DNA of 64,000 nucleotides from Antedon mediterranea (Eukaryota > Echinodermata > Crinoidea > Comatulida > Antedonidae). The first letter of the stretch is position 1. Each line of letters starts with the position of its first letter. Below are positions 1 through 64,000 of this stretch, piece by piece. Made by a program: the position numbers and the translations under genes. The notes beneath the pieces were generated by a model. The model saw only the letters and a list, made by a program, of their open reading frames with translations, ran no database searches and had not been told where the DNA came from. The stretch is taken from assembly GCF_964355755.1 (NCBI RefSeq), contig NC_092673.1, positions 29,331,001-29,395,000 on the forward strand. Reading direction: 5' to 3'.

Positions 1-98
1 TAGCCAATTATCTGGGGGAGCTACCTCTCCCATGGGGCATATGCCGGGACAAAGCATGCATAAAAGCATATGTGCAGTTTGTGGAGACAGAGCATCAG
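1..98 (+). CDS. RXR: RXR exon: end of A/B domain and first zinc-finger cysteines (partial)
   Basis: The frame starts at base 2 and reads through a Gly/Ser/Met/Pro-rich A/B tail into ICAVCGDRASG, the first Cys pair of the RXR DNA-binding domain. The donor is CAG|GTAAGT at 99, in phase 1, splitting the Gly codon before KHYGVYSC exactly where RXR genes have a conserved intron. The exon continues to the left of the window, or starts near it; no acceptor or start codon is visible. Confidence 0.95.
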
Positions 99-2639
99 GT
101 AAGTCATTTATATTTTATGTGCATAATAGTGGTAATAGTTATTTTATACTGGTTTAATTTATCAACATAGTGTCTGGGGGATGTTTTTACATTGCAGGGA
201 ACATTTTGATTAAAAAAACATAGTTTGCATTGTGTTTTTAGCTTTACAATTTGATAAATTTTGTGCCTTTGGACCGGCCGACTCCATTCCTCTTACAAAA
301 AACCTATCTAATCAACAACACGCTTTCCCTGCTGTCGTCAGACTTTAACATGCCGTTCCGTCTGCTCCAGTAGCCAATCATTGTTCAGCATTCCACAACC
401 ATGTTAAATTAAGTCAAAAACGATATGATTCTCTGCTTGACAAATAATATCTGTATTTTAATGGTATTTTTGCATTAATACATCGTGTATTCCATTCAGT
501 AATGGAGTGTATATTATATTTAGCTGCCACATTTTATAAACACTCAAAACAAATTAAAAAAGCTCTCATTCAAATAACTTTATTTATTTTAATGGATATA
601 AAGGTAATGCATGTTTCATATTTTATATTTCGTTTGTCACGTGTAAAAAATGTTATTCTCTATCGGATGTCTTCCATCAACAAATACTTCACTATGACAG
701 AGATTTTAATTATTAAAAAAGATACGTGATTTGATTAAAGAATGCGTATGGTGGACTGCCTAACAATTAAACAAATGCGAATTAAATATGTGATTTTTCG
801 CTCCAAATAATGACGTCCTTTCAATACCTTGCATAAAATGTAATTATTAACTTATAATTGCATTATTCCTGCCAAATTGTAATGACCTTGCCGGTCAATG
901 CACTTTATGTAATACTTATTATCTTTACAAATGTCTGCAAAGACAATTATAATTGAAGGAGATAGATTCTGACTATTGTTCAATTTATTACACATTTATT
1001 TCACTATTTCTCCTCGAAAGCAACCTCTTTTAGCCCCCTTCTTATTTATGTAGCCTTCTAGTTTTATTAAGTCTTTTTATGAGTTAAGTCTAAATTATAA
1101 CTTTGTACAAAATAGAGGAGATGTCTACGGATAAACACAAGACCCCCACTAGCCTTTGTCTTATGAATTCTTGACATTTTAACTTGGCCCTTTCCTGATT
1201 AAAATACTGATATACATTAAATTGAAATACAATTTGTAACAAATTTGTACAAAACCATGATTGATTGAAAACTACCATTTGAAATGCATTATAACATAAT
1301 AATCTGTAGACATCCTTAGCCCAACAAAAATGGCGAACAACAGACCTTAGCCCCACTGACCATAGCCCAACAACCATGGTTGACCACTCTTTAAGAAATG
1401 CTGAAAACGCCCAGAATCAATGATATTGAATTCATCTTATGATGTAGGACGACAACGTAATACTACTACAATACTGTTAGAGGATTTGAACAATGCTGTT
1501 TTATCAATTGTTTTTACAGTGCTTAATGTTATAACATTGCACATTTAGTTGAAAAGCTTTATGATAGCAGTGAATGTTATGACTGTTATTGTAATAACAT
1601 TCTGAAATAACATTTCATAATGATATACTCATTATAATGAATGAAGAAAGAAACGAAATTAGTAATGTAATATTGTCTTATAATGGCAAGAAATAAGACA
1701 TTTATAATGTTAAAATCCAACAGTACACGATTCCTTTTGTAGGGAGTGAGATTATACTGTTGTATAGTACATAAGATTTATGAACAGCTCTAGGTAGGAT
1801 AATAATATGAACAGTAATAATATGAAGTTTAAGATACTGTGATATGAACAGCAAGATCTTTCTCTAAATTCAGCATGGGCAGTGAGAGATTACAGTACAT
1901 TGAAATTTTGGGTTATACTAAATTTAGCTAGCTATATTTTGTATTAATCTTAACCCCAGAAAATTTACAGTTTTTTGTTCATGGGAGACATACGTTACAG
2001 TATTTTGAGAAATTATATTAAGGGTGTAATTACGGATTATTAAGAAATAAAATTGAAAAACAGTTTGAGAGTTTAGTGTGTACACAGGACACACTGTTGT
2101 CATATAGTTGACAGATTTTATTATTCAGTTTAGACGTCCTGCCATCATAAAAATGAGACTAATATCCAGTGTAGAATTGATTTACTTCTGGTACTACAGT
2201 ACTTAAACAGTTTGTGCCAAATTATTTTATTCCAGCAGATTAAACAACTTCTGTTGTTTAAGCTGGATGAAACTTTACCTTACAACTATTTGAGAACGGA
2301 TTATAAAAATGAATATTATGACTGATTAATTCATGAATGCTCTCGAAATACGAACAAGCATACTGTACAATGCTACCGGAATCTGTTCATGTTATGAGCA
2401 AAACATTTCTATAAGCCACAGTGAATATGAGTGATTTTAAAATATTATTTTCTGCCATCAAAATGTTCTGTTTTAAAGTCTTTTTATTCTCTACATCATG
2501 TATAGTTTGTTAATGAATTTTAATGTTAATTTTATGTTGATTTTTATAAGCTGGGACTTCTGGCTTTAACGTCGTGGAACTTTATTTGCTCTTTAGAAAT
2601 CCCAGACATAACAAATAAATGAATTATATGCGGTGGCAT

Positions 2640-2775
2640 AACAGCTATGAGCGCTCACAGGCTAAACCCAGGGGCCCCAGAGCTCAAGTGGCCCCAGAGC
2701 ATGAGCAGTCCAATGCAACTATCCAGCGTTGGAGGGCCCATTAGGAGTTCTAAACCAAGGGCCTTTGCCCTGTGC
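2640..2775 (-). mobile_element. Degenerate DNA-transposon fragment (hAT-like end)
   Basis: A GC-rich island in AT-rich DNA. On the minus strand it begins CAGTAGCGTAACGCACAGGG and contains GGGGCCCCTGGG, resembling the widespread CAGTGGCGTAAC-type termini of non-autonomous hAT-like elements. The opposite end and target duplication were not found. The family call is from memory of the motif and is tentative. Confidence 0.35.
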
Positions 2776-4507
2776 GTTACGCTACTGATTATATAAAGGA
2801 ACATGCTTATAAAAATTATGGTTAATTCAATGTGTGTTAAACTTATAATAAATGTTATCGTTTCCATAATTAAAATGTTTTTATTGCGTAACAATGCGAA
2901 TAATCTACTGTATTTAAATTTTAAAAGCATTTGATCATGAATATAGTACTAAAGTACTGAGTGTATAGCTCATGAATTACTCTATCGAAAGTATACGGTA
3001 AAGTACGTATAAAAAAAAGGGTAATGATATGAATTGTATGCAAGTGATACTAAGATTTATTGTAACAGCCTCTAACTTCACCATAGGTATGAATAAAACC
3101 TTATTCTGGTAATTAGCTATTGCTGTGGTATTGGCACGCTCTTATTTTAATGTTTTCCTTGTGGCGAGGTAATGCTTGTTTGTGGTCACAATTGCATTCA
3201 TTCTGCATAAAACAGAAAAAAAAGTGCATTAAATTGACATTCACAAAAGCTATATCAAATTAATTGCTGAATTTGTTTTATATAAATGCTGGTTTTAGAA
3301 CATTAAAGACCTTAAAATAGATGTTGCACTTCAAAATCCACTAAATCTGATGTTCATACGTCATAGCAAGTACAGTAAATTGTTACTTGGTTTTATTATA
3401 ATAAAACATTAAATAAATGTTATTATCAACCCTTAAAAGTAATTTAATTAAATTTACTTAAACATACAGTATACAAATTTAGATATTCAAAAAGATGTTA
3501 GTAATAATTGGCAACAATTAGGGATGAGATTATCAATCAACAATGGCATTTACATAATACTTTTATATGCTTGAATTTAGCCTGAATTTTGGGTGTGAAT
3601 ATAACTCAGGATGGGGCACTCAATTATCATGATTCAGTTATAATGTTAAAATAAATGCTAGAAGATCAACAAGATCCAGTACATTTACTGTGTACAGTAT
3701 ATCACATTCACAAAAAATCCTAAATGTTACAGGTTTATCTGATTTGAAATAACATTGTACAGTTTCATTTGAAATGAAATAAACATGTGTTTTTGCATAA
3801 TTAGTGCACAGTAATATCAAGAGTAACACAGCAATGTATTTTGCTACAGTAGTAGCTTTAGGCAGCATCAAAGAAAGGAATAAAATTTGTAATTGGTTAG
3901 CCTAGACATCTACAACGGCAAGTTTAATTTATAAAGGCATTTTGCTAGCTTTGAAATTCAAGAATGGAAATTTTGAATATAAAAGATGACTAAAATGATT
4001 TGAAAGGTGTTATTAAATATGTTGGTATTTAACGTAACCTTGCCATTGGCTGGTAAGCAAGCACAATAAAGAAACTTCTTTTGTTCATTTTCTCACAATA
4101 TCTTCAGATTTTTGTTTCACCTGGAATAAGGAAATTGAATTGGCATTGCAGAATGTTTATTTTTTTTATTGTAAAAATAAAAAAATCCTATATTATTGGC
4201 TAACTGCAAAGAATTGTAATTATATAAGTACTAACATTTTATTTTTTAAGCTCAATTTATTATTACAATATTAAATTTGAATTTGGTATCTATAAAAAAT
4301 GTTATAATTATACAGTACTACCTGTAGTATCACTTGCACATTTTTGAAAGGTTTCTAGAATGTAAACAGAACGACCCATAAACTTCCTTACTGTATGTAA
4401 TTATACTGTAGAATAACGAATACAACTTCCTTGTCTGTTAAAGCAGAGTATAGGTAGTATTACAGTACAGTACTGTACAGTATATTCACACCTGTGTTAC
4501 AGCGGTA

Positions 4508-4720
4508 GATGGTAGTCTGGGTTCCAGACAGAGTTTTGACTTAATATAAGTATAAGATAAAAATGTTGGCACATATGGCGTTTCATACGTATACTACTTG
4601 AGGTTGTATTTTCAGACAAAAAATTGAAACGTTGACTGGTGGACTAACATAAAGGACAATAAATACAGATTCGGGGCAAGTCTAGTAGATAGCACAATTT
4701 AAAGATAAATTAGCTAAAAA
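4508..4720 (+). repeat. Dispersed repeat, copy 1 of 2 (partner at 58410-58610)
   Basis: About 200 bp beginning TAGTCTGGGTTCCAGACAGA and containing GCACATATGGCGTTTCATACG and a GGCAAGTCTAG motif. It is repeated in the same orientation and order near 58410 with moderate divergence. No terminal inverted repeats or coding capacity are seen. It is probably a piece of a longer interspersed element of unknown class. Confidence 0.6.
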
Positions 4721-5404
4721 AACAATTATTTTTGTTTCAATTTTGTTGGTTTATAATATAAAGATTATTATTTTTTATTTTCAAAAATATACTGTACATT
4801 AATTATTATACAGCAGTATAAATATATTATAATTTTCAGGTCAGTTTACTACACATATTTATTATTATTTGACAAGTGGATTCTGGGAATTTCTCTACTA
4901 ACAATGGAATGGTTGAATAAAGTTCATTTGGTTATTCTCAGTCTATCATTAACCTGGATGGTCAACCTACATTCCTGACCCACATTGAAGACCAGACTTG
5001 TGCTAATTATATCATTGAAGGATGTAAAGCTTGTTTGTTTGTTATCAGCTAAGACTGTTATAGATACTTGATGTCTTCCAGTATAATTGCTACTACTGGT
5101 CTGTACAGTAGTGCTATGTATTTGTACAGGATTTTCCTTCACTTCAAAATCCCAAATAATGTTTACCGTTAAGTCTTTAAAATGTTTTAAGAATCATATG
5201 TTTTCTGGTTATTTGCATTATTAAAACTAATAAATGTTCTAGAAATGGAGTTAAGTGGAACAACTAATGTTTGAAATATTCTAACTTTATTTGCTTCTAC
5301 TTTTTATTATTTAAAATTATTTCTCTATACAATTCTTATTTTAGAATGATTTGACATACATCATATCATCATATATTAAATATTATTAAATTTAAAGAAA
5401 AAAT

Positions 5405-5766
5405 TTATTTATTTTTTTTATTTATTCGACTTCTCACTAACTCAGTTAGTGAAGGATCTGGACCAACAGGTGGTAAACACCTCTAAAACGGTCCAGTCCC
5501 AATTTGCACAGTGGCTGTGTGTGACAGTGGCTGTGTTTGTGTGGACTAGTACACCGGGGTAACCCCCTACTCGTCTCAAAAGATGTACTAGGTTCTTTAA
5601 AGTGCGCATGAGCTATGTGTACACTGGACCTACGGTTTATAGTCCTTATCCGAGAAGACTCGTTCTACCACCAGAACCATGGAGCGAGTGAGCCTCGAAC
5701 CCTTGCCGATGTTATAGCTACGTAATTACGGTTCCACTGTCTTAACCGCTCGGCCACTCACTCGTG
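5405..5766 (-). mobile_element. tRNA-derived SINE, near full length
   Basis: Read on the minus strand, the element starts near 5766 with a tRNA-Ser/Leu-like head. Its A box, TGGCCGAGCGGTTAAG, lies at about 5741-5757 and its B box, GGTTCGAGGCTC, at about 5690-5702. A body of about 270 bp follows and ends in an A/T-rich tail near 5405-5426. This is the internal RNA polymerase III promoter layout of a SINE. The cloverleaf is not maintained, so it is not a functional tRNA gene. A truncated relative lies at 57046-57195 in the same orientation. Confidence 0.8.
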
Positions 5767-5945
5767 ACCAGTAAATTGCAGTATTGCTTGCATACAATAT
5801 TGCAAATATTTTTTTTTAGTATTATTTTATTATGGGTTTTCCCCGACCGTGTAGCCTTTTGATTTCATGACGCCCCAAACAGCTACATAAATAATTAACA
5901 TTCTTTACTGCGCACACTCAGAAACTTTTACAAAGACTGTTTTAC

Positions 5946-6191
5946 GAAACACGTAAATAATAATAAATTACAAAACTACAGGAATTGTTTTATCCAGACT
6001 ACTGAAAATTATTAATTAATAGCTGTTGAAACACAAAAATAATAATAAATTACAATACTACAGAAATTGTTTTATCCAGACTACTGAAACTTATTAATTA
6101 ATAGCTATTGAAACACGTAAATAATAATAAATTACAATACTACAGAAATTGTTTTATCCAGACTACTGAAAATTATTAATTAATAGCTGTT
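5946..6191 (+). repeat. Tandem repeat, 82 bp x 3
   Basis: Three nearly identical 82-bp units, each containing ACAGAAATTGTTTTATCCAG followed by ATTAATTAATAGCT. Unit starts are at 5946, 6028 and 6110. The high identity suggests recent duplication. Confidence 0.9.
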
Positions 6192-6419
6192 GAAAACTCT
6201 GTTGTACAAATGTGCAAGAAACCTCAATAAAAATCAACACAGGGAAATTGATTTACTGCTAATTACATGTAGCAATAAAAGCTTTAATGTTTATTTATAG
6301 TTAACATTAGGTTTTTTACATATCCTATTAAAATAATTTGTACATGATACTGTTGCTAAGCTTGCGAACATGTTCAAAAGATTAAAATCCTAGCTTATTC
6401 CATTAGATTTGGATTGGTA

Positions 6420-6645
6420 TGGGTGAATAGCCTCCTCAGAAGGCTATTGAACTCCTGTTCTGAACTACAATTGGCTTGTAAAACCTACCCCAAGGCTGCC
6501 CAGCCTACTCCAGATACGTTGTCGTCTTGTGTGCAATTGGCTAAGAAACCAAGCCCAAGGCTGTCCGCTTATTCTATATCCAGTGTGTGTCCGTTGTGTG
6601 CAATTTGCTTATAAACCCACCCTAAAGCTGCCCAGCCTAGCAAGC
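6420..6645 (+). repeat. Degenerate tandem repeat, about 75 bp x 3
   Basis: Three diverged units sharing a CAATTGGCT-TAAACC core followed by CCAAGGCTGCCCAGCCTA-like text. The small open frames over it are by-products of the repeat. Confidence 0.6.
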
Positions 6646-7630
6646 ATATTATATCATCATTGGGTAATAATATTGGTAAATACACCGATAACTACAGTAT
6701 ACTTGTTCTTGTCGATAGCTACCACTCTATCCCAACGTTCAGCAAGAGATCTTTTTCTGAAGATAAATGTGTGCTTAAGTATGCACCTTCAAGCTTTACT
6801 ACTAAGCCTTTTAAGCACTTCACTGTCAGTCTAACATTTTCACAGAGCATTAGTTATAACTCACTTCTTATGATAATTAATAGAAATGCATAATTGTTAT
6901 GTAATTTATTTTTCACAAAAATCTAATTTCTTAAGAGGTTTTATACAGTACTGTTTTTTTTATGACTGTAGGTATCCACCTCATTTTTTAAATATTTATT
7001 GTGTTTGTTGAGCTGTGATTTTGTTCTATACGGTAAAGATAAGATTTTATCTTCATTATAAAAGAATAACGAAACATGCTTGCATACAAATAGACATAAA
7101 AAGAACATCAACTATTTTATTACCATGCTTTTAGCTCCACAGACAGAATGGTGAACTTATGCAACAAATAGTAGGTTGAACTCTTGTAGGCTCTGCTAAA
7201 CAAATCAATCTGACATCACTGAATCATGACTGCTGGCTGTTGAATATGATACGGTATGCAAAACTACCTCATTGAATATTCAATATTTGTGATTTGTTCA
7301 TTGAGTATGATAAAATGAATAATGCAAATACCTTAATGAATATTCATGAATATGATAAGAATAATTAATACAAATATCCTAATGAATATTCATGAAGTTT
7401 GTGGAATACTGTATGAGCGTAAAGATTGTAAATATTGGAATTAGTCTTTTTCTAAAAGTCTTAAAATTCTGATTTGTAAGAATTTTGATTAAGATTAATT
7501 TAAGTGTATTAGTACTTAGTACTTTTTGTAGCAAGCATATTGGTTATTATGATACTAGGTTCATTCTTTGTGATTGCCGTCTAATGTACCGTACTATAAC
7601 AAATGTAAACCACAGCCATAGAATTTTGTT

Positions 7631-8713
7631 TAAGGCTATGTTCAGACCCATGGCGTTAGACCGTTTTAGCGTACAACGTTACTAGCAAGGTCACGTTACA
7701 AACCGCAGAGAAAAAAACGAGGTGTTCAGACCCATAGCGTATGATTATCGTTACAATGGAAGTACGTCATTCAGGTTGTTTCTAGTTGCATATTCATGTG
7801 CTCTTACCCACGTGTTTTCATCATTATTTCCACTGTATATAGGCCTAGATCTCAGCCCTACAATTATGACAAAATTTGCCGTAAATAAAACATACCTCAG
7901 CATTTATTTAAGAAAAATATAGTAAAGCCAAATTTCTGTTTCTATTGTTTTTATTTTGTAGTAAAAAACATTTTCCCCAGGCTCTTGTGTTACGAAAATA
8001 AAGAGCAGGCCTAATGATGAAGAAACAATTGTTTGTGATTAGTCTATCCAGTCCAGTCAAAGATATATATTCTTTGGTCCAGTCGGTTGAAAATAACCCT
8101 TAACTTGCTAATAAAAGGGACACAGCTCCCCTTGTTTGTTTACTGAATTTTTTAGGAGTTAGGGGGTTTTCAGCATTAAACTTGTCCAGTCTAGTCTGCC
8201 TTGTATGAATGAAAGTGACTTGATGTCCCACGCCAGTTTTTAGCTTGAATGAAATGCGTGAATGGCTCAAGGCCTAGCTAGGCCTAAAAGCGGATGGGAT
8301 CGTAGTCTCTATGTTTAAATACAAGGTGCATGTATTTATGTTTATTTGTTAGAAAATATAATGGTAATCCGTTGATAGTAGTTTGTAGCCTTTGTAACAG
8401 TTGTATTTGTAGTGTAGTTAGGCCTTATTTATTCTGGCCTTTTTGTTATTGAAATCCATCTCACACATTGACGATACAAGATGTCAGCCTAGGTCAAACC
8501 TTGTTTCGCGTCATAACAGGAAACGTTCTGATTGGATACAACGTTGACTTACAGTAGCGTCGTACGCTAAAACGGTACTATCAACCGTTTTCCACTACAA
8601 CGCTACAACCGTTGTACGACGCGTTGTACGCTAATCCCCAACTGTTCAGACACACATTCTTTTAGCGTCGTACGCTAAAACGGTCTAACGCCATGGGTCT
8701 GAACAGGGCCTTA
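7631..8713. mobile_element. 1.08-kb non-autonomous DNA transposon with long inverted termini
   Basis: The left end TAAGGCTATGTTCAGACCCA continues into TGGCGTTAGACCGTTTTAGC. The reverse complement of the right end gives the same series, starting TAAGGCCCTGTTCAGACCCA. The inverted match covers about 45 bp with few differences. Palindromic GTACGACGC/GCGTCGTAC words recur near both ends. No transposase frame is visible inside, so the element would need enzyme in trans. The superfamily is not assigned. Confidence 0.75.
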
Positions 8714-9329
8714 GAAGATAAATTGTATTATTCTGTTAATGAATAATTCCTTTTTCAATTCACCTTCTTCAGTGTGTCGTATATTAACGATTAATACAAA
8801 CCTATTTTTATTACAATAGAAAAAGGCGATTTGACATAGGAGTATTTTAAAATTTTAAGTAGAATAATTTGCATGATAACTTACAATAATGCACTTTAGT
8901 GTTATTAACATAATATTTCATTAGAAAATAGATGTGGACCTAGTTTAAAATGCTAGTTCACAAAGACCTTTGCTTTGTAAAATAATATGTTGATATCATA
9001 TAAACTTGGAAATGACCCACTTGTAATAACTGATGATATAAGTACAGTTGGTTAAAACTCGTCATGTGTTTATCATCGTAGAATATATTCATCTCATCTA
9101 CAGTAGTATTTAATGTCCCTCTTCAAAATACTTCTTATTTTACCTCATTACTATTTTCAAGCTTAATTACCATGGAAACCAAGATGCAATGCTCACTTAA
9201 GGAAGAACATAGTGACTTATAACATTAAAAATGTTTTCATTTTTAGTTGCTTTAATGTACAGTTTTCTATGGATATTTCTATTGTTTTTAAATTTGTTTT
9301 ATAATGGCACACACAAAGTCCAAAGTTTT

Positions 9330-10040
9330 CATTCCAAAGTTTTCTTCCAAATTCTTCCAAACTCTCCTCCCAAACTCTGCGTCCAAACTCTTTTCCCAAA
9401 CTTTTCTTCCAAACTCTTCTTCCAAACTCTTCATCCAAACTCTTCTCCCAAACTCTTCTTCCAAAACTCTTCCTTCCAAACTCTTAATCCAAACCCTTCC
9501 TCCTAAACTCTTCGTCCAAACGCTTCCTCCTAAACTCTTCGTTCCAACTCTTCTCCCAAACTCTTTCTCCTAAACTCTTCCTCTAAAACTCTTTTTCCCA
9601 AACTCTTTCTCCCAAACTTTTATCTCAAACTCTTCTCCTAAACTCTTCTGCCAAACTCTTTCTCCTAAACTCTTCGTTCCAACTCTTCATCCAAACTCTT
9701 CCTCCAAACAATTCCTCCTAAACTCTTTGTTCCAACTCTTCATCCAAACTCTTTGTCAAAACTCTTTCTCCCAAACTCTTTTTCCCAAACTCTTTTTCCC
9801 AAACTCTTCCTCCCAAACTCTTCCTCCAAACTCCTCCAAACTCTTCCTCCAAACTCTTCCTCCTAACTATTCGCCCCAAACTCTTCCTCCCAAACTCTTT
9901 TTCCTAAAATCTTCCTCTCAAACTCTTCCTCCCAAACTTCCTCTCCTAAACTCTCTTTCCGAAAGTCTCACAAATATTCAGCAAAACTCTTTCTCCTCCA
10001 AACTCTTCCTCCCAACCCTGCATTTAAACACTTCCTTCAA
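9330..10040 (+). repeat. Pyrimidine-rich minisatellite, CCAAACTCTTCCT family
   Basis: About 700 bp built from a 12-14 bp unit close to CCAAACTCTTCYT (dozens of copies). C, T and A dominate the plus strand and G is nearly absent. Length variation between units keeps breaking the reading frame. Open frames on either strand here (NSSSKLF-like and EEFGRRVW-like) are repeat artefacts. Confidence 0.9.
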
Positions 10041-10676
10041 ACTCTACCTTATCAATGGTTGTAGTACAAATTCACCATCTTAAACTCAGCTGCCATGCAT
10101 TAATTTCTAACCTGAGGTGGACAACAAGATTTTATGTCCATCCCATGGGAGGAAGTATATAATATTATTGCTGTACTTCTCATGGGGTTCACATTAAACA
10201 ACCAATGTAATAACTTATCCTGTCATTGGAACAATTGTCAAACTATGTCTTATATTTAATGTGATTTTCAACAACACATGTGTAATTTTTAATGACATTT
10301 AAATATTGATTAATTGTTATTCTCAGTTTTACCACCCATTTTGAAGAAATTTCTTCGGTAAAATGATACTGCTTCATCTTTAAAATCATAATTAAATGAA
10401 CCTTATAATTATTGCTTACATTACAACCCCTACTTAGTATTATACTAACTGACAGGCTTAAATACACTGAATATATAGTATATCTGTATCAATAACAAAA
10501 ATAACAAACATTTTTTTGCAGGAGTTTTGTTTCGCCTTTGAACTTGTTTAGGATTCATTACTGTAAAGGCTATACTACAAAATAATAATGTTATTATTAA
10601 AATTGATTGTACTTGAGTACCAGTGTATCAAAAATATATTTTGTGTTAGTATGATGCTATATAACATATATTAATA

Positions 10677-10851
10677 CAGGGAACATTTTCGCCAGTGTAG
10701 CATAGCAAAAAGCTATACAAAACAACCTTATTGCTACACATTTTGAAAATTGTGTAGCAAAAAATACAATACAAAACTATGCTTTTCGACTTAAAAATCA
10801 GTTTGATTAGCAAAATTGCTAAACAAAATTTTTAAATAACATTTTTCCCTG
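10677..10851. mobile_element. 175-bp hAT-like MITE with target duplication
   Basis: The ends are CAGGGAACATTTTC and, on the opposite strand, CAGGGAAAAATGTTAT. A 7-bp direct repeat ATTAATA flanks both ends (10670-10676 and 10852-10858). CAGGG termini with a 7-8 bp target duplication fit the hAT superfamily. Confidence 0.65.
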
Positions 10852-12471
10852 ATTAATATAAATGTTATGTACTGATGTCATATTAATAAAAATGTTGTAT
10901 CTACTGTATGGTAGAGATAAGTATAGAAATAGAGAGAATCAATACTAGATCTAGATGCTGTATCGCAGGTGCTCCTGTTGGTACAGTAGTTATATTAAAC
11001 CAGGCCAAGTAATTTTCAATGTACAGCCATGCCTGCTGCATAGCAGTATTAGAGACACGTTTTCTACACTTATGTTGTTATGAGCTGTAGGGAGCTGAGC
11101 CTAGCAATTACGCTCCAGCTGTTCCATCCAGATTGGATTCCTTTCACCATGGAAATTTGATCTCTTTACCCAATCCGACAGCCTAGCCAGATCATATTCA
11201 TAACAGCTCATGCATACATTATGCTAACCAGGTTTGGCAGTGGCGTCATCATTTGCAAATGGTACCATGATTTTATATATTGCCTATTAATGCAGGTTTA
11301 CAAGCATTCTTTTTTTTCTCATCGTACAAGTTGTGGGTTGTAGTTATACCTACTTTAATGATACCATGGTATATTAGATTGATTGATTTTTTTCAACACA
11401 ATTTTTCTGTTTGTACAAATTGTTACTAGCTACAGTATAGATAATATACCAACTGTTATAAAAAGTTATTGATCGTTAATATCTTGCATGTTGTTGTGTG
11501 GCTAATAAATAGCATACAATTCTTCCAGTAGTCAGTAGACTGTGAACTATGTTAATCTACAGAAATAGCGCTTGGTAATATTTTACAACAATGTTGGATT
11601 ACCCTATGATGTTTTCACATTTTTCAGTTATTAACAAGGTTACTTTAATTTCAAATAGAAATTAAAATACCTAATAGTTTTAAAACAACACACTGTATAC
11701 TAAGTAATACCACAGTCATGTACACTACATGGTGAATCCTTTTTCAGTTTAAATTTTATTTCATTCAGTATAATATTATTACTAATACTACCATCATTTT
11801 AAAATGAACTCACAAATTCACTATTACTGTAGTTACATGTTATATAATCTTAAAAAATGCCTATTAATCTGTACAATTGGCATTGATATCATGGATTTCT
11901 GAAAAATAGACATTAAGCTATCCAAAAATGTATGGTAGTATTTGCCACCAATTTGATACTGCTTTCGCAAATAAACTGGCCATGGATTATAATGTGATTT
12001 TTTTAAAGGTTTATCTTTGCTATAGCATACTTTTTGTTTGGACCAATATTGAGCACTGTGGCTATGTAGATACATTCATTTTAAATTGTAATATTATTCA
12101 TATTACTGTAGGTAGACCCTTTTCCTAATTGTCCAACCATCTGCACCTTACCCTGAGGCAATCCGCCCTTGACATTCTGCCTAGAAATTGCATTCTGTTC
12201 AAGTTCGTTACAGTCGTACTTCACATGGATGTAATTGTAATTGTACTTTTGCTCATAACACCAAAAATTGTAAGTTGTATACCAACTACATATCTAGTCT
12301 TTGAAATATTTAATGGCTGGTCTACTACTTCTATAGTACTAATATCTACTCAGGGACAAGTGTGTTTATTCAAATTCTATTTTTTTTAAGTAAATTTATT
12401 TTGGTAAATCTTGCTGGCAAAATCAGCGTTGGCAGAACACTGGACATAACAAATGTGTTACTACTAATAAA

Positions 12472-12620
12472 GATCTGTCTACACTATCAAACTAGTTTGA
12501 CAGAAAGTGTGATGTGTCCAAATATAGTAGTGATATGCCCAAATACAGGTATGGTAGTGATATGACATCATCATGTCCAAATTGTTTTGTCCCATAAAGT
12601 TTGATTAATAGTGTCGACAG
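12472..12620. mobile_element. MITE, CTGTCTACACTATCAAACT family (copy a)
   Basis: Starts AGATCTGTCTACACTATCAA and ends with the inverted form ATAGTGTCGACAG. The interior holds CCAAATATAGTAGTGATATG repeats and the ATGACATCATCATGTCC palindrome seen in the other copies. Confidence 0.8.
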
Positions 12621-13494
12621 TACAAGAGTGATGTGTAAAATCAGTTGATGCAAAGATGTGTGTTTTACTCATTTAGTCATTATTTGTTTGTCAGTATTGG
12701 TTAAGGTTATTGTGACATTTTCTTCTTCTGATTGATCAATTTGTATGCCATCGTGTGTCCGTATCACATTGGCTAACTTAGAACGGTCAGTTTACTTCCG
12801 TAGTCCATCGACAATTCATGACAATTTTACACCATACTGTCAAATCAATCTGAATGTGTTACTTCTGTTACAAATTTCTTTAATTGCTTTTAGTTAATAC
12901 TTCATATTCCTTTGTTGTGGATTTGTTAATATATAATATCTGATTCTTCTCAATAGTAATAATAATACTACTAGTGTAATAATAATCAGAGTTTAGGATT
13001 TCGGCCGTTACATTTTAGTAACAGATGGTTGGAGACATTGACTGATCACCGTACCTGATATTTCCAATGCAGAATTTTCTTCCATACTCCACATTCTATC
13101 ATGTATTCATAGACATTTGTATTGTGTTTATTGATGATAAGTATGTTTGCTATTGCTAAACTATCTTTGTTTACTTAAACACAAATGTGATAAATGTTTT
13201 CCTGGTAGGGACTTGCTTACCTTGATGAACTAAGTTTAAACATTTATTAATGACATCATCATACAGATATTTGACTAAGAAACTCTATATGTGTAAAGAG
13301 TCCAAATGGAATGGATTTAACTATAAAGAATGAAGTAATTGTAAGTAAATTGTGCTAAAACAGAATTACAGTAAGTGCAAGCTATTGGGTTGCCGTCGAT
13401 TAATAAATAATGAAAAATGTGAATGAAATAATGAAATAAAGTATACATTTGTAACATTTAAAATAAACTTTTACAGTATCAATGTAGTTAAATG

Positions 13495-13585
13495 GGCATT
13501 ACACTGCAGGCAGTTACTGTGTAAATGAGCATTAGTTAGAAGCCTAAATTACACCAGGCAGTTACTGTGTAAATGGGCAGTAGGT
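13495..13585 (+). repeat. Short direct duplication
   Basis: CAGGCAGTTACTGTGTAAAT (positions about 13507 and 13555) with ATGRGCA after it occurs twice, about 50 bp apart, inside similar flanks. A two-copy local duplication. Confidence 0.6.
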
Positions 13586-14388
13586 TGGAAAGCACCATAA
13601 ACAACACATAATGTTATTTATCATAAACCATGAATACAATGTGAACAGATCAAATAGCATGTTATGAATATTTGATGTGAATGGTTTGTTATGTCTCACT
13701 TCATGGTACGATACCTCCAAAGAATGAATGCTATTTCCCTTCCCTTGTTTAAGTACAATATAACTATTTTTCAATTTGCAGTGATTTAACATGTAAATAA
13801 AGATTACTGAAGCGCTAAGCGCTATTAAATAATGGCCTGTGTTGTGATGGAAAAAATTATCCAAGGCCAATGTTAATGAATGCATTTGCAGCTAAATCTA
13901 AATATTTAATTCATTTATTCTAGTCTATGCAGATACTACACCAGACTTCTCTCTATCTTTCTCTTTCTAAAATATAATATCGCATATGTGGATCCAAACG
14001 ATCCCTTTCTCCCTTAAAAATCCTTGATCCTCATTTACATATTATTGCATATTAATCAGCCAAGTAATAGTTGAAAAAAGATGATTTGAATGGTTTAATT
14101 CGGTATTATTTTATATGATTTGTATTTTTCCCAGATGTTTAAATTTTATAACAAGTTATTGGATGCGGTCTGTTTACTTTACCACATACTACAAAAAGTA
14201 ATAAAAAAATTGATCAAATTAAAATAAAAATACCACACACCCTGATTCTGAGAAAAGATATGGAGCCCACATGTTTTGAACTGAAAGCTGTAATAAATGT
14301 CATAGACTGCCAGTTACAATCCATACTAAATGTACATTCACATTCCATGGACCAAATATCACTCACTCGCAGGTTGAAATTACTTTCT

Positions 14389-15783
14389 TTAAAGTGGAGC
14401 TCCACCCAGAAAATTACTATTTTTCATACATTTCAACTATTATTTAAAAATATCATCCCTTATACTTCATATTTTTTTGAAATTGTTTTCAATGAGTACG
14501 ATTTTCTTAAAAATCACGCCTTTTTGCGTTTTGGGGGGATACCTTGTAATTTCCTATTCTTTTACATGCAAAAGGGGGGTATATTTGAATAATCCTAAAA
14601 AATTCATTTCTTCACCAAAAAAAAAATTTAAAATGTATATTTATGTAATTTTTCCAGATCTTTCTATTTCTGGTATTTTTATCACGTATACATTGCGCAA
14701 TTTTGCGTAAATAGACACTTTCCCCCGTTCGGGTCCAATTGGGTTTTTTATTTTGCTAGGGAGTACGATCACGTGACATTTTTCACAATCACACTACTGC
14801 AGCTGGCGATCTGTTATTTTGTCGCGATGTTATTTTTGACGGGCGAAAAGTATATTAAAACATTCTGAATGTGACCCTATTATGTTTCACAGTGTAATAA
14901 TGTGATTATGAGACTATTACTAAAATGTCAAATTTAACGAGATTTGAGAAAGATGTGGCTATACAATAAAGCTAGGCCTAGGCCTACTAGAGTGTAGGTA
15001 TGTACCGATGCTGCTTAGTGGCTTGGCCTCTAGCTAGGCTAGGCTGACAGCAGTGAAGTTTGTTTTGCTTTCACCCGACCTTGGCCTACCCACATGGGCC
15101 ATGATAGGGTGCCTGAATAGTTGCTTTTCAGTCAGGTCTAAGCTTGCACATCGCTTTACTATTCTTTACTACTTTTGTTCTGTATAAGATTTTGTGTTTC
15201 ACAATTCTTAATATGCGAGAAAACCCAGGAACGATAAATGGGGCGAAACGACCATGCCTATGAATACATAGGCCTCTAGACAAAAATTCAAGGCTAGCTA
15301 GGCTGAGCAGACGGCTTAGCTAGGCCTAGCCCTAGCTTAAAGTTAAAAGCAATCTGATAAGATTATAATGCTGTTGTTGTACAGTGAAAATCATGAGGTT
15401 ACATGTAAATTATACTGACATTCTTATCGGAAATATTACTTAGGCCTAAACAAATCGTATTAATTGTGTGTATAAAATTTATTCCCCATTTTTCGACACA
15501 TAATTTACCAAAGGGAAGAAATTTCCACAATGCGTTGACCAGCGACTAAAACGCGTCAGTCGCTAAGTGTAACGCGTTTCATGACGTATTGTAAACTAAT
15601 AACCCCTAAGTTACTGAAAAACTGTAATTTGTTAAAAAACACTATTTTCTGACCGATTTTTTAGAAATGAGTTTTTGGAAAATATTTCTGTATTTTTCCT
15701 GGTTTTTTTTATGTAATCACTTTCAATTAAACATACTTAAACATAATATAAGCTGAGAAAGTCTGAGTGTAGCTCCACTTTAA
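14389..15783. mobile_element. 1.4-kb non-autonomous DNA transposon relic, TTAA-flanked
   Basis: The left end is TTAAAGTGGAGCTCCACCCA and the reverse complement of the right end is TTAAAGTGGAGCTACACTCA; the inverted match spans about 25 bp. TTAA stands at both edges, which fits piggyBac-type insertion but is also part of the inverted repeat. No transposase frame is visible. Patches of GGCCTAG occur near 14975-15060 and 15290-15335. Confidence 0.6.
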
Positions 15784-15912
15784 GGTCTGTCTATACTATC
15801 AAACTACTGTAGTTTGACAAAAAAATATGATATGCCCAAATATGGTAGTTATATGACATATATAGATGGGCACATCACATTTTTTGTCACAAAGTTTGAT
15901 AGTGTGGACAGA
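15784..15912. mobile_element. MITE, CTGTCTACACTATCAAACT family (copy b)
   Basis: Starts GTCTGTCTATACTATCAAAC and ends TTTGATAGTGTGGACAGA. It directly abuts the 1.4-kb element to its left. Confidence 0.85.
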
Positions 15913-16279
15913 TATTATGGATTTGTAAAAGTTTTGCATCCACATTTATTTGAGTTGCTTTTGTATCCTTGAAATTTAATTTTATTATGAATTCGGAATA
16001 AATGAAAAAAAAAATTATATTATATGGTGAACAGTTCGATAAGAAATAAAAAAATCCAATTGTCTTTATTGATCCTATCGGAAATAATTCATAGATTTCC
16101 TCATCTTCCCTCCTACTGCTCCTCATCTTGACAGTTTCAGTATAATAATTATCACCAGGTAGGCCTACTGTAGTTTATATATCTTCCTCTATGCCTGTAA
16201 ATTGACATATAAAATATATAAATATAAAAATTACAATGTACAAAACTGGATATAATGCAAGAACAATGGTGTCCCAAAT

Positions 16280-16500
16280 TGGTTACTGGAATAATAATAA
16301 TACGAATTTGTAATGCGCCAATTCCAGCAGTAAGTGTATGAGAGAGCTCAATTTGAAAGAAAAAGATGAGTTTTCAAGGCAGATTTAAAGGCGAATGTAG
16401 AAGAACATGATTTAATAGAGCCGGGTAGGTCAGTCATTCCATAAGTGAGAGGCAGCAGAAGAAAAGGTGCTTAGGCATAATGGTGCTTAGGATAATGTAC
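16280..16500 (-). mobile_element. Retroelement 3'-end fragment
   Basis: The plus strand starts with an AAT microsatellite followed by TTTGTAATGCGCC; the minus strand therefore reads GGCGCATTACAAATTCG then (ATT)n. This resembles the 3' tail of CR1/L2-type LINEs and the SINEs that borrow it. The body is degenerate and no coding frame is seen. Confidence 0.45.
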
Positions 16501-17604
16501 CGGTATATCCATTGAGAAATATTCAATGAAATAGATAAACTATTAAGTATAAATTTATTAGAAATGTTAACATGTTTAGTAATGTATGTTTAACACACAC
16601 AAAAAAATGTGTAAAACAGTTCTGTTTCCTGTTTTTGAACAAAAGCTTCTACATGTAAATTTGATTGTGTAAAGGTTAAAAGACAAGGACATTATCTGGG
16701 AATCAGGAGCACATAATAGAATATAACTGTATAATAATGCTAAAGAAGCTATTCTACTAGCATGATATGAGTAGGTACATACATACTCTGCAGCTGTTTG
16801 CACTGTGGTGGCCTTCACCTAAACAATGTAGTACAGTAATACTTAACATACTGACAGGAAAAACCTTGCAAGATGCAATAGTATTTAATACATGACTGAG
16901 TTTACTAAGTTTATGTTATTCTGCTAACTAGACCTTATTACTTTATAATGGGTAGATTTAGCCAATTTAACTTTTATCCTAAATTGGTAGATCTGATATT
17001 ACTTTATACAAATAGTACTAATAGCTCTGAAAACTTTATACTAGTACAGTACAGTACTTGTTGTTTCATCATCAGATCCTGACTTATTTCTCCATATCAT
17101 CAGATGACTTGGCTAATCTCCTACTTGTATTGTATAACTATAGAGACACATAATATTATGTTTTGAACAATTTAATATATTGCTTACCGTATTTATACCT
17201 CAACATTGTTGAGCAATATTTTCTTGTCCTATTATCATGTCTAAAAAATTATAATGTTTGTTTTTCCTAAAAATATTAATCATTAGAAATTAAATATACA
17301 GCTATTTACTGTAATAGAATATTGTAAGTTCATTGTCCGTCATAATTGACTTGTTCTTTATTGTAAATTATAAACAAAGGGCTCTCATTACATTGCAAAA
17401 TATGATGAACATTATACCCCAGAGTGTGACTAATGATTATCATTGTAATAATTGTTATTTTTGAATATAATAATAGTATTGTGAAATTTAATTTATGGGA
17501 TTTTGTTGATGAGCATTGTGAAATTTTGACATGATATCCTTTGCACTGATTTTATTTATTTAATCACACTCTTGTTTATGACAAGACCAGCCAATTCTTG
17601 TTAA

Positions 17605-18320
17605 TATAATAACTTATTTCTTATTTTCTTCACTTCTTTATATGACAATATACTTATAATTCTTGAACTTTAATATTTACCATGCAGAACTTATTTCTCC
17701 ATGGATTGACTAACTTTACATTATATGACAATAGACTTATTTATTCTTTGCACTTATTTAGCATGCAGAACTTATTTCTCCATGGATTGACTAGCTTCAC
17801 ATTATATGACAATATACTTATTTATTCTTTGCACTTATTTAGCATGCAGAACTTATTTCTCCATGGATTGACTAACTTTACATTTTATGACAATATACTT
17901 ATTTATTCTTTGAACTTAGTACCATGCAGAACTTATATCTCCATGGATTGACTAACTTCACATATGAAAATATACTTATTTGATATTCTTTGAACTTATT
18001 TACCATGCAGAACTTATTTACCATGCAGAACTTATTTCTCCATGGATTGAATAGCTTCACATTATATGACAATATACTTATTTGATATTCTTTGAACTTA
18101 GTACCATGCAGAACTTATTTCTCCATGGATTGACTAACTTCACATATGAAAATATACTTATTTGATATTCTTTGAACTTATTTACCATGCAGAACTTATT
18201 TACCATGCAGAACTTATTTCTCCATGGATTGACTAACTTCAAATTATATGACAATATACTTATTTGATATTCTTTAAACTTATTTACCATGCAGAACTTA
18301 TTTCTCCATGGATTGACTAA
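17605..18320 (+). repeat. Tandem repeat, about 81-84 bp, 8-9 copies
   Basis: Units start at ATGCAGAACTTATTTCTCCA (17682, 17763, 17844, 17924, 18005/18023, 18106, 18187/18205 and 18289), spaced 80-84 bp. Two units carry an extra 18-bp duplication of CCATGCAGAACTTATTTA. Because 81 is a multiple of three, the array stays open in one frame on the plus strand and makes a spurious 27-residue repeat. Confidence 0.92.
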
Positions 18321-18704
18321 TTTACATGCCAATAAATGTACTGATTGACTAGTGTAACACCACATTACAATAAACTTATTATTTCTATACTATTACTACA
18401 GTAAGTGTACATTTTGACAACAAAATGAAGTCTACCTTAATAACACAATAGTTGTGATTAATTATTATTACCAAATCTAGTAAATTGTGAAAAAGATTTG
18501 ATTTATTTTGTTGTTTAATGAAGCGATTATAACAAGCTGAAGTTAATTTTAACATGTTTGTCCTGTGCGCTCGCTGACCCATGCAAAGGACCAAAACAAA
18601 TCATTCAATGGGTCATTTTATGACCATAGGTCAAATGGTTACTTAAGGGTATGTAGACAATACAATTTTTTTTTCTTAATTTTTGCATTTTTCTATTTCA
18701 TCAG

Positions 18705-18884
18705 GTAAACATTATGGCGTGTATAGCTGTGAGGGTTGTAAAGGATTCTTTAAACGAACAGTACGTAAAGATTTGTCATATGCGTGCCGAGACGAAAGGA
18801 ACTGCATTGTAGATAAACGTCAAAGGAATCGCTGTCAGTATTGTAGATACCAAAAATGCATTGCCATGGGAATGAGAAGAGAAG
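18705..18884 (+). CDS. RXR: RXR exon: DNA-binding domain core
   Basis: Acceptor TTTCATCAG precedes a phase-1 exon. It encodes [19 protein letters not shown], continues through the second finger (CRDERNC...CQYC), and ends [13 protein letters not shown] plus one base. The P-box CEGCKG and the C-x5-C-x9-C-x2-C second finger are intact. The donor is AAG|GTACAG at 18885. Size (180 nt) and phases match vertebrate RXR exons. The frame stays open past the donor through a minisatellite to 19096; see findings. Confidence 0.97.
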
Positions 18885-20773
18885 GTACAGTATGTTTAGC
18901 GCTGAAATTATCAAACAAAGTTATTGCTCACACTTGCCCAAACCTATTGTCCAAATCTATTGCCCACACTTGTACAAATCTATTGCCACACTTGCTTAAA
19001 TCTATTGCCCACACTTGCCCAAATATATTGCCCACACTTGTACAAATCTATTGCCCACACTTGTCCATATTTATTGCCCACAATTGCAAGATATAACTTG
19101 TAATGGACCAAAGTTAAAAGTACCTCAAATTGTTGTCATCAATTTCTTATTAAAAAAGATGCAAAGAATGTAAAACATTATATTTTTGGCTCATCCAGAA
19201 TTTAAAATTCAAATAATATGTATAAATAAACAATTGTTCTGAGAATATCTAATATCCTTCTTCAAAGCTTTGAATAATTTTCTTTGTACATAAAATACTC
19301 ATTCGTCATAAAGCTCTCAGATCATTACTTATTAGTCAATGATGTTGCTGACCATTTCTGATTAGTTTGAACGGTCAGCCAGTTATGGCCAGTGGGTGGA
19401 ATGAGACAACGACGGAACGTTGCATATTATACGTGATTGATGGTGATGATTATGTGCTGATCATCGCCAGGGTTTGACCACTCTGCATCGTACATAATCA
19501 CGTTCATGCATAGAAATGAATAAAAAGTGACGGTCATTTGTTATATTTTATGTGTCTGGTCAAATTATGCTTCCATGACTCATATTCATTATGTGAACAT
19601 AATATGTTTTAGGAAGATATGAAATTAACAATCTATTCTAAATTACTTCTGATACATTCTCTATTAAAAATTGCAATTAAATCTTATTGTCTACTTTTTA
19701 TATTCATTTTACCCCAGGCTAATGCAAAAATCCAATACAATATTTTAATATTTGAAATTATACAAAATGTATAGATTTTTTAATGAAAATTATTTTTTAT
19801 TTTCCTAAAATTTGATGTTTAATCATTATCTATTGATTTTAACAATGCACAGCATATTGTATTGTTCAATAAATGACTTCATGGTTTTGTTATAAATAAT
19901 GACATTTCTATGATATTCGTTTATTAATAACTTGATTATTTAAATAAGGTATTAATGCTTCTGTTAAACCAAAAATACTGATAATAATTTACAGTAATGA
20001 TAACTGTAGCAGCAGTCATTGCCCTGACTGGGCAGACGTATAAAAACTCTTAAATCATCCTATTCTAATTATTAAGCATCTGCTTGTTAAATATATATGC
20101 ATATTGAAATGCTTTATTGTTTTTGCCATTTTATTTCTCAGTTTAATCGATGTGCCTTCAAATTAAGAATAATAATTTTCTTTTCTTAAAAAGTTATCAG
20201 ATTTATAAAATATTTATTATTTACTTATTTTACAACTCCCTGTAAATTATGTTGTATACAGTTTTGTATAAAGTGTCCATTTAAGCACATGGTGTTTATT
20301 GTAAATATTTTTTGTAAGCAACTCTGCAATAGAGTTGAACCAAGGTGCATATCTGCGAATCAAAACCACAAAAAATATGTGCCATCTTTTTGCATAATCA
20401 CAATTTATTTACTTAAATTTATTGTGCTTAAATGGACGCTATATCCTGGTGCTCACAAGTGCATTCTGACTGTGTGAAGTTGTACACGTAACACATTGCT
20501 ATAGCTACTGTACCCGTCCCCCACCTTGCTTGTGATGTGTAAAGGAATAAATATTACTAACTACATGTAGAATATCATTATTTTGATATGTGTGTACAGC
20601 AGTAGTGATGATTTATGCAAAGTGCTATGTGTACCAGCTTTACCCTATAGCACGTTCTTGTGTGCACCAGGCTACATGAAATAGTGATAACTCCTTCCTC
20701 ATTTCATGAAAAAGAACTTCAAATTTAGCATAATGAATCCAAAGACATCGCTTAAAAGCCATTGTTTTTACAG
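18885..20773 (+). other. RXR intron 2
   Basis: 1.9 kb. Positions 18920-19095 hold a minisatellite. The rest is AT-rich unique sequence in which I recognise nothing firm. Positions 19380-19510 are GC-richer with a TACGTGATTGATGG...ATAATCACG partial inverted repeat, possibly an old foldback. Confidence 0.8.
18920..19095 (+). repeat. Minisatellite directly downstream of RXR zinc-finger exon
   Basis: Seven to eight units close to CTATTGCCCACACTTGTACA (about 24-27 bp), beginning about 35 bp after the exon donor. The units remain in frame with the exon. On the plus strand they read as [11 protein letters not shown]-like repeats. Confidence 0.85.
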
Positions 20774-20925
20774 CCGTACAAGAAGAAAGGCAGCGTAAAG
20801 ACAAATGCAGCGGGGATGGTGAGGTAGAAAGTACGAGTGGGTCAAACAATGACATGCCAGTTGAGAAGATATTGGAAGCTGAAATGGCCGTAGAACCAAA
20901 TACAGATACGTATGTTGACACACAG
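20774..20925 (+). CDS. RXR: RXR exon: T-box and hinge
   Basis: Acceptor TTTTTACAG; the exon completes A of [11 protein letters not shown] and then codes an acidic Ser/Gly hinge and the start of the ligand domain ([20 protein letters not shown]). It ends at phase 0. The only donor that keeps the frame with the next exon is CAG|GCAAGT, a GC-type donor at 20926. The segment between TYVDTQ and NDPVTN is shorter than the MGLNPSSP-containing linker of vertebrate RXRs. Confidence 0.93.
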
Positions 20926-21059
20926 GCAAGTCACACTCTATGCTCAACATTTTTTTTGATCATAAAAATTTGATATTTAAGTTATTAGTAGAAAGCGTTA
21001 AATATTAAAATACCCAATTCTAAAGTTTGTTCATTTTGCTTGGTTGTGGAATAATGGTT

Positions 21060-21246
21060 AGTGAGTGGGTCAATGTTTTGAGATAGTATAGTCGTTATCT
21101 CGGGACCGTTCTATGGCCACCACCAGGTAGCCTTACTTCGTTAAGGCTTCTATGAATGGATGTACTGGTTGGGAGCAGGAACGCTAGTAGACCAAAACCA
21201 GTACCGTTTTGATTACAATCAATCGGGAAATTACCTCATGACGTAA
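21060..21246 (+). repeat. Single arm of the GTCATGAGG foldback family
   Basis: Contains TCGTTATCTCGGGACCGTTC and GGTTGGGAGCAGGAACGCTA, and ends GGGAAATTACCTCATGAC. It is highly similar to the arms at 46081-48077 upstream of TTC16. The left boundary is not defined; no inverted partner is present here. Confidence 0.8.
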
Positions 21247-21739
21247 AATCACCAGAGACAGACTGCCAAAAAGAATTTTCTGAAGTTTGAGTCTATGGAT
21301 CAATTTTTAAGTAGTTAAATATAATATAAAATATTACTACTAATTCTAACAGCGACTAGTGTTAAAGAAGGAAAGACTTTTTTGAACATGAAGCTAAATC
21401 TGTTACAAGCCCACTGATGCAAAACAGTGTAAATTTGATAAAAGAGCTTTTATTATTAAATTTTGTTTAAATAAATCTTTTCTACAAATTCTAATATATC
21501 TCTAAATATCATAATGCATAATTCATTTGTAACATGTGGACATGTTCGAATACCCAGTGGAACGTCTCTTCAACTCAACAATCTGTCAGCAAATAAATCT
21601 AATCATAGTCATATTAAATTTACTAATGCTCTTTAAAATGTTATAAAATTCATGAAAAACAAAATATATTGTTCCTTTATTCTCTATTGAAAGATAGAAT
21701 AATGATATAAATCTTTAAATATGTCCATATTCATGTTTA

Positions 21740-21905
21740 CATTTAGCCTAAAAGGACCTCATTGGAAACAAGTCCGTAGAGGACTTTTATGAGTTATCCT
21801 TGGCATCCTTGTTTTATTTTGGTATTTTTATATTTGCCAATTTTAATTGTATGTCTGTGATATTTTATGTACTGATGCCGAAATAAATCAAATCAAATCA
21901 AATCC
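21740..21905 (+). mobile_element. Non-LTR retrotransposon 3' end
   Basis: A 3'UTR-like stretch (GGACTTTTATGAGTTATCCT, then TTTGCC...) ending in AATAAATCAAATCAAATCAA, a 5-bp (AAATC) tail typical of LINE 3' termini. No reverse-transcriptase frame is present upstream. Confidence 0.55.
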
Positions 21906-22760
21906 TAATTACTGGCTTATACTGGCAAAGATGTATTGTATCACAAACATCAAAAATATTATTTTTAATAATTAATTCACGTTCGCAGAAAGAAAAAAAA
22001 AAGAGAAAAATATATCAATTTCACAATAAAGTTTTCGTAGAAATATGAGAGTATAATGTACCAGTAAATATAATGTAGTATTACGACTTTAGTGGACGCA
22101 TATTGTGTACTGTGTATTAATAGTTGTTTACACTAACAGTATAAATTTTTTGCTAAACCTCATTATTCAAAGACAATTTGCTTGTTATTTTTATTTTTGT
22201 ATGAAAATGTAGATCTAAAAATATAAAAACACATATAAATTTAACAAAAAGAAAAGCCTAAATTAATAGTTAATCTAATCTATAGATTAGCAGCAGCAGT
22301 GTTAACATATTTATGGACAATATTCTTAAACTTAGAAAAGGTACAATAAAAGATATCTAATTCAGGATTTTTACAAACACAGTTCCTACAAAAAAAATAC
22401 CATTTTTACAGACATTAACACGGGAAAATTGTAATTGTAACCTGTTTTATTTGTTTTGGGTATTTTCCGCTGACTATTACTGCAAGTTATTTATCTGAAT
22501 AATACTATATTTTTGTTTCAAATGAATCTTTATATTATTGATTCAAACTGTTAGTTTACGTGTAGTCTTTTAAAATTTGAATTTGACGTCAAAATCAATT
22601 AATCAGTGCGATTAAGTTTGGTGTTAAACATGACAATATTAACATATTCAGAATATTGCTTGTTGTCAGGTTTGTCAGATGAACAAACATTTTAAATTAT
22701 AACGACGTTGTTATACAATAATATTCATGATAAATTCTATATAATGAAAAGTATTTGTCT

Positions 22761-22949
22761 TTAAAGATCTGTCTATACTATCAAACTTTATGTGACAACA
22801 AATGTGATGTGCCCATATATGGATATGATGATGTCATATCACTACCATATTTAGGCATATCACTACCATAATTGGGCATATCAATACCATATTTAGGCAC
22901 ATCACACTTTTGTTGTCTAACTAATTTGATAGTGTAGACAAGAGCTTAA
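22761..22949. mobile_element. MITE, CTGTCTACACTATCAAACT family (copy c)
   Basis: TTAA at 22761-22764, then AGATCTGTCTATACTATCAA. It ends TTTGATAGTGTAGACAAGAG with TTAA at 22946-22949. The interior has several TATCACTACCATATTTAGGC units. TTAA on both sides suggests piggyBac-type target use. Confidence 0.88.
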
Positions 22950-23194
22950 TTCCATGAAATAATGAAACAAAAATGTAGTAATTGTCTTGTGAAAACATTA
23001 ATTCTATGTCAGATTTAAAAAAAAAAAAAATGATAAAGATATCCAATTACTTGCCTATGGAAAACTGATTTTTAATATCAATGCAATATTCCTATGGGAA
23101 ATTTACATGCATGGAAACATTGATGGCATTTGAAAAAGATACGGCGTTTATTATTATTTATTATTGTGCGAATTTTATTTTTCAAAATTCATTG

Positions 23195-23430
23195 CATTTT
23201 CATCTATTTATTTATCTTTTCCCTTCTTTTTAAATTTCGTTTCCAAGTTTGTTCTCTTCCCTTCTTTTTTCTTTCCTCTGATTTTCCTTCATCCCTCTTT
23301 TCTTCCTTCCTCTTATTTATATTTATATATTATTCTTATATATCATTTATTTTTCTTTTGGCCTCTTCTTTTTTTCTTTCCTCTCTATCTTTTTAATCCC
23401 TCTTTCCTCTCTCTCCCCCTCTATCTTCCA
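23195..23430 (+). repeat. Low-complexity T/C-rich stretch
   Basis: Dominated by TTTTC/CCTCT runs such as CTTCCTCTTATTTATATTTA. Two overlapping open frames here encode only Phe/Leu/Ser-rich peptide and reflect composition, not a gene. Confidence 0.7.
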
Positions 23431-23745
23431 TTTGTTATGTTTAAGATCATCAATAATAATAATAATATATAATTTATTTGTTATTGTTCTACCTACCTCT
23501 TCACCTGTCTTCAAAGAATCTCCAATATTTAGGATGTCTTGATTCTACCTGATTGGTTTTGTTTTCTAAAGAATGGTATTGTAAAGGTTTTATGACAAAA
23601 CTAATAAAAACATTGTATTTTTTTTATAAACACAAATATTTAAATATTTCTACTTAAATAAACAAAATTCAAATTAGTTGGCATAATTAAATTTGTAATT
23701 ATTAGAAATATAACAATGGGATTGATTGTGTAGCTACAGTATTTA

Positions 23746-23903
23746 AGCCAATTTACACAGATAAGCTGTAGATTGTCCCGCATAAAATACCGTACTATCC
23801 TCAGCGGAAAACTGCCTGTCTGCTTTCCGCTTTGTGTAAATGGTCATAAGGAATAACATATTTGTTTTACCATTACCTCTCGTCTGTGTAAATTGGCCTT
23901 TAG
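23746..23903. mobile_element. MITE with AATTTACACAGA ends
   Basis: Left end AGCCAATTTACACAGATAAG; the reverse complement of the right end is GGCCAATTTACACAGACGAG. TTTA flanks each side. The interior has GCGGAAAACTGCCTGTCTGC. A diverged relative is near 62910-63010. Confidence 0.65.
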
Positions 23904-24158
23904 TATGAAATGCCGTTTACGCAACATTTCGATAATATGAATTTTAAGACGCGATATGTGAATGAAATGCCTCGATGCATTCAAAACATTTCATTCAAAA
24001 CATTTTATTCAAAACAATTCATTCAAAACATTCAATTCAAAACGTTTTATTCACATATCGCGCCATTTAATTCATATCGATGCATTTCATTCACATATCG
24101 CGTCATAAAATTCATATCATCGAAATGTTGCGTAAACGGGGTTTCATACTTTAGTGTT
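23904..24158. mobile_element. Foldback MITE with about 75-bp inverted termini
   Basis: Left arm GTATGAAATGCCGTTTACGC continues through ACATTTCGATAATATGAATT to GACGCGATATGTGAATG. The right arm is its near-perfect inverse ending TTTCATAC. TTTA flanks both ends. The loop is filled with ATTCAAAACA repeats (about 23970-24040). Confidence 0.85.
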
Positions 24159-24971
24159 TTACAGATGAATTGTAACCTACGAAGAAGACAAAAATGTCTA
24201 TTCAGATTTTGCCTGTTTAGTGTTATTGATACTCTTTTATTTTCAATAAATACAACATACATGAGTCTCATTCATGTCATGAACCCGGTCTTCCTCCCTT
24301 ATGTATAGTCATACCTTTATTACTGATTTATGTATGGGAAAATAGGTTGGGATTGCTGCGGTATAGTTCCTGCCTTCACATTACTAACCTTTATCCTAGA
24401 TCCTTCACTCTGAATTTACATTCTATATTCTAATAATGTTTTTATTTGGCCCCTCATGACATAGATAATCATACTACTTTACCTTCAGTTTACATTCAAG
24501 TGTGCACATTCAGAGCATGTCTAGTAGTTTTTATTAACAAATTGAAATGTATTTTTTATATAATTTAACATAAAGTTATAAATATTATTGTTTTATTTAT
24601 TGTTCAAAAGGTCATTTATTATAGGTCAAAGACAAAATACAAACCATGTACGCTTTCGGCTAGCTGGTAGTAAACTAAACCCTATTACAAAATACATATT
24701 CCTTTGTTAACACTATAGTATAGGCAAGCCATCTTTTTGCCCAAGGGTGTATGAAAAATTACATAATTAATATATCAAGATCTGTGCTATAAGTGATATT
24801 GTAGTTTTGTATAGTAAAGCTACTCGTTTAGTTGGCCGGTACTGTGGTTATTTTACATATGTCTACCATCAATTTTTATTTTGAATTTTATTGTCTTTTT
24901 ATTTTATGCACTGTATTCAAGTACTATAATATGTTAAGAGTTCAGCGGTTTCTGGTTGTAGTGGTGTGGGT

Positions 24972-25022
24972 GCTGTGTGTGTGTGTGTGTGTGTGTAAAG
25001 GGGGGGGGGGGGGTTAGGGGGG
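24972..25022 (+). repeat. (GT)n and poly-G microsatellite
   Basis: About 12 GT dinucleotides followed by AAA, a run of 14 G, TTA and six more G. A G-quadruplex is possible on the plus strand. Confidence 0.9.
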
Positions 25023-25215
25023 TTGCAAAAATTCTAAATGCTGAACTAACCTGTATCTTAACCCGTGTATCTTGTTTTTGACCGCACCCCCTTTCCCCAG
25101 CCTACGCCCCTGTTTAACCATGCTCAATTGAAAATAAATATATCAAGTGGTACTTGGCCTCAATTCTTTGATTGCATATTTATTATAATAATATTAATTC
25201 AATTACATTTCACAG

Positions 25216-25342
25216 AATGACCCAGTGACCAATATATGCCAAGCAGCAGATAAGCAGTTGTTTACATTAGTGGAGTGGGCAAAGAGGATTCCTCATTTCT
25301 CAGAACTAATTCTTGACGATCAGGTGACACTTCTCAGAGCAG
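25216..25342 (+). CDS. RXR: RXR exon: ligand-binding domain helices 3-5
   Basis: Acceptor ATTTCACAG, phase 0. Encodes [20 protein letters not shown] then [20 protein letters not shown] and RAG. This is the nuclear-receptor signature region of helices 3-5 and is almost identical to vertebrate RXR (ILDDQVTLL against PLDDQVILL in human RXRA). The donor is CAG|GTAATA at 25343, phase 1. Confidence 0.97.
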
Positions 25343-25381
25343 GTAATATATTATTATGCAACAGCTGAATTACATTGTCTT

Positions 25382-25606
25382 AAGCCTTGTCTGCCCATAT
25401 ATGGACATGATTATGGCATATCACTACCATATTTGGGAATATCACTACCATATTTGGGTACTAGTTTGATATGTGACAAAAAAAATGTGATGTGTCCATA
25501 TGGACATGATGATGTCATATCACTACCATATTTAGGAATATCACTACCATATTTGGCCACATCACACTTTTTTTGTCAAACTTATTTGATAGTGTAGACA
25601 GAGCCA
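25382..25606. mobile_element. Composite MITE, CTGTCTACACTATCAAACT family (copy d)
   Basis: Starts TAAGCCTTGTCTGCCCATAT. It has a second internal start (ACTAGTTTGATATGTGACAA at about 25459) and ends TTTGATAGTGTAGACAGAGC. The doubled interior looks like two copies fused by deletion or gene conversion. Confidence 0.75.
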
Positions 25607-26545
25607 TAGTTATAGAGAAAATGGTGGTAAAGCTTATTGCTTATTTTAACACCATGTATTTATTTACGCCAGAAGAAGTGTTGATGTATTTTAATGAAAA
25701 ATATCAATGTTTGATGCATTAAAGCCAGAATTTCTTGTCATAGTAATCCTCATACTAGGTTTAGAGTCACATGAAAGAAATATCAATTGGGTATATTATA
25801 CAGACATGTAGTATTTTTGGTTGTTCATTTAAAATTAAACTGAATATGATGCATTTTATTTGTACCATGCACGTACAGTACACAGACATTTAAGAATTAG
25901 AGAAAAAAAAAGATATTTTGCCTGTTTCTTCTTTTCAATTAGAATATAATAGCGATACATTGTGTTATGCTAGGCCATTAAATGTACATATAATAATGTT
26001 GAACATTCTAATAAGCCTTAAGAAATATTATGTTTTATAAAGACATCATTGGCTAAATCAGACATCTTTATGAATAAATATTACAGATAGGCTACTTAAT
26101 TCATACATTATGTGCCTGTTAAAACAAGATGAATCTTATGCATTACGACTACAATTTTATCTCGTCATTCTTATGGAAACGTAAAGCCGTCTGCTAATCC
26201 TGCAGTGATTAAGATACGTAACATGAACATCGTCTGCAGCTCCTGAATTCACACACAATACTTGTAGTAAAGTACAAATCATGTCATTTATTCTAGTCGA
26301 TAAATATTCGTCATTTGTAAGGAATATGATTTCTTAACTCTATGAAATTTTCTAGAATATGTATGTCAAGTAAAGTCAAGCTACAGTATATGTGCTACAG
26401 TACTGTAAATTGTGAAATATATTTATTTGATTGGTTGTTTTATTTCATTTCAAAACATAAAATTATAGTTGAACAGTATTAACATTAATGTTATTTACTT
26501 AAATTACAATACCATATAATTTATTTAGTATAATCACATGTTCAA

Positions 26546-26830
26546 GTAGAATCCCACCCCCTAAGTTAGTTAGATGCAGACAACATCCATGCAATCCAGG
26601 TAGAATCCCATCCCCTAAGTTAGTTAAATTCAGACACCATCCATACAATCCAAGTAGAATCCCATCCCCTAAGTTAGTTAGATGCAGACACCATCCATGC
26701 AATCCAGGTAGAATCCCATCCCCTAAGTTAGTTAAATTCAGACACCATCCATACAATCCAAGTAGAATCCTACCCCCTAAGTTGGTTAGATGCAGACACC
26801 ATCCATGCAATCCAGGTAGAATCCCACCTA
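26546..26830 (+). repeat. 54-bp tandem repeat, 5+ copies, alternating variants
   Basis: GTAGAATCCCA starts units at 26546, 26600, 26654, 26708, 26762 and 26816, an exact 54-bp spacing. Units alternate between a GATGCAGACACCATCCATGC form and an AATTCAGACACCATCCATAC form, giving a 108-bp higher-order period. Confidence 0.95.
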
Positions 26831-28639
26831 TAATTTTCACCAAATTCTATACCCAGACTCATACAGTATTAGAAATTTGGAGCACCAGGAATATTTCAAT
26901 AAACGATAATATATTTTTAGTTTCTATTTTTAACTGATGGTCATCTATGTCCACTAGATATTTATTACTGTGTTGTTATTTCAGTTATTCATGGTATTAT
27001 TACATGACACCATATTTGGCTTTTTTTAATTAGGTTTTCGACTTTAATTCCAGACAAATATTTATTGTTATGCATCCTTTAATAAGACGAGCTTTAGTAC
27101 CAATCATATTCTTTACTGTCAACAGTTGAGTAATAAACATGCTTTGTTAGTCATAGTGAATCAATACAATTATTCATATTTCCCAACTCTATTCATTTCA
27201 TACCTCTACCAGTACCACCATTAGTTTTTTGTATCATTTTAAGATATCGTTTCAAATCTGTTATTATACATCTCCTGTGCTGTCTACTAATATGCTACAT
27301 ATTGTTCCTGTATGTATTCATGCCTTGAAGTTCAGAGACAGAATTCTGTCATTACCCACAATATAAATTGAAAGTCCATCAACAAAATAAAAAGTCTGCT
27401 ATTTTTATTAGTTATACAGCTGTATGGCTGAACACAGCTTTTTGTTCTTCTTTGTTCTTTAAGTTTGTACAAGTACCAACCAGATTAGTTTTATTCGTAT
27501 AACGTTATTGTCTTCTTGTTGTATCGTGCCGGATATGTTACTCTTAGAATTGTGCAACCGACGCAACAAAAAAAGATTCTTTAAAAATCTAAAACATAAA
27601 GAATAATGCACTTAAAGAGATTCTTAGACTCACATTCACAATTGAATTTATTTGAACATAATACACTGTCTGGAATGTTGGCAGCCATGACAGTTTAACA
27701 AAAGTAAAATAGTTACAAACAGAATTTAAAATGGAAAAAGGATGAAATACACTTCCTTTTGCAGTAAAATAGAATTTATAAACTGCAATGAACCTTATAG
27801 AATTCAAGAAATTGGTTTAAATAAAGTTGAATTGAATTTTTTTTTAATTTCAGCATCATCTTCAGTTTGTTACACTTTCAAAGTAATTGTTATAATAATA
27901 GATTGAAAAAAAACATAAAAACAAAAATGACACATGTTATACAACCATGTTGGTAAAATACATTATTTATGTCTTCAAGTAATTACATACAAGCCACATT
28001 AATACAAGCATTACCAGTATTATAACAAAAAGAAAACATTATACACGTTTTAATTATAACTTTACGTCGTATTAGATCGTCTGTCTCCAAAGACATGCCG
28101 CCAATAATGTACTTTATTACAGTCAACAATATTTTAAAAATAATAATATGATGAAAGAATCGATAATCACATGGAATATTGTTTTTCTTGTACACACTTA
28201 CGCTAGATTGCGATTACGGATTACACCACATTACACCAACAGTTCATTATGGAATAATTTCTTAATGTATTGATGACTGAGGCATATCCTTATTTATCGG
28301 CATTCTCAAAGTGAAGTAAATTACACCAGTATTGCTGATGCGACGGTGGCGTGTACTTGAGTAGCATGACTATACTGTGTGTATTCGTTTTAAAAAAGTG
28401 CACCGTTCCTTCAATTGGAGTTTCGACATTAATAACATTTTACACAAAGCATCTTTAATAAATCTTCTAATTTTCTTTAAAATGGACATAAACTAAATAA
28501 GAAATTTTAAATTTTAATCTAGGGAATTGCAGATCTACAATTAAATATTTTACTATTTAGTAATCCAAATAAATAATTTGTTTGCTTTACAAATCCATGT
28601 GCAGACAGTGTTCAAAACTCTGCATAGTAAGATTAAATT

Positions 28640-29240
28640 GATTATTTATATTAAACCATAAAGTTAAAAAAAATAACATAATAAATACATAGACAGTTTT
28701 TTATCTGAATTTGATTATTACTATTTGAATACTATGTATAATCATGGAGAAATAAGTTAGTTCTCCATGGTATAATCATTTTCGTCACAACAATACATGA
28801 TTGATTTTGTATGATTACAAATTATTTATTTTAATCCATAAAAAAAAAACATAATAATAATAATTTTTTTCTGAATTTGATTATTATAAATTGAATATGA
28901 TATTTTTTGTCACAACAATACACGGTTAATTTTGTTGATTACAAATGATTGCAAATTATTTATTTTAAACCATAAAGTAATTTTGTATGTACTTTCTATT
29001 AATCTGAGATTGTGCATAAAGTTATATATAAAAAAAAAAACAGTTTACCACATAAACAGTTTTTTTTTCTAAATTTGATTGTTACTACAGTATTTGAATA
29101 TGATAATTTTCATGTTAACAATACAGGGTTAATTTCATTGTTTTAAACAATAAAGTATAAAAAAAACAACAGTTACTGCATAAACATTTTTTTTGTCCGA
29201 ATTTGATTATTACTACGTGATTAATATATTCTGAATTTAA
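28640..29240 (+). repeat. Degenerate AT-rich tandem repeat, roughly 150 bp x 4-5
   Basis: Units share TTATTTTAAACCATAAAGTA, an A-rich run, CTGAATTTGATTATTACTA and a TCACAACAATACA segment. They are strongly diverged from each other. Confidence 0.6.
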
Positions 29241-29499
29241 AAAAAAGCAAAACAAGATTACACTTGTGAATAAAAAAAAATACATTTATTATGTAAACTG
29301 TTTGGAATAGTTGCGGCTTGTTATTGTGAATGCTGAATAATTGTGAGTTGTTTTTACTATGTACTTGGTTGTCGTTGTCGTCTTAATGAAGCTTTGTGAC
29401 TGCTATCGGCAACATCCGCTGTTATTTACACAGACTTGCTCTTAAAGTATGATTAAATAGCAAACGCCAAAAATCAGTAGCATTCTATAATGTTTGTGA

Positions 29500-29830
29500 T
29501 AATTCTTTCGTCCAAAAACAAAAAAATAGTAACAAATTCATTGCCAGATTTACAGATTTATTAAATTTAACACCAAGTATGTTGCTAAAATTTGTAGAAT
29601 TTTATATTGTTCATGATAATAACATATTTGGGGTTTTTATTTCATCCAAAAACAAACAAATACTTGCCAGATTTACAGCATTATTAAATTTGAAAGTACT
29701 GTTTTAACAAAAATTGGTAATTTTCAAGATAACATTTTTTGTCTGTTATATGCTTATGAATGCCTAATATATTTATTTCATTCAAAAAGAAAAAAAATAA
29801 ATTCATTGCCAGATTATCATTACATTTACA
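29500..29830 (+). repeat. Degenerate tandem repeat, about 130 bp x 3
   Basis: Three copies of a segment with TCCAAAAACAAA followed by TTGCCAGATTTACAG and an AT-rich spacer. Confidence 0.55.
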
Positions 29831-30114
29831 AAAAAATATAATTATTCCTACATTAGTTTAAGTATGGAATTTACAATCAATTATTTTTACAAATTAAAAT
29901 TTGAATAAACAAATGCTAATTGCACTGATGGTGGTGCCTGTTATTATAACTTATGTTGTTTGCTTTCAAAACATAAATATACTTATGGCTTTAAATAACC
30001 CTGGTTAAGTTCATCACAAGATACTGAACACTGATTTTATGAACTACTGTTAAACTTTGAGTGAGCAAACGTTAAGACTGAGTAGCCACGCTCGTATTCA
30101 CAGCTGCCAGGCAA

Positions 30115-30365
30115 GGCAATAACCTCCGTCAGGCGTGGAAATCACCCTTTCCCAATGCTTCAATCACCTCTGCCAGGCCCAGAAATCACCTCTGCGGCCA
30201 GGCATGACAATCACCTCTACTAGGCCTAGAAATCACCTCTGCGGCCAGGCATGACAATCACCTCTGCTAGGCCTAGAAATCACCTCTGCGACCAGGCATG
30301 GAAATCACCTCCGCTAGGCCTAGAAATCACTTCTGCGGCCAGGCATGACAGTCACCTCTGCCATC
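30115..30365 (+). repeat. GC-richer tandem repeat, about 47 bp x 5
   Basis: Units combine AATCACCTCTGCGGCCAGGC plus ATGAC with AATCACCTCTGCTAGGCCTA plus GA. It stands out from the AT-rich intron by base composition. Confidence 0.85.
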
Positions 30366-31362
30366 CACGGTAATTTTCTGCCGGTTATTGAAAGAGGTGG
30401 TCTAGTTGCCTTCTTTGACTGTCACGCCATTTGATTCTAAAACAAGTTGCTGTTAAACCTAGTCACAAATTACAATTTCCCATGAATAATAATAATAGTA
30501 ATCTGAGAAACACAATCTGGTAAATCTGGTGTATAATAATTGGTAACATCAAGCAGGATATTTGATATTAGATAATATAAAAATAATTTTTACAAGATTT
30601 ATTTTGTACACGATTCAGACAGGTTTTGTATGTAGGATGGATATTGACAGGTTATGTTGTGACCTTAGACAAACCCTGGGGAGTTGATAGGAAGTTATGC
30701 CGGATATGGGGCTGGGGCTTAAATCTAATACCTCCCTCTCCATTTACTGGGTTTAATTTAATTTTGTTGTTGTTTTTCGAGGGTTATTTTTAGCAATTTG
30801 TGTCAATGAGTTTTGAAGGTTTTCATTAAATGGCAATTAAATTATTTGATTTAGAATAAGATAGCAAATTAAGTGCAGAATGATTTATCATGTTAAATTA
30901 AAATATGTTTGTAAAAGTTGACATGTTCTTGTATGTTGATTGCAATCAACTTGGGGTGTACTATCATGAATAGGGCTTCCAGAACAAAACTTACATTGAT
31001 TTCCTATTAAAACCGTAATCTTTTGACTGTATTATTATATTTTATGTGATGTGAAATTGAAAAAACTATATATTAAGTTTAATAAAAAAAAAACACCTTC
31101 TTGTAAACACTCTTATTCAGGGTACACCACTTTTAAGGGCAATATGTTAAAAGATTACGTTGACAACTACTCATGGGACACTGTTGGTTTCCGAAGGTGT
31201 CTTCTACTACTGTGATTAGACAACCCTACTATAAAGAAGACAATCATTTTGGTTCCTGAAGGTGTCTATAGAGGTTTTAGCGCAATCAGCTTCTCATAAT
31301 AACTTGAGCTTAAGTATTTTTAACAATATTTTCAAATTATTCCAATTTCTAATATTTTTCAG

Positions 31363-31587
31363 GATGGAATGAGTTGTTGATTGCTGCATTTTCACATCGT
31401 TCAATTGCTGTGACAAATGGTATTCTGCTTGCGACCGGCTTGCACGTACACAGAAACAGCGCCCACACCGCTGGAGTGGGAACTATATTTGATAGAGTAC
31501 TCACGGAACTTGTAGCCAAGATGAGGGAGATGAGGATGGATAAGACGGAACTCGGCTGCCTCAGGGCAATTGTCCTTTTCAATCCAG
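31363..31587 (+). CDS. RXR: RXR exon: ligand-binding domain helices 5-8
   Basis: Acceptor ATTTTTCAG; a phase-1 exon encoding [20 protein letters not shown], then [19 protein letters not shown] and the helix 7-8 region to [10 protein letters not shown]. Residues equivalent to the RXR-alpha retinoid-pocket Phe313 and Arg316 (FSHR) and to Leu326/Ala327 (LLATG) are present. This suggests the pocket can still bind 9-cis-retinoic-acid-like ligands (inference). The donor is CAG|GTAAAA at 31588, phase 1. Confidence 0.97.
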
Positions 31588-31719
31588 GTAAAAATATAGA
31601 AAAGATGGACACACAGACAAACTGGGTTTACTTAAACATTTATCTTTACTTTTAACAAGCTATCAATCAATTATTCTTGCATTGTATTCCTGTGAACTAT
31701 TTAATGGTGATGGTTGGCT

Positions 31720-32200
31720 TGGTAGAGGTTCAGTTTGATGGGTGAATGGTTCAGTATTGTTGTGAAGGTGTACCATAAAGGTACAAAAGCCACCATGGTT
31801 GTACCATATAATGTTACGGTATCTACTGTATGTGTTTATAGATGAATAGTTTAGTATTGTGTTGGCTTGTACCATGAAATAGCCACCATGGTTGTACCAT
31901 ATACAGGTTCAGTAATTTTGGGTTGGGTGAATGGTTCAGTAATTTTGTTGGTTGTACAGTACTCTATATGGTGTCACGTGGTGTTGGGTGAATGGTTCAG
32001 TAATTTTATTGAGTTGTACAGTACTGTATGGAATCTATATGCTGTTACTGTAGGTGAATGGTGGGTGAATGATGGAATTTATGTAGGTGTTATATAGTAC
32101 TGTATATGGTATCTATGTGCTGATGGGTGAATGGTTCAGTAATTTTGTGGGTTGTACAGTACTGTATATGGTATCTATGTGCTGATGGCTTGGTGGTTCA
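31720..32200 (+). repeat. Degenerate tandem repeat with GGGTGAATGGTTCAGTAATT
   Basis: Five to six irregular units combining GGTGAATGGTTCAGTAATTT, TTGTACAGTACTGTATATGG and TATCTATGTGCTG. Spacing varies from about 60 to 110 bp. Confidence 0.7.
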
Positions 32201-33059
32201 TTATAGTTGCTGGTATATGTTATTTGTATGTGTTGCGTTGGATTATGGGATTAAATGTATGCGTGTTGTCTCAATGTACTTAAAAAAATGTTTGTTATGC
32301 TAAATTTGAATGTTAAATGTGGTGGTAGGATCAATGCGTTGTTTCAATGTGCCTTAGCTCAATGTGGTTTGCTTTGCTTAATTTATGCTTTGCTTAATAT
32401 GTGTGTTGCTTACTTCTTTCTGCTGGTACTTGGTTTAATATGTTTTCTAGCGCAATTTACTGTAGATATATTGTAGCCTAATATTCTTAACTTTAGGTTT
32501 TATATTTGTAGTACAGTTAGATTTTGTTCCATTTCTTCTGGCTATCATTTTAATATCAGTAAGAACAGGAATAATTTGTATATATAGCTGTAGTGATATG
32601 ACAATCACTTGTAGTGGTAATTAATATATTAATAAAGTATTATTCTGTAATTTCTACAACATGATTTATGTCATTGATAAAATAATTTAAATGGATAGTA
32701 TTACTATTAATGGTGGGATGGGTGCCAAATTGTCTACACAGTATATACATGTGTTTGCTGTCTAATGTTCTTTTGTACTTGTTTCATTGACTGCAAATGT
32801 CGTCTGCTAATCAATGTATAAACGCTAAAATTACATAACAAATGTTTATGTTAATGTTATGTTTTTATTTTGTGTCCAAAATATTCCTTATAATGTCATA
32901 GAATAGAAATTAATTCAAAAATATTATTATTCTTTGAGTTTCTGTTACTTGTAATATAAAAATTAACTGCATTTTTACATCAGGAATTCTTACCTGTCAT
33001 AGTGAGAAGGATGTTTTAGTTGTGAAGAGCCAAATTGATCAAGAACCATGTTAAGTCAT

Positions 33060-33320
33060 TGACACACATCGATGTTAGATCTCCCTCACCACACCCCTCC
33101 TTCATAATATTATCGGCACACATCGATGTTAGACCCCTTTCCCCACACCCCTTCCTCTACATGTTATCAACACATTGATTTTAGACACCCCCTCCCCATA
33201 CCCCTCCCTCTAAATATTGTCGACACATTGATTTTAGACACCTCCTTCTTACTTCCTTCCCTCTTAATATTATCAACTCAGATTGATGTTAGACACCCCC
33301 TCCCTCTAATGCTATTAACA
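33060..33320 (+). repeat. Degenerate tandem repeat, about 55 bp x 4-5
   Basis: Units of CACATTGATGTTAGACACCC followed by C/T-rich CCTCCCCACACCCCTCC and ATATTATC. Confidence 0.8.
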
Positions 33321-34284
33321 CACATTTTTTTCTCATTCTGAGAGTTCTTGCTTGTGAGGCATAGAGCTTTATAGACTCTTGAGACGTTACATCAAACAAA
33401 CAAATAAACATGAATTATAAATAAAATGAATTATAATTAAGATTGAATTAGTTAGAAATCAAATTATTGATGTAAATGTTCATGGTTGTTTGTGTAATAA
33501 AGGAAGTGATTGTAATCTATCATGTATTATTAGGTTTGACAGTATTTAGATGTTTATAGGTTTATAAAGACAAAGCATTAATAATTCCCTAAATTAGTAA
33601 ACTAGTTAGTCTCGTTAGTGTGGTTTCTTTATCTTTCTTAAAGATCATGATAAAGCCCCTTTCTTATTTTTATTGCTGCTCATCATTTATTGTCACAACA
33701 CATTTAAGTTTTGGTTAAAATTTATTCTAGAATAAATATTATTTAATCTATGTTGTCTAAATTGTCTGTGCGTGATGAAAGACGGATGTAACAAGGCTGA
33801 CATTTGCGTTTGTTTGTGAGAATACTCGGATGATAAGTGTTGTTGCTGTTATTGTTTGTTGATATTGATATTGTTGGTATCCAGATTCTCATTTAGCAGT
33901 CGAAATTCTCCTCTCTACTCTAATTCATTTTTCTGTTTCAATCCTAAAGTTGATTGCTTTGTCAGTAAGAAAACATTCAATTTTATAATAAATATTTATA
34001 GTTTACAACACATACTGTTGGCTCCAAAAAAATAGTGAGTTGATTTAAACATGGAGTCTAAATAAGTTATTTCTTCATGATTTAAACAATTTAATAATGT
34101 TTGTACAGATCTTATAAACAGTGATAAAATATTACACTTTTGAAAGCTGTGCCCATTTTTGTCAAATAATATTTCAAATACTGAGACCCAAAATCTTTTT
34201 TCGTGTTATGTGTTTGTAAATTCTTTCTTACTGTACACTCTTTTTCTTATTTTGTTTGTCCTTTTTTTTTTGTTTCTTTTTACT

Positions 34285-34441
34285 ATTCTATGTTCTCTTT
34301 TTGTTTGTGTTGGCAGATGCTAAGAATCTAGTCTCAGTACAGAAAACCATACATAATTCAAGAGCTGTAGCCACAGATTCAACAAACCGTGTTCCTTTTG
34401 TTTATTCAACAGATGCAAAGAATCTGTCGTCAGTCCAGAAA
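34285..34441 (+). other. Duplicated in-frame 3' splice sites
   Basis: Two acceptors, at 34315-34316 and 34411-34412, lie 96 nt apart. Each is preceded by CTTTTTGTTT-like pyrimidines and followed by almost the same 29 nt (ATGCTAAGAATCT... against ATGCAAAGAATCT..., 23 of 29 identical by my count). This is a local tandem duplication of the acceptor plus the first ten codons. Confidence 0.85.
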
Positions 34442-34663
34442 GTCGAGGAACTCCGAGAGAAAGTGTACGCATCGCTGGAAGAGTATTGTCGGAACCAGTA
34501 TCCGGACGAATCCGGTCGATTTGCCAAATTACTTCTACGATTACCGGCACTACGATCCATCGGACTTAAATGCTTGGAACATCTCTTCTTTTTTAAATTG
34601 ATCGGCGATACCCCTATCGATACGTTTCTCATGGAAATGTTGGAGGCACCTAACAATAACTAA
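34317..34663 (+). CDS. RXR: RXR last exon (long form): ligand-binding domain helices 9-12
   Basis: The acceptor TGTTGGCAG at 34316 or a second acceptor ATTCAACAG at 34412 both keep phase 1. The short form starts at 34413 and reads [20 protein letters not shown], the usual RXR sequence. The long form adds 32 residues beginning [10 protein letters not shown]. Downstream come helix 9-11 ([31 protein letters not shown]) and helix 12 ([16 protein letters not shown]), then TAA at 34661. The Cys and His of KCLEH equivalent to the pocket residues 432/435 are kept. The short form matches vertebrate length; which form dominates cannot be told from sequence. Confidence 0.95.
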
Positions 34664-35324
34664 GCTACCCATTGCACATAGAAGCACAGAGTTTAAATAC
34701 GTCTAAAGGAGTTATTACCGTTGATAATTAACACAGTAACATCTGCTGTCGTAACATGCAGCATGTTATGCTACAAAACTCAATATTTAATCATTAAGTT
34801 ATTGGTTTTTGTTGGTACTTTACTTGAATATTCCCAGTTGTATAGTACTATAACATACTAGATTGACTACATACCAATGTTGCTAACACTGCTACAGTAA
34901 TGCTATTAACGTTCCCACTAATAATAATACACATCACTTTTAAAGGAAAACATTAATTCATTTTGATTGTAAAAATTACTTAATGTTTGGATTGTTTATT
35001 TTTTTGCTGCTATTTATTTTGTATTTTATTAATAATGTTACTAATAATGTTAGTAATGTTACTGTTTTTAAATTACTATTGGATTCAGTATTTATATTTT
35101 AACATTCTACAAAACCACATACTGTAGTTACAACAACTTTCATTGGCTATTGCATGATGATTTTTCAAGTTCTACCCAATCAAATGCCTTGATGTATAAA
35201 GAGCACTGAATGGTGAACAGATTACGCAACATGCTTATGGAAAGGAAGCAAACATCAAACTAGAAAACTCACTTCTCATTTCCTAAGAACGAAGTATCCA
35301 GATTCAGATAACAAGTTCATTGTT

Positions 35325-35552
35325 AAGTTCTGTACACACTATCAAACTAGTTTGAAAAAAAAAATGTGATTTTCCTAAATATGGTAGTGATATGCCTATG
35401 TCTTTAAGCATTAAACTTATATGAAGAGTTTATATGACAAAATAATGTGATGTGCCCATATATGGAAATGATGATATCGTATCACTACCATATTGGATAT
35501 ATCACTACCATATTTTTTGTCAAACTAGTTTGATAGTGTAGACAGAGCTTTA
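35325..35552. mobile_element. MITE, CTGTCTACACTATCAAACT family (copy e)
   Basis: Starts AAGTTCTGTACACACTATCA, has an internal ATATGATATCG-type palindromic core with CATATATGGAAATGATGATA, and ends TTTGATAGTGTAGACAGAGC. Confidence 0.85.
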
Positions 35553-38150
35553 GATACTTTGGTTAATGGCATTTGGGTTCTCTCTATATGCTAGGAAACA
35601 AAGTTTGTTAATATACCATATATATTTTCATTTATCTTTTTATTTCGGAATATCATGGTGACATAATATTATATCCATAGCAAAAGAGAGAAAAAAAAAT
35701 CTTAATCTAACAGCTCATAGAACAAAAACAAAGATATGTAAATATATATATAATATTTTAAAGCTGTTTTAACCACCAACATGATTGTATCAAATTCAGA
35801 TATGACTACAGTTATCATCAGCCATTATATCCTTTACATTTCACATGTTAGCATGTTTATCATTCAAATCATTCACCATTTAAATCTGAAAAGCTCAAAA
35901 GCTTTCAATATTAAACTGTTAAAATGCATTACAATACTGAATATTCAATTCAAGTATGTTCACTATAAATAATCAGAAATTTATTACTTTTTTGTTAATC
36001 TTTGATTAAAATATTCAAAGTTGTGCATATCTAGATTGTAACCAATATATGGAAATGTAATTTAATGTTGGCGAAAGGTATAGTGAACTTTTATGTTTTG
36101 CAACCGGTTAGGAAGGATAATAATATTGTGGTAGACGAATAATATATCATTATTCTTCACAATGAAAAGAATCTTAGCCAATCAGAAGTATGGAATTTTG
36201 GGTGTGATTACCCCATGAAAAAGCAGTTTTTTAGTGGTGAAAATCTTGTGTTTTTTTGTGGTTATTAACAAACAACCTGCTTTTTGTGTATTGAAAGATA
36301 CACTGAATTTTTAATATTTTATTTCATTAACGGCGGCTGACTTTTATTGTACTCTAATACACTTACCATTCTTGGCATGTGCATTATGGAGGTGTACATT
36401 TTCAAGTGAAAAACAAGCCCTGGGGCAAAGTAAATTCTTTGATGTTGCCACAAATTATTGTTGCCATGGCAGCTGGTAACGGTTTCTGGTGTAGTTCATG
36501 TGCAATTTAAATGTATCGTGGATCTAGTGGATCATTTACATATTTCAATTATCAATAATTCATATTGATTCTAAAAAAAAATAATGCAGAACATAGTTAT
36601 TTATAAAAATGATTCTAGGTTTTATCAAAACTATAATGAATTTTTAAAATCAATTTTCAGTAATTACATTAATTATTATATTATTGATGTTAATTGATGT
36701 TTTGAATGTTAATTTGACAAATACAATCAAATTTTTAGAAAGATATTTATTTAATCCCCCCAAAAAATTATAAAATATAAACAGTATTTCTAAATGTATA
36801 TATTAGGTGAAATGAGATTAAAAATGATTGCAAGAAAATAATACCTTTAACTTCTATTGTATTCAATGCTAAACACTAAATATGTTCTAATTAGTTTTTA
36901 TTTCAAATTTATACTAAATACAACCGCCATTCAGGACAACCCAATAATCCTTTACACAAAACAAGAAAAAATGTTTTAAAACAAAATAAAAAATCAATGT
37001 TGAAGGATATCCGGCAGACAATGTAAAATAAAAACTGCAACGGTGAAATGTTATGTTAATAAAGAAAGCAAATAAAAAATACTAGTTGTTACGTTTAAAA
37101 TAATACATATTTTATTTAATACAAATTATGTTTTTAATGTAGTATAACTACAGTAGAATTGCAATGTGATACCACAGTATAGGACTAACTTGATCAGAAG
37201 ATTCTCTTACTTTATTAATCTATTTGTTTGTTAAATATTAGAAAATAATGGATTTTAACTATCAAATATTGGGTTATTTTTATAAATAAAAATATGTAAT
37301 AATGCATAAAATTTCCACTGTGGAATAACAGTAGATTAAAACTTTAAATTGGATTAATCGGAGACCTATTATAAGATTAAAATTTTAAAAATGATTCTGA
37401 TTCAATGTCAAAACATGTACATATTTGGTTGCACATGAATAAAAATACCAATTAGATAATTTGTGAACAAATCCAAGTTTTAATTGCCCATATATGTATA
37501 GAAAGTTTATTTATGTATATTTTATGCCATTTTTTTCTGTTTCTAATTTGTTCTAAAACAAATTAGTGAATATTTTATTGCGGGAAATGTTTTCTATAAT
37601 GTCGAGTCAAACCACACGCATCCTTATGTAGACATTGCATTATAATGGAAAATGGTTATAAGTTTGAGAAGCAAAAATTAAAATAATCTATTTCTACCAA
37701 CAAATCATCTTTAAAAAGTGATCATACAAAAATATAAAATGTTCCAAAGATGACAAGTGTGTTTGTTAAAAAGTTCCTTGTAAATCGATAAATTTTAAAA
37801 ACATTAGTAACATTGTAACATTATGCAGCAAATGATATCTAAGCAGGTTTTGCAGGGTAATATTGGCTGAAAACATTTCGGTTCTTAACAATGTATTCTT
37901 CTAGAATTCGCTAGAAAATACAAAGTATTAGTTAGCATAGTGAAAAGGAATAAACTCAACGTATTCTGTCTAGTTGTTTTTGTAAACCTATTATGACCAT
38001 ATTTGGTAAATATATATATATTTTTTATTGTGTTGTTTATTTTCTTGGAAGAATTTGGTAATATTGTTGAAATTACCGCAAGACCTGAAATTATGTGTCT
38101 GTTAATATAGACTCCAATGTACAGATGTTTTCCTCTTGAAAATAAAAAAA

Positions 38151-38244
38151 GATAATTGAATATGTACAGTGTGTATGTATGCAATCTAGGATCCTATGAT
38201 AATTGAATATGTACAGTGTGTATGTATGCAATCTAGGATCCTAT
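38151..38244 (+). repeat. Perfect 47-bp direct duplication
   Basis: GATAATTGAATATGTACAGT through ATCTAGGATCCTAT occurs twice head to tail (38151-38197 and 38198-38244) without a mismatch. A very recent duplication or a sequencing/assembly artefact. Confidence 0.95.
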
Positions 38245-38489
38245 GGTACAACACTATAGTTGTATGTACCAGTTTACTCTGAAATATAAAATTGGATGTA
38301 TTTTTTGATCAATGAGATTTCAGTTATATAGAATTAAGAAAATGTACATTAAAAATGTCTCTTTATTGGATAAATGGTAGAACATTTAAAATGAATTTAC
38401 GCCCATATATTACAATGTTTATTTTTTGACATAAGGCTTTTGTAAGGTTGACTAACAGACAGAACTATTTATACAATTTATGCATATGT

Positions 38490-38965
38490 ATATATCTTAT
38501 CATAATCATATGATATGTACATGTAATTCATATGTATACCATATATACAGTAGAAATATGTATATAGCATATTTATAATTCATATGTATATACCATGTAC
38601 AGTAGAAATATGCATATGAATATTCATGTGTCATATTTATATGCATATTTATATGTATACCATATGTACAGTAGAAATATGCATATGAATATTCATGTAT
38701 CATATTTATATGCATATTTATATGTATACCATATGTACAGTAGAAATATACATATGAATATTCATGTTTATGTATCATATTTATATGCATATTCATTTCT
38801 ACTTTATTATATGCATACTTATTTCTACTGTACATAAATATGGTATATATATGCATATTCATATGTATATACCATATTATGTATAGTAGAAATATGCATA
38901 TTCATATTTATGTATCATATTTATATGCATATTTATATGCATATTCATAATAATGTATGTACCAT
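38490..38965 (+). repeat. AT-rich array of ATGCATAT/TACAGTAGAAATATG units
   Basis: About six units of roughly 60-70 bp. They contain CATATTTATATGCATATTTA, TATGTATACCATATGTACAG and TAGAAATATGCATATGAATA. Nearly self-complementary throughout. Open frames on both strands (MHINM/YAYLY-like) are artefacts. Confidence 0.9.
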
Positions 38966-40238
38966 ATTTAGATATATACATATGCATAGATAGGCAAACA
39001 AAGCCTACACATCCATTCATGTGCATATACGTAAGTATATGTTAGTATACATAAGTTATGTGTTAATGTACAATTACCATGTGTATATGCTGTGGGAACA
39101 TCTATAAATGAATTCTTGCACCATTGGTGGCAGTATATTGATCCTGCTGACCCAAATAACATTTGCCGCAAGAATCTAGCCAATTAAAAATAATCTTATC
39201 ACCATGGTAGAATTCTTTTAATTTGAACATGCCACACATTTAAAAAAAATTCTGTCAAGCTGTAGAAATTTAAAATTCCTTTCAAATGCTCTATCGTGGG
39301 TAAGTTTAAGGGTACATTAGTCGCTTTGAACATGTGATAGGCTGGTAAATGTCAAACAATGGGTAAATAATTAAACGATGAATCGTCTTGAAGAATATAA
39401 TTTATGCTATTTTAAAATTAGCGCAACATTCTGGGTGTCCGTTTATGCTGCCGTTGCCCCCTGGGGGGTTATCAGTTGTTCACATTGGTATTCTATGTAG
39501 CAGCTTGTAAATAGCTTTTGTGTATCCTTTGTTTCAACACAGTGTTTCTAATTGTAAATGATGTTTTAAAACAAATGTAAAAGATTCATTGTCAACTCTG
39601 TTTCCTCTTTCTATTTCTCGCTAGGAAAAGAGTAACAAGTAAGGGATGTGTACAGAATTTATTTTAAGGGTTAAGATGGTTACCACCAGAAACCATCACA
39701 AGATATGTAATATATATAGGTGATACTGTCTAAACCTATGTATTTTTTATTCATAATAGGATGGGATCTTTCTCTGTACACGCCTCTGGTTTTTATTATA
39801 AAGCTGTATCGCTATCGAAGTATTTAAATTTTTTTTAAAGGGAAATTTGGTATACCGGTAGGCCATTTTAAAAATTAGTTGTTATATAGTATATATCATA
39901 ATATTTACTTTGGAAATTTTAGAGACTCTAGTCAATATGTGATGCATTTATTTTATCTGGGCTTTGGAGTTCTTGTGGAGAAATATATGCTCCAATATTT
40001 GTTAACGTGTTGTAGGTATATGGCTTCATCTCTCTTTGTCTGTACCTTATCGTTCACGCTAATAAAACTGTAAATTATTTTACTTAAAAGATGTTGACCC
40101 ATGAGGCATAATGTAGTCCTGAGTTTTTAAAATATTAAATGGTAAATAATCATCACAACCGACAAACAAACCCCTCTTTTATTAAATGTTTATGTATAAA
40201 TGTTTTGTTGGGGTCAGGGGTAAGGGTTGGGTGGGGTC

Positions 40239-40380
40239 AGGGGCGGATCCAGGATTTTCCAAGTGTGGATAGCGCTAACATATATTATTTATAGTCTGTC
40301 AAAAATAGATATAGTAGTTTCGTTTTGGCTGTTGGGAGCCTACGTTTCCCCAGCGCTCCCTCCCCTGGATCCGACATTGT
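40239..40380. mobile_element. Possible hAT-type MITE
   Basis: Left CAGGGGCGGATCCAGGATTT; right CCCCTGGATCCGAC. GGGGCGGATCCAGG termini are common on non-autonomous DNA elements in animals. The inverted match is imperfect and no clear target duplication is seen. Confidence 0.4.
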
Positions 40381-42173
40381 GGGTGGGGTTCGGGTGGGGT
40401 TTGTTGGATTGTATGCTAGCTAGTATACATGAATTTGAAGCTTGGAATGATGAGACAAAGGTTGTGACGATATGTATCCCGCTGTACAATAAGTTGTGAC
40501 TCAAGTTAATCCTCTACCTCATGTTTCATTGTCCTTTAAAATAAATAACAAAGCAACACCGTCCGTAGCTATTACAAGGAACATGGTTTATCAAGGGTCA
40601 AGGGTCGCCAAAAAGTCCCAAAAAACAGCAATGACTGGGTGTCTGTCATACAGTATGTAGGCCTATACATTTGAAATGTACAGAACATATATGTTTGGGG
40701 AGGATGGCTGATCAAACGTCCTCAGCAACCATCTTTCTTTCGGTGAATGCATGACTGACATTATATCCTGATATTCAATTAACACCGTTTGTTATACGTA
40801 TTGTATCATATGCGCCTTTGCTTTATAAGAGCACAAACTGAAATCGATAATATGCTGTAAAGCTGCAACACAGGATATCTCAACATGGACGTAGTCGACA
40901 ACGACGAGTATAATTAAGTTCGTCTATGTTTGCAGTAAGCATGAATGCATTAAATGGTGTATGCTTGTTTGATTATTTATGATATTAGGACTGTTGCTTT
41001 AATTGTTATAAGGCATTTTCCCCCTTCTATTGATCCTAGTATTTAAGTTCTCAATCAACCTAATATTTTTAATGTTTTACAGTACCAACTCTAGATGGAC
41101 TTTTCTTCTCTTCCGAAATAAAAAATATGACTGAAAATGTTGTTTTGGTTTGTATGATTTGTGTATTCCCAATGAAGTAAACAGTTTGGACTTTTTCAGT
41201 AGCATTCACCTCTCAAAAAATATCCATAGATTTATTACAACCGGAGAGACAACTCTCTAGTTTTAATATAACTCTATGGCAATAGTAATGTTCTTTGTGA
41301 GATTTTGTTTATTGGGTCTGTCTTATTGCAAAAATTTAATAACAATTTAAAAAGAGCACATATATATATATATAGTATCACTGTGATAAGGTGTAAAGTT
41401 GAGAACTTGGAATCGGAGTTCCCTGGTTGAACTATTTTATTTTGTTTATTTATTCATAAAAATCACCTTTATATCGGTGGCACACATTTATCAGTAAATG
41501 GTGCATTCAATTTACAGACAAACTTACAAATAACAAGCCACAAAGTTTTAAATACTAACACAACATCAAAACAAAATGGGTTACACACACGTCATCAGAC
41601 CTACACTCGTTTGTTTATAGAGGGCGCTATTTGAAATACAAAAACAACACATGTGTCTTTTTAGTTTTAATTTTGGCCTGGGAAGTACGTACTGTTTTCT
41701 ATAAGAAAGTTCATAACACTAACCGTTTTATCACTAATAAATTAAGTATAATTTAACCAACTGTCAAATGTATATCAACTCATTATTGATTCAGATACTT
41801 TCACGTGCTCTACTATACCATTTAGTAGGCCTTGGTTAGTGACTAGGCCTAGCTAGGCAATATTGAGGTCAACAAAATTATGCAGGCTACTGATTGCAGT
41901 TGTTATTCAGAAATGAGTCTTCTGGTCGTTTCGCCCAATATTGTAGTAGTAGTACTACAGTAGTACATAATACAATAGTTTGTAACAACAAGTACTGTTT
42001 AGCATTGTTTACACAGTCAGTAGTAGAATCATGGAGGTATAATGCTAGAAGAAGTATGAATAATTTACTATGGCCTAGGTAGAATTAATGTTATTAAAAG
42101 TAGGCCTAATTCTACACATTGATTTAACACTTTTGTTGTAATGTTTTTTTCAGGTAAAAAGTAAAAGAAGAGT

Positions 42174-42209
42174 ATGCCACCATCAAGTAAAATTAATAGA
42201 CCCAAGACA
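42174..42209 (+). CDS. C11orf98: C11orf98-like exon 1 (start)
   Basis: ATG with A at -3, encoding MPPSSKINRPKT. The donor is ACA|GTATGT at 42210, phase 0. Start chosen because it aligns with MGAPGGKINRPRT of the human protein and is the first ATG after the acceptor at 42153. Confidence 0.85.
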
Positions 42210-42575
42210 GTATGTATTTATTAATCTTTTAAACTTAAAGAAGATAGATATCAATTAAACTTTATATATATAGCACCGGTTATCTATCATAGTAATGTTC
42301 AGAGGTGCTTGACATTGACAAAGTTAAACATGTCACTGGATTGAGCGCAACACCTTGAATATAAAACGAATACATGTCATGATTAATTGTACTATTATAT
42401 TGTTTGAAGGTTTGCATATTGAAATCAAAAGTTTGCGGTACACCACGTATAATAGTTTTTCAACGTTTTTTTCTCACTCCTGAGGACAATCAAATCAGAA
42501 ACTCAACAGTTCTTTTCAGAACGGCAAATTTTATTTCAACATGTACTATTATATTTGTTTACATTTTTTCTCCAG

Positions 42576-42706
42576 GATTTACAAAAGAATCATGCAAAAA
42601 GAAGACGATTAAAAACCATTCAAAAGAAGAAGAATAAACAAAAAGGACAAGAAACTGTCGGCAAGGAGGAGAGTACAATCTTAAACTATCATCGTCGAAG
42701 AAAACG
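42576..42706 (+). CDS. C11orf98: C11orf98-like exon 2
   Basis: Acceptor TTTTCTCCAG, phase 0. Encodes DLQKNHAKRRRLKTIQKKKN followed by a basic stretch ending YHRRRK. The donor is ACG|GTACAA at 42707, phase 2. A longer open frame overlapping the same bases in another phase is a shadow. Confidence 0.8.
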
Positions 42707-43925
42707 GTACAAAACTTAAACTTATTCAGAGTTTAGTAAATGAAGCAATCCATCCCGATTCTCCAACTGTATACCGTAATCATTTAAAGAAATAAATGTT
42801 TTAAGGTTTTGCATGGCAGTTTGGAAAGAATGCCATAAAAAAATTAAACATTATTTCCCAAAAATAAGTTTAATTTAACTTTCGCACAGAAAGATTACGT
42901 GAATCCCGACCTTACCTGACCCTAAATTAATTCCTTAAATGATATTTAGACCCTTTTTTATATCTCGACGCGATTATAAGATCATGTTCCGAATATGAGC
43001 AACTGTTTCTATAACTTACAGTATTATTTATATATATATATATTGTACTTTTCTGTGGTATGTTTGTGTAGTATTTTAATGATCTATTTTATATGTAAAT
43101 TTTTGTACCATTTAGTAATTTTGAGACAATTCAGTGTTTTTTTATACTGTAGAATCAAAATCTTTTCACGCTGCTGCTCTAGCCAGCTATGTCCCATGAG
43201 GACTACTCAATCAGAAGCTAAAGCAAGCAGCAGTTATAGTATCTAAGGATGACAGTTTTGCGAAAATGGAAACTCCACTATAATTTATTGATTCCAGCTA
43301 CTAGACCCAAAAAACGTCTTGGAAAAGAGTCTATTAGGCTAAAATTACAAATCCCAAAGCATTTCTGGTATTTATCCCATTTGACTATAATACTGACTTT
43401 TGATTGTAATTCACTGTCAGATATTCATTGAATTATTATCAAAACAGTCCATTAAAGTTTGTGTTTGTAATAGGATACTTCACACTTGAAATATCTAGGG
43501 TGATGAAGTGACCCCCAGACTTGACCTTAGCAATAAAATTAACTAAAGTGACAGGAATTGAGTATTCACTTCTGTAACAAAAAAATAATATTTATTCACA
43601 TATAAAAAGAGAAAAGAAACCCAAAAACCATTTTCTGAAAGACAATTTAAGTATTTGTTGCTTTAAATTACATTTTTTCAGGTAAAATAACTATTATGTG
43701 ACAATAAAATGACACATTCAAAAACAAATTTGAAATAAATATATATTTTTCAACAAGCGAGCAGCGTTTTTTGTAAGAAATATTTCTTGTTTAATCAATA
43801 AACACAAAAAGAAATACATAGTTTATTAGTGCAGCACAACTTATTCCGGCAGACATCAAGTGGAAGTGTACATCATGGAATATTGTCTTGAAGATCGAAT
43901 CTTTATATTTCTGTTTTCTTTTCAG

Positions 43926-44023
43926 CACTGATCCGCATGCCGTTGTGAAGCCATCAAATAAGAAAAAACGCAAACTTATTAAAGCAATACTTAGATCAGA
44001 TAAGGAGAGAAACGCTATGCAAG
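43926..44023 (+). CDS. C11orf98: C11orf98-like exon 3
   Basis: Acceptor TTCTTTTCAG, phase 2. Encodes TDPHAVVKPSNKKKRKLIKA followed by ILRSDKERNAMQ, the best conserved block of the family. The donor is AAG|GTGGTA at 44024, phase 1. Confidence 0.85.
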
Positions 44024-44099
44024 GTGGTATTTTATTTCATCAATTTACAAATGAAATTGTGACTTTGAAAATAAAAATGACAGCTGTCCAACAAGTATA

Positions 44100-44490
44100 T
44101 TTACCTCCACCAAGGAGGTTATGTAGTCGATCGCATGTGTTTGTTATTGCCAGATCTTTACCAAATTGAGGCCACAGATAGATATGTGGTCAAGAACCAC
44201 TCCATTTAAGGAGGCAATCCGGACCAGGATCCCATTTCTGGACCACTTTTTTAGACCTGCTAGTGTTAAAAGATATGAGACAATTTTCAAACTGAATAAC
44301 TGACCTGTCATAACGAAACAACTAAACTAAAATTGCATTTTCTCGAAAATTACTTGTCTATAAAACTTCATTTTTGTACAAGAGGCAAGAGTTGTGATTT
44401 GTAATTTTAAAACATAATTGGATTTAATGTACAGGGGTTTTTTTATATGAATAGTTTTAAAAAACCTATTTCTTTTCAAACTCACCTGTT
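44100..44490 (+). repeat. Dispersed repeat with ACCTCCACCAAGGAGGTTATG head, copy 1
   Basis: Begins with the ACCTCCACCAAGGAGGTTAT motif that heads a repeat widespread in aquatic animals (from memory). Positions from about 44205 (GGAGGCAATCCGGACCAGGA) to 44490 recur inverted at 49207-49472, with clear but imperfect similarity. Lies in C11orf98-like intron 3. Confidence 0.7.
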
Positions 44491-44718
44491 TGTTTTTTGC
44501 CGTTGCTGTTCTATTGTTAGTCAACTGAAACCATTGTTAGTAGACAGACTGGTTACATAACCATAACCAAACTCACATACACACGGTTGTAGTGAAATTA
44601 GCCTAATCGTACACAGCATTAAGACACAAAAATAAAAAAAAAGGTATATACATTTTTTTTGGTGAAGTTTCAAGTTCTAGTTCGATTATGTATTACATTT
44701 TAATTCAATTTGTTTCAG

Positions 44719-44801
44719 TGGAGGTTGTCAATGACACATTATCACGGAAAGGAAAGAAAAAGAAGTCATCGGATGCTGGAGTTGAGGCAATGGAGACATG
44801 A
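44719..44801 (+). CDS. C11orf98: C11orf98-like exon 4 (stop)
   Basis: Acceptor TTTGTTTCAG, phase 1. Encodes VEVVNDTLSRKGKKKKSSDA then GVEAMET and TGA at 44799. The VEV right after AMQ matches human AMEVEA. Confidence 0.85.
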
Positions 44802-45409
44802 AGATCTTTCCATTTGGGTTTTAAAGGCATTATAGTATGTGTACTTTAAATTTAACCAAATGAGTGGCACATTTTCAAATTTTGAAAATATTCATTTGTG
44901 ACTTTCTTGGCACTTGCTGCTCATGGGCATTGCTTAATGTGAATGATTGTATTTAATATGACTATTGTTGTGTGCTTTATAACAAAGCATAAATAACAAG
45001 TCTTTCGCATTCTGAGAAAGATGCTGCAAGAAAGAAGAATAATACTGTATCAAATAAGGTTATCATTACCTAGGAAAATCATACATTATTTGTTTATTTG
45101 AAGAAAAAACATTTTTAAAGAAGTAAAAGTAAGAAAAAAAAATTGATATTAAAAATTCGCCCAAATCATTTATTGTACTGTGACATGGTTTTTACGAGGT
45201 TTTTAATTTTTGGCGACAACGGCGCTCTCTATTTTATGTATAGACTATAGAGGGCGCATCTCCAATAACAACTGAATCAACAACTTACAACTGCGAAGCG
45301 AATTAAGCTTTTAAATATACGCTTTTTTCTTAGTTTTGATTATTATTTACAGCAAGACAGTGTTGAATTCTGTGTGCAGAATATGTAGTGTGAGTAGATT
45401 TCATATTTT

Positions 45410-45990
45410 AAATCCTAGGCTAGATAGGAAGCCAAGGCTAGGCCTAGCTAGGCTAGCTTATTGGGCTACGTCAATAGACTACTACTAGCCTGGGGTAGGC
45501 TAGCTAGCTAGGCCTAGCTAGGCTGAGTAGTAGGTAACAGTAGGTAAGCCTTACATTATTCTCTGCTGGTGAGGACTGGCTAGGCCTATGTTAGGATACG
45601 TACATACTATAATAGGCCTAACCTAGAGGACATCCTGGACTACAACTAGGCCTAACTAGGTCTAGGACCTAGCCTAGCTAGGGTGGAGGGTAGGCCTAGC
45701 TTAGGCTAGTAGTAGTAGTAGTAGTAGAAGGCTAGGCATCCTAGCTAGCTAGGCTAGAGTAGGGCTAGCCTAGGCCTATGTTATAGTAGGCCTATATGTA
45801 GGGCCTAACTAGGTACGGTAGGAAGCCTACCTAGCTAGGCCCCTATTTATACTACTACTAGGCATAGGCTACATCATGATCATGTGATTTATTATATAGG
45901 CCTAATTATAAAGCCTTGTTGTAGTTCTTATTAATAATTAACACTGTCATTAGGTAGGTCTAAGTGTTAGACTGTCTGGGGGTAGGTAGG
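45410..45990 (+). repeat. AGGCCTA/CTAGCTAGG palindromic-rich island
   Basis: Dense, irregular repetition of TAGGCCTA, CTAGGCTAGC and TAGCTAGG over about 580 bp, with a (TAG)n run near 45706-45728. The same words occur thinly at 8270-8290, 14975-15060, 15290-15340 and 41830-41860. Confidence 0.85.
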
Positions 45991-46080
45991 TAACGCAATC
46001 AAGACGCAAGTTATAAATAAATTTTACAAAATATTTGTTGTATGTCATTGTTATTATATGTTGGTACTGTAGTAAATAAT

Positions 46081-46767
46081 GTCATGAGGTAATTTCCCGA
46101 TTGATCGTAATCAATTCGGTACTGGGTTTGGTCTACTAGCGTTCCTGCTCCCAACCAGTACATCCATTCATAGAAGCCTTAATGAAGTAAGCCTACCTGG
46201 TGGTGGCCATAGAACGGTCCCGAGATAACGACTATACTTCGGCTTTAGTCGATAGAAGATTGAATAAATTGTTAGAGATAGAGTATACGATGTTATGATT
46301 ATGTGTATTTATGTGATTTGTTCTTTTTATTCAAATGATGTTATGTATTTAATAAATTTGTTAGGCCTAGCCTAATATCTTTTTTATTAATATAATAATA
46401 ATAATATATTAAAAATTTATTAAATAATATTCATCGCATAATATGCAATCTACTATAATTTAATTAATTGATATAGGCTAGGCCTAACAAATTTATTAAA
46501 TACATAACATCATTTGAATAAAAAGAACAAATCACATATCTACACATAATCATAACATCGTATACTCTATCTCTAACAATTTATTCAATCTTCTATCGAC
46601 TAAAGCCGAAGTATAGTCGTTATCTCGGGACCGTTCTATGGCCACCACCAGGTAGGCTTACTTCATTAAGGCTTCTATGAATGGATGTACTGGTTGGGAG
46701 CAGGAACGCTAGTAGACCAAACCCAGTACCGAATTGATTACGATCAATCGGGAAATTACCTCATGAC
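46081..46767. mobile_element. 687-bp foldback element, about 300-bp inverted arms, 9-bp flanking repeat
   Basis: Left end GTCATGAGGTAATTTCCCGA, right end its exact inverse CGGGAAATTACCTCATGAC. Arms about 46081-46378 and 46470-46767 are near-perfect inverse copies around an AT-rich centre. Both arms share a variant (CCGAATTGATTACG) not found in other copies, so they were copied from each other or converted. GTAAATAAT flanks both ends (46072-46080 and 46768-46776). Long TIRs plus a 9-bp duplication recall Mutator-like elements. Confidence 0.85.
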
Positions 46768-46770
46768 GTA

Positions 46771-47105
46771 AATAATATTCATCGCATAATATGCAATCTA
46801 CGATAATTTAATTAATTGATATAACAAATTTATTAAATACATAACATCATTGGAATAAAAAGAACAAATCACATATCTACACATAATCATAACATCGTAT
46901 ACTCTATCTCTAACAATTTATTCAATCTTCTATCGACTAAAGCCGAAGTATAGTCGTTATCTCGGGACCGTTCTATGGCCACCACCAGGTAGGCTTACTT
47001 CATTAAGGCTTCTATGAATGGATGTACTGGTTGGGAGCAGGAACGCTAGTAGACCAAACCCAGTACCGTTTTGATTACGATCAATCGGGAAATTACCTCA
47101 TGACG
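46771..47105 (+). repeat. Foldback-family half element, copy 2
   Basis: Repeats the centre-plus-right-arm of the 46081 element (AATAATATTCATCGCATAAT ... GGGAAATTACCTCATGAC) directly after it. Carries the CCGTTTTGATTACG variant. Tandem or recombinational partial copy. Confidence 0.88.
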
Positions 47106-47699
47106 TTATATAGGCCTAGGTGCCGACATAGGACTCTAGCAGGAATGTACTTTCTAGTCATTTCTCACATTCAAAATCTACACTTTTGCACTAACAAACT
47201 TTTCCTATTTCTACATCCTAAACTGCTTTTTTATTTTTCTACCATCATACCTTCTATAATTTCATCCTTTATCTATTATACGATATAAACAGCATTACAC
47301 GCGTACATCGTAACGCGAGCATTTCATTCTATACGCATACGCACTTTTATCGAACATAATTTAAACCAAACCAAATCATACATACAACGATAAGACATCA
47401 ACCGATTCAGTTCAAAACCAGTTTAAGGTAAACATTTTAAATTTAAATTAATTTATGTTTCTATCCACTCTACCATTTTCATATAAAGATATTGTGGAAC
47501 CACGTCAGGTCAAGTTCAATATTGAATATCGAAACGTGGCAGGCTGAAGGCGCTTGACCTTTGACAAGATCGCCTAAATTTTTAATATATTAACTTTACA
47601 ATACTTAGTGTTGTATATTCTGGTACAGCCGCTCCATAATCTCTTTGCTTTTCTTCCTTATATCTATTTTTTTAATTTATACTAACAAATACCTTTTTT

Positions 47700-48077
47700 T
47701 TTTTTTTATATATAATAATAATAATATATCAAAAATTTATTAAATAATATTCATCGCATAATATGCAATCTACGATAATTTAATTAATTGATATAACAAA
47801 TTTATTAAATACATAACATCATTGGAATAAAAAGAACAAATCACATATCTACACATAATCATAACATCGTATACTCTATCTCTAACAATTTATTCAATCT
47901 TCTATCGACTAAAGCCGAAGTATAGTCGTTATCTCGGGACCGTTCTATGGCCACCACCAGGTAGGCTTACTTCATTAAGGCTTCTATGAATGGATGTACT
48001 GGTTGGGAGCAGGAACGCTAGTAGACCAAACCCAGTACCGTTTTGATTACGATCAATCGGGAAATTACCTCATGACG
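47700..48077 (+). repeat. Foldback-family half element, copy 3
   Basis: Same unit, starting with an ATAATAATAATATAT stretch and ending CCTCATGAC at 48077. It ends about 76 bp before the acceptor of the first TTC16 coding exon. Confidence 0.88.
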
Positions 48078-48173
48078 CCATATTGTTGATAGGGCAGGCC
48101 AAATTATAATATGAATATTGATTGATAAATTAGTTCTCTACACTCTTCTCTTCAGGCTGATAAAGCAACCACC

Positions 48174-48432
48174 ATGGAAGTTGAGAAATCAATAAATAAT
48201 GAAACGGTAATAAATACGACTGATGAATTGAATGCTACAACAGAGGGTGAAAATCCAAAAGAGTTACCAGCAGAACGAAGGACACAAGAAAACATCAAAG
48301 TGGAAAGTATTGATAGAGAAGATTTACAGAGAAAAGCTGGTGAAAAACAAAATACATCAAGAATTATGGTAATCAAGGAGGAACAAAGTGAAGATGAAAG
48401 AAGGGGAAATAATGTTTCCGAGAAGCACAACA
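48174..48432 (+). CDS. TTC16: TTC16 exon 1 (start)
   Basis: The ATG in ACCACCATGG is a strong initiation context and the first ATG after the acceptor TCTCTTCAG at 48153. Encodes MEVEKSINNETVINTTDELN and an acidic, charged stretch with no domain. The donor is ACA|GTGAGC at 48433, phase 1. Confidence 0.85.
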
Positions 48433-48691
48433 GTGAGCACACTTTTTAACATTCTATAACCAGTTGAAAGAAGATAAGATATCCTAAAAATATAAAGAAC
48501 TACAAAAAAAAGATATAAAAATTGTAATAACATTTTACATTATATAAATATAATGCAAGATTTCGATATATACACAAAGGTTCAAAATTCAACGTATGTA
48601 CAATTTTAAAAATACAAACAAATAACGTAACATACAATAAATATAAATCTTATAAATCAATTATTGATAAATTGATTTATTATTATTTCAG

Positions 48692-49008
48692 CAAAAGAGG
48701 ATAGAGAGGTTCAAAAGAATGCGGGAACAGAGAAATCACAATCTAAAAATGTTGACACACCATCAGAAGGTGATAATCGTAGCATAGCGCCACTAAGTCG
48801 TGCTACTACGATTGATAATGAACTCTTTGAGAATGACTGCGATTTCCCAACACCAGATTACGATCAATTTTTGAAGGATGAATCTTTCATTGGCAGTGAG
48901 CCAGACAGAATGGTAGTCGGCAGACAACTTCTGAGCAGAGAAAGTACCAAAAGCGTTACGTTTGCAGCTGATGTCAAGGGAAATAAGAAAGAGGATGTTT
49001 ATCATAAG
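48692..49008 (+). CDS. TTC16: TTC16 exon 2
   Basis: Acceptor TTATTTCAG, phase 1. Encodes a polar N-terminal region with acidic patches (FENDCDFPTPDYDQFLKDES) and ends KGNKKEDVYHK. The donor is AAG|GTGGGT at 49009, phase 0. Confidence 0.88.
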
Positions 49009-49206
49009 GTGGGTTTTGTTGGTGAATAAATAACTGGTAAAGTAAGGTTTGGAAAACACTATATAATTCCAAAACGAAACTAGAACGACACTCCAAGAGT
49101 TTATACCTCCTCCGTAATATTCTCCTGCATACAAATTTTTATTAGTGCTATGAACTAACAATAGCTTCAGTTGACTAATATTAACAATAGAATAGCAACG
49201 CCTAAA

Positions 49207-49472
49207 ACAAACTGGTGAATTTGAAAAGAAATAGTTTTTTTTAAACTACTTGTATCAAAAAACCTGTACATTAAATCTAAATATGTTTTAAAATTACAAA
49301 TCACAAATTATAACTCTTGTCTCTTATACAAAAATGAAGTTGTTTGGACAAGTAGTTCTCGAGAAAATGCAATTTCAGTTTACTTGTTACTTTATTAAGA
49401 CTGCTTTTAACACTAGCAGGTCTGAAAATAATACTAAAAAGTGGTCCAAAATTGGGACCGTGGTCCTGATTG
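49207..49472 (-). repeat. Dispersed repeat, inverted copy of 44205-44490
   Basis: Minus-strand reading reproduces the order GGAGGCAATCAGGACCACGG, CTGCTAGTGTTAAAAG, CTCGAGAACTACTTGTCCA... of copy 1. Lies in TTC16 intron 2 next to MITE copy f. Confidence 0.7.
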
Positions 49473-49475
49473 CCT

Positions 49476-49585
49476 CCAAAATGATGATGTCATGATATCA
49501 CTACCATATTTGGGAATATTACTACCATATTTGAGCAGATCACATTTTTTGTCAAACTAGTTTGATAGTGTAGACAGAGCTTTAT
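49476..49585. mobile_element. MITE, CTGTCTACACTATCAAACT family (copy f, truncated)
   Basis: Lacks the left terminus, which is replaced by the dispersed repeat. The right half TATCACTACCATATTTGGGA ... TTTGATAGTGTAGACAGAGC is intact. Confidence 0.8.
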
Positions 49586-49626
49586 AATATTTTATAATTC
49601 AGTTATTAAACCCTTGTTAATTTTAG

Positions 49627-49817
49627 GCAATGGAAAAGACAGCTGCTGAGTTGTTTAAAACAGCTGTAAGTAATGAGAAAATAATGGAAGCAAAAATGAA
49701 ACAAGATGAACAGATTGGACAAGTGGACACAGAAACATTAGCGACAGATTTTTTTGGCGGTGCTAAGTACAAAAGAGTAGGAATTGATGATGTCGTACGT
49801 CGCAAAGCGGAGGAGCA
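49627..49817 (+). CDS. TTC16: TTC16 exon 3
   Basis: Acceptor TAATTTTAG, phase 0. Encodes AMEKTAAELFKTAVSNEKIM and ATDFFGGAKYKRVGIDDVVR, with a charged helix. The donor is GCA|GTAAGT at 49818, phase 2. Confidence 0.88.
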
Positions 49818-50198
49818 GTAAGTAATCAAATGTTTACATATTTGTTGATTTAAGAAAGGAGCACTGCAACCATAATATCGGTACATGGTCAAGGCAAGTC
49901 TTCTCTGATAAAGGCCAGTGTACACATCTTGTTCATACGTGTTCAAAAAACATTTCTGAAAGAAAATAGGATTTTTATCCTGGTGTTCACCTCAGCTCCT
50001 GTCCTTTATCACTGTCTTGGGCACAATTCTTACAGAAAAAACAAGGCCCTATGTCCCAATTGGATAAAAATGAACTCTAAGTCTAAGTTACAACAAAATT
50101 CTATTTTCAAATCACTTATTTTCAAATGTAATACAAATGTATTGTTATAAAAGTATTGGTACCTACATGTGGGTAATATTTTTATTATTATGTTTCAG

Positions 50199-50534
50199 TT
50201 TTGAGCGAGGGCGCCAACTGTCAGCGATGCGTGAACACAGTAAAGCTATTCTATGCTTTAACAAGGCGTTAAACTTGCAACCAAAGAATGTTGTGTTCTA
50301 CGTGCATCGCGCTGAAGCTTACCTACAACTCTGTGATTTCCAATCGGCCATTTTAAATCAGAAGAGAGTGTGCGTATTAGATCCAGACAATGATAAATAT
50401 TACAGCAAGTTGGCTTTTATGTATTACTTTCAAGGCCAGGTTCTGTTTGATCAGTGCTTGTATACGGAATCATTAGAAGCATTCTCAAAAGCCTCTGAGA
50501 TGAGACCAGAAGTTGTGGCATATCACACAAGAAG
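50199..50534 (+). CDS. TTC16: TTC16 exon 4: first TPRs
   Basis: Acceptor ATGTTTCAG, phase 2. Encodes FERGRQLSAMREHSKAILCF then NKALNLQPKNVVFYVHRAEA and LQLCDFQSAI, two classical TPR helix pairs, then a third starting FQGQVLFDQCLYTESLEAFS. The donor is AAG|GTAGGT at 50535, phase 2. Confidence 0.93.
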
Positions 50535-50573
50535 GTAGGTCTTTCCTCTCCCTTAAATACCAAGATTGTCATG

Positions 50574-50756
50574 TATCTGTCTACGTTATCAAACTAATTT
50601 GAAAAAAAAAATGTGATGTGCCCAAATATGGAAGTGATATGCTTAAATATGGTAGTGATATGCTTAAATAAGGTGGTGATATGACATCATCATGTCCATA
50701 TATAGGCACATCATATTTTTGGTCGCATAAAGTTTGATAGTATAGACAGTGCTTTA
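50574..50756. mobile_element. MITE, CTGTCTACACTATCAAACT family (copy g)
   Basis: Starts TATCTGTCTACGTTATCAAA and ends TTTGATAGTATAGACAGTGC; four ATATGGTAGTGATATGC-type units inside. In TTC16 intron 4. Confidence 0.87.
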
Positions 50757-51155
50757 GATTGGTAGTAACCTGACCATCCAACAAACTCTTAATGTCATCG
50801 GAATCTTTGTTTCTGCTGTTTATGAAATGGAAATAAATTGTTTTCATATTACTACTACTTCTATGGAAAAAAGGGACTATAATAACAATTTGTGGGTGGG
50901 TAGGAGAACAAAATATAGAAGGTCTACCTTAGCATTAATAACCTGGCATGAAAATTTTGGTTAGAATTCTCCTAACTAGGGTGCATTATCTTGATGTGCA
51001 TTGTTTGAATGTTACTGTGTATAGTATACAATTATGTCAGTATGGAAACACATCTTAACTTAGCTCCCTGACGCAAAGATAGTTGACAGTATTTTTACAC
51101 CTATCGTCGGTGTTTCTCTACAATGTATATAAACATAGATTTCAAATATAAAATG

Positions 51156-51298
51156 TTAAGCTCTGTCTACACTATAAAATTATTTTGACAAAAAAGTGAT
51201 ATACCCAAATATGTCCCTGATATGCCTATACTTGGTAGTGATTTGACACATCACATTTTTTTGTAACATAAAGTTTGATAGTGTAGACAGACCTTTAA
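51156..51298. mobile_element. MITE, CTGTCTACACTATCAAACT family (copy h)
   Basis: TTAA at 51156-51159 then GCTCTGTCTACACTATAAAA; ends TTTGATAGTGTAGACAGACC with TTAA at 51295-51298. One of the two copies with matching TTAA at both edges. Confidence 0.88.
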
Positions 51299-51328
51299 CA
51301 ATATATTTTATTTGATTGTTTGGTATAG

Positions 51329-51458
51329 TGTTGCTTGTTTGTCAGCGCTTCAGAGGCATGGTGAATGTTTAGCTCTCGTTAACAAAAGACTGGAAGTTGA
51401 ACATGATAACCCAGACCTGTACATAATGCGAGCAAGGCTGCATCACCTCTTTAGAAAT
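51329..51458 (+). CDS. TTC16: TTC16 exon 5: TPR
   Basis: Acceptor TTGGTATAG, phase 2. Encodes SVACLSALQRHGECLALVNK then RLEVEHDNPDLYIMRARLHH and LFRN. The donor is AAT|GTAAGT at 51459, phase 0. Confidence 0.92.
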
Positions 51459-51845
51459 GTAAGTTTTCTCTACTGTAAAGGTACACTTAAAAAATCTACC
51501 AAATTAATACAGTACTACCTTTTAGGAAGCATAACCATTTTCTAGGTTTGTTACTCGATTATTTGATGGTATTTCACTCAAGTCTAGTATGAGCAAGTGA
51601 AGTTGTGGCTTAGTGGTTGTGAAGTCCTGTCATGTCAGGATTTTCTCTAATGACAATTTACAACTCCACTCCTAAATACTTATAATAAGACTTTGGGTAT
51701 GTAGAGCATCTTGTGTATATGTAGTTAACTTGATAGCCACCATTAATTAATTCGCTTATGGTTATATTGTAGCACATATTAACATGAACGTTACAGTGCA
51801 ATTGCGTGAATAACACAAACTATGTACGTGTTCTTTTTTCTACAG

Positions 51846-52060
51846 ACAACTCTTTGTTACTACGATTTAAAAGACGCCCTCAGTCTTGACCCGAATCAGG
51901 AAGAAGCAAAGACATTAATGAAGCAACTTGAAGAAAAAGCGGACGAGTATCGTAGCAACTGCATTCAACAACAACTTCAGGGAAGGTTTAAGGATGCGTT
52001 ACAGAAGATTACTAACGCTATTGACTACAATCCTACCGTACCCGAATATCATATACTAAG
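51846..52060 (+). CDS. TTC16: TTC16 exon 6: TPR
   Basis: Acceptor TTTCTACAG, phase 0. Encodes TTLCYYDLKDALSLDPNQEE, a charged linker helix, and a TPR with QGRFKDALQKITNAIDYNPT. The donor is AAG|GTAGGT at 52061, phase 2. Confidence 0.92.
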
Positions 52061-52408
52061 GTAGGTCATTAAAGAAACAGTAGAGGTGATTATATACAAG
52101 TATATAGTAACTTAAATCATACTAAATATTTCGTGGATGTGTTCTTTCCGGAGTTGGTAAAATTCTTAGTTAAAAATGTCTTTTTCAATCAATAAGAAAA
52201 TTAATTAGAATATATCATTTAACCTAATAATCAATATTATATAACACCCAATTAAATTCATGTAATTTGATTGGACAATTGTGTAGTATGTGTAGTATAG
52301 TATGCATTATTTAATGATCGTTAATCAATGTACCTTCACACTCTACTAAACAGAATAAATTAGTAAAATAATAAATATTGCAATATTTATTAATTTGTGA
52401 ATTCACAG

Positions 52409-52656
52409 GGGTGCACTCCATCGCAAGCTTCACGACTTTAACGCCTCGATCGATGATTACTTGTTAGCCATGGATAAATCGGGTCACGATGAACAAGATG
52501 CGATTTATATGGATGCACAGCGCCAACTTCTGTTGACCTATAACGACTTCTCAGTTGAATGTTTTGTGCGGGGTCATTACAACGAAGCCGTGGTGCTGCT
52601 GAACAAAGCGATTAAGGGTGAAAAAAGAGAGAAAGGTCTTTATATTAACAGAGGAG
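52409..52656 (+). CDS. TTC16: TTC16 exon 7: TPR
   Basis: Acceptor AATTCACAG, phase 2. Encodes GALHRKLHDFNASIDDYLLA, then AQRQLLLTYNDFSVECFVRG and EAVVLLNKAI...EKGLYINRG. The QRQLLLTYNDF block is a strong TTC16 landmark. The donor is GAG|GTAAGG at 52657, phase 1. Confidence 0.93.
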
Positions 52657-52734
52657 GTAAGGAGACATTTTATTTTATTACGATTAAATCTGTAACCTCT
52701 TGACTGAAATAAATTATTATATTAAATGGTTTTA

Positions 52735-52805
52735 CTACAGTAGAACTCCTGCTTTTGACACTTCTATTAAGGCGACACTTTTTTGGGTCCTGATGCTACC
52801 TCCTT
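52735..52805 (+). repeat. Short dispersed repeat resembling ACAGTAGAACTCC family
   Basis: ACAGTAGAACTCCTGCTTTT ... GGGTCCTGATGCTACC, with a related inverted piece near 53425-53455 (GGCCTTGAAGGTGTCCCCTT). Small old MITE fragments in TTC16 introns 7 and 8. Confidence 0.4.
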
Positions 52806-52853
52806 AAAAAACACTTAAATCCATGGTGCTTTTTCTGTTGGTCCGTTTTATAG

Positions 52854-53098
52854 ATTGTTTCTTCCGACTGGGCGAGTTAAACTTCTCGCTCGCTGATTAT
52901 CATCAAGCCCTCGAGTTAGACAACCTAGATTGCAACATACACTCGAGGATAGCTCGAGTGCATTTTGAGTTTGGACTACTTGACTACGAAGAGCACAATT
53001 TGCAGGAGTCTGAGGCCAGGTTTACTCTAGCAATGCAGCACAGCCCTAAGGTTGGCAGTTACTATGTGTACAGAGCTAAAGTTCGCTTTACAATGGAG
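52854..53098 (+). CDS. TTC16: TTC16 exon 8: TPR
   Basis: Acceptor CGTTTTATAG, phase 1. Encodes DCFFRLGELNFSLADYHQAL then ELDNLDCNIHSRIARVHFEF and SEARFTLAMQHSPKVGSYYV, YRAKVRFTME. The donor is GAG|GTATGC at 53099, phase 0. Confidence 0.93.
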
Positions 53099-53593
53099 GT
53101 ATGCAAATAGATTTACGTTTTTAACATAATAGTATAGAAATTCTATGTAGAATTCTCTCCTTTGGGACACTAATAATAATTAATTAAGGTTTTACGTTTT
53201 TATATTGTGTTTTACTTTTAAATTGTATTGTATGTTTCTAAGCTCAGGAAAACAAATTTCATTTATGTAATATTATGTGAATTTATAATATAATGTGAAA
53301 ATATAAATTGAATCTTGATTCTCCTATTTAAATTAAATTAAAACAACTTCCAGTGGTATTTTGTTTTGGCTATGGCAGACTCACAAAGGCAATATTAATC
53401 ATATCAAGGAGCACTTTTTTTAGGCCTTGAAGGTGTCCCCTTAATAAGACTAAGAGTTAAGATAATTCATTCATATTTTAAGACTATGATATGTGTATCT
53501 CAGATTTGTTTCCAAAGTATATTCTATAAAAAAAAAACCTCAATATAGAATATTTTGTTTTATTTAAAAATAAATATTATTTTTCATTTTTAG

Positions 53594-53796
53594 AACCAGG
53601 CAGGATCTCGCCAGGACTTGTTAGTAGCATTACACCTTGACCCAGGCCACCAGGATATTTTAGCTCTTCTTCCCAGATTGTTTCCAGGAAAGAATGTTTC
53701 CGACATAATAAAAAGTAAAGCAGCTCGCAATGCAAAACAAACGTTAGACAACGCTATGATCACAGCCGCACCAGTCAGGCTGCCAGCCATTCACTC
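53594..53796 (+). CDS. TTC16: TTC16 exon 9: last TPR and LFPG motif
   Basis: Acceptor CATTTTTAG, phase 0. Encodes NQAGSRQDLLVALHLDPGHQ then DILALLPRLFPGKNVSDIIK and a basic helix. The LFPG motif is conserved in TTC16. The donor is CTC|GTAAGT at 53797, phase 2. Confidence 0.92.
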
Positions 53797-54167
53797 GTAA
53801 GTTGTATTGGTTTATTTCTATTGATTTTATCAACTTCAGAAATATCTTCCCAATCAACATAACACAAATCAAAGAAAAACATAAAATGAAAAATAGGTCA
53901 CACTAAAGTAGTATTTTCTCGCCTTGAGAACCTAAACATGTGCGGCACAGTGCACTCTTCAATTTCATTATGAATATTTATAACAATTAATCTAAATTCG
54001 TAAATGTATTTGCGAACATACTCATAAAACGAGTGTTCTCCTCGTTGCAAACATATGGCTACAATATTGTTTATCCATCCTGTTTCTTGCATATGAAATT
54101 TTATAAGCCTCAGCTCAGCTGCATTCATGAATCTAAATTCTAAATTATTATGTGGTTATTTTGACAG

Positions 54168-54291
54168 TGCTACTGTGGCAAGTGAGGAGTGTAGTGGTAA
54201 TAGCCTTGTAAATTCATCCACACCACAAACGGTAAAACTCTGCATGGAGGAAATTGAATTTAACAGAATAGCCGCCCACAATAAAAAGAGG
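54168..54291 (+). CDS. TTC16: TTC16 exon 10
   Basis: Acceptor ATTTTGACAG, phase 2. Encodes SATVASEECSGNSLVNSSTP and KLCMEEIEFNRIAAHNKKR. The donor is AGG|GTGAGA at 54292, phase 0. No domain recognised; joined by phase to its neighbours. Confidence 0.82.
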
Positions 54292-55165
54292 GTGAGAACG
54301 CAATCCATTAATAATATCTATGTTGTTCATTAAAAACAATATATTAAATTTGTTGTGTGTTGTGTTTCTTTGTTTTGTCTAGGAAAACCTTTTTCTGACA
54401 TGTGTTTATCTGTTTATCTTCTTAGTTTTGACAATTTACTTACTCTAGCTGGTTTAGCACTTTTATCATTTTCATATTATAATCGTGATTTAAATTATTT
54501 ATAATATGCAGATTTTTTAGTCTGACTTTCATCTTTATTCATTGTACACTTATTTTTTCTTTGTCATTTGTAATAAATCCTCATTATTTATTGCGTTTTG
54601 TCCGAGCAGGCCTGTAGAATCAACTTTTTACCTGGAGTGCCCTTTTCAAACTAGAGACAGTGGCTGTATTCACCAATCACACTTAAGTGAGATATTTCCC
54701 TTAAACATTAAGTATTTCAGTTAACTCAATAAATATTTAAGTATTTCCCTTAAATTGTATTCACTTAGATAGAGTTAGTGTTTCCCTTAGCCTAAGTGTG
54801 AATGTGGCCACAAGAGAGGAAGTGATTGTAACTTACTAGCATAGTTCATGTTGATTTTTACCTTTATTGTGGAAAGAGCGAAATCCCTGTAAAAATCCTG
54901 ACTTTGGGCTTGTTTAATTCACTATTAAAATTGGTGAAATTGTATTTTTTGTATGTGCATGACCCCAGAGAAGAACAACAACTCTGTGGTTAGATAAAGT
55001 TGAATTTAGATTTTATAGCTAGAAAATTGATTTCAATCAATCATAAATCTTAAGATAACAACATTTAGAGGCTGCATATTCAAGATTCAATAAAATGACA
55101 CCTTATTTATTACACATGAAATACACAGCGCAATACAATGAAAGCTGTTGAAGCAACATTGGCTT

Positions 55166-55337
55166 ACGCTCTGTCTACACTATCAAAACAGTGTGATGTG
55201 CCCAAATATGGTAGTGATATACCCAAATATGGTAGTGATATAGCCAAATATGTTAGTGATATGACATCATCATGTCCATATATGGACACATCACATTTTT
55301 TGTCACATAAAGTTTGATAGTGTAGACAGAGCTTTAT
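55166..55337. mobile_element. MITE, CTGTCTACACTATCAAACT family (copy i)
   Basis: Starts TACGCTCTGTCTACACTATC, has three successive CCAAATATGGTAGTGATAT units and the ATGACATCATCATGTCC core, and ends TTTGATAGTGTAGACAGAGC. Confidence 0.9.
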
Positions 55338-55904
55338 AATAACAGAATTATGCAAACAGACATCAAACATCTATCTATTTATTATTCAGTGACCTTTTAT
55401 AATACTTGAATTCTTTTTTTTTGATATTGCATATATTTCAATTTTTAAAACAATGAACCATATGTATTGCAGATACAGTATCTTATTTTTGAATAAAATG
55501 TTAGTAAAAATTATAAGTAGATAATAGAATTTATGGTTTACTTAAAATCTTTTTTAGCTTTTTTTTTATGTTCATATTTTTATTATGCATATATGTTGTA
55601 TGTACAGCGGTTAGAGGTTAGTAGGTGCCTTACAAATCCAAAATAATATTATTGTTTATGAGGTTATTTTAATTTATGTATAATAATGTAACTAAAGTTG
55701 TATAGAACATAGACGGATTAAATTGGAATGGTCGGACCAGCTACCATGACCAAAACCGAAATATAGAAAATTACAATTCACAAATTAAGACAGTTTACCA
55801 TTTTAGGCCAAATTGCAAAATTCTGTAGAATACTGCAGGTATGTGCATGCTTAACATGCACTTTTATAATTGCATGTTAAGTGTTAAATTATCCATCTAT
55901 ATTC

Positions 55905-56395
55905 AGATGTTATTTCTCCATATTTAGAAATTATCCCTCCATATTTAGAAATTATCCTTCCATATTTAGAAATGATCCCTCTATTTTTTGAAATTATTTC
56001 TCCATATTTAGACGTTATCCCTCCATATTTAGAAATTATCCATTCAATATTTAGAAATTATTCAATCAAATTTAGACATTATTTCTCCATATTTAGAAAT
56101 TATCCCTCCATATTTAGAAATTATCCCTCCATATTTAGAAATTATCCCTCCATATTTAGAAATTAGTCATTCATATTTAGTAATTATTTCTCCATATTTA
56201 GAAATTATCCCTCCATATTTAGAAATTATCCCTCCATATTTAGAAATTATTTCTCCATATTTAGAAATTATCCCTCCATATTTAGAAATTATCCCTCCAT
56301 ATTTAGAAATTATCCCTCCATATTTAGAAATTATTCATTCATATTTAGTAATTATTTCTCCATATTTAGAAATTCTCCCTCCATATTTAGAAACT
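55905..56395 (+). repeat. 21-bp tandem repeat, about 23 copies
   Basis: Unit close to CCATATTTAGAAATTATCCCT. Diverged units (TTCATATTTAGTAATTATTTC) recur at intervals, giving a longer higher-order pattern in the second half. It ends 50 bp before the last TTC16 exon. The 7-codon periodicity makes a spurious open frame. Confidence 0.95.
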
Positions 56396-56449
56396 AATAC
56401 AGATTACTCAGACAAATAAATACATTAATTTATCTTAATCCATTTGCAG

Positions 56450-56644
56450 GTTTCTAACAACGTCAAAAAACTTTTACAAGATCGACAAAGTCTTTGTTAC
56501 ACAGGTTCAAAATTGACTGTGCAACCGGCAGCACAACATGTAGAGATGAGAGGGGGCCACTGGAAGCAGGATACAAGTACAAGTATTACAGGCTGGAGGA
56601 ACTATTCACATCATAGTGTCAGTATTAGGGATGTACCAACATGA
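56450..56644 (+). CDS. TTC16: TTC16 exon 11 (stop)
   Basis: Acceptor CCATTTGCAG, phase 0. Encodes VSNNVKKLLQDRQSLCYTGS and a Thr/Ser/His-rich tail ending VSIRDVPT, with TGA at 56642. The last codons and the stop are made of minisatellite sequence (GGATGTACCAACATGA), so the C-terminus may be a secondary, repeat-derived end. A downstream exon cannot be excluded. Confidence 0.78.
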   Translation, partial: VSNNVKKLLQDRQSLCYTGSKLTVQPAAQHVEMRGGHWKQDTSTSITGWRNYSHHSVSIRDVPT

Positions 56645-57035
56645 TGCGGCTAGGAATGTACCGACATGATACGCGCCATGACGTGGCTAGGGATGTACCG
56701 ACATGATACGGGCCATGATGCGGTTAGGGATGTACCGACATGATACGCACCATGATGCGGCTAGGAATGTACCGCGCCATGGTGCGGCTAGGGATGTACC
56801 GACATGATACAGGCCATGATACGGCTAGGGATGTACCGACATGATACGGGCCACAATTCGGTTAGGGATGTACCGACATGATCGAGCCATAATGCGGCTA
56901 GGAATGTACCGACATGATACGCGCTATGGTGCAGCTAGGGATGTACCGACATGATACAGGCCATGATACGGCTAGGGATGTACCGACATGATACAGGCCA
57001 CGATTCGGTTAAGGATGTACCGACATGATAAAGGC
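56620..57035 (+). repeat. About 37-bp minisatellite overlapping TTC16 stop codon
   Basis: About eleven units close to TAGGGATGTACCGACATGAT followed by ACGGGCCATGATGCGGC. Units recur in a higher-order order (CGCGCCATGGTGCGG, then ACAGGCCATGATACGG, then CCACGATTCGG variants, repeated twice). GC-rich against its flanks. Confidence 0.93.
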
Positions 57036-57045
57036 CAGGGTAGCT

Positions 57046-57195
57046 ACCTACTCGTCTCAAAAGATGTACTAGGTTCTTTAACGTGCACATGAACCAGATG
57101 TGTACACTGGACCTACGGTTTATAGTCCTTATCTGGGAAGACTCGTTCTACCACCAGAACCATGGAGTGAGTGAGCCTCGAACCCTTGCCGATGT
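57046..57195 (-). mobile_element. tRNA-derived SINE, truncated copy
   Basis: Matches positions about 5565-5712 of the SINE at 5405-5766 in the same orientation, including the B box (minus strand GGGTTCGAGGCTCAC). The A box and 3' tail are missing. Directly follows the minisatellite. Confidence 0.85.
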
Positions 57196-57242
57196 TAATA
57201 TGGCAAGGTACTAGGGTCCTCTAGCTCTTCTCGGTTTGAAAA

Positions 57243-57585
57243 ATCTTGCAAACTCTGTCTACATATGTGATATGCCCATATATGGACATATCACTACCAT
57301 ATATGCGCACATCACATATTTTTGTCACATAGAGTTTGACATAACTGAGAACACCTGTGAGTTATGTACTGGCTGGTCTATGCACCTTAAATTGCTGGTA
57401 AACGGAAGCAGCGATGTGGGTTTGATTGGTCTTGTTTAATTTTTCGGTTTTTGTCAAATTTATCAATTGTATTTAGGTTTAAGGTTTATATGTTTCATGG
57501 TTTTTCACAAGCGCCTTGAGCACTTTAGTGGATATGTGCGCTGTATAAATCTTATTATTATTATTATAGTGTAGACAGAGCTCTA
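57243..57585. mobile_element. MITE (copy j) split by a retroelement 3' end
   Basis: MITE left part 57243-57342 (ACTCTGTCTACATATGTGAT ... CACATAGAGTTTGA) and right part about 57568-57585 (TAGTGTAGACAGAGCTC). The intervening 225 bp end in GCGCCTTGAGCACTTTAGTG, then GATATGTGCGCTGTATAAAT and (TTA)n. That is a CR1/L2-type LINE or SINE 3' tail inserted into the MITE. Confidence 0.8.
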
Positions 57586-58409
57586 GGTCCAATACGCTGT
57601 ATCAACTTTCTTCCATTTAGATTTATACAATGGTGCAAATACTTTAGTTACTTTCTCTCAACATAATAATTTGTCTTTGTTTACTGTTACGAATAGACAG
57701 ATAATCAATTGTTCATTTTCTATCGTTACAATTTTCATTAATTTTTCTAAATATAGGATAATCCAAAGAATGTTTTATATCCAAATTTTAGGTGCACTAT
57801 ATGTGACATTCTAACTTGCATTTTGATTTTTTTTTAAATGATTTTATAAATGATATTTATAGCCATTTTGTGTGCATTCCTAATGTTGTTTCAACCACTA
57901 GTTGGTATGTTTTGTATAACTGTGAGATTATATTTTCTACAAATAAAATTTGTTTACAAAATAAAATTAAAAATTGTTAATAATATTAAAAGCTCTGGGC
58001 TTGTTAATATCAATATCATGATATACAGTATTCTATATGTTCTTTTGCATTTTTGTCTGATAATATAATAAATTCATATAATTGCCTTTGACTCAACTAT
58101 TGATATTTTCTTTAATTGTTTATCCTTATTTAAATCCAAAATTAAGAACTGTTTGTAATTGGTTCTTGTAGACCTTTTCAATGTTCTTTTGTCTTGTTTT
58201 TTATGTATTCCAGTCTGTAAATGGCGGGCTACCCGATGTTGATTGCGAATTGAAAACAAATGATAAAAACGTGCCAATTTATTTCGGGACTTGCTATACA
58301 TACAGCGACGGTACGTATAACAACTGTTATACTTATACGTACCGCGACAGGCAACCAATTATAGAGCTGAGCATAGATTCACTTTTATTTTCACGACGCG
58401 CGCCCACAT

Positions 58410-58610
58410 GGATAGTCTGGGCTCCAGACGGAGTTGTTTTGTCTTAATATTAGTAAAAGTATAAATATTTTTGCACATATGGCGTTTCATACGTGTATTA
58501 CTTGAGTTTGGAATTTTCAGACAAAAATCAAAACGACGACGTGTGGAATGACATAAAAACTAAGACTAGGCAAGTCTAGCACATGGACAACGCAGAGTTC
58601 GTATCGTAAA
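58410..58610 (+). repeat. Dispersed repeat, copy 2 of 2 (partner at 4508-4720)
   Basis: TAGTCTGGGCTCCAGACGGA, then GCACATATGGCGTTTCATACG, TTTTCAGACAAAAATC and GGCAAGTCTAGCACATGG, in the same order and strand as the copy in RXR intron 1. Confidence 0.6.
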
Positions 58611-59741
58611 GTCGATAATAAAAGGTTTTAGTTATTTATTACAATAAATGATAAGCCGGTCGAAGCGTGAGACTGACTCCTGGTCGTCGCAGTGTTTATT
58701 AAAATATTTGTTTACAACAAAATAAAAAAAAAAAATGACGTCGTGCTGTCGTGAGTCGCAATAATAAAAATGAATATTACTGTAATATTTATTTTGAAAT
58801 CGTAGAATATAAAGCGTACATGTGTAATGTTATGTTCTTGTTCAACCCATAAATTATTTAGAATTTATTAGTTATTATTATTATCAGTTATTATTAGTTA
58901 TTATTCCTGTAGCTGCTGTGGTCGTAGATAATGTTTTTGTTGTTAAATACGGTTCTTTCTGTACTATTTAGTTAAGCATAATTTTCTTATAGAAATTTGA
59001 CCGGCGTGGGAGAAAATCCAATCCGCACAGCGCCATTCTCACAATTGAGATGAGAAATCTATGAGAATAAGAAAATGTATTGTTGTGTTATACCAAGGCA
59101 ATCTAACAACATGATGCGGAGCTCCGGAGATCAAAAGGTTTACCTGTGGATGTGTGACGGTCAGTTAATTCAATGCCCCTTACCACCGAGCGCAGCGGAG
59201 AATATGTACATAGTACAGTACTGTCGGTATTTGTCGCAGCCAGACATACGATCAAAGAACTGTTACGAGAGCCTATCTTGACAAGGCAAGCTCAGTGTCC
59301 TGTTGTTAGATTGCCTTTGTTATATGTGTTATACGAGTAGCATTCACGAAAGATTCGTGACGTATTAGGTGCGTAAAGAAAACACATATTTTTTATCATC
59401 AGACATAATATATTTAGCATTATACTCGGTTTCTGTGAACATCTTGTAACACACAATTATTTAATAAACATGAACCAAAAATAAACAATATTTTACCTTA
59501 ATTATAGATTTCTATATATATTACATAATACATTAATTATTAACGAACATAAACTTAGAATAATTAGTACAGTATAGTATTAGTACGATAGTTTGGTTGT
59601 GGGGAGTCGAGGATGGATGAGGACGGGGGGAGTAGGTAAAGACAACACACTATTATTTAATCACAACCTGAGCACCAAAGATGATAATAGTTTAACTACC
59701 GTACCTACCCGATAAGGCATCAAATACTGCCGTTTAATCGG

Positions 59742-59868
59742 TAAAATATAAGATTTTACAACCCCTTGGGAATGATATTATGTTCTCGAGAAATATATTT
59801 TCCTCAGTTAGCGCTTCGGGTATATCGTTCCCTCGGGCGGGGATGTCAAATCTTATATTTAACTTCTA
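59742..59868. mobile_element. Foldback MITE, about 125 bp
   Basis: Left TAAAATATAAGATTTTACAA then CCCC...GGGAATGATAT. The right reverse complement is TTAAATATAAGATTTGACAT then CCCCGCCCGAGGGAACGATAT. Arms of about 40 bp with several mismatches. Confidence 0.6.
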
Positions 59869-60865
59869 AGCAGTCAATATCTGTATAATATTATATAAGA
59901 GCTAGAGGGATTGCATACTTCTATCAACAACTTTTATATAAACAACAACATATTACATAAATTAACGTTGTATACATTGTTTTGTTTCTATAACTACACA
60001 TGAAAGTAAAACATATATGATGGAAGAAGTCACTAGATTGCATTTAGGGGATTTGATGACGTCACCGGTCAAGTTTCTAGATTCAAGGAAATGTAGGCCT
60101 AATTATTTTGCATTGCGTAATTCTGTTCCAAAATCTTTATTAATATTAAATTGTGGATTATTTTATTAACAAATTACTAGAAATTACACAATATTTAATT
60201 GGCTATAAATTGTCGTTTAATAGCCATATATAAACCTTATGTTATGACGTCATTCCATTTCATTCATCTAAAAACATTTTAATAAAATGTACGCTAATAG
60301 ACCTAAATGGTTAAAGACGACCAACTGTTATATTGTATGTATATCAAATTTAAATCAACCAAACAAATTTCATTTTTACCTTGTTATGACAATACTATCG
60401 TAACGTAACTAAGAAGAAGACGGATTATCATTTTTAATTAAATAAATTCAATGTTTTTAGATTTGAAGTTAAGAAAAGTACTCTATAGTACTTTTTTGAA
60501 CGTAAGGAACGTGATCCCAGAAGAGCTTACCTTTTGACAGGTTTGATCTTTAATTCATTGTACTGTTGCCTATTTTATCCATTTAAAATTAAAAGCCAAC
60601 GAACAATATAACTACAAAAATATACTATTGTATCGCAGCTGTCTACAGCTAACTGGATCTGTAATTCACTATTCTAAGTAGGTTTAAAGTTAAGTTCACG
60701 TAACAATGGAAGTCAAAGTCAACAAACTTAATTCGGAATATTGCAAATTGTCCCTTGCCCAATAAATTCTATATTTATAATACGATAATAATATATACAG
60801 GAGAATAATACTATAGGAACTCTAGACAAGGAACTTTCGGTTTATGACGACCACAGAACTATGAC

Positions 60866-61178
60866 GTAAAGCTTGATTCCGCAATGTATGACGCAACGCA
60901 AGGATGTAAGCGCAACGTAAAGCTTGGTTCCCATTAGGACGTAACGCAAAGACGTAAACGTAACGCAAGCGTGTTGACCAATGACAAGCCACTGTTTGAA
61001 TACTTCATTGCTTTTGATTGGTCAAATCACTTACGTTGTGCTTACGTCCTTGCGGTGCGTAGCTTGTGGGAACCGAGCTTTAGTAATATGACTAATCAAT
61101 GGATTATCGCTTGTCAATGTACATTGCGTTGCGCTTCCGTCGTTGCGTTGCATCCCAGAGGGAACCAGGCTTGTAAAA
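60866..61178. mobile_element. CpG-rich foldback nested in a related foldback
   Basis: Inner element about 60918-61083: left TAAAGCTTGGTTCCCATTAG, right reverse complement TAAAGCTCGGTTCCCACAAG, both followed by GACGTAA.CGCAA words. An outer related pair begins AAAGCTTGATTCCGCAATG near 60867 and closes AGAGGGAACCAGGCTTGTAA near 61178. Confidence 0.7.
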
Positions 61179-61701
61179 CCACCTCATAATTTCTAGGAAC
61201 CTAGGTCGTCGAAAATGCAAAGCTCTTTATGTTGTGGAATGTACTATAGGATAATTAACATCTAATCAATAAACTGCCATCTAACTACTTATTGCAATTT
61301 ATTATATTGTAAAAGTTACAGTATATTTATATATACTTTATAATAGCTACCATTTTGTAATTTATAAAGATAATAAAATGTCTTCTATTTGCGTGTACCA
61401 AGGAATGCAAATGATAACATATTGTATAAATAATTTGCCAAAATAGGCACAGGGTAAACTGGAAAACTAAACTAAAACCTTGATATAGGCTAGTACAGAA
61501 TGATGATCTCATGATACTGTTCCGGCGAATGTAAATCCTCCCAACTAGATGAACAATCACCCGACGCCATTTTAAACTCAATCTCTTGGTAATTAAAGCA
61601 AATTTTCAATTATTTAAAATAATTGTCTTAAAAAAATCGACGTTATGACGCAGCAGTTGAAATAAACCGAAATGATTTGGTCTTAAAAGCTACATTCTAA
61701 C

Positions 61702-61741
61702 TTGTTCCGTTTCACGGAACGGAAGACGTGAAACGGAACAA
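61702..61741. repeat. Perfect 15-bp inverted repeat with 10-nt loop
   Basis: TTGTTCCGTTTCACG (61702-61716), loop GAACGGAAGA, CGTGAAACGGAACAA (61727-61741). The loop itself echoes the arm word GAACGGAA. Function unknown; could be a MITE core, a protein-binding palindrome or a hairpin. Confidence 0.9.
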
Positions 61742-61929
61742 ACACGAGTGTTAATTAATATCATAAATTTGAATATAGAATAATATTCTTTGGTGTTTAC
61801 TTTGAAGGTGGTCTGTAATTGAAAGTATATAATCAAAGGTTTTGGTAATTTAAATTGATCTTTACTTTGTTTTAACTTATTAAGCCCGCTTTTCATTAGC
61901 TGAGAATAATAATATGTTCACGTGAATCG

Positions 61930-62170
61930 AACATTCCTGAGTTCTGATTGGTTGCACATTTCCACTAAAAGTAGATGATAATACGCATGCGCCTGTCTAG
62001 TCAACGCTTTCGCTGCGCGCGAATATATTATTATTGGCCAATGAAAAACAGATTTAGAGACCTTTCATTTTCACGACGCGTTAGACTACGCACATCTGTG
62101 TGTGTTAATTATGTTTCTGGGCGTGCGCAGAATGACTTTTCACTCGACAGCTACAAAGCCGAGTGGCTCG
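61930..62170. promoter_or_regulatory. Candidate promoter: CCAAT boxes and NRF1-like sites
   Basis: A CpG-richer patch in AT-rich DNA containing TGATTGGTTG (inverted CCAAT), CGCATGCGCC (NRF1-like), CTGCGCGCGAA, ATTGGCCAATG (paired CCAAT) and GGGCGTGCGCAG (NRF1-like). The mix is typical of TATA-less housekeeping promoters. No downstream exon was identified on either strand, so the target gene is unknown and the call is tentative. Confidence 0.4.
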
Positions 62171-62905
62171 TATGAAAACGACGTATCTATTGTATAAAAC
62201 AGATTAGTACACAGTGATAGTTAGGGATGTCCATTTGCAACTGTTTTGCCCTTTCCTTTGCCCTTTTTGTTTAAAGTGGAGAGAACTTCAATTGCAGCTC
62301 GGCTTCCCGACTCCACCGATCCTTCCATGTGCCCTTTCCATGTAGTAGATAAGGCCGATCCAGCCCAGTGTATCCTAAACAGACATTTAGTCAAACCAAT
62401 TATTAAAAATAAGATCTTTATTTACAAATATGCTGAAGCAAGCAGACTATTTAACAACTGCCTTATATAGCCTTTATTAGGTATGATCCGTTTTTGGAAG
62501 AATCGAGGATTTTTAAAGAGAGGGAGGCCAGCCTGATAATTGTAAAACGAAGTGCTGAATTTAATGTCCTATCGTTTACATTGCACACTTTTAAACAATT
62601 GTTTTTAGTGTTACTTTGTTTTTAACCCATGCTTTTTTTAATCAATAGATGAGTCTGAAAATAATCATAACATGCTAACACGGATATTCACCAATGGAAC
62701 GCTCTTAATTTTTAAGTATTCTTTTATATACATTCAATCATAAAAACCCATATTTAAAAAATGGTAATAAAAATACTCTACCTGCTTATAGGTTCTAGTA
62801 ATGTTTTGTAGTAGTACGTTAAACATCCGGGCATTAAAAACGAAGTAGGAAAACCGGAACAAAACGGTTCATCAGTCCAATCCTGTGAAAGATAAGAATT
62901 AAGGA

Positions 62906-63010
62906 CAATTTCCACAGACGAGCAGTAACGGTAATACAAATATAGAAATCTATGTTATTCCTTATGACCATTTACACACAACGAGGAGTGTACGGACGGT
63001 TTCCGCTTAG
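62906..63010. mobile_element. Degenerate relative of the 23746-23903 MITE
   Basis: GGACAATTTCCACAGACGAG and ATGACCATTTACACACAACG with CGGTTTCCGCTTAG resemble the ACACAGACGAG, TTTACACAAAGCGG and TTCCGC words of the intron 3 element, in inverse order. Confidence 0.4.
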
Positions 63011-63790
63011 AATAGTAAATTAGCGCCCTTTATTCAATGCACAAAACTGCAGAATAATCTTATAGAGTATCTATAATACACTTATCCTTTCATTTGTTAT
63101 TATTCAACTGTAGTACTGTTTCTCTCGATGACTTTTATTGTAAATATCTTTATAAATTATTTATCGTGTACGGTATTGAATAATTTATATAAGAAGGCAC
63201 AGTTTATTCTTCGTTCAAATATTGTGGAGACTTACAACTTCAATGAAATCCAGAGGTTCTAACGCCTCTACGCAACCAAAGAAATTCCGTAAAGAATGCA
63301 ATATGGTGCTCTGACGATCTTCGGGCTACAAGAAATAATTGGTACCATATTATTAGCTAATACTAATACGAAAGTCAATGAATTATTAGTCGATATTACA
63401 AAGTCTAAATTGGACTTGTAAATCAAGTAAAATGGATTTTTTTTTTACTAAGTGACGTTTGCCTGATGTTGATATAAGGGATGTAAATATGTTGTAAAAT
63501 ATTATACTGTATGTACGCATTCAAAATGAGAAGTACTTTACAATATTATTAGTTATATTAAAGATACCGTAGCGTACAGTATCCATTTGAAACTGTTGGA
63601 TATATCATTAACTAAACATTCATTTAACTTTCGTTGTTCAGTTAATTATCTTCTATTTGTAAAGACCGTTATTTTGGATATAAATAATAATAATTACACT
63701 ACTGCTACTATTTATTGTTTGGTTATTTGTTACACTTAATTACAAACTCAAAAAGTTTAACCAAGATCTGAATAAATAAAATTAAAATAC

Positions 63791-64000
63791 CTGTATGTCA
63801 GGTTTCACAAGACCCGTGTAGTAGACCTGCAGAGCCGGGTTGTGGTTCCACGTGGTAGCATCGTAAACTGCATGGAAGAACTCGCAGCTATTTTTTTTAT
63901 GCACAAACTCTGTGTTTGTTATTCGAATGATTTGCCCACTAAAGCCTTTCTTTTTCCAAAACGCCTCTGGGTAAGTTACAACAGCCCTGTACATCGTACC
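63791..64000 (-). CDS. Flavin amine oxidase (MAO-like) exon, partial
   Basis: The minus strand reads TMYRAVVTYPEAFWKKKGFS followed by GQIIRI, a variable stretch, then VYDATTWNHNPALQVYYTG and LVKPDIQ. The pattern YPEAFW-KKKGFSG...VYDATT...PAL is typical of the substrate-domain strand region of flavin-containing amine oxidases (monoamine oxidase: ENFWKKKDYCG...TLDDTKP). These enzymes oxidise amines or amino acids with FAD. The donor is CAG|GTATTT, with GT at 63790-63789 on the minus strand, so the next exon, which should carry the C-terminal FAD-binding motif, lies at lower coordinates but was not found within the window. The upstream exons are beyond 64000. Whether it is MAO, a polyamine oxidase or an L-amino-acid oxidase cannot be settled from one exon. 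Confidence 0.75.

What the first reader, a model, noticed from the sequence alone, without database searches (positions are those of the whole stretch)
34285..34441. RXR last exon has two duplicated, in-frame splice acceptors predicting a 32-residue insert between helices 8 and 9
Seen: two AG acceptors 96 nt apart, each with its own pyrimidine tract and each followed by DAKNL-SVQK codons (9 of 10 residues the same). The frame is open throughout and both keep phase 1. Known: in RXR the LFNPD/DAKGL segment is the loop between ligand-domain helices 8 and 9, and RXR LBDs are otherwise highly constrained. Inference: a small tandem duplication created a regulated alternative 3' splice site. The long isoform would carry [20 protein letters not shown] plus ST and a repeated DAKNL motif in this loop, possibly changing dimerisation or cofactor contacts. 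I do not know of such an insert at this position.
Basis: partly seen in the sequence, partly recalled or inferred. Interest (0 to 1): 0.75.

Follow-up and report, generated by a model that had tools for sequence, protein, structure and literature searches.

The report
Duplicated splice acceptor in RXR gene
In an invertebrate-like gene for the nuclear receptor RXR, a short stretch at the start of the last exon is duplicated together with a second good splice site, so the animal can probably make a receptor with 32 extra amino acids in a loop used for pairing with partner receptors; no RNA evidence was available to prove it.

Summary
The window holds most of an RXR gene. Two acceptors (AG ends 34316, 34412), 96 nt apart, precede its last exon, each followed by a near-identical 32-nt copy (26 of 32; best of 300 shuffled introns 21). 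Both junctions keep phase 1 and one open frame, so the upstream one adds 32 residues after LFNP, in the helix 8-9 loop. Under a generic score both beat the 106 AGs counted in the intron. The copies differ by three synonymous codons and one replacement, as expected if both were translated; codon usage of the 64-nt spacer is inconclusive and leans non-coding. Most likely both acceptors are used and the long form changes dimerisation. No transcript or relative could be tested, so use, regulation and conservation stay open. There is precedent: human CAR3 gains five residues by splicing at the homologous junction (LFSP|DRPG, after Pro270), and RXR LBD insert isoforms are reported in crustaceans and mouse.

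The parts
1..98 (+). 3' part of an RXR exon ending in the first zinc finger (ICAVCGDRAS|G); its 5' end was not determined and further exons lie outside the window
18705..18884 (+). RXR DNA-binding-domain exon ([16 protein letters not shown]...MGMRRE)
20774..20925 (+). RXR T-box/hinge exon ([10 protein letters not shown]...VDTQ); ends at a GC donor
   Evidence: donor position counted by eye
25216..25342 (+). RXR LBD exon 1 ([16 protein letters not shown]...LLRA)
   Evidence: end counted by eye
31363..31587 (+). RXR LBD exon 2 ([10 protein letters not shown]...LFNP), phase-1 donor
34291..34313 (+). pyrimidine tract of acceptor 1 (part aligned with that of acceptor 2); branch-point-like TTTTACT with A at 34282, 34 nt upstream of the AG
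34315..34316 (+). upstream acceptor AG (acceptor 1), predicts the long (+32 aa) form
34317..34412 (+). 96-nt segment present only in the long form: [32 protein letters not shown]
34314..34345 (+). copy 1 of the 32-nt repeat (CAG plus [10 protein letters not shown] codons)
34346..34409 (+). spacer between copies ([22 protein letters not shown]); its last 20 nt are the pyrimidine tract of acceptor 2
34411..34412 (+). downstream acceptor AG (acceptor 2), predicts the ordinary RXR length
34410..34441 (+). copy 2 of the 32-nt repeat (CAG plus [10 protein letters not shown] codons), joined to the conserved remainder of the exon
34413..34663 (+). RXR last coding exon common to both forms (helix 9 to helix 12, stop TAA)

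Best explanation
A small duplication at the border of the last intron and last exon of an invertebrate-like RXR gene gave that exon two competing 3' splice sites, 96 nt apart and in the same phase. Shown from sequence: the exon-start copies, the two intact acceptors, the common open frame, and no second RXR locus in the genome search. Inferred: the spliceosome uses both, so the gene makes an ordinary RXR (acceptor 2) and an RXR with 32 extra residues after LFNP (acceptor 1). In the long form, copy 1 of DAKNL-SVQK can continue from helix 8 while copy 2 leads into helix 9, so the receptor core folds as usual and the 22-residue middle bulges out of the helix 8-9 loop. That loop lies at the dimer interface, so the most likely effect is weakened or re-selected homo- and heterodimerisation, with ligand binding largely intact, by analogy with CAR3.
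For: Repeat far beyond chance: 26 of 32 against a best of 21 in 300 shuffles. Both acceptors (3.66 and 4.30) outscore the 106 AGs counted at 31620-34300 (best 2.25) and the 8 AGs between the two acceptors (best 0.88), and fall within the range of the four other RXR acceptors examined (-0.94 to 4.66) (the weights are recalled approximations). Both junctions phase 1, 96 = 3 x 32, no stop. Between the copies, three codons differ synonymously and one by replacement; of 20000 simulations with 6 random substitutions 0.3% leave at most one residue change, and of 20000 with 3 substitutions 1.1% leave none. The copies share two residues (N in DAKNL, K in SVQK) absent from human, snail and amphioxus RXR, so the duplication is probably younger than those changes. 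Of 12 genome matches to the last exon only this locus is RXR-like in identity (100%; next 49%). Loop 8-9 takes part in the RXR homodimer contact network and in USP-EcR contacts in some insects. Homologous splice insert with altered activity in CAR3.
Against: No transcript data and no relative's sequence were reachable. Codon composition of the spacer is nearer to introns than to exons: 19 to 30% of stop-free intron windows (22 to 36% when matched for G+C) score as high, and only 0.3 to 5.6% of coding windows score as low. An earlier variant of that test pointed the other way (1.5% of 610 windows), so it is unstable. An open 96-nt frame alone occurs in 12.7% of intron frames. The synonymous pattern is partly explained if the changes fell on copy 2, which is constrained anyway. 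Copy 1 shows one replacement, V for S. The Pfam LBD model scores the long form lower than the short one (76.6 against 86.7 bits), and human RXR alpha aligns to the long form in two pieces with the insert unmatched, as expected for any insert.
Confidence: 0.5

Rival explanations
1. Only acceptor 2 is used; copy 1 and the spacer are inert duplicated DNA at the end of the intron and the receptor has the ordinary length.
For: Spacer codon composition resembles intron. The human, snail and amphioxus RXR sequences seen have no insert here. Acceptor 2 scores slightly higher (4.30 against 3.66).
Against: Acceptor 1 is intact, has a better branch-point-like site and no upstream AG for about 130 nt of pyrimidine-rich sequence, so it would be the first AG met downstream of that branch point. 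Copy 1 keeps its frame and mostly synonymous differences.
Confidence: 0.22
2. Acceptor 1 is the main or only site, so the species' normal RXR carries a constitutive 32-residue insert in the helix 8-9 loop.
For: First strong AG after the best branch-point-like site; long pyrimidine-rich run. Inserts occur in RXR LBDs encoded by separate genes too, e.g. 17 to 21 residues in bryozoan RXR2.
Against: Acceptor 2 is as good or better by the same score and keeps the ordinary-length protein. The inserted loop would sit in every RXR dimer of the animal.
Confidence: 0.13
3. Both sites are used but only as unregulated splicing noise, the long form being a minor, functionally neutral product.
For: Unconstrained-looking spacer. 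The passages seen say that the functions of RXR isoforms in crabs remain unclear and that the physiological consequences of multiple invertebrate RXRs remain unknown.
Against: Mostly synonymous difference between copies. The homologous CAR insert is about 50% of transcripts and changes activity; a snail RXR isoform with a T-box insert has lower transcriptional activity (as cited).
Confidence: 0.15

Closest known systems
Human CAR (NR1I3) splice variant CAR3 / SV2, APYLT insert
   Same: In-frame splice insert in the helix 8-9 loop of a nuclear-receptor LBD, directly after the Pro of LF(S/N)P|D, i.e. the corresponding junction.
   Different: Receptor of another subfamily, 5 instead of 32 residues. 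That CAR3 arises from an alternative acceptor is recalled. I recall no duplicated exon start there.
Crustacean RXR isoforms with LBD inserts (mud crab +42 aa; land crab Gecarcinus)
   Same: RXR, long in-frame LBD insert between isoforms (mud crab); alternative splicing in hinge and LBD (Gecarcinus, title in the reference lists seen).
   Different: The position within the LBD was not given in the passages seen; I recall other loops. No duplicated acceptor is mentioned in what was seen.
Mouse RXR beta isoform with SLSR
   Same: RXR LBD insert of an isoform, reported to impair transactivation.
   Different: 4 residues; recalled to lie at a different junction, before helix 8.
Mollusc RXR T-box isoforms (Nucella and Thais +5; Chlamys +4/+20/+24; Crassostrea +13)
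   Same: RXR isoforms with short in-frame inserts from one gene.
   Different: In the DNA-binding-domain T-box, not the LBD. The window's gene has a weak candidate of this kind as well (AG 20758).

Membership tests
RXR (NR2B) gene | RXR DNA-binding domain with P-box CEGCKG and RXR-type LBD ending ..[19 protein letters not shown] | tested here: met
   Reading of exons; best solved-structure matches are RXRs, E 2.8e-87
RXR (NR2B) gene | single orthologue rather than one of several RXR copies | tested here: met
   1 of 12 genome matches is 100% (this locus), the other 11 are 29-49%; the three fetched read as other nuclear receptors by eye. The genome may hold gaps.
Alternative (tandem) 3' splice sites | two acceptors with AG, pyrimidine tract and plausible branch point, frame preserved | tested here: met
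Alternative (tandem) 3' splice sites | both junctions present in transcripts | not testable with these tools
   no RNA data held
CAR3-like H8-H9 loop splice insert | insert directly after the Pro that ends LF(S/N)P at the corresponding junction | tested here: met
   CAR LFSP|DRPG Pro270 against RXR LFNP|D; the correspondence is read from the shared LF-P-D motif
CAR3-like H8-H9 loop splice insert | insert changes basal or ligand-dependent activity | not testable with these tools
   needs reporter and dimerisation assays
Tandem duplication of the intron/exon border | exon-start copies homologous beyond chance | tested here: met
   26 of 32; best of 300 shuffles 21
Tandem duplication of the intron/exon border | intron-side 64 nt also homologous, as a simple 96-nt tandem duplication requires | tested here: inconclusive
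   no significant similarity once CAG and exon copies are removed (1225 of 2000 shuffles as high)

The most novel reading that the evidence does not exclude
The animal has a regulated dimer-interface switch: a duplicated acceptor lets one RXR gene make two receptors that differ by 32 residues in the helix 8-9 loop and choose different partners. It would be an independent re-invention, in the common partner receptor itself, of the loop insertion that human CAR makes at the corresponding splice junction.
Probability: 0.22. Interest if true: 0.55.

Novelty: new variant of a known kind. Interest (0 to 1): 0.36.

Why it matters
RXR is the common partner of many nuclear receptors, so an isoform altered at its dimer interface could change several hormone pathways at once. 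It would also show that a protein-interface loop can be re-modelled by a very small duplication at a splice border, without disturbing the ordinary protein, and that the helix 8-9 junction has been used this way at least twice (CAR, RXR). It is directly testable by one RT-PCR.

Tried and rejected
Copy 1 as a separate cassette exon: rejected. The six GT sites listed in the segment would give exons of 14, 20, 50, 74 or 83 nt (frameshift), or 72 nt leaving a 24-nt intron (lengths worked out from that list). A third in-frame AG at 34376 would give a 12-residue insert ([12 protein letters not shown]) but scores 0.88 with a poor pyrimidine tract: weak, not excluded.

RNA structure or RNA family: none (z -0.08; Rfam 0 matches at gathering threshold in 34000-34900). 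Tandem Repeats Finder did not list the 96-nt repeat, as expected for copies with a diverged spacer.

Identity of the animal: COX1 gave nothing (the control rang in 8 of 14 genomes), which only says that no mitochondrial contig was found. Annelid linker and molluscan haemocyanin families gave nothing, but without a ringing control, so nothing follows. The 18S search failed. A taxonomy look-up of one guessed species led nowhere. Known only: 354 Mb in 18 contigs, 32% G+C in the window.

Structure: AlphaFold of the last exon alone gave mean pLDDT 45; helices only after the insert, not interpreted further.

Codon-composition test: (620 codons; background this intron only; one of ten intended exon pieces was not found and copy-2 codons were included) put the spacer in the top 1.5% of 610 stop-free intron windows. 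One search is discarded because two loci (L002, L004) were read on the wrong strand. One search, corrected and with five introns, gave 19 to 30%. I treat the test as inconclusive. In one search the rows for acceptors 1 and 2 are one base off; one search supersedes them.

Literature: 10 searches, of which some aimed at the helix 8-9 loop and one at duplicated acceptors (0 papers). No RXR insert in the helix 8-9 loop appeared in the listings or in the passages that I opened; the papers listed were not opened. The library holds open-licence papers only, and supplements could not be read, so this does not show absence from print. All papers cited were seen as listings, one outline with abstract (PMC3774650) and passages, none in full.

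Full report
What is there. The + strand of the window carries most of an RXR gene: the end of a first zinc-finger exon (to 98), the second DNA-binding exon (18705-18884), the T-box/hinge exon (20774-20925), two LBD exons (25216-25342, 31363-31587) and the last coding exon (to 34663) (some borders counted by eye). The protein is an ordinary RXR: the last two exons match human, snail and amphioxus RXR structures at E 6e-85 or better. In the 354-Mb genome, 12 places match the last exon; this locus is 100% and the best of the other 11 is 49%; the three further loci fetched (L002-L004) read as other nuclear receptors by eye.

The finding. Before the last exon stand two acceptors, AG ending at 34316 and at 34412. 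The 32 nt from CAG onwards are 26 of 32 identical between the two. The best match of that stretch in 300 dinucleotide-shuffled introns was 21; the next best real place has 17 in the intron plus spacer and 19 in the window. So the duplication is real. Both joins to the donor at 31587 are phase 1; the long one reads [50 protein letters not shown], the short one [18 protein letters not shown].

Are both acceptors competent? Scored with generic 3' splice-site weights (recalled approximations), acceptor 1 has 3.66 and acceptor 2 has 4.30. The four other RXR acceptors have -0.94, -0.46, 1.70 and 4.66. The best of the 106 AGs counted at 31620-34300 has 2.25, and the best of the 8 AGs between the two acceptors 0.88. 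Acceptor 1 also has the better branch-point-like site (TTTTACT, A at 34282) and no AG for about 130 nt upstream; acceptor 2 has ATTCAAC 31 nt upstream. Both therefore look usable; which is used, and where, cannot be known from DNA.

Is copy 1 coding? For: of ten codons, six are identical, three differ synonymously (GCT/GCA, CTA/CTG, GTA/GTC) and one differs by replacement (GTC/TCG, V/S). Six random substitutions leave at most one residue change in 0.3% of 20000 trials, and three leave none in 1.1%. The changes cannot be assigned to one copy or the other, and changes in copy 2 would be synonymous anyway, so this is moderate evidence. Against: the 64-nt spacer does not have the codon composition of this gene's and its neighbour's exons. 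It lies in the lowest 5.6% of 498 coding windows (708 training codons) or 0.3% of 683 (956 codons), and 19% or 30% of 7278 overlapping stop-free intron windows score as high (22% or 36% of 2879 matched for G+C). A first version with a narrower background gave 1.5% of 610. A 96-nt frame without stop occurs in 12.7% of intron frames. The spacer is thus either a free linker or intron.

Origin. Both copies carry N in DAKNL and K in SVQK. Human (DSKGLSNPAEVE), snail (DAKGLTAVQEVE) and amphioxus (DAKGLTDPSLVE) RXR have neither (alignments), so the duplication probably followed these changes and is specific to the lineage. A simple 96-nt tandem duplication should also make the spacer resemble the intron end; apart from a similar pyrimidine tract it does not (1225 of 2000 shuffles score as high). 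Either the spacer has diverged freely while both exon starts were kept, which would speak for constraint on copy 1, or the event was more complex.

What it would do. The insert lies between helices 8 and 9 (structural knowledge of RXR; for CAR stated). In the passages seen of PMC8092661 a residue of loop 8-9 is linked to the pi-turn of the other RXR subunit; in PMC3520820 loop 8-9 of USP contacts EcR helix 7 in Mecopterida, and PMC3162005 says that this loop shifted closer to EcR. A 32-residue bulge there should affect pairing more than ligand binding. Because DAKNL-SVQK is present on both sides of the bulge, each end can keep its usual contacts. This is inference. Consistent with a plain insert, human RXR alpha aligns to the long form in two pieces with the insert unmatched, and the Pfam LBD model scores the long form 10 bits lower than the short one.

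Compared with what is known. The closest case is human CAR3/SV2: APYLT after Pro270 on the H8-H9 loop, low basal activity and strong ligand response (PMC4010427, passages), about half of CAR transcripts (PMC10017030, passage). The solved CAR sequence reads LFSPDRPG, and counting back from residue 348 puts Pro270 at LFSP|, corresponding to LFNP| of RXR. So the window's gene would insert residues at the same junction as CAR. RXR isoforms with LBD inserts are reported from the mud crab (42 aa, PMC4806290, passages) and mouse RXR beta (SLSR, PMC9015987, passage); isoforms differing in the LBD from insects (as cited in PMC3774650). Bryozoan RXR2s have inserts of 17 to 21 residues (PMC7225927, passages), in Bugula within the ligand pocket. 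I found no RXR insert in the helix 8-9 loop in the literature searches listed under Tried and rejected, within the limits stated there. This makes it a new variant of a known kind.

Verdict. Observation confirmed; intact duplicate acceptors shown; use, regulation and function inferred only. Confidence that both are used with an effect on the receptor: 0.5. Interest 0.36, because the anatomy is clean and testable but the phenomenon has close precedents and no transcript support.

Noticed in passing
20757-20773: A second possible tandem acceptor in the same gene: using the AG at 20757-20758 instead of 20772-20773 adds exactly 15 nt in frame, reading [15 protein letters not shown]. That is a 5-residue T-box insert between A and V, the same place and size as reported for gastropod RXR isoforms. 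Its splice score is poor (-4.5).
   Followed up: partly
20926-25215: The hinge-exon intron appears to begin with GC (CAG|gcaagt) instead of GT; this donor gives the phase-0 join to NDPVTN (read by eye).
   Followed up: partly
25216-25342: The LBD signature reads [14 protein letters not shown] where human RXR alpha has SELPLDDQVILLRA: P to I and I to T in a very conserved stretch.
   Followed up: partly
26503-26846: Short tandem array of units of very roughly 55-60 nt (CATCCCCTAAGTTAGTT..., by eye) in the intron between LBD exons 1 and 2, open on both strands for over 100 codons; looks like non-coding repeat.
   Followed up: no
48129-53800: A neighbouring gene on the + strand with several exons that by eye look like tetratricopeptide repeats (ORFs); not studied beyond use as codon-usage training.
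   Followed up: no
9216-10083 and 55888-56419: Two long low-complexity open arrays (QTLPPKLF... and PPYLEII...) that are probably minisatellites (by eye).
   Followed up: no
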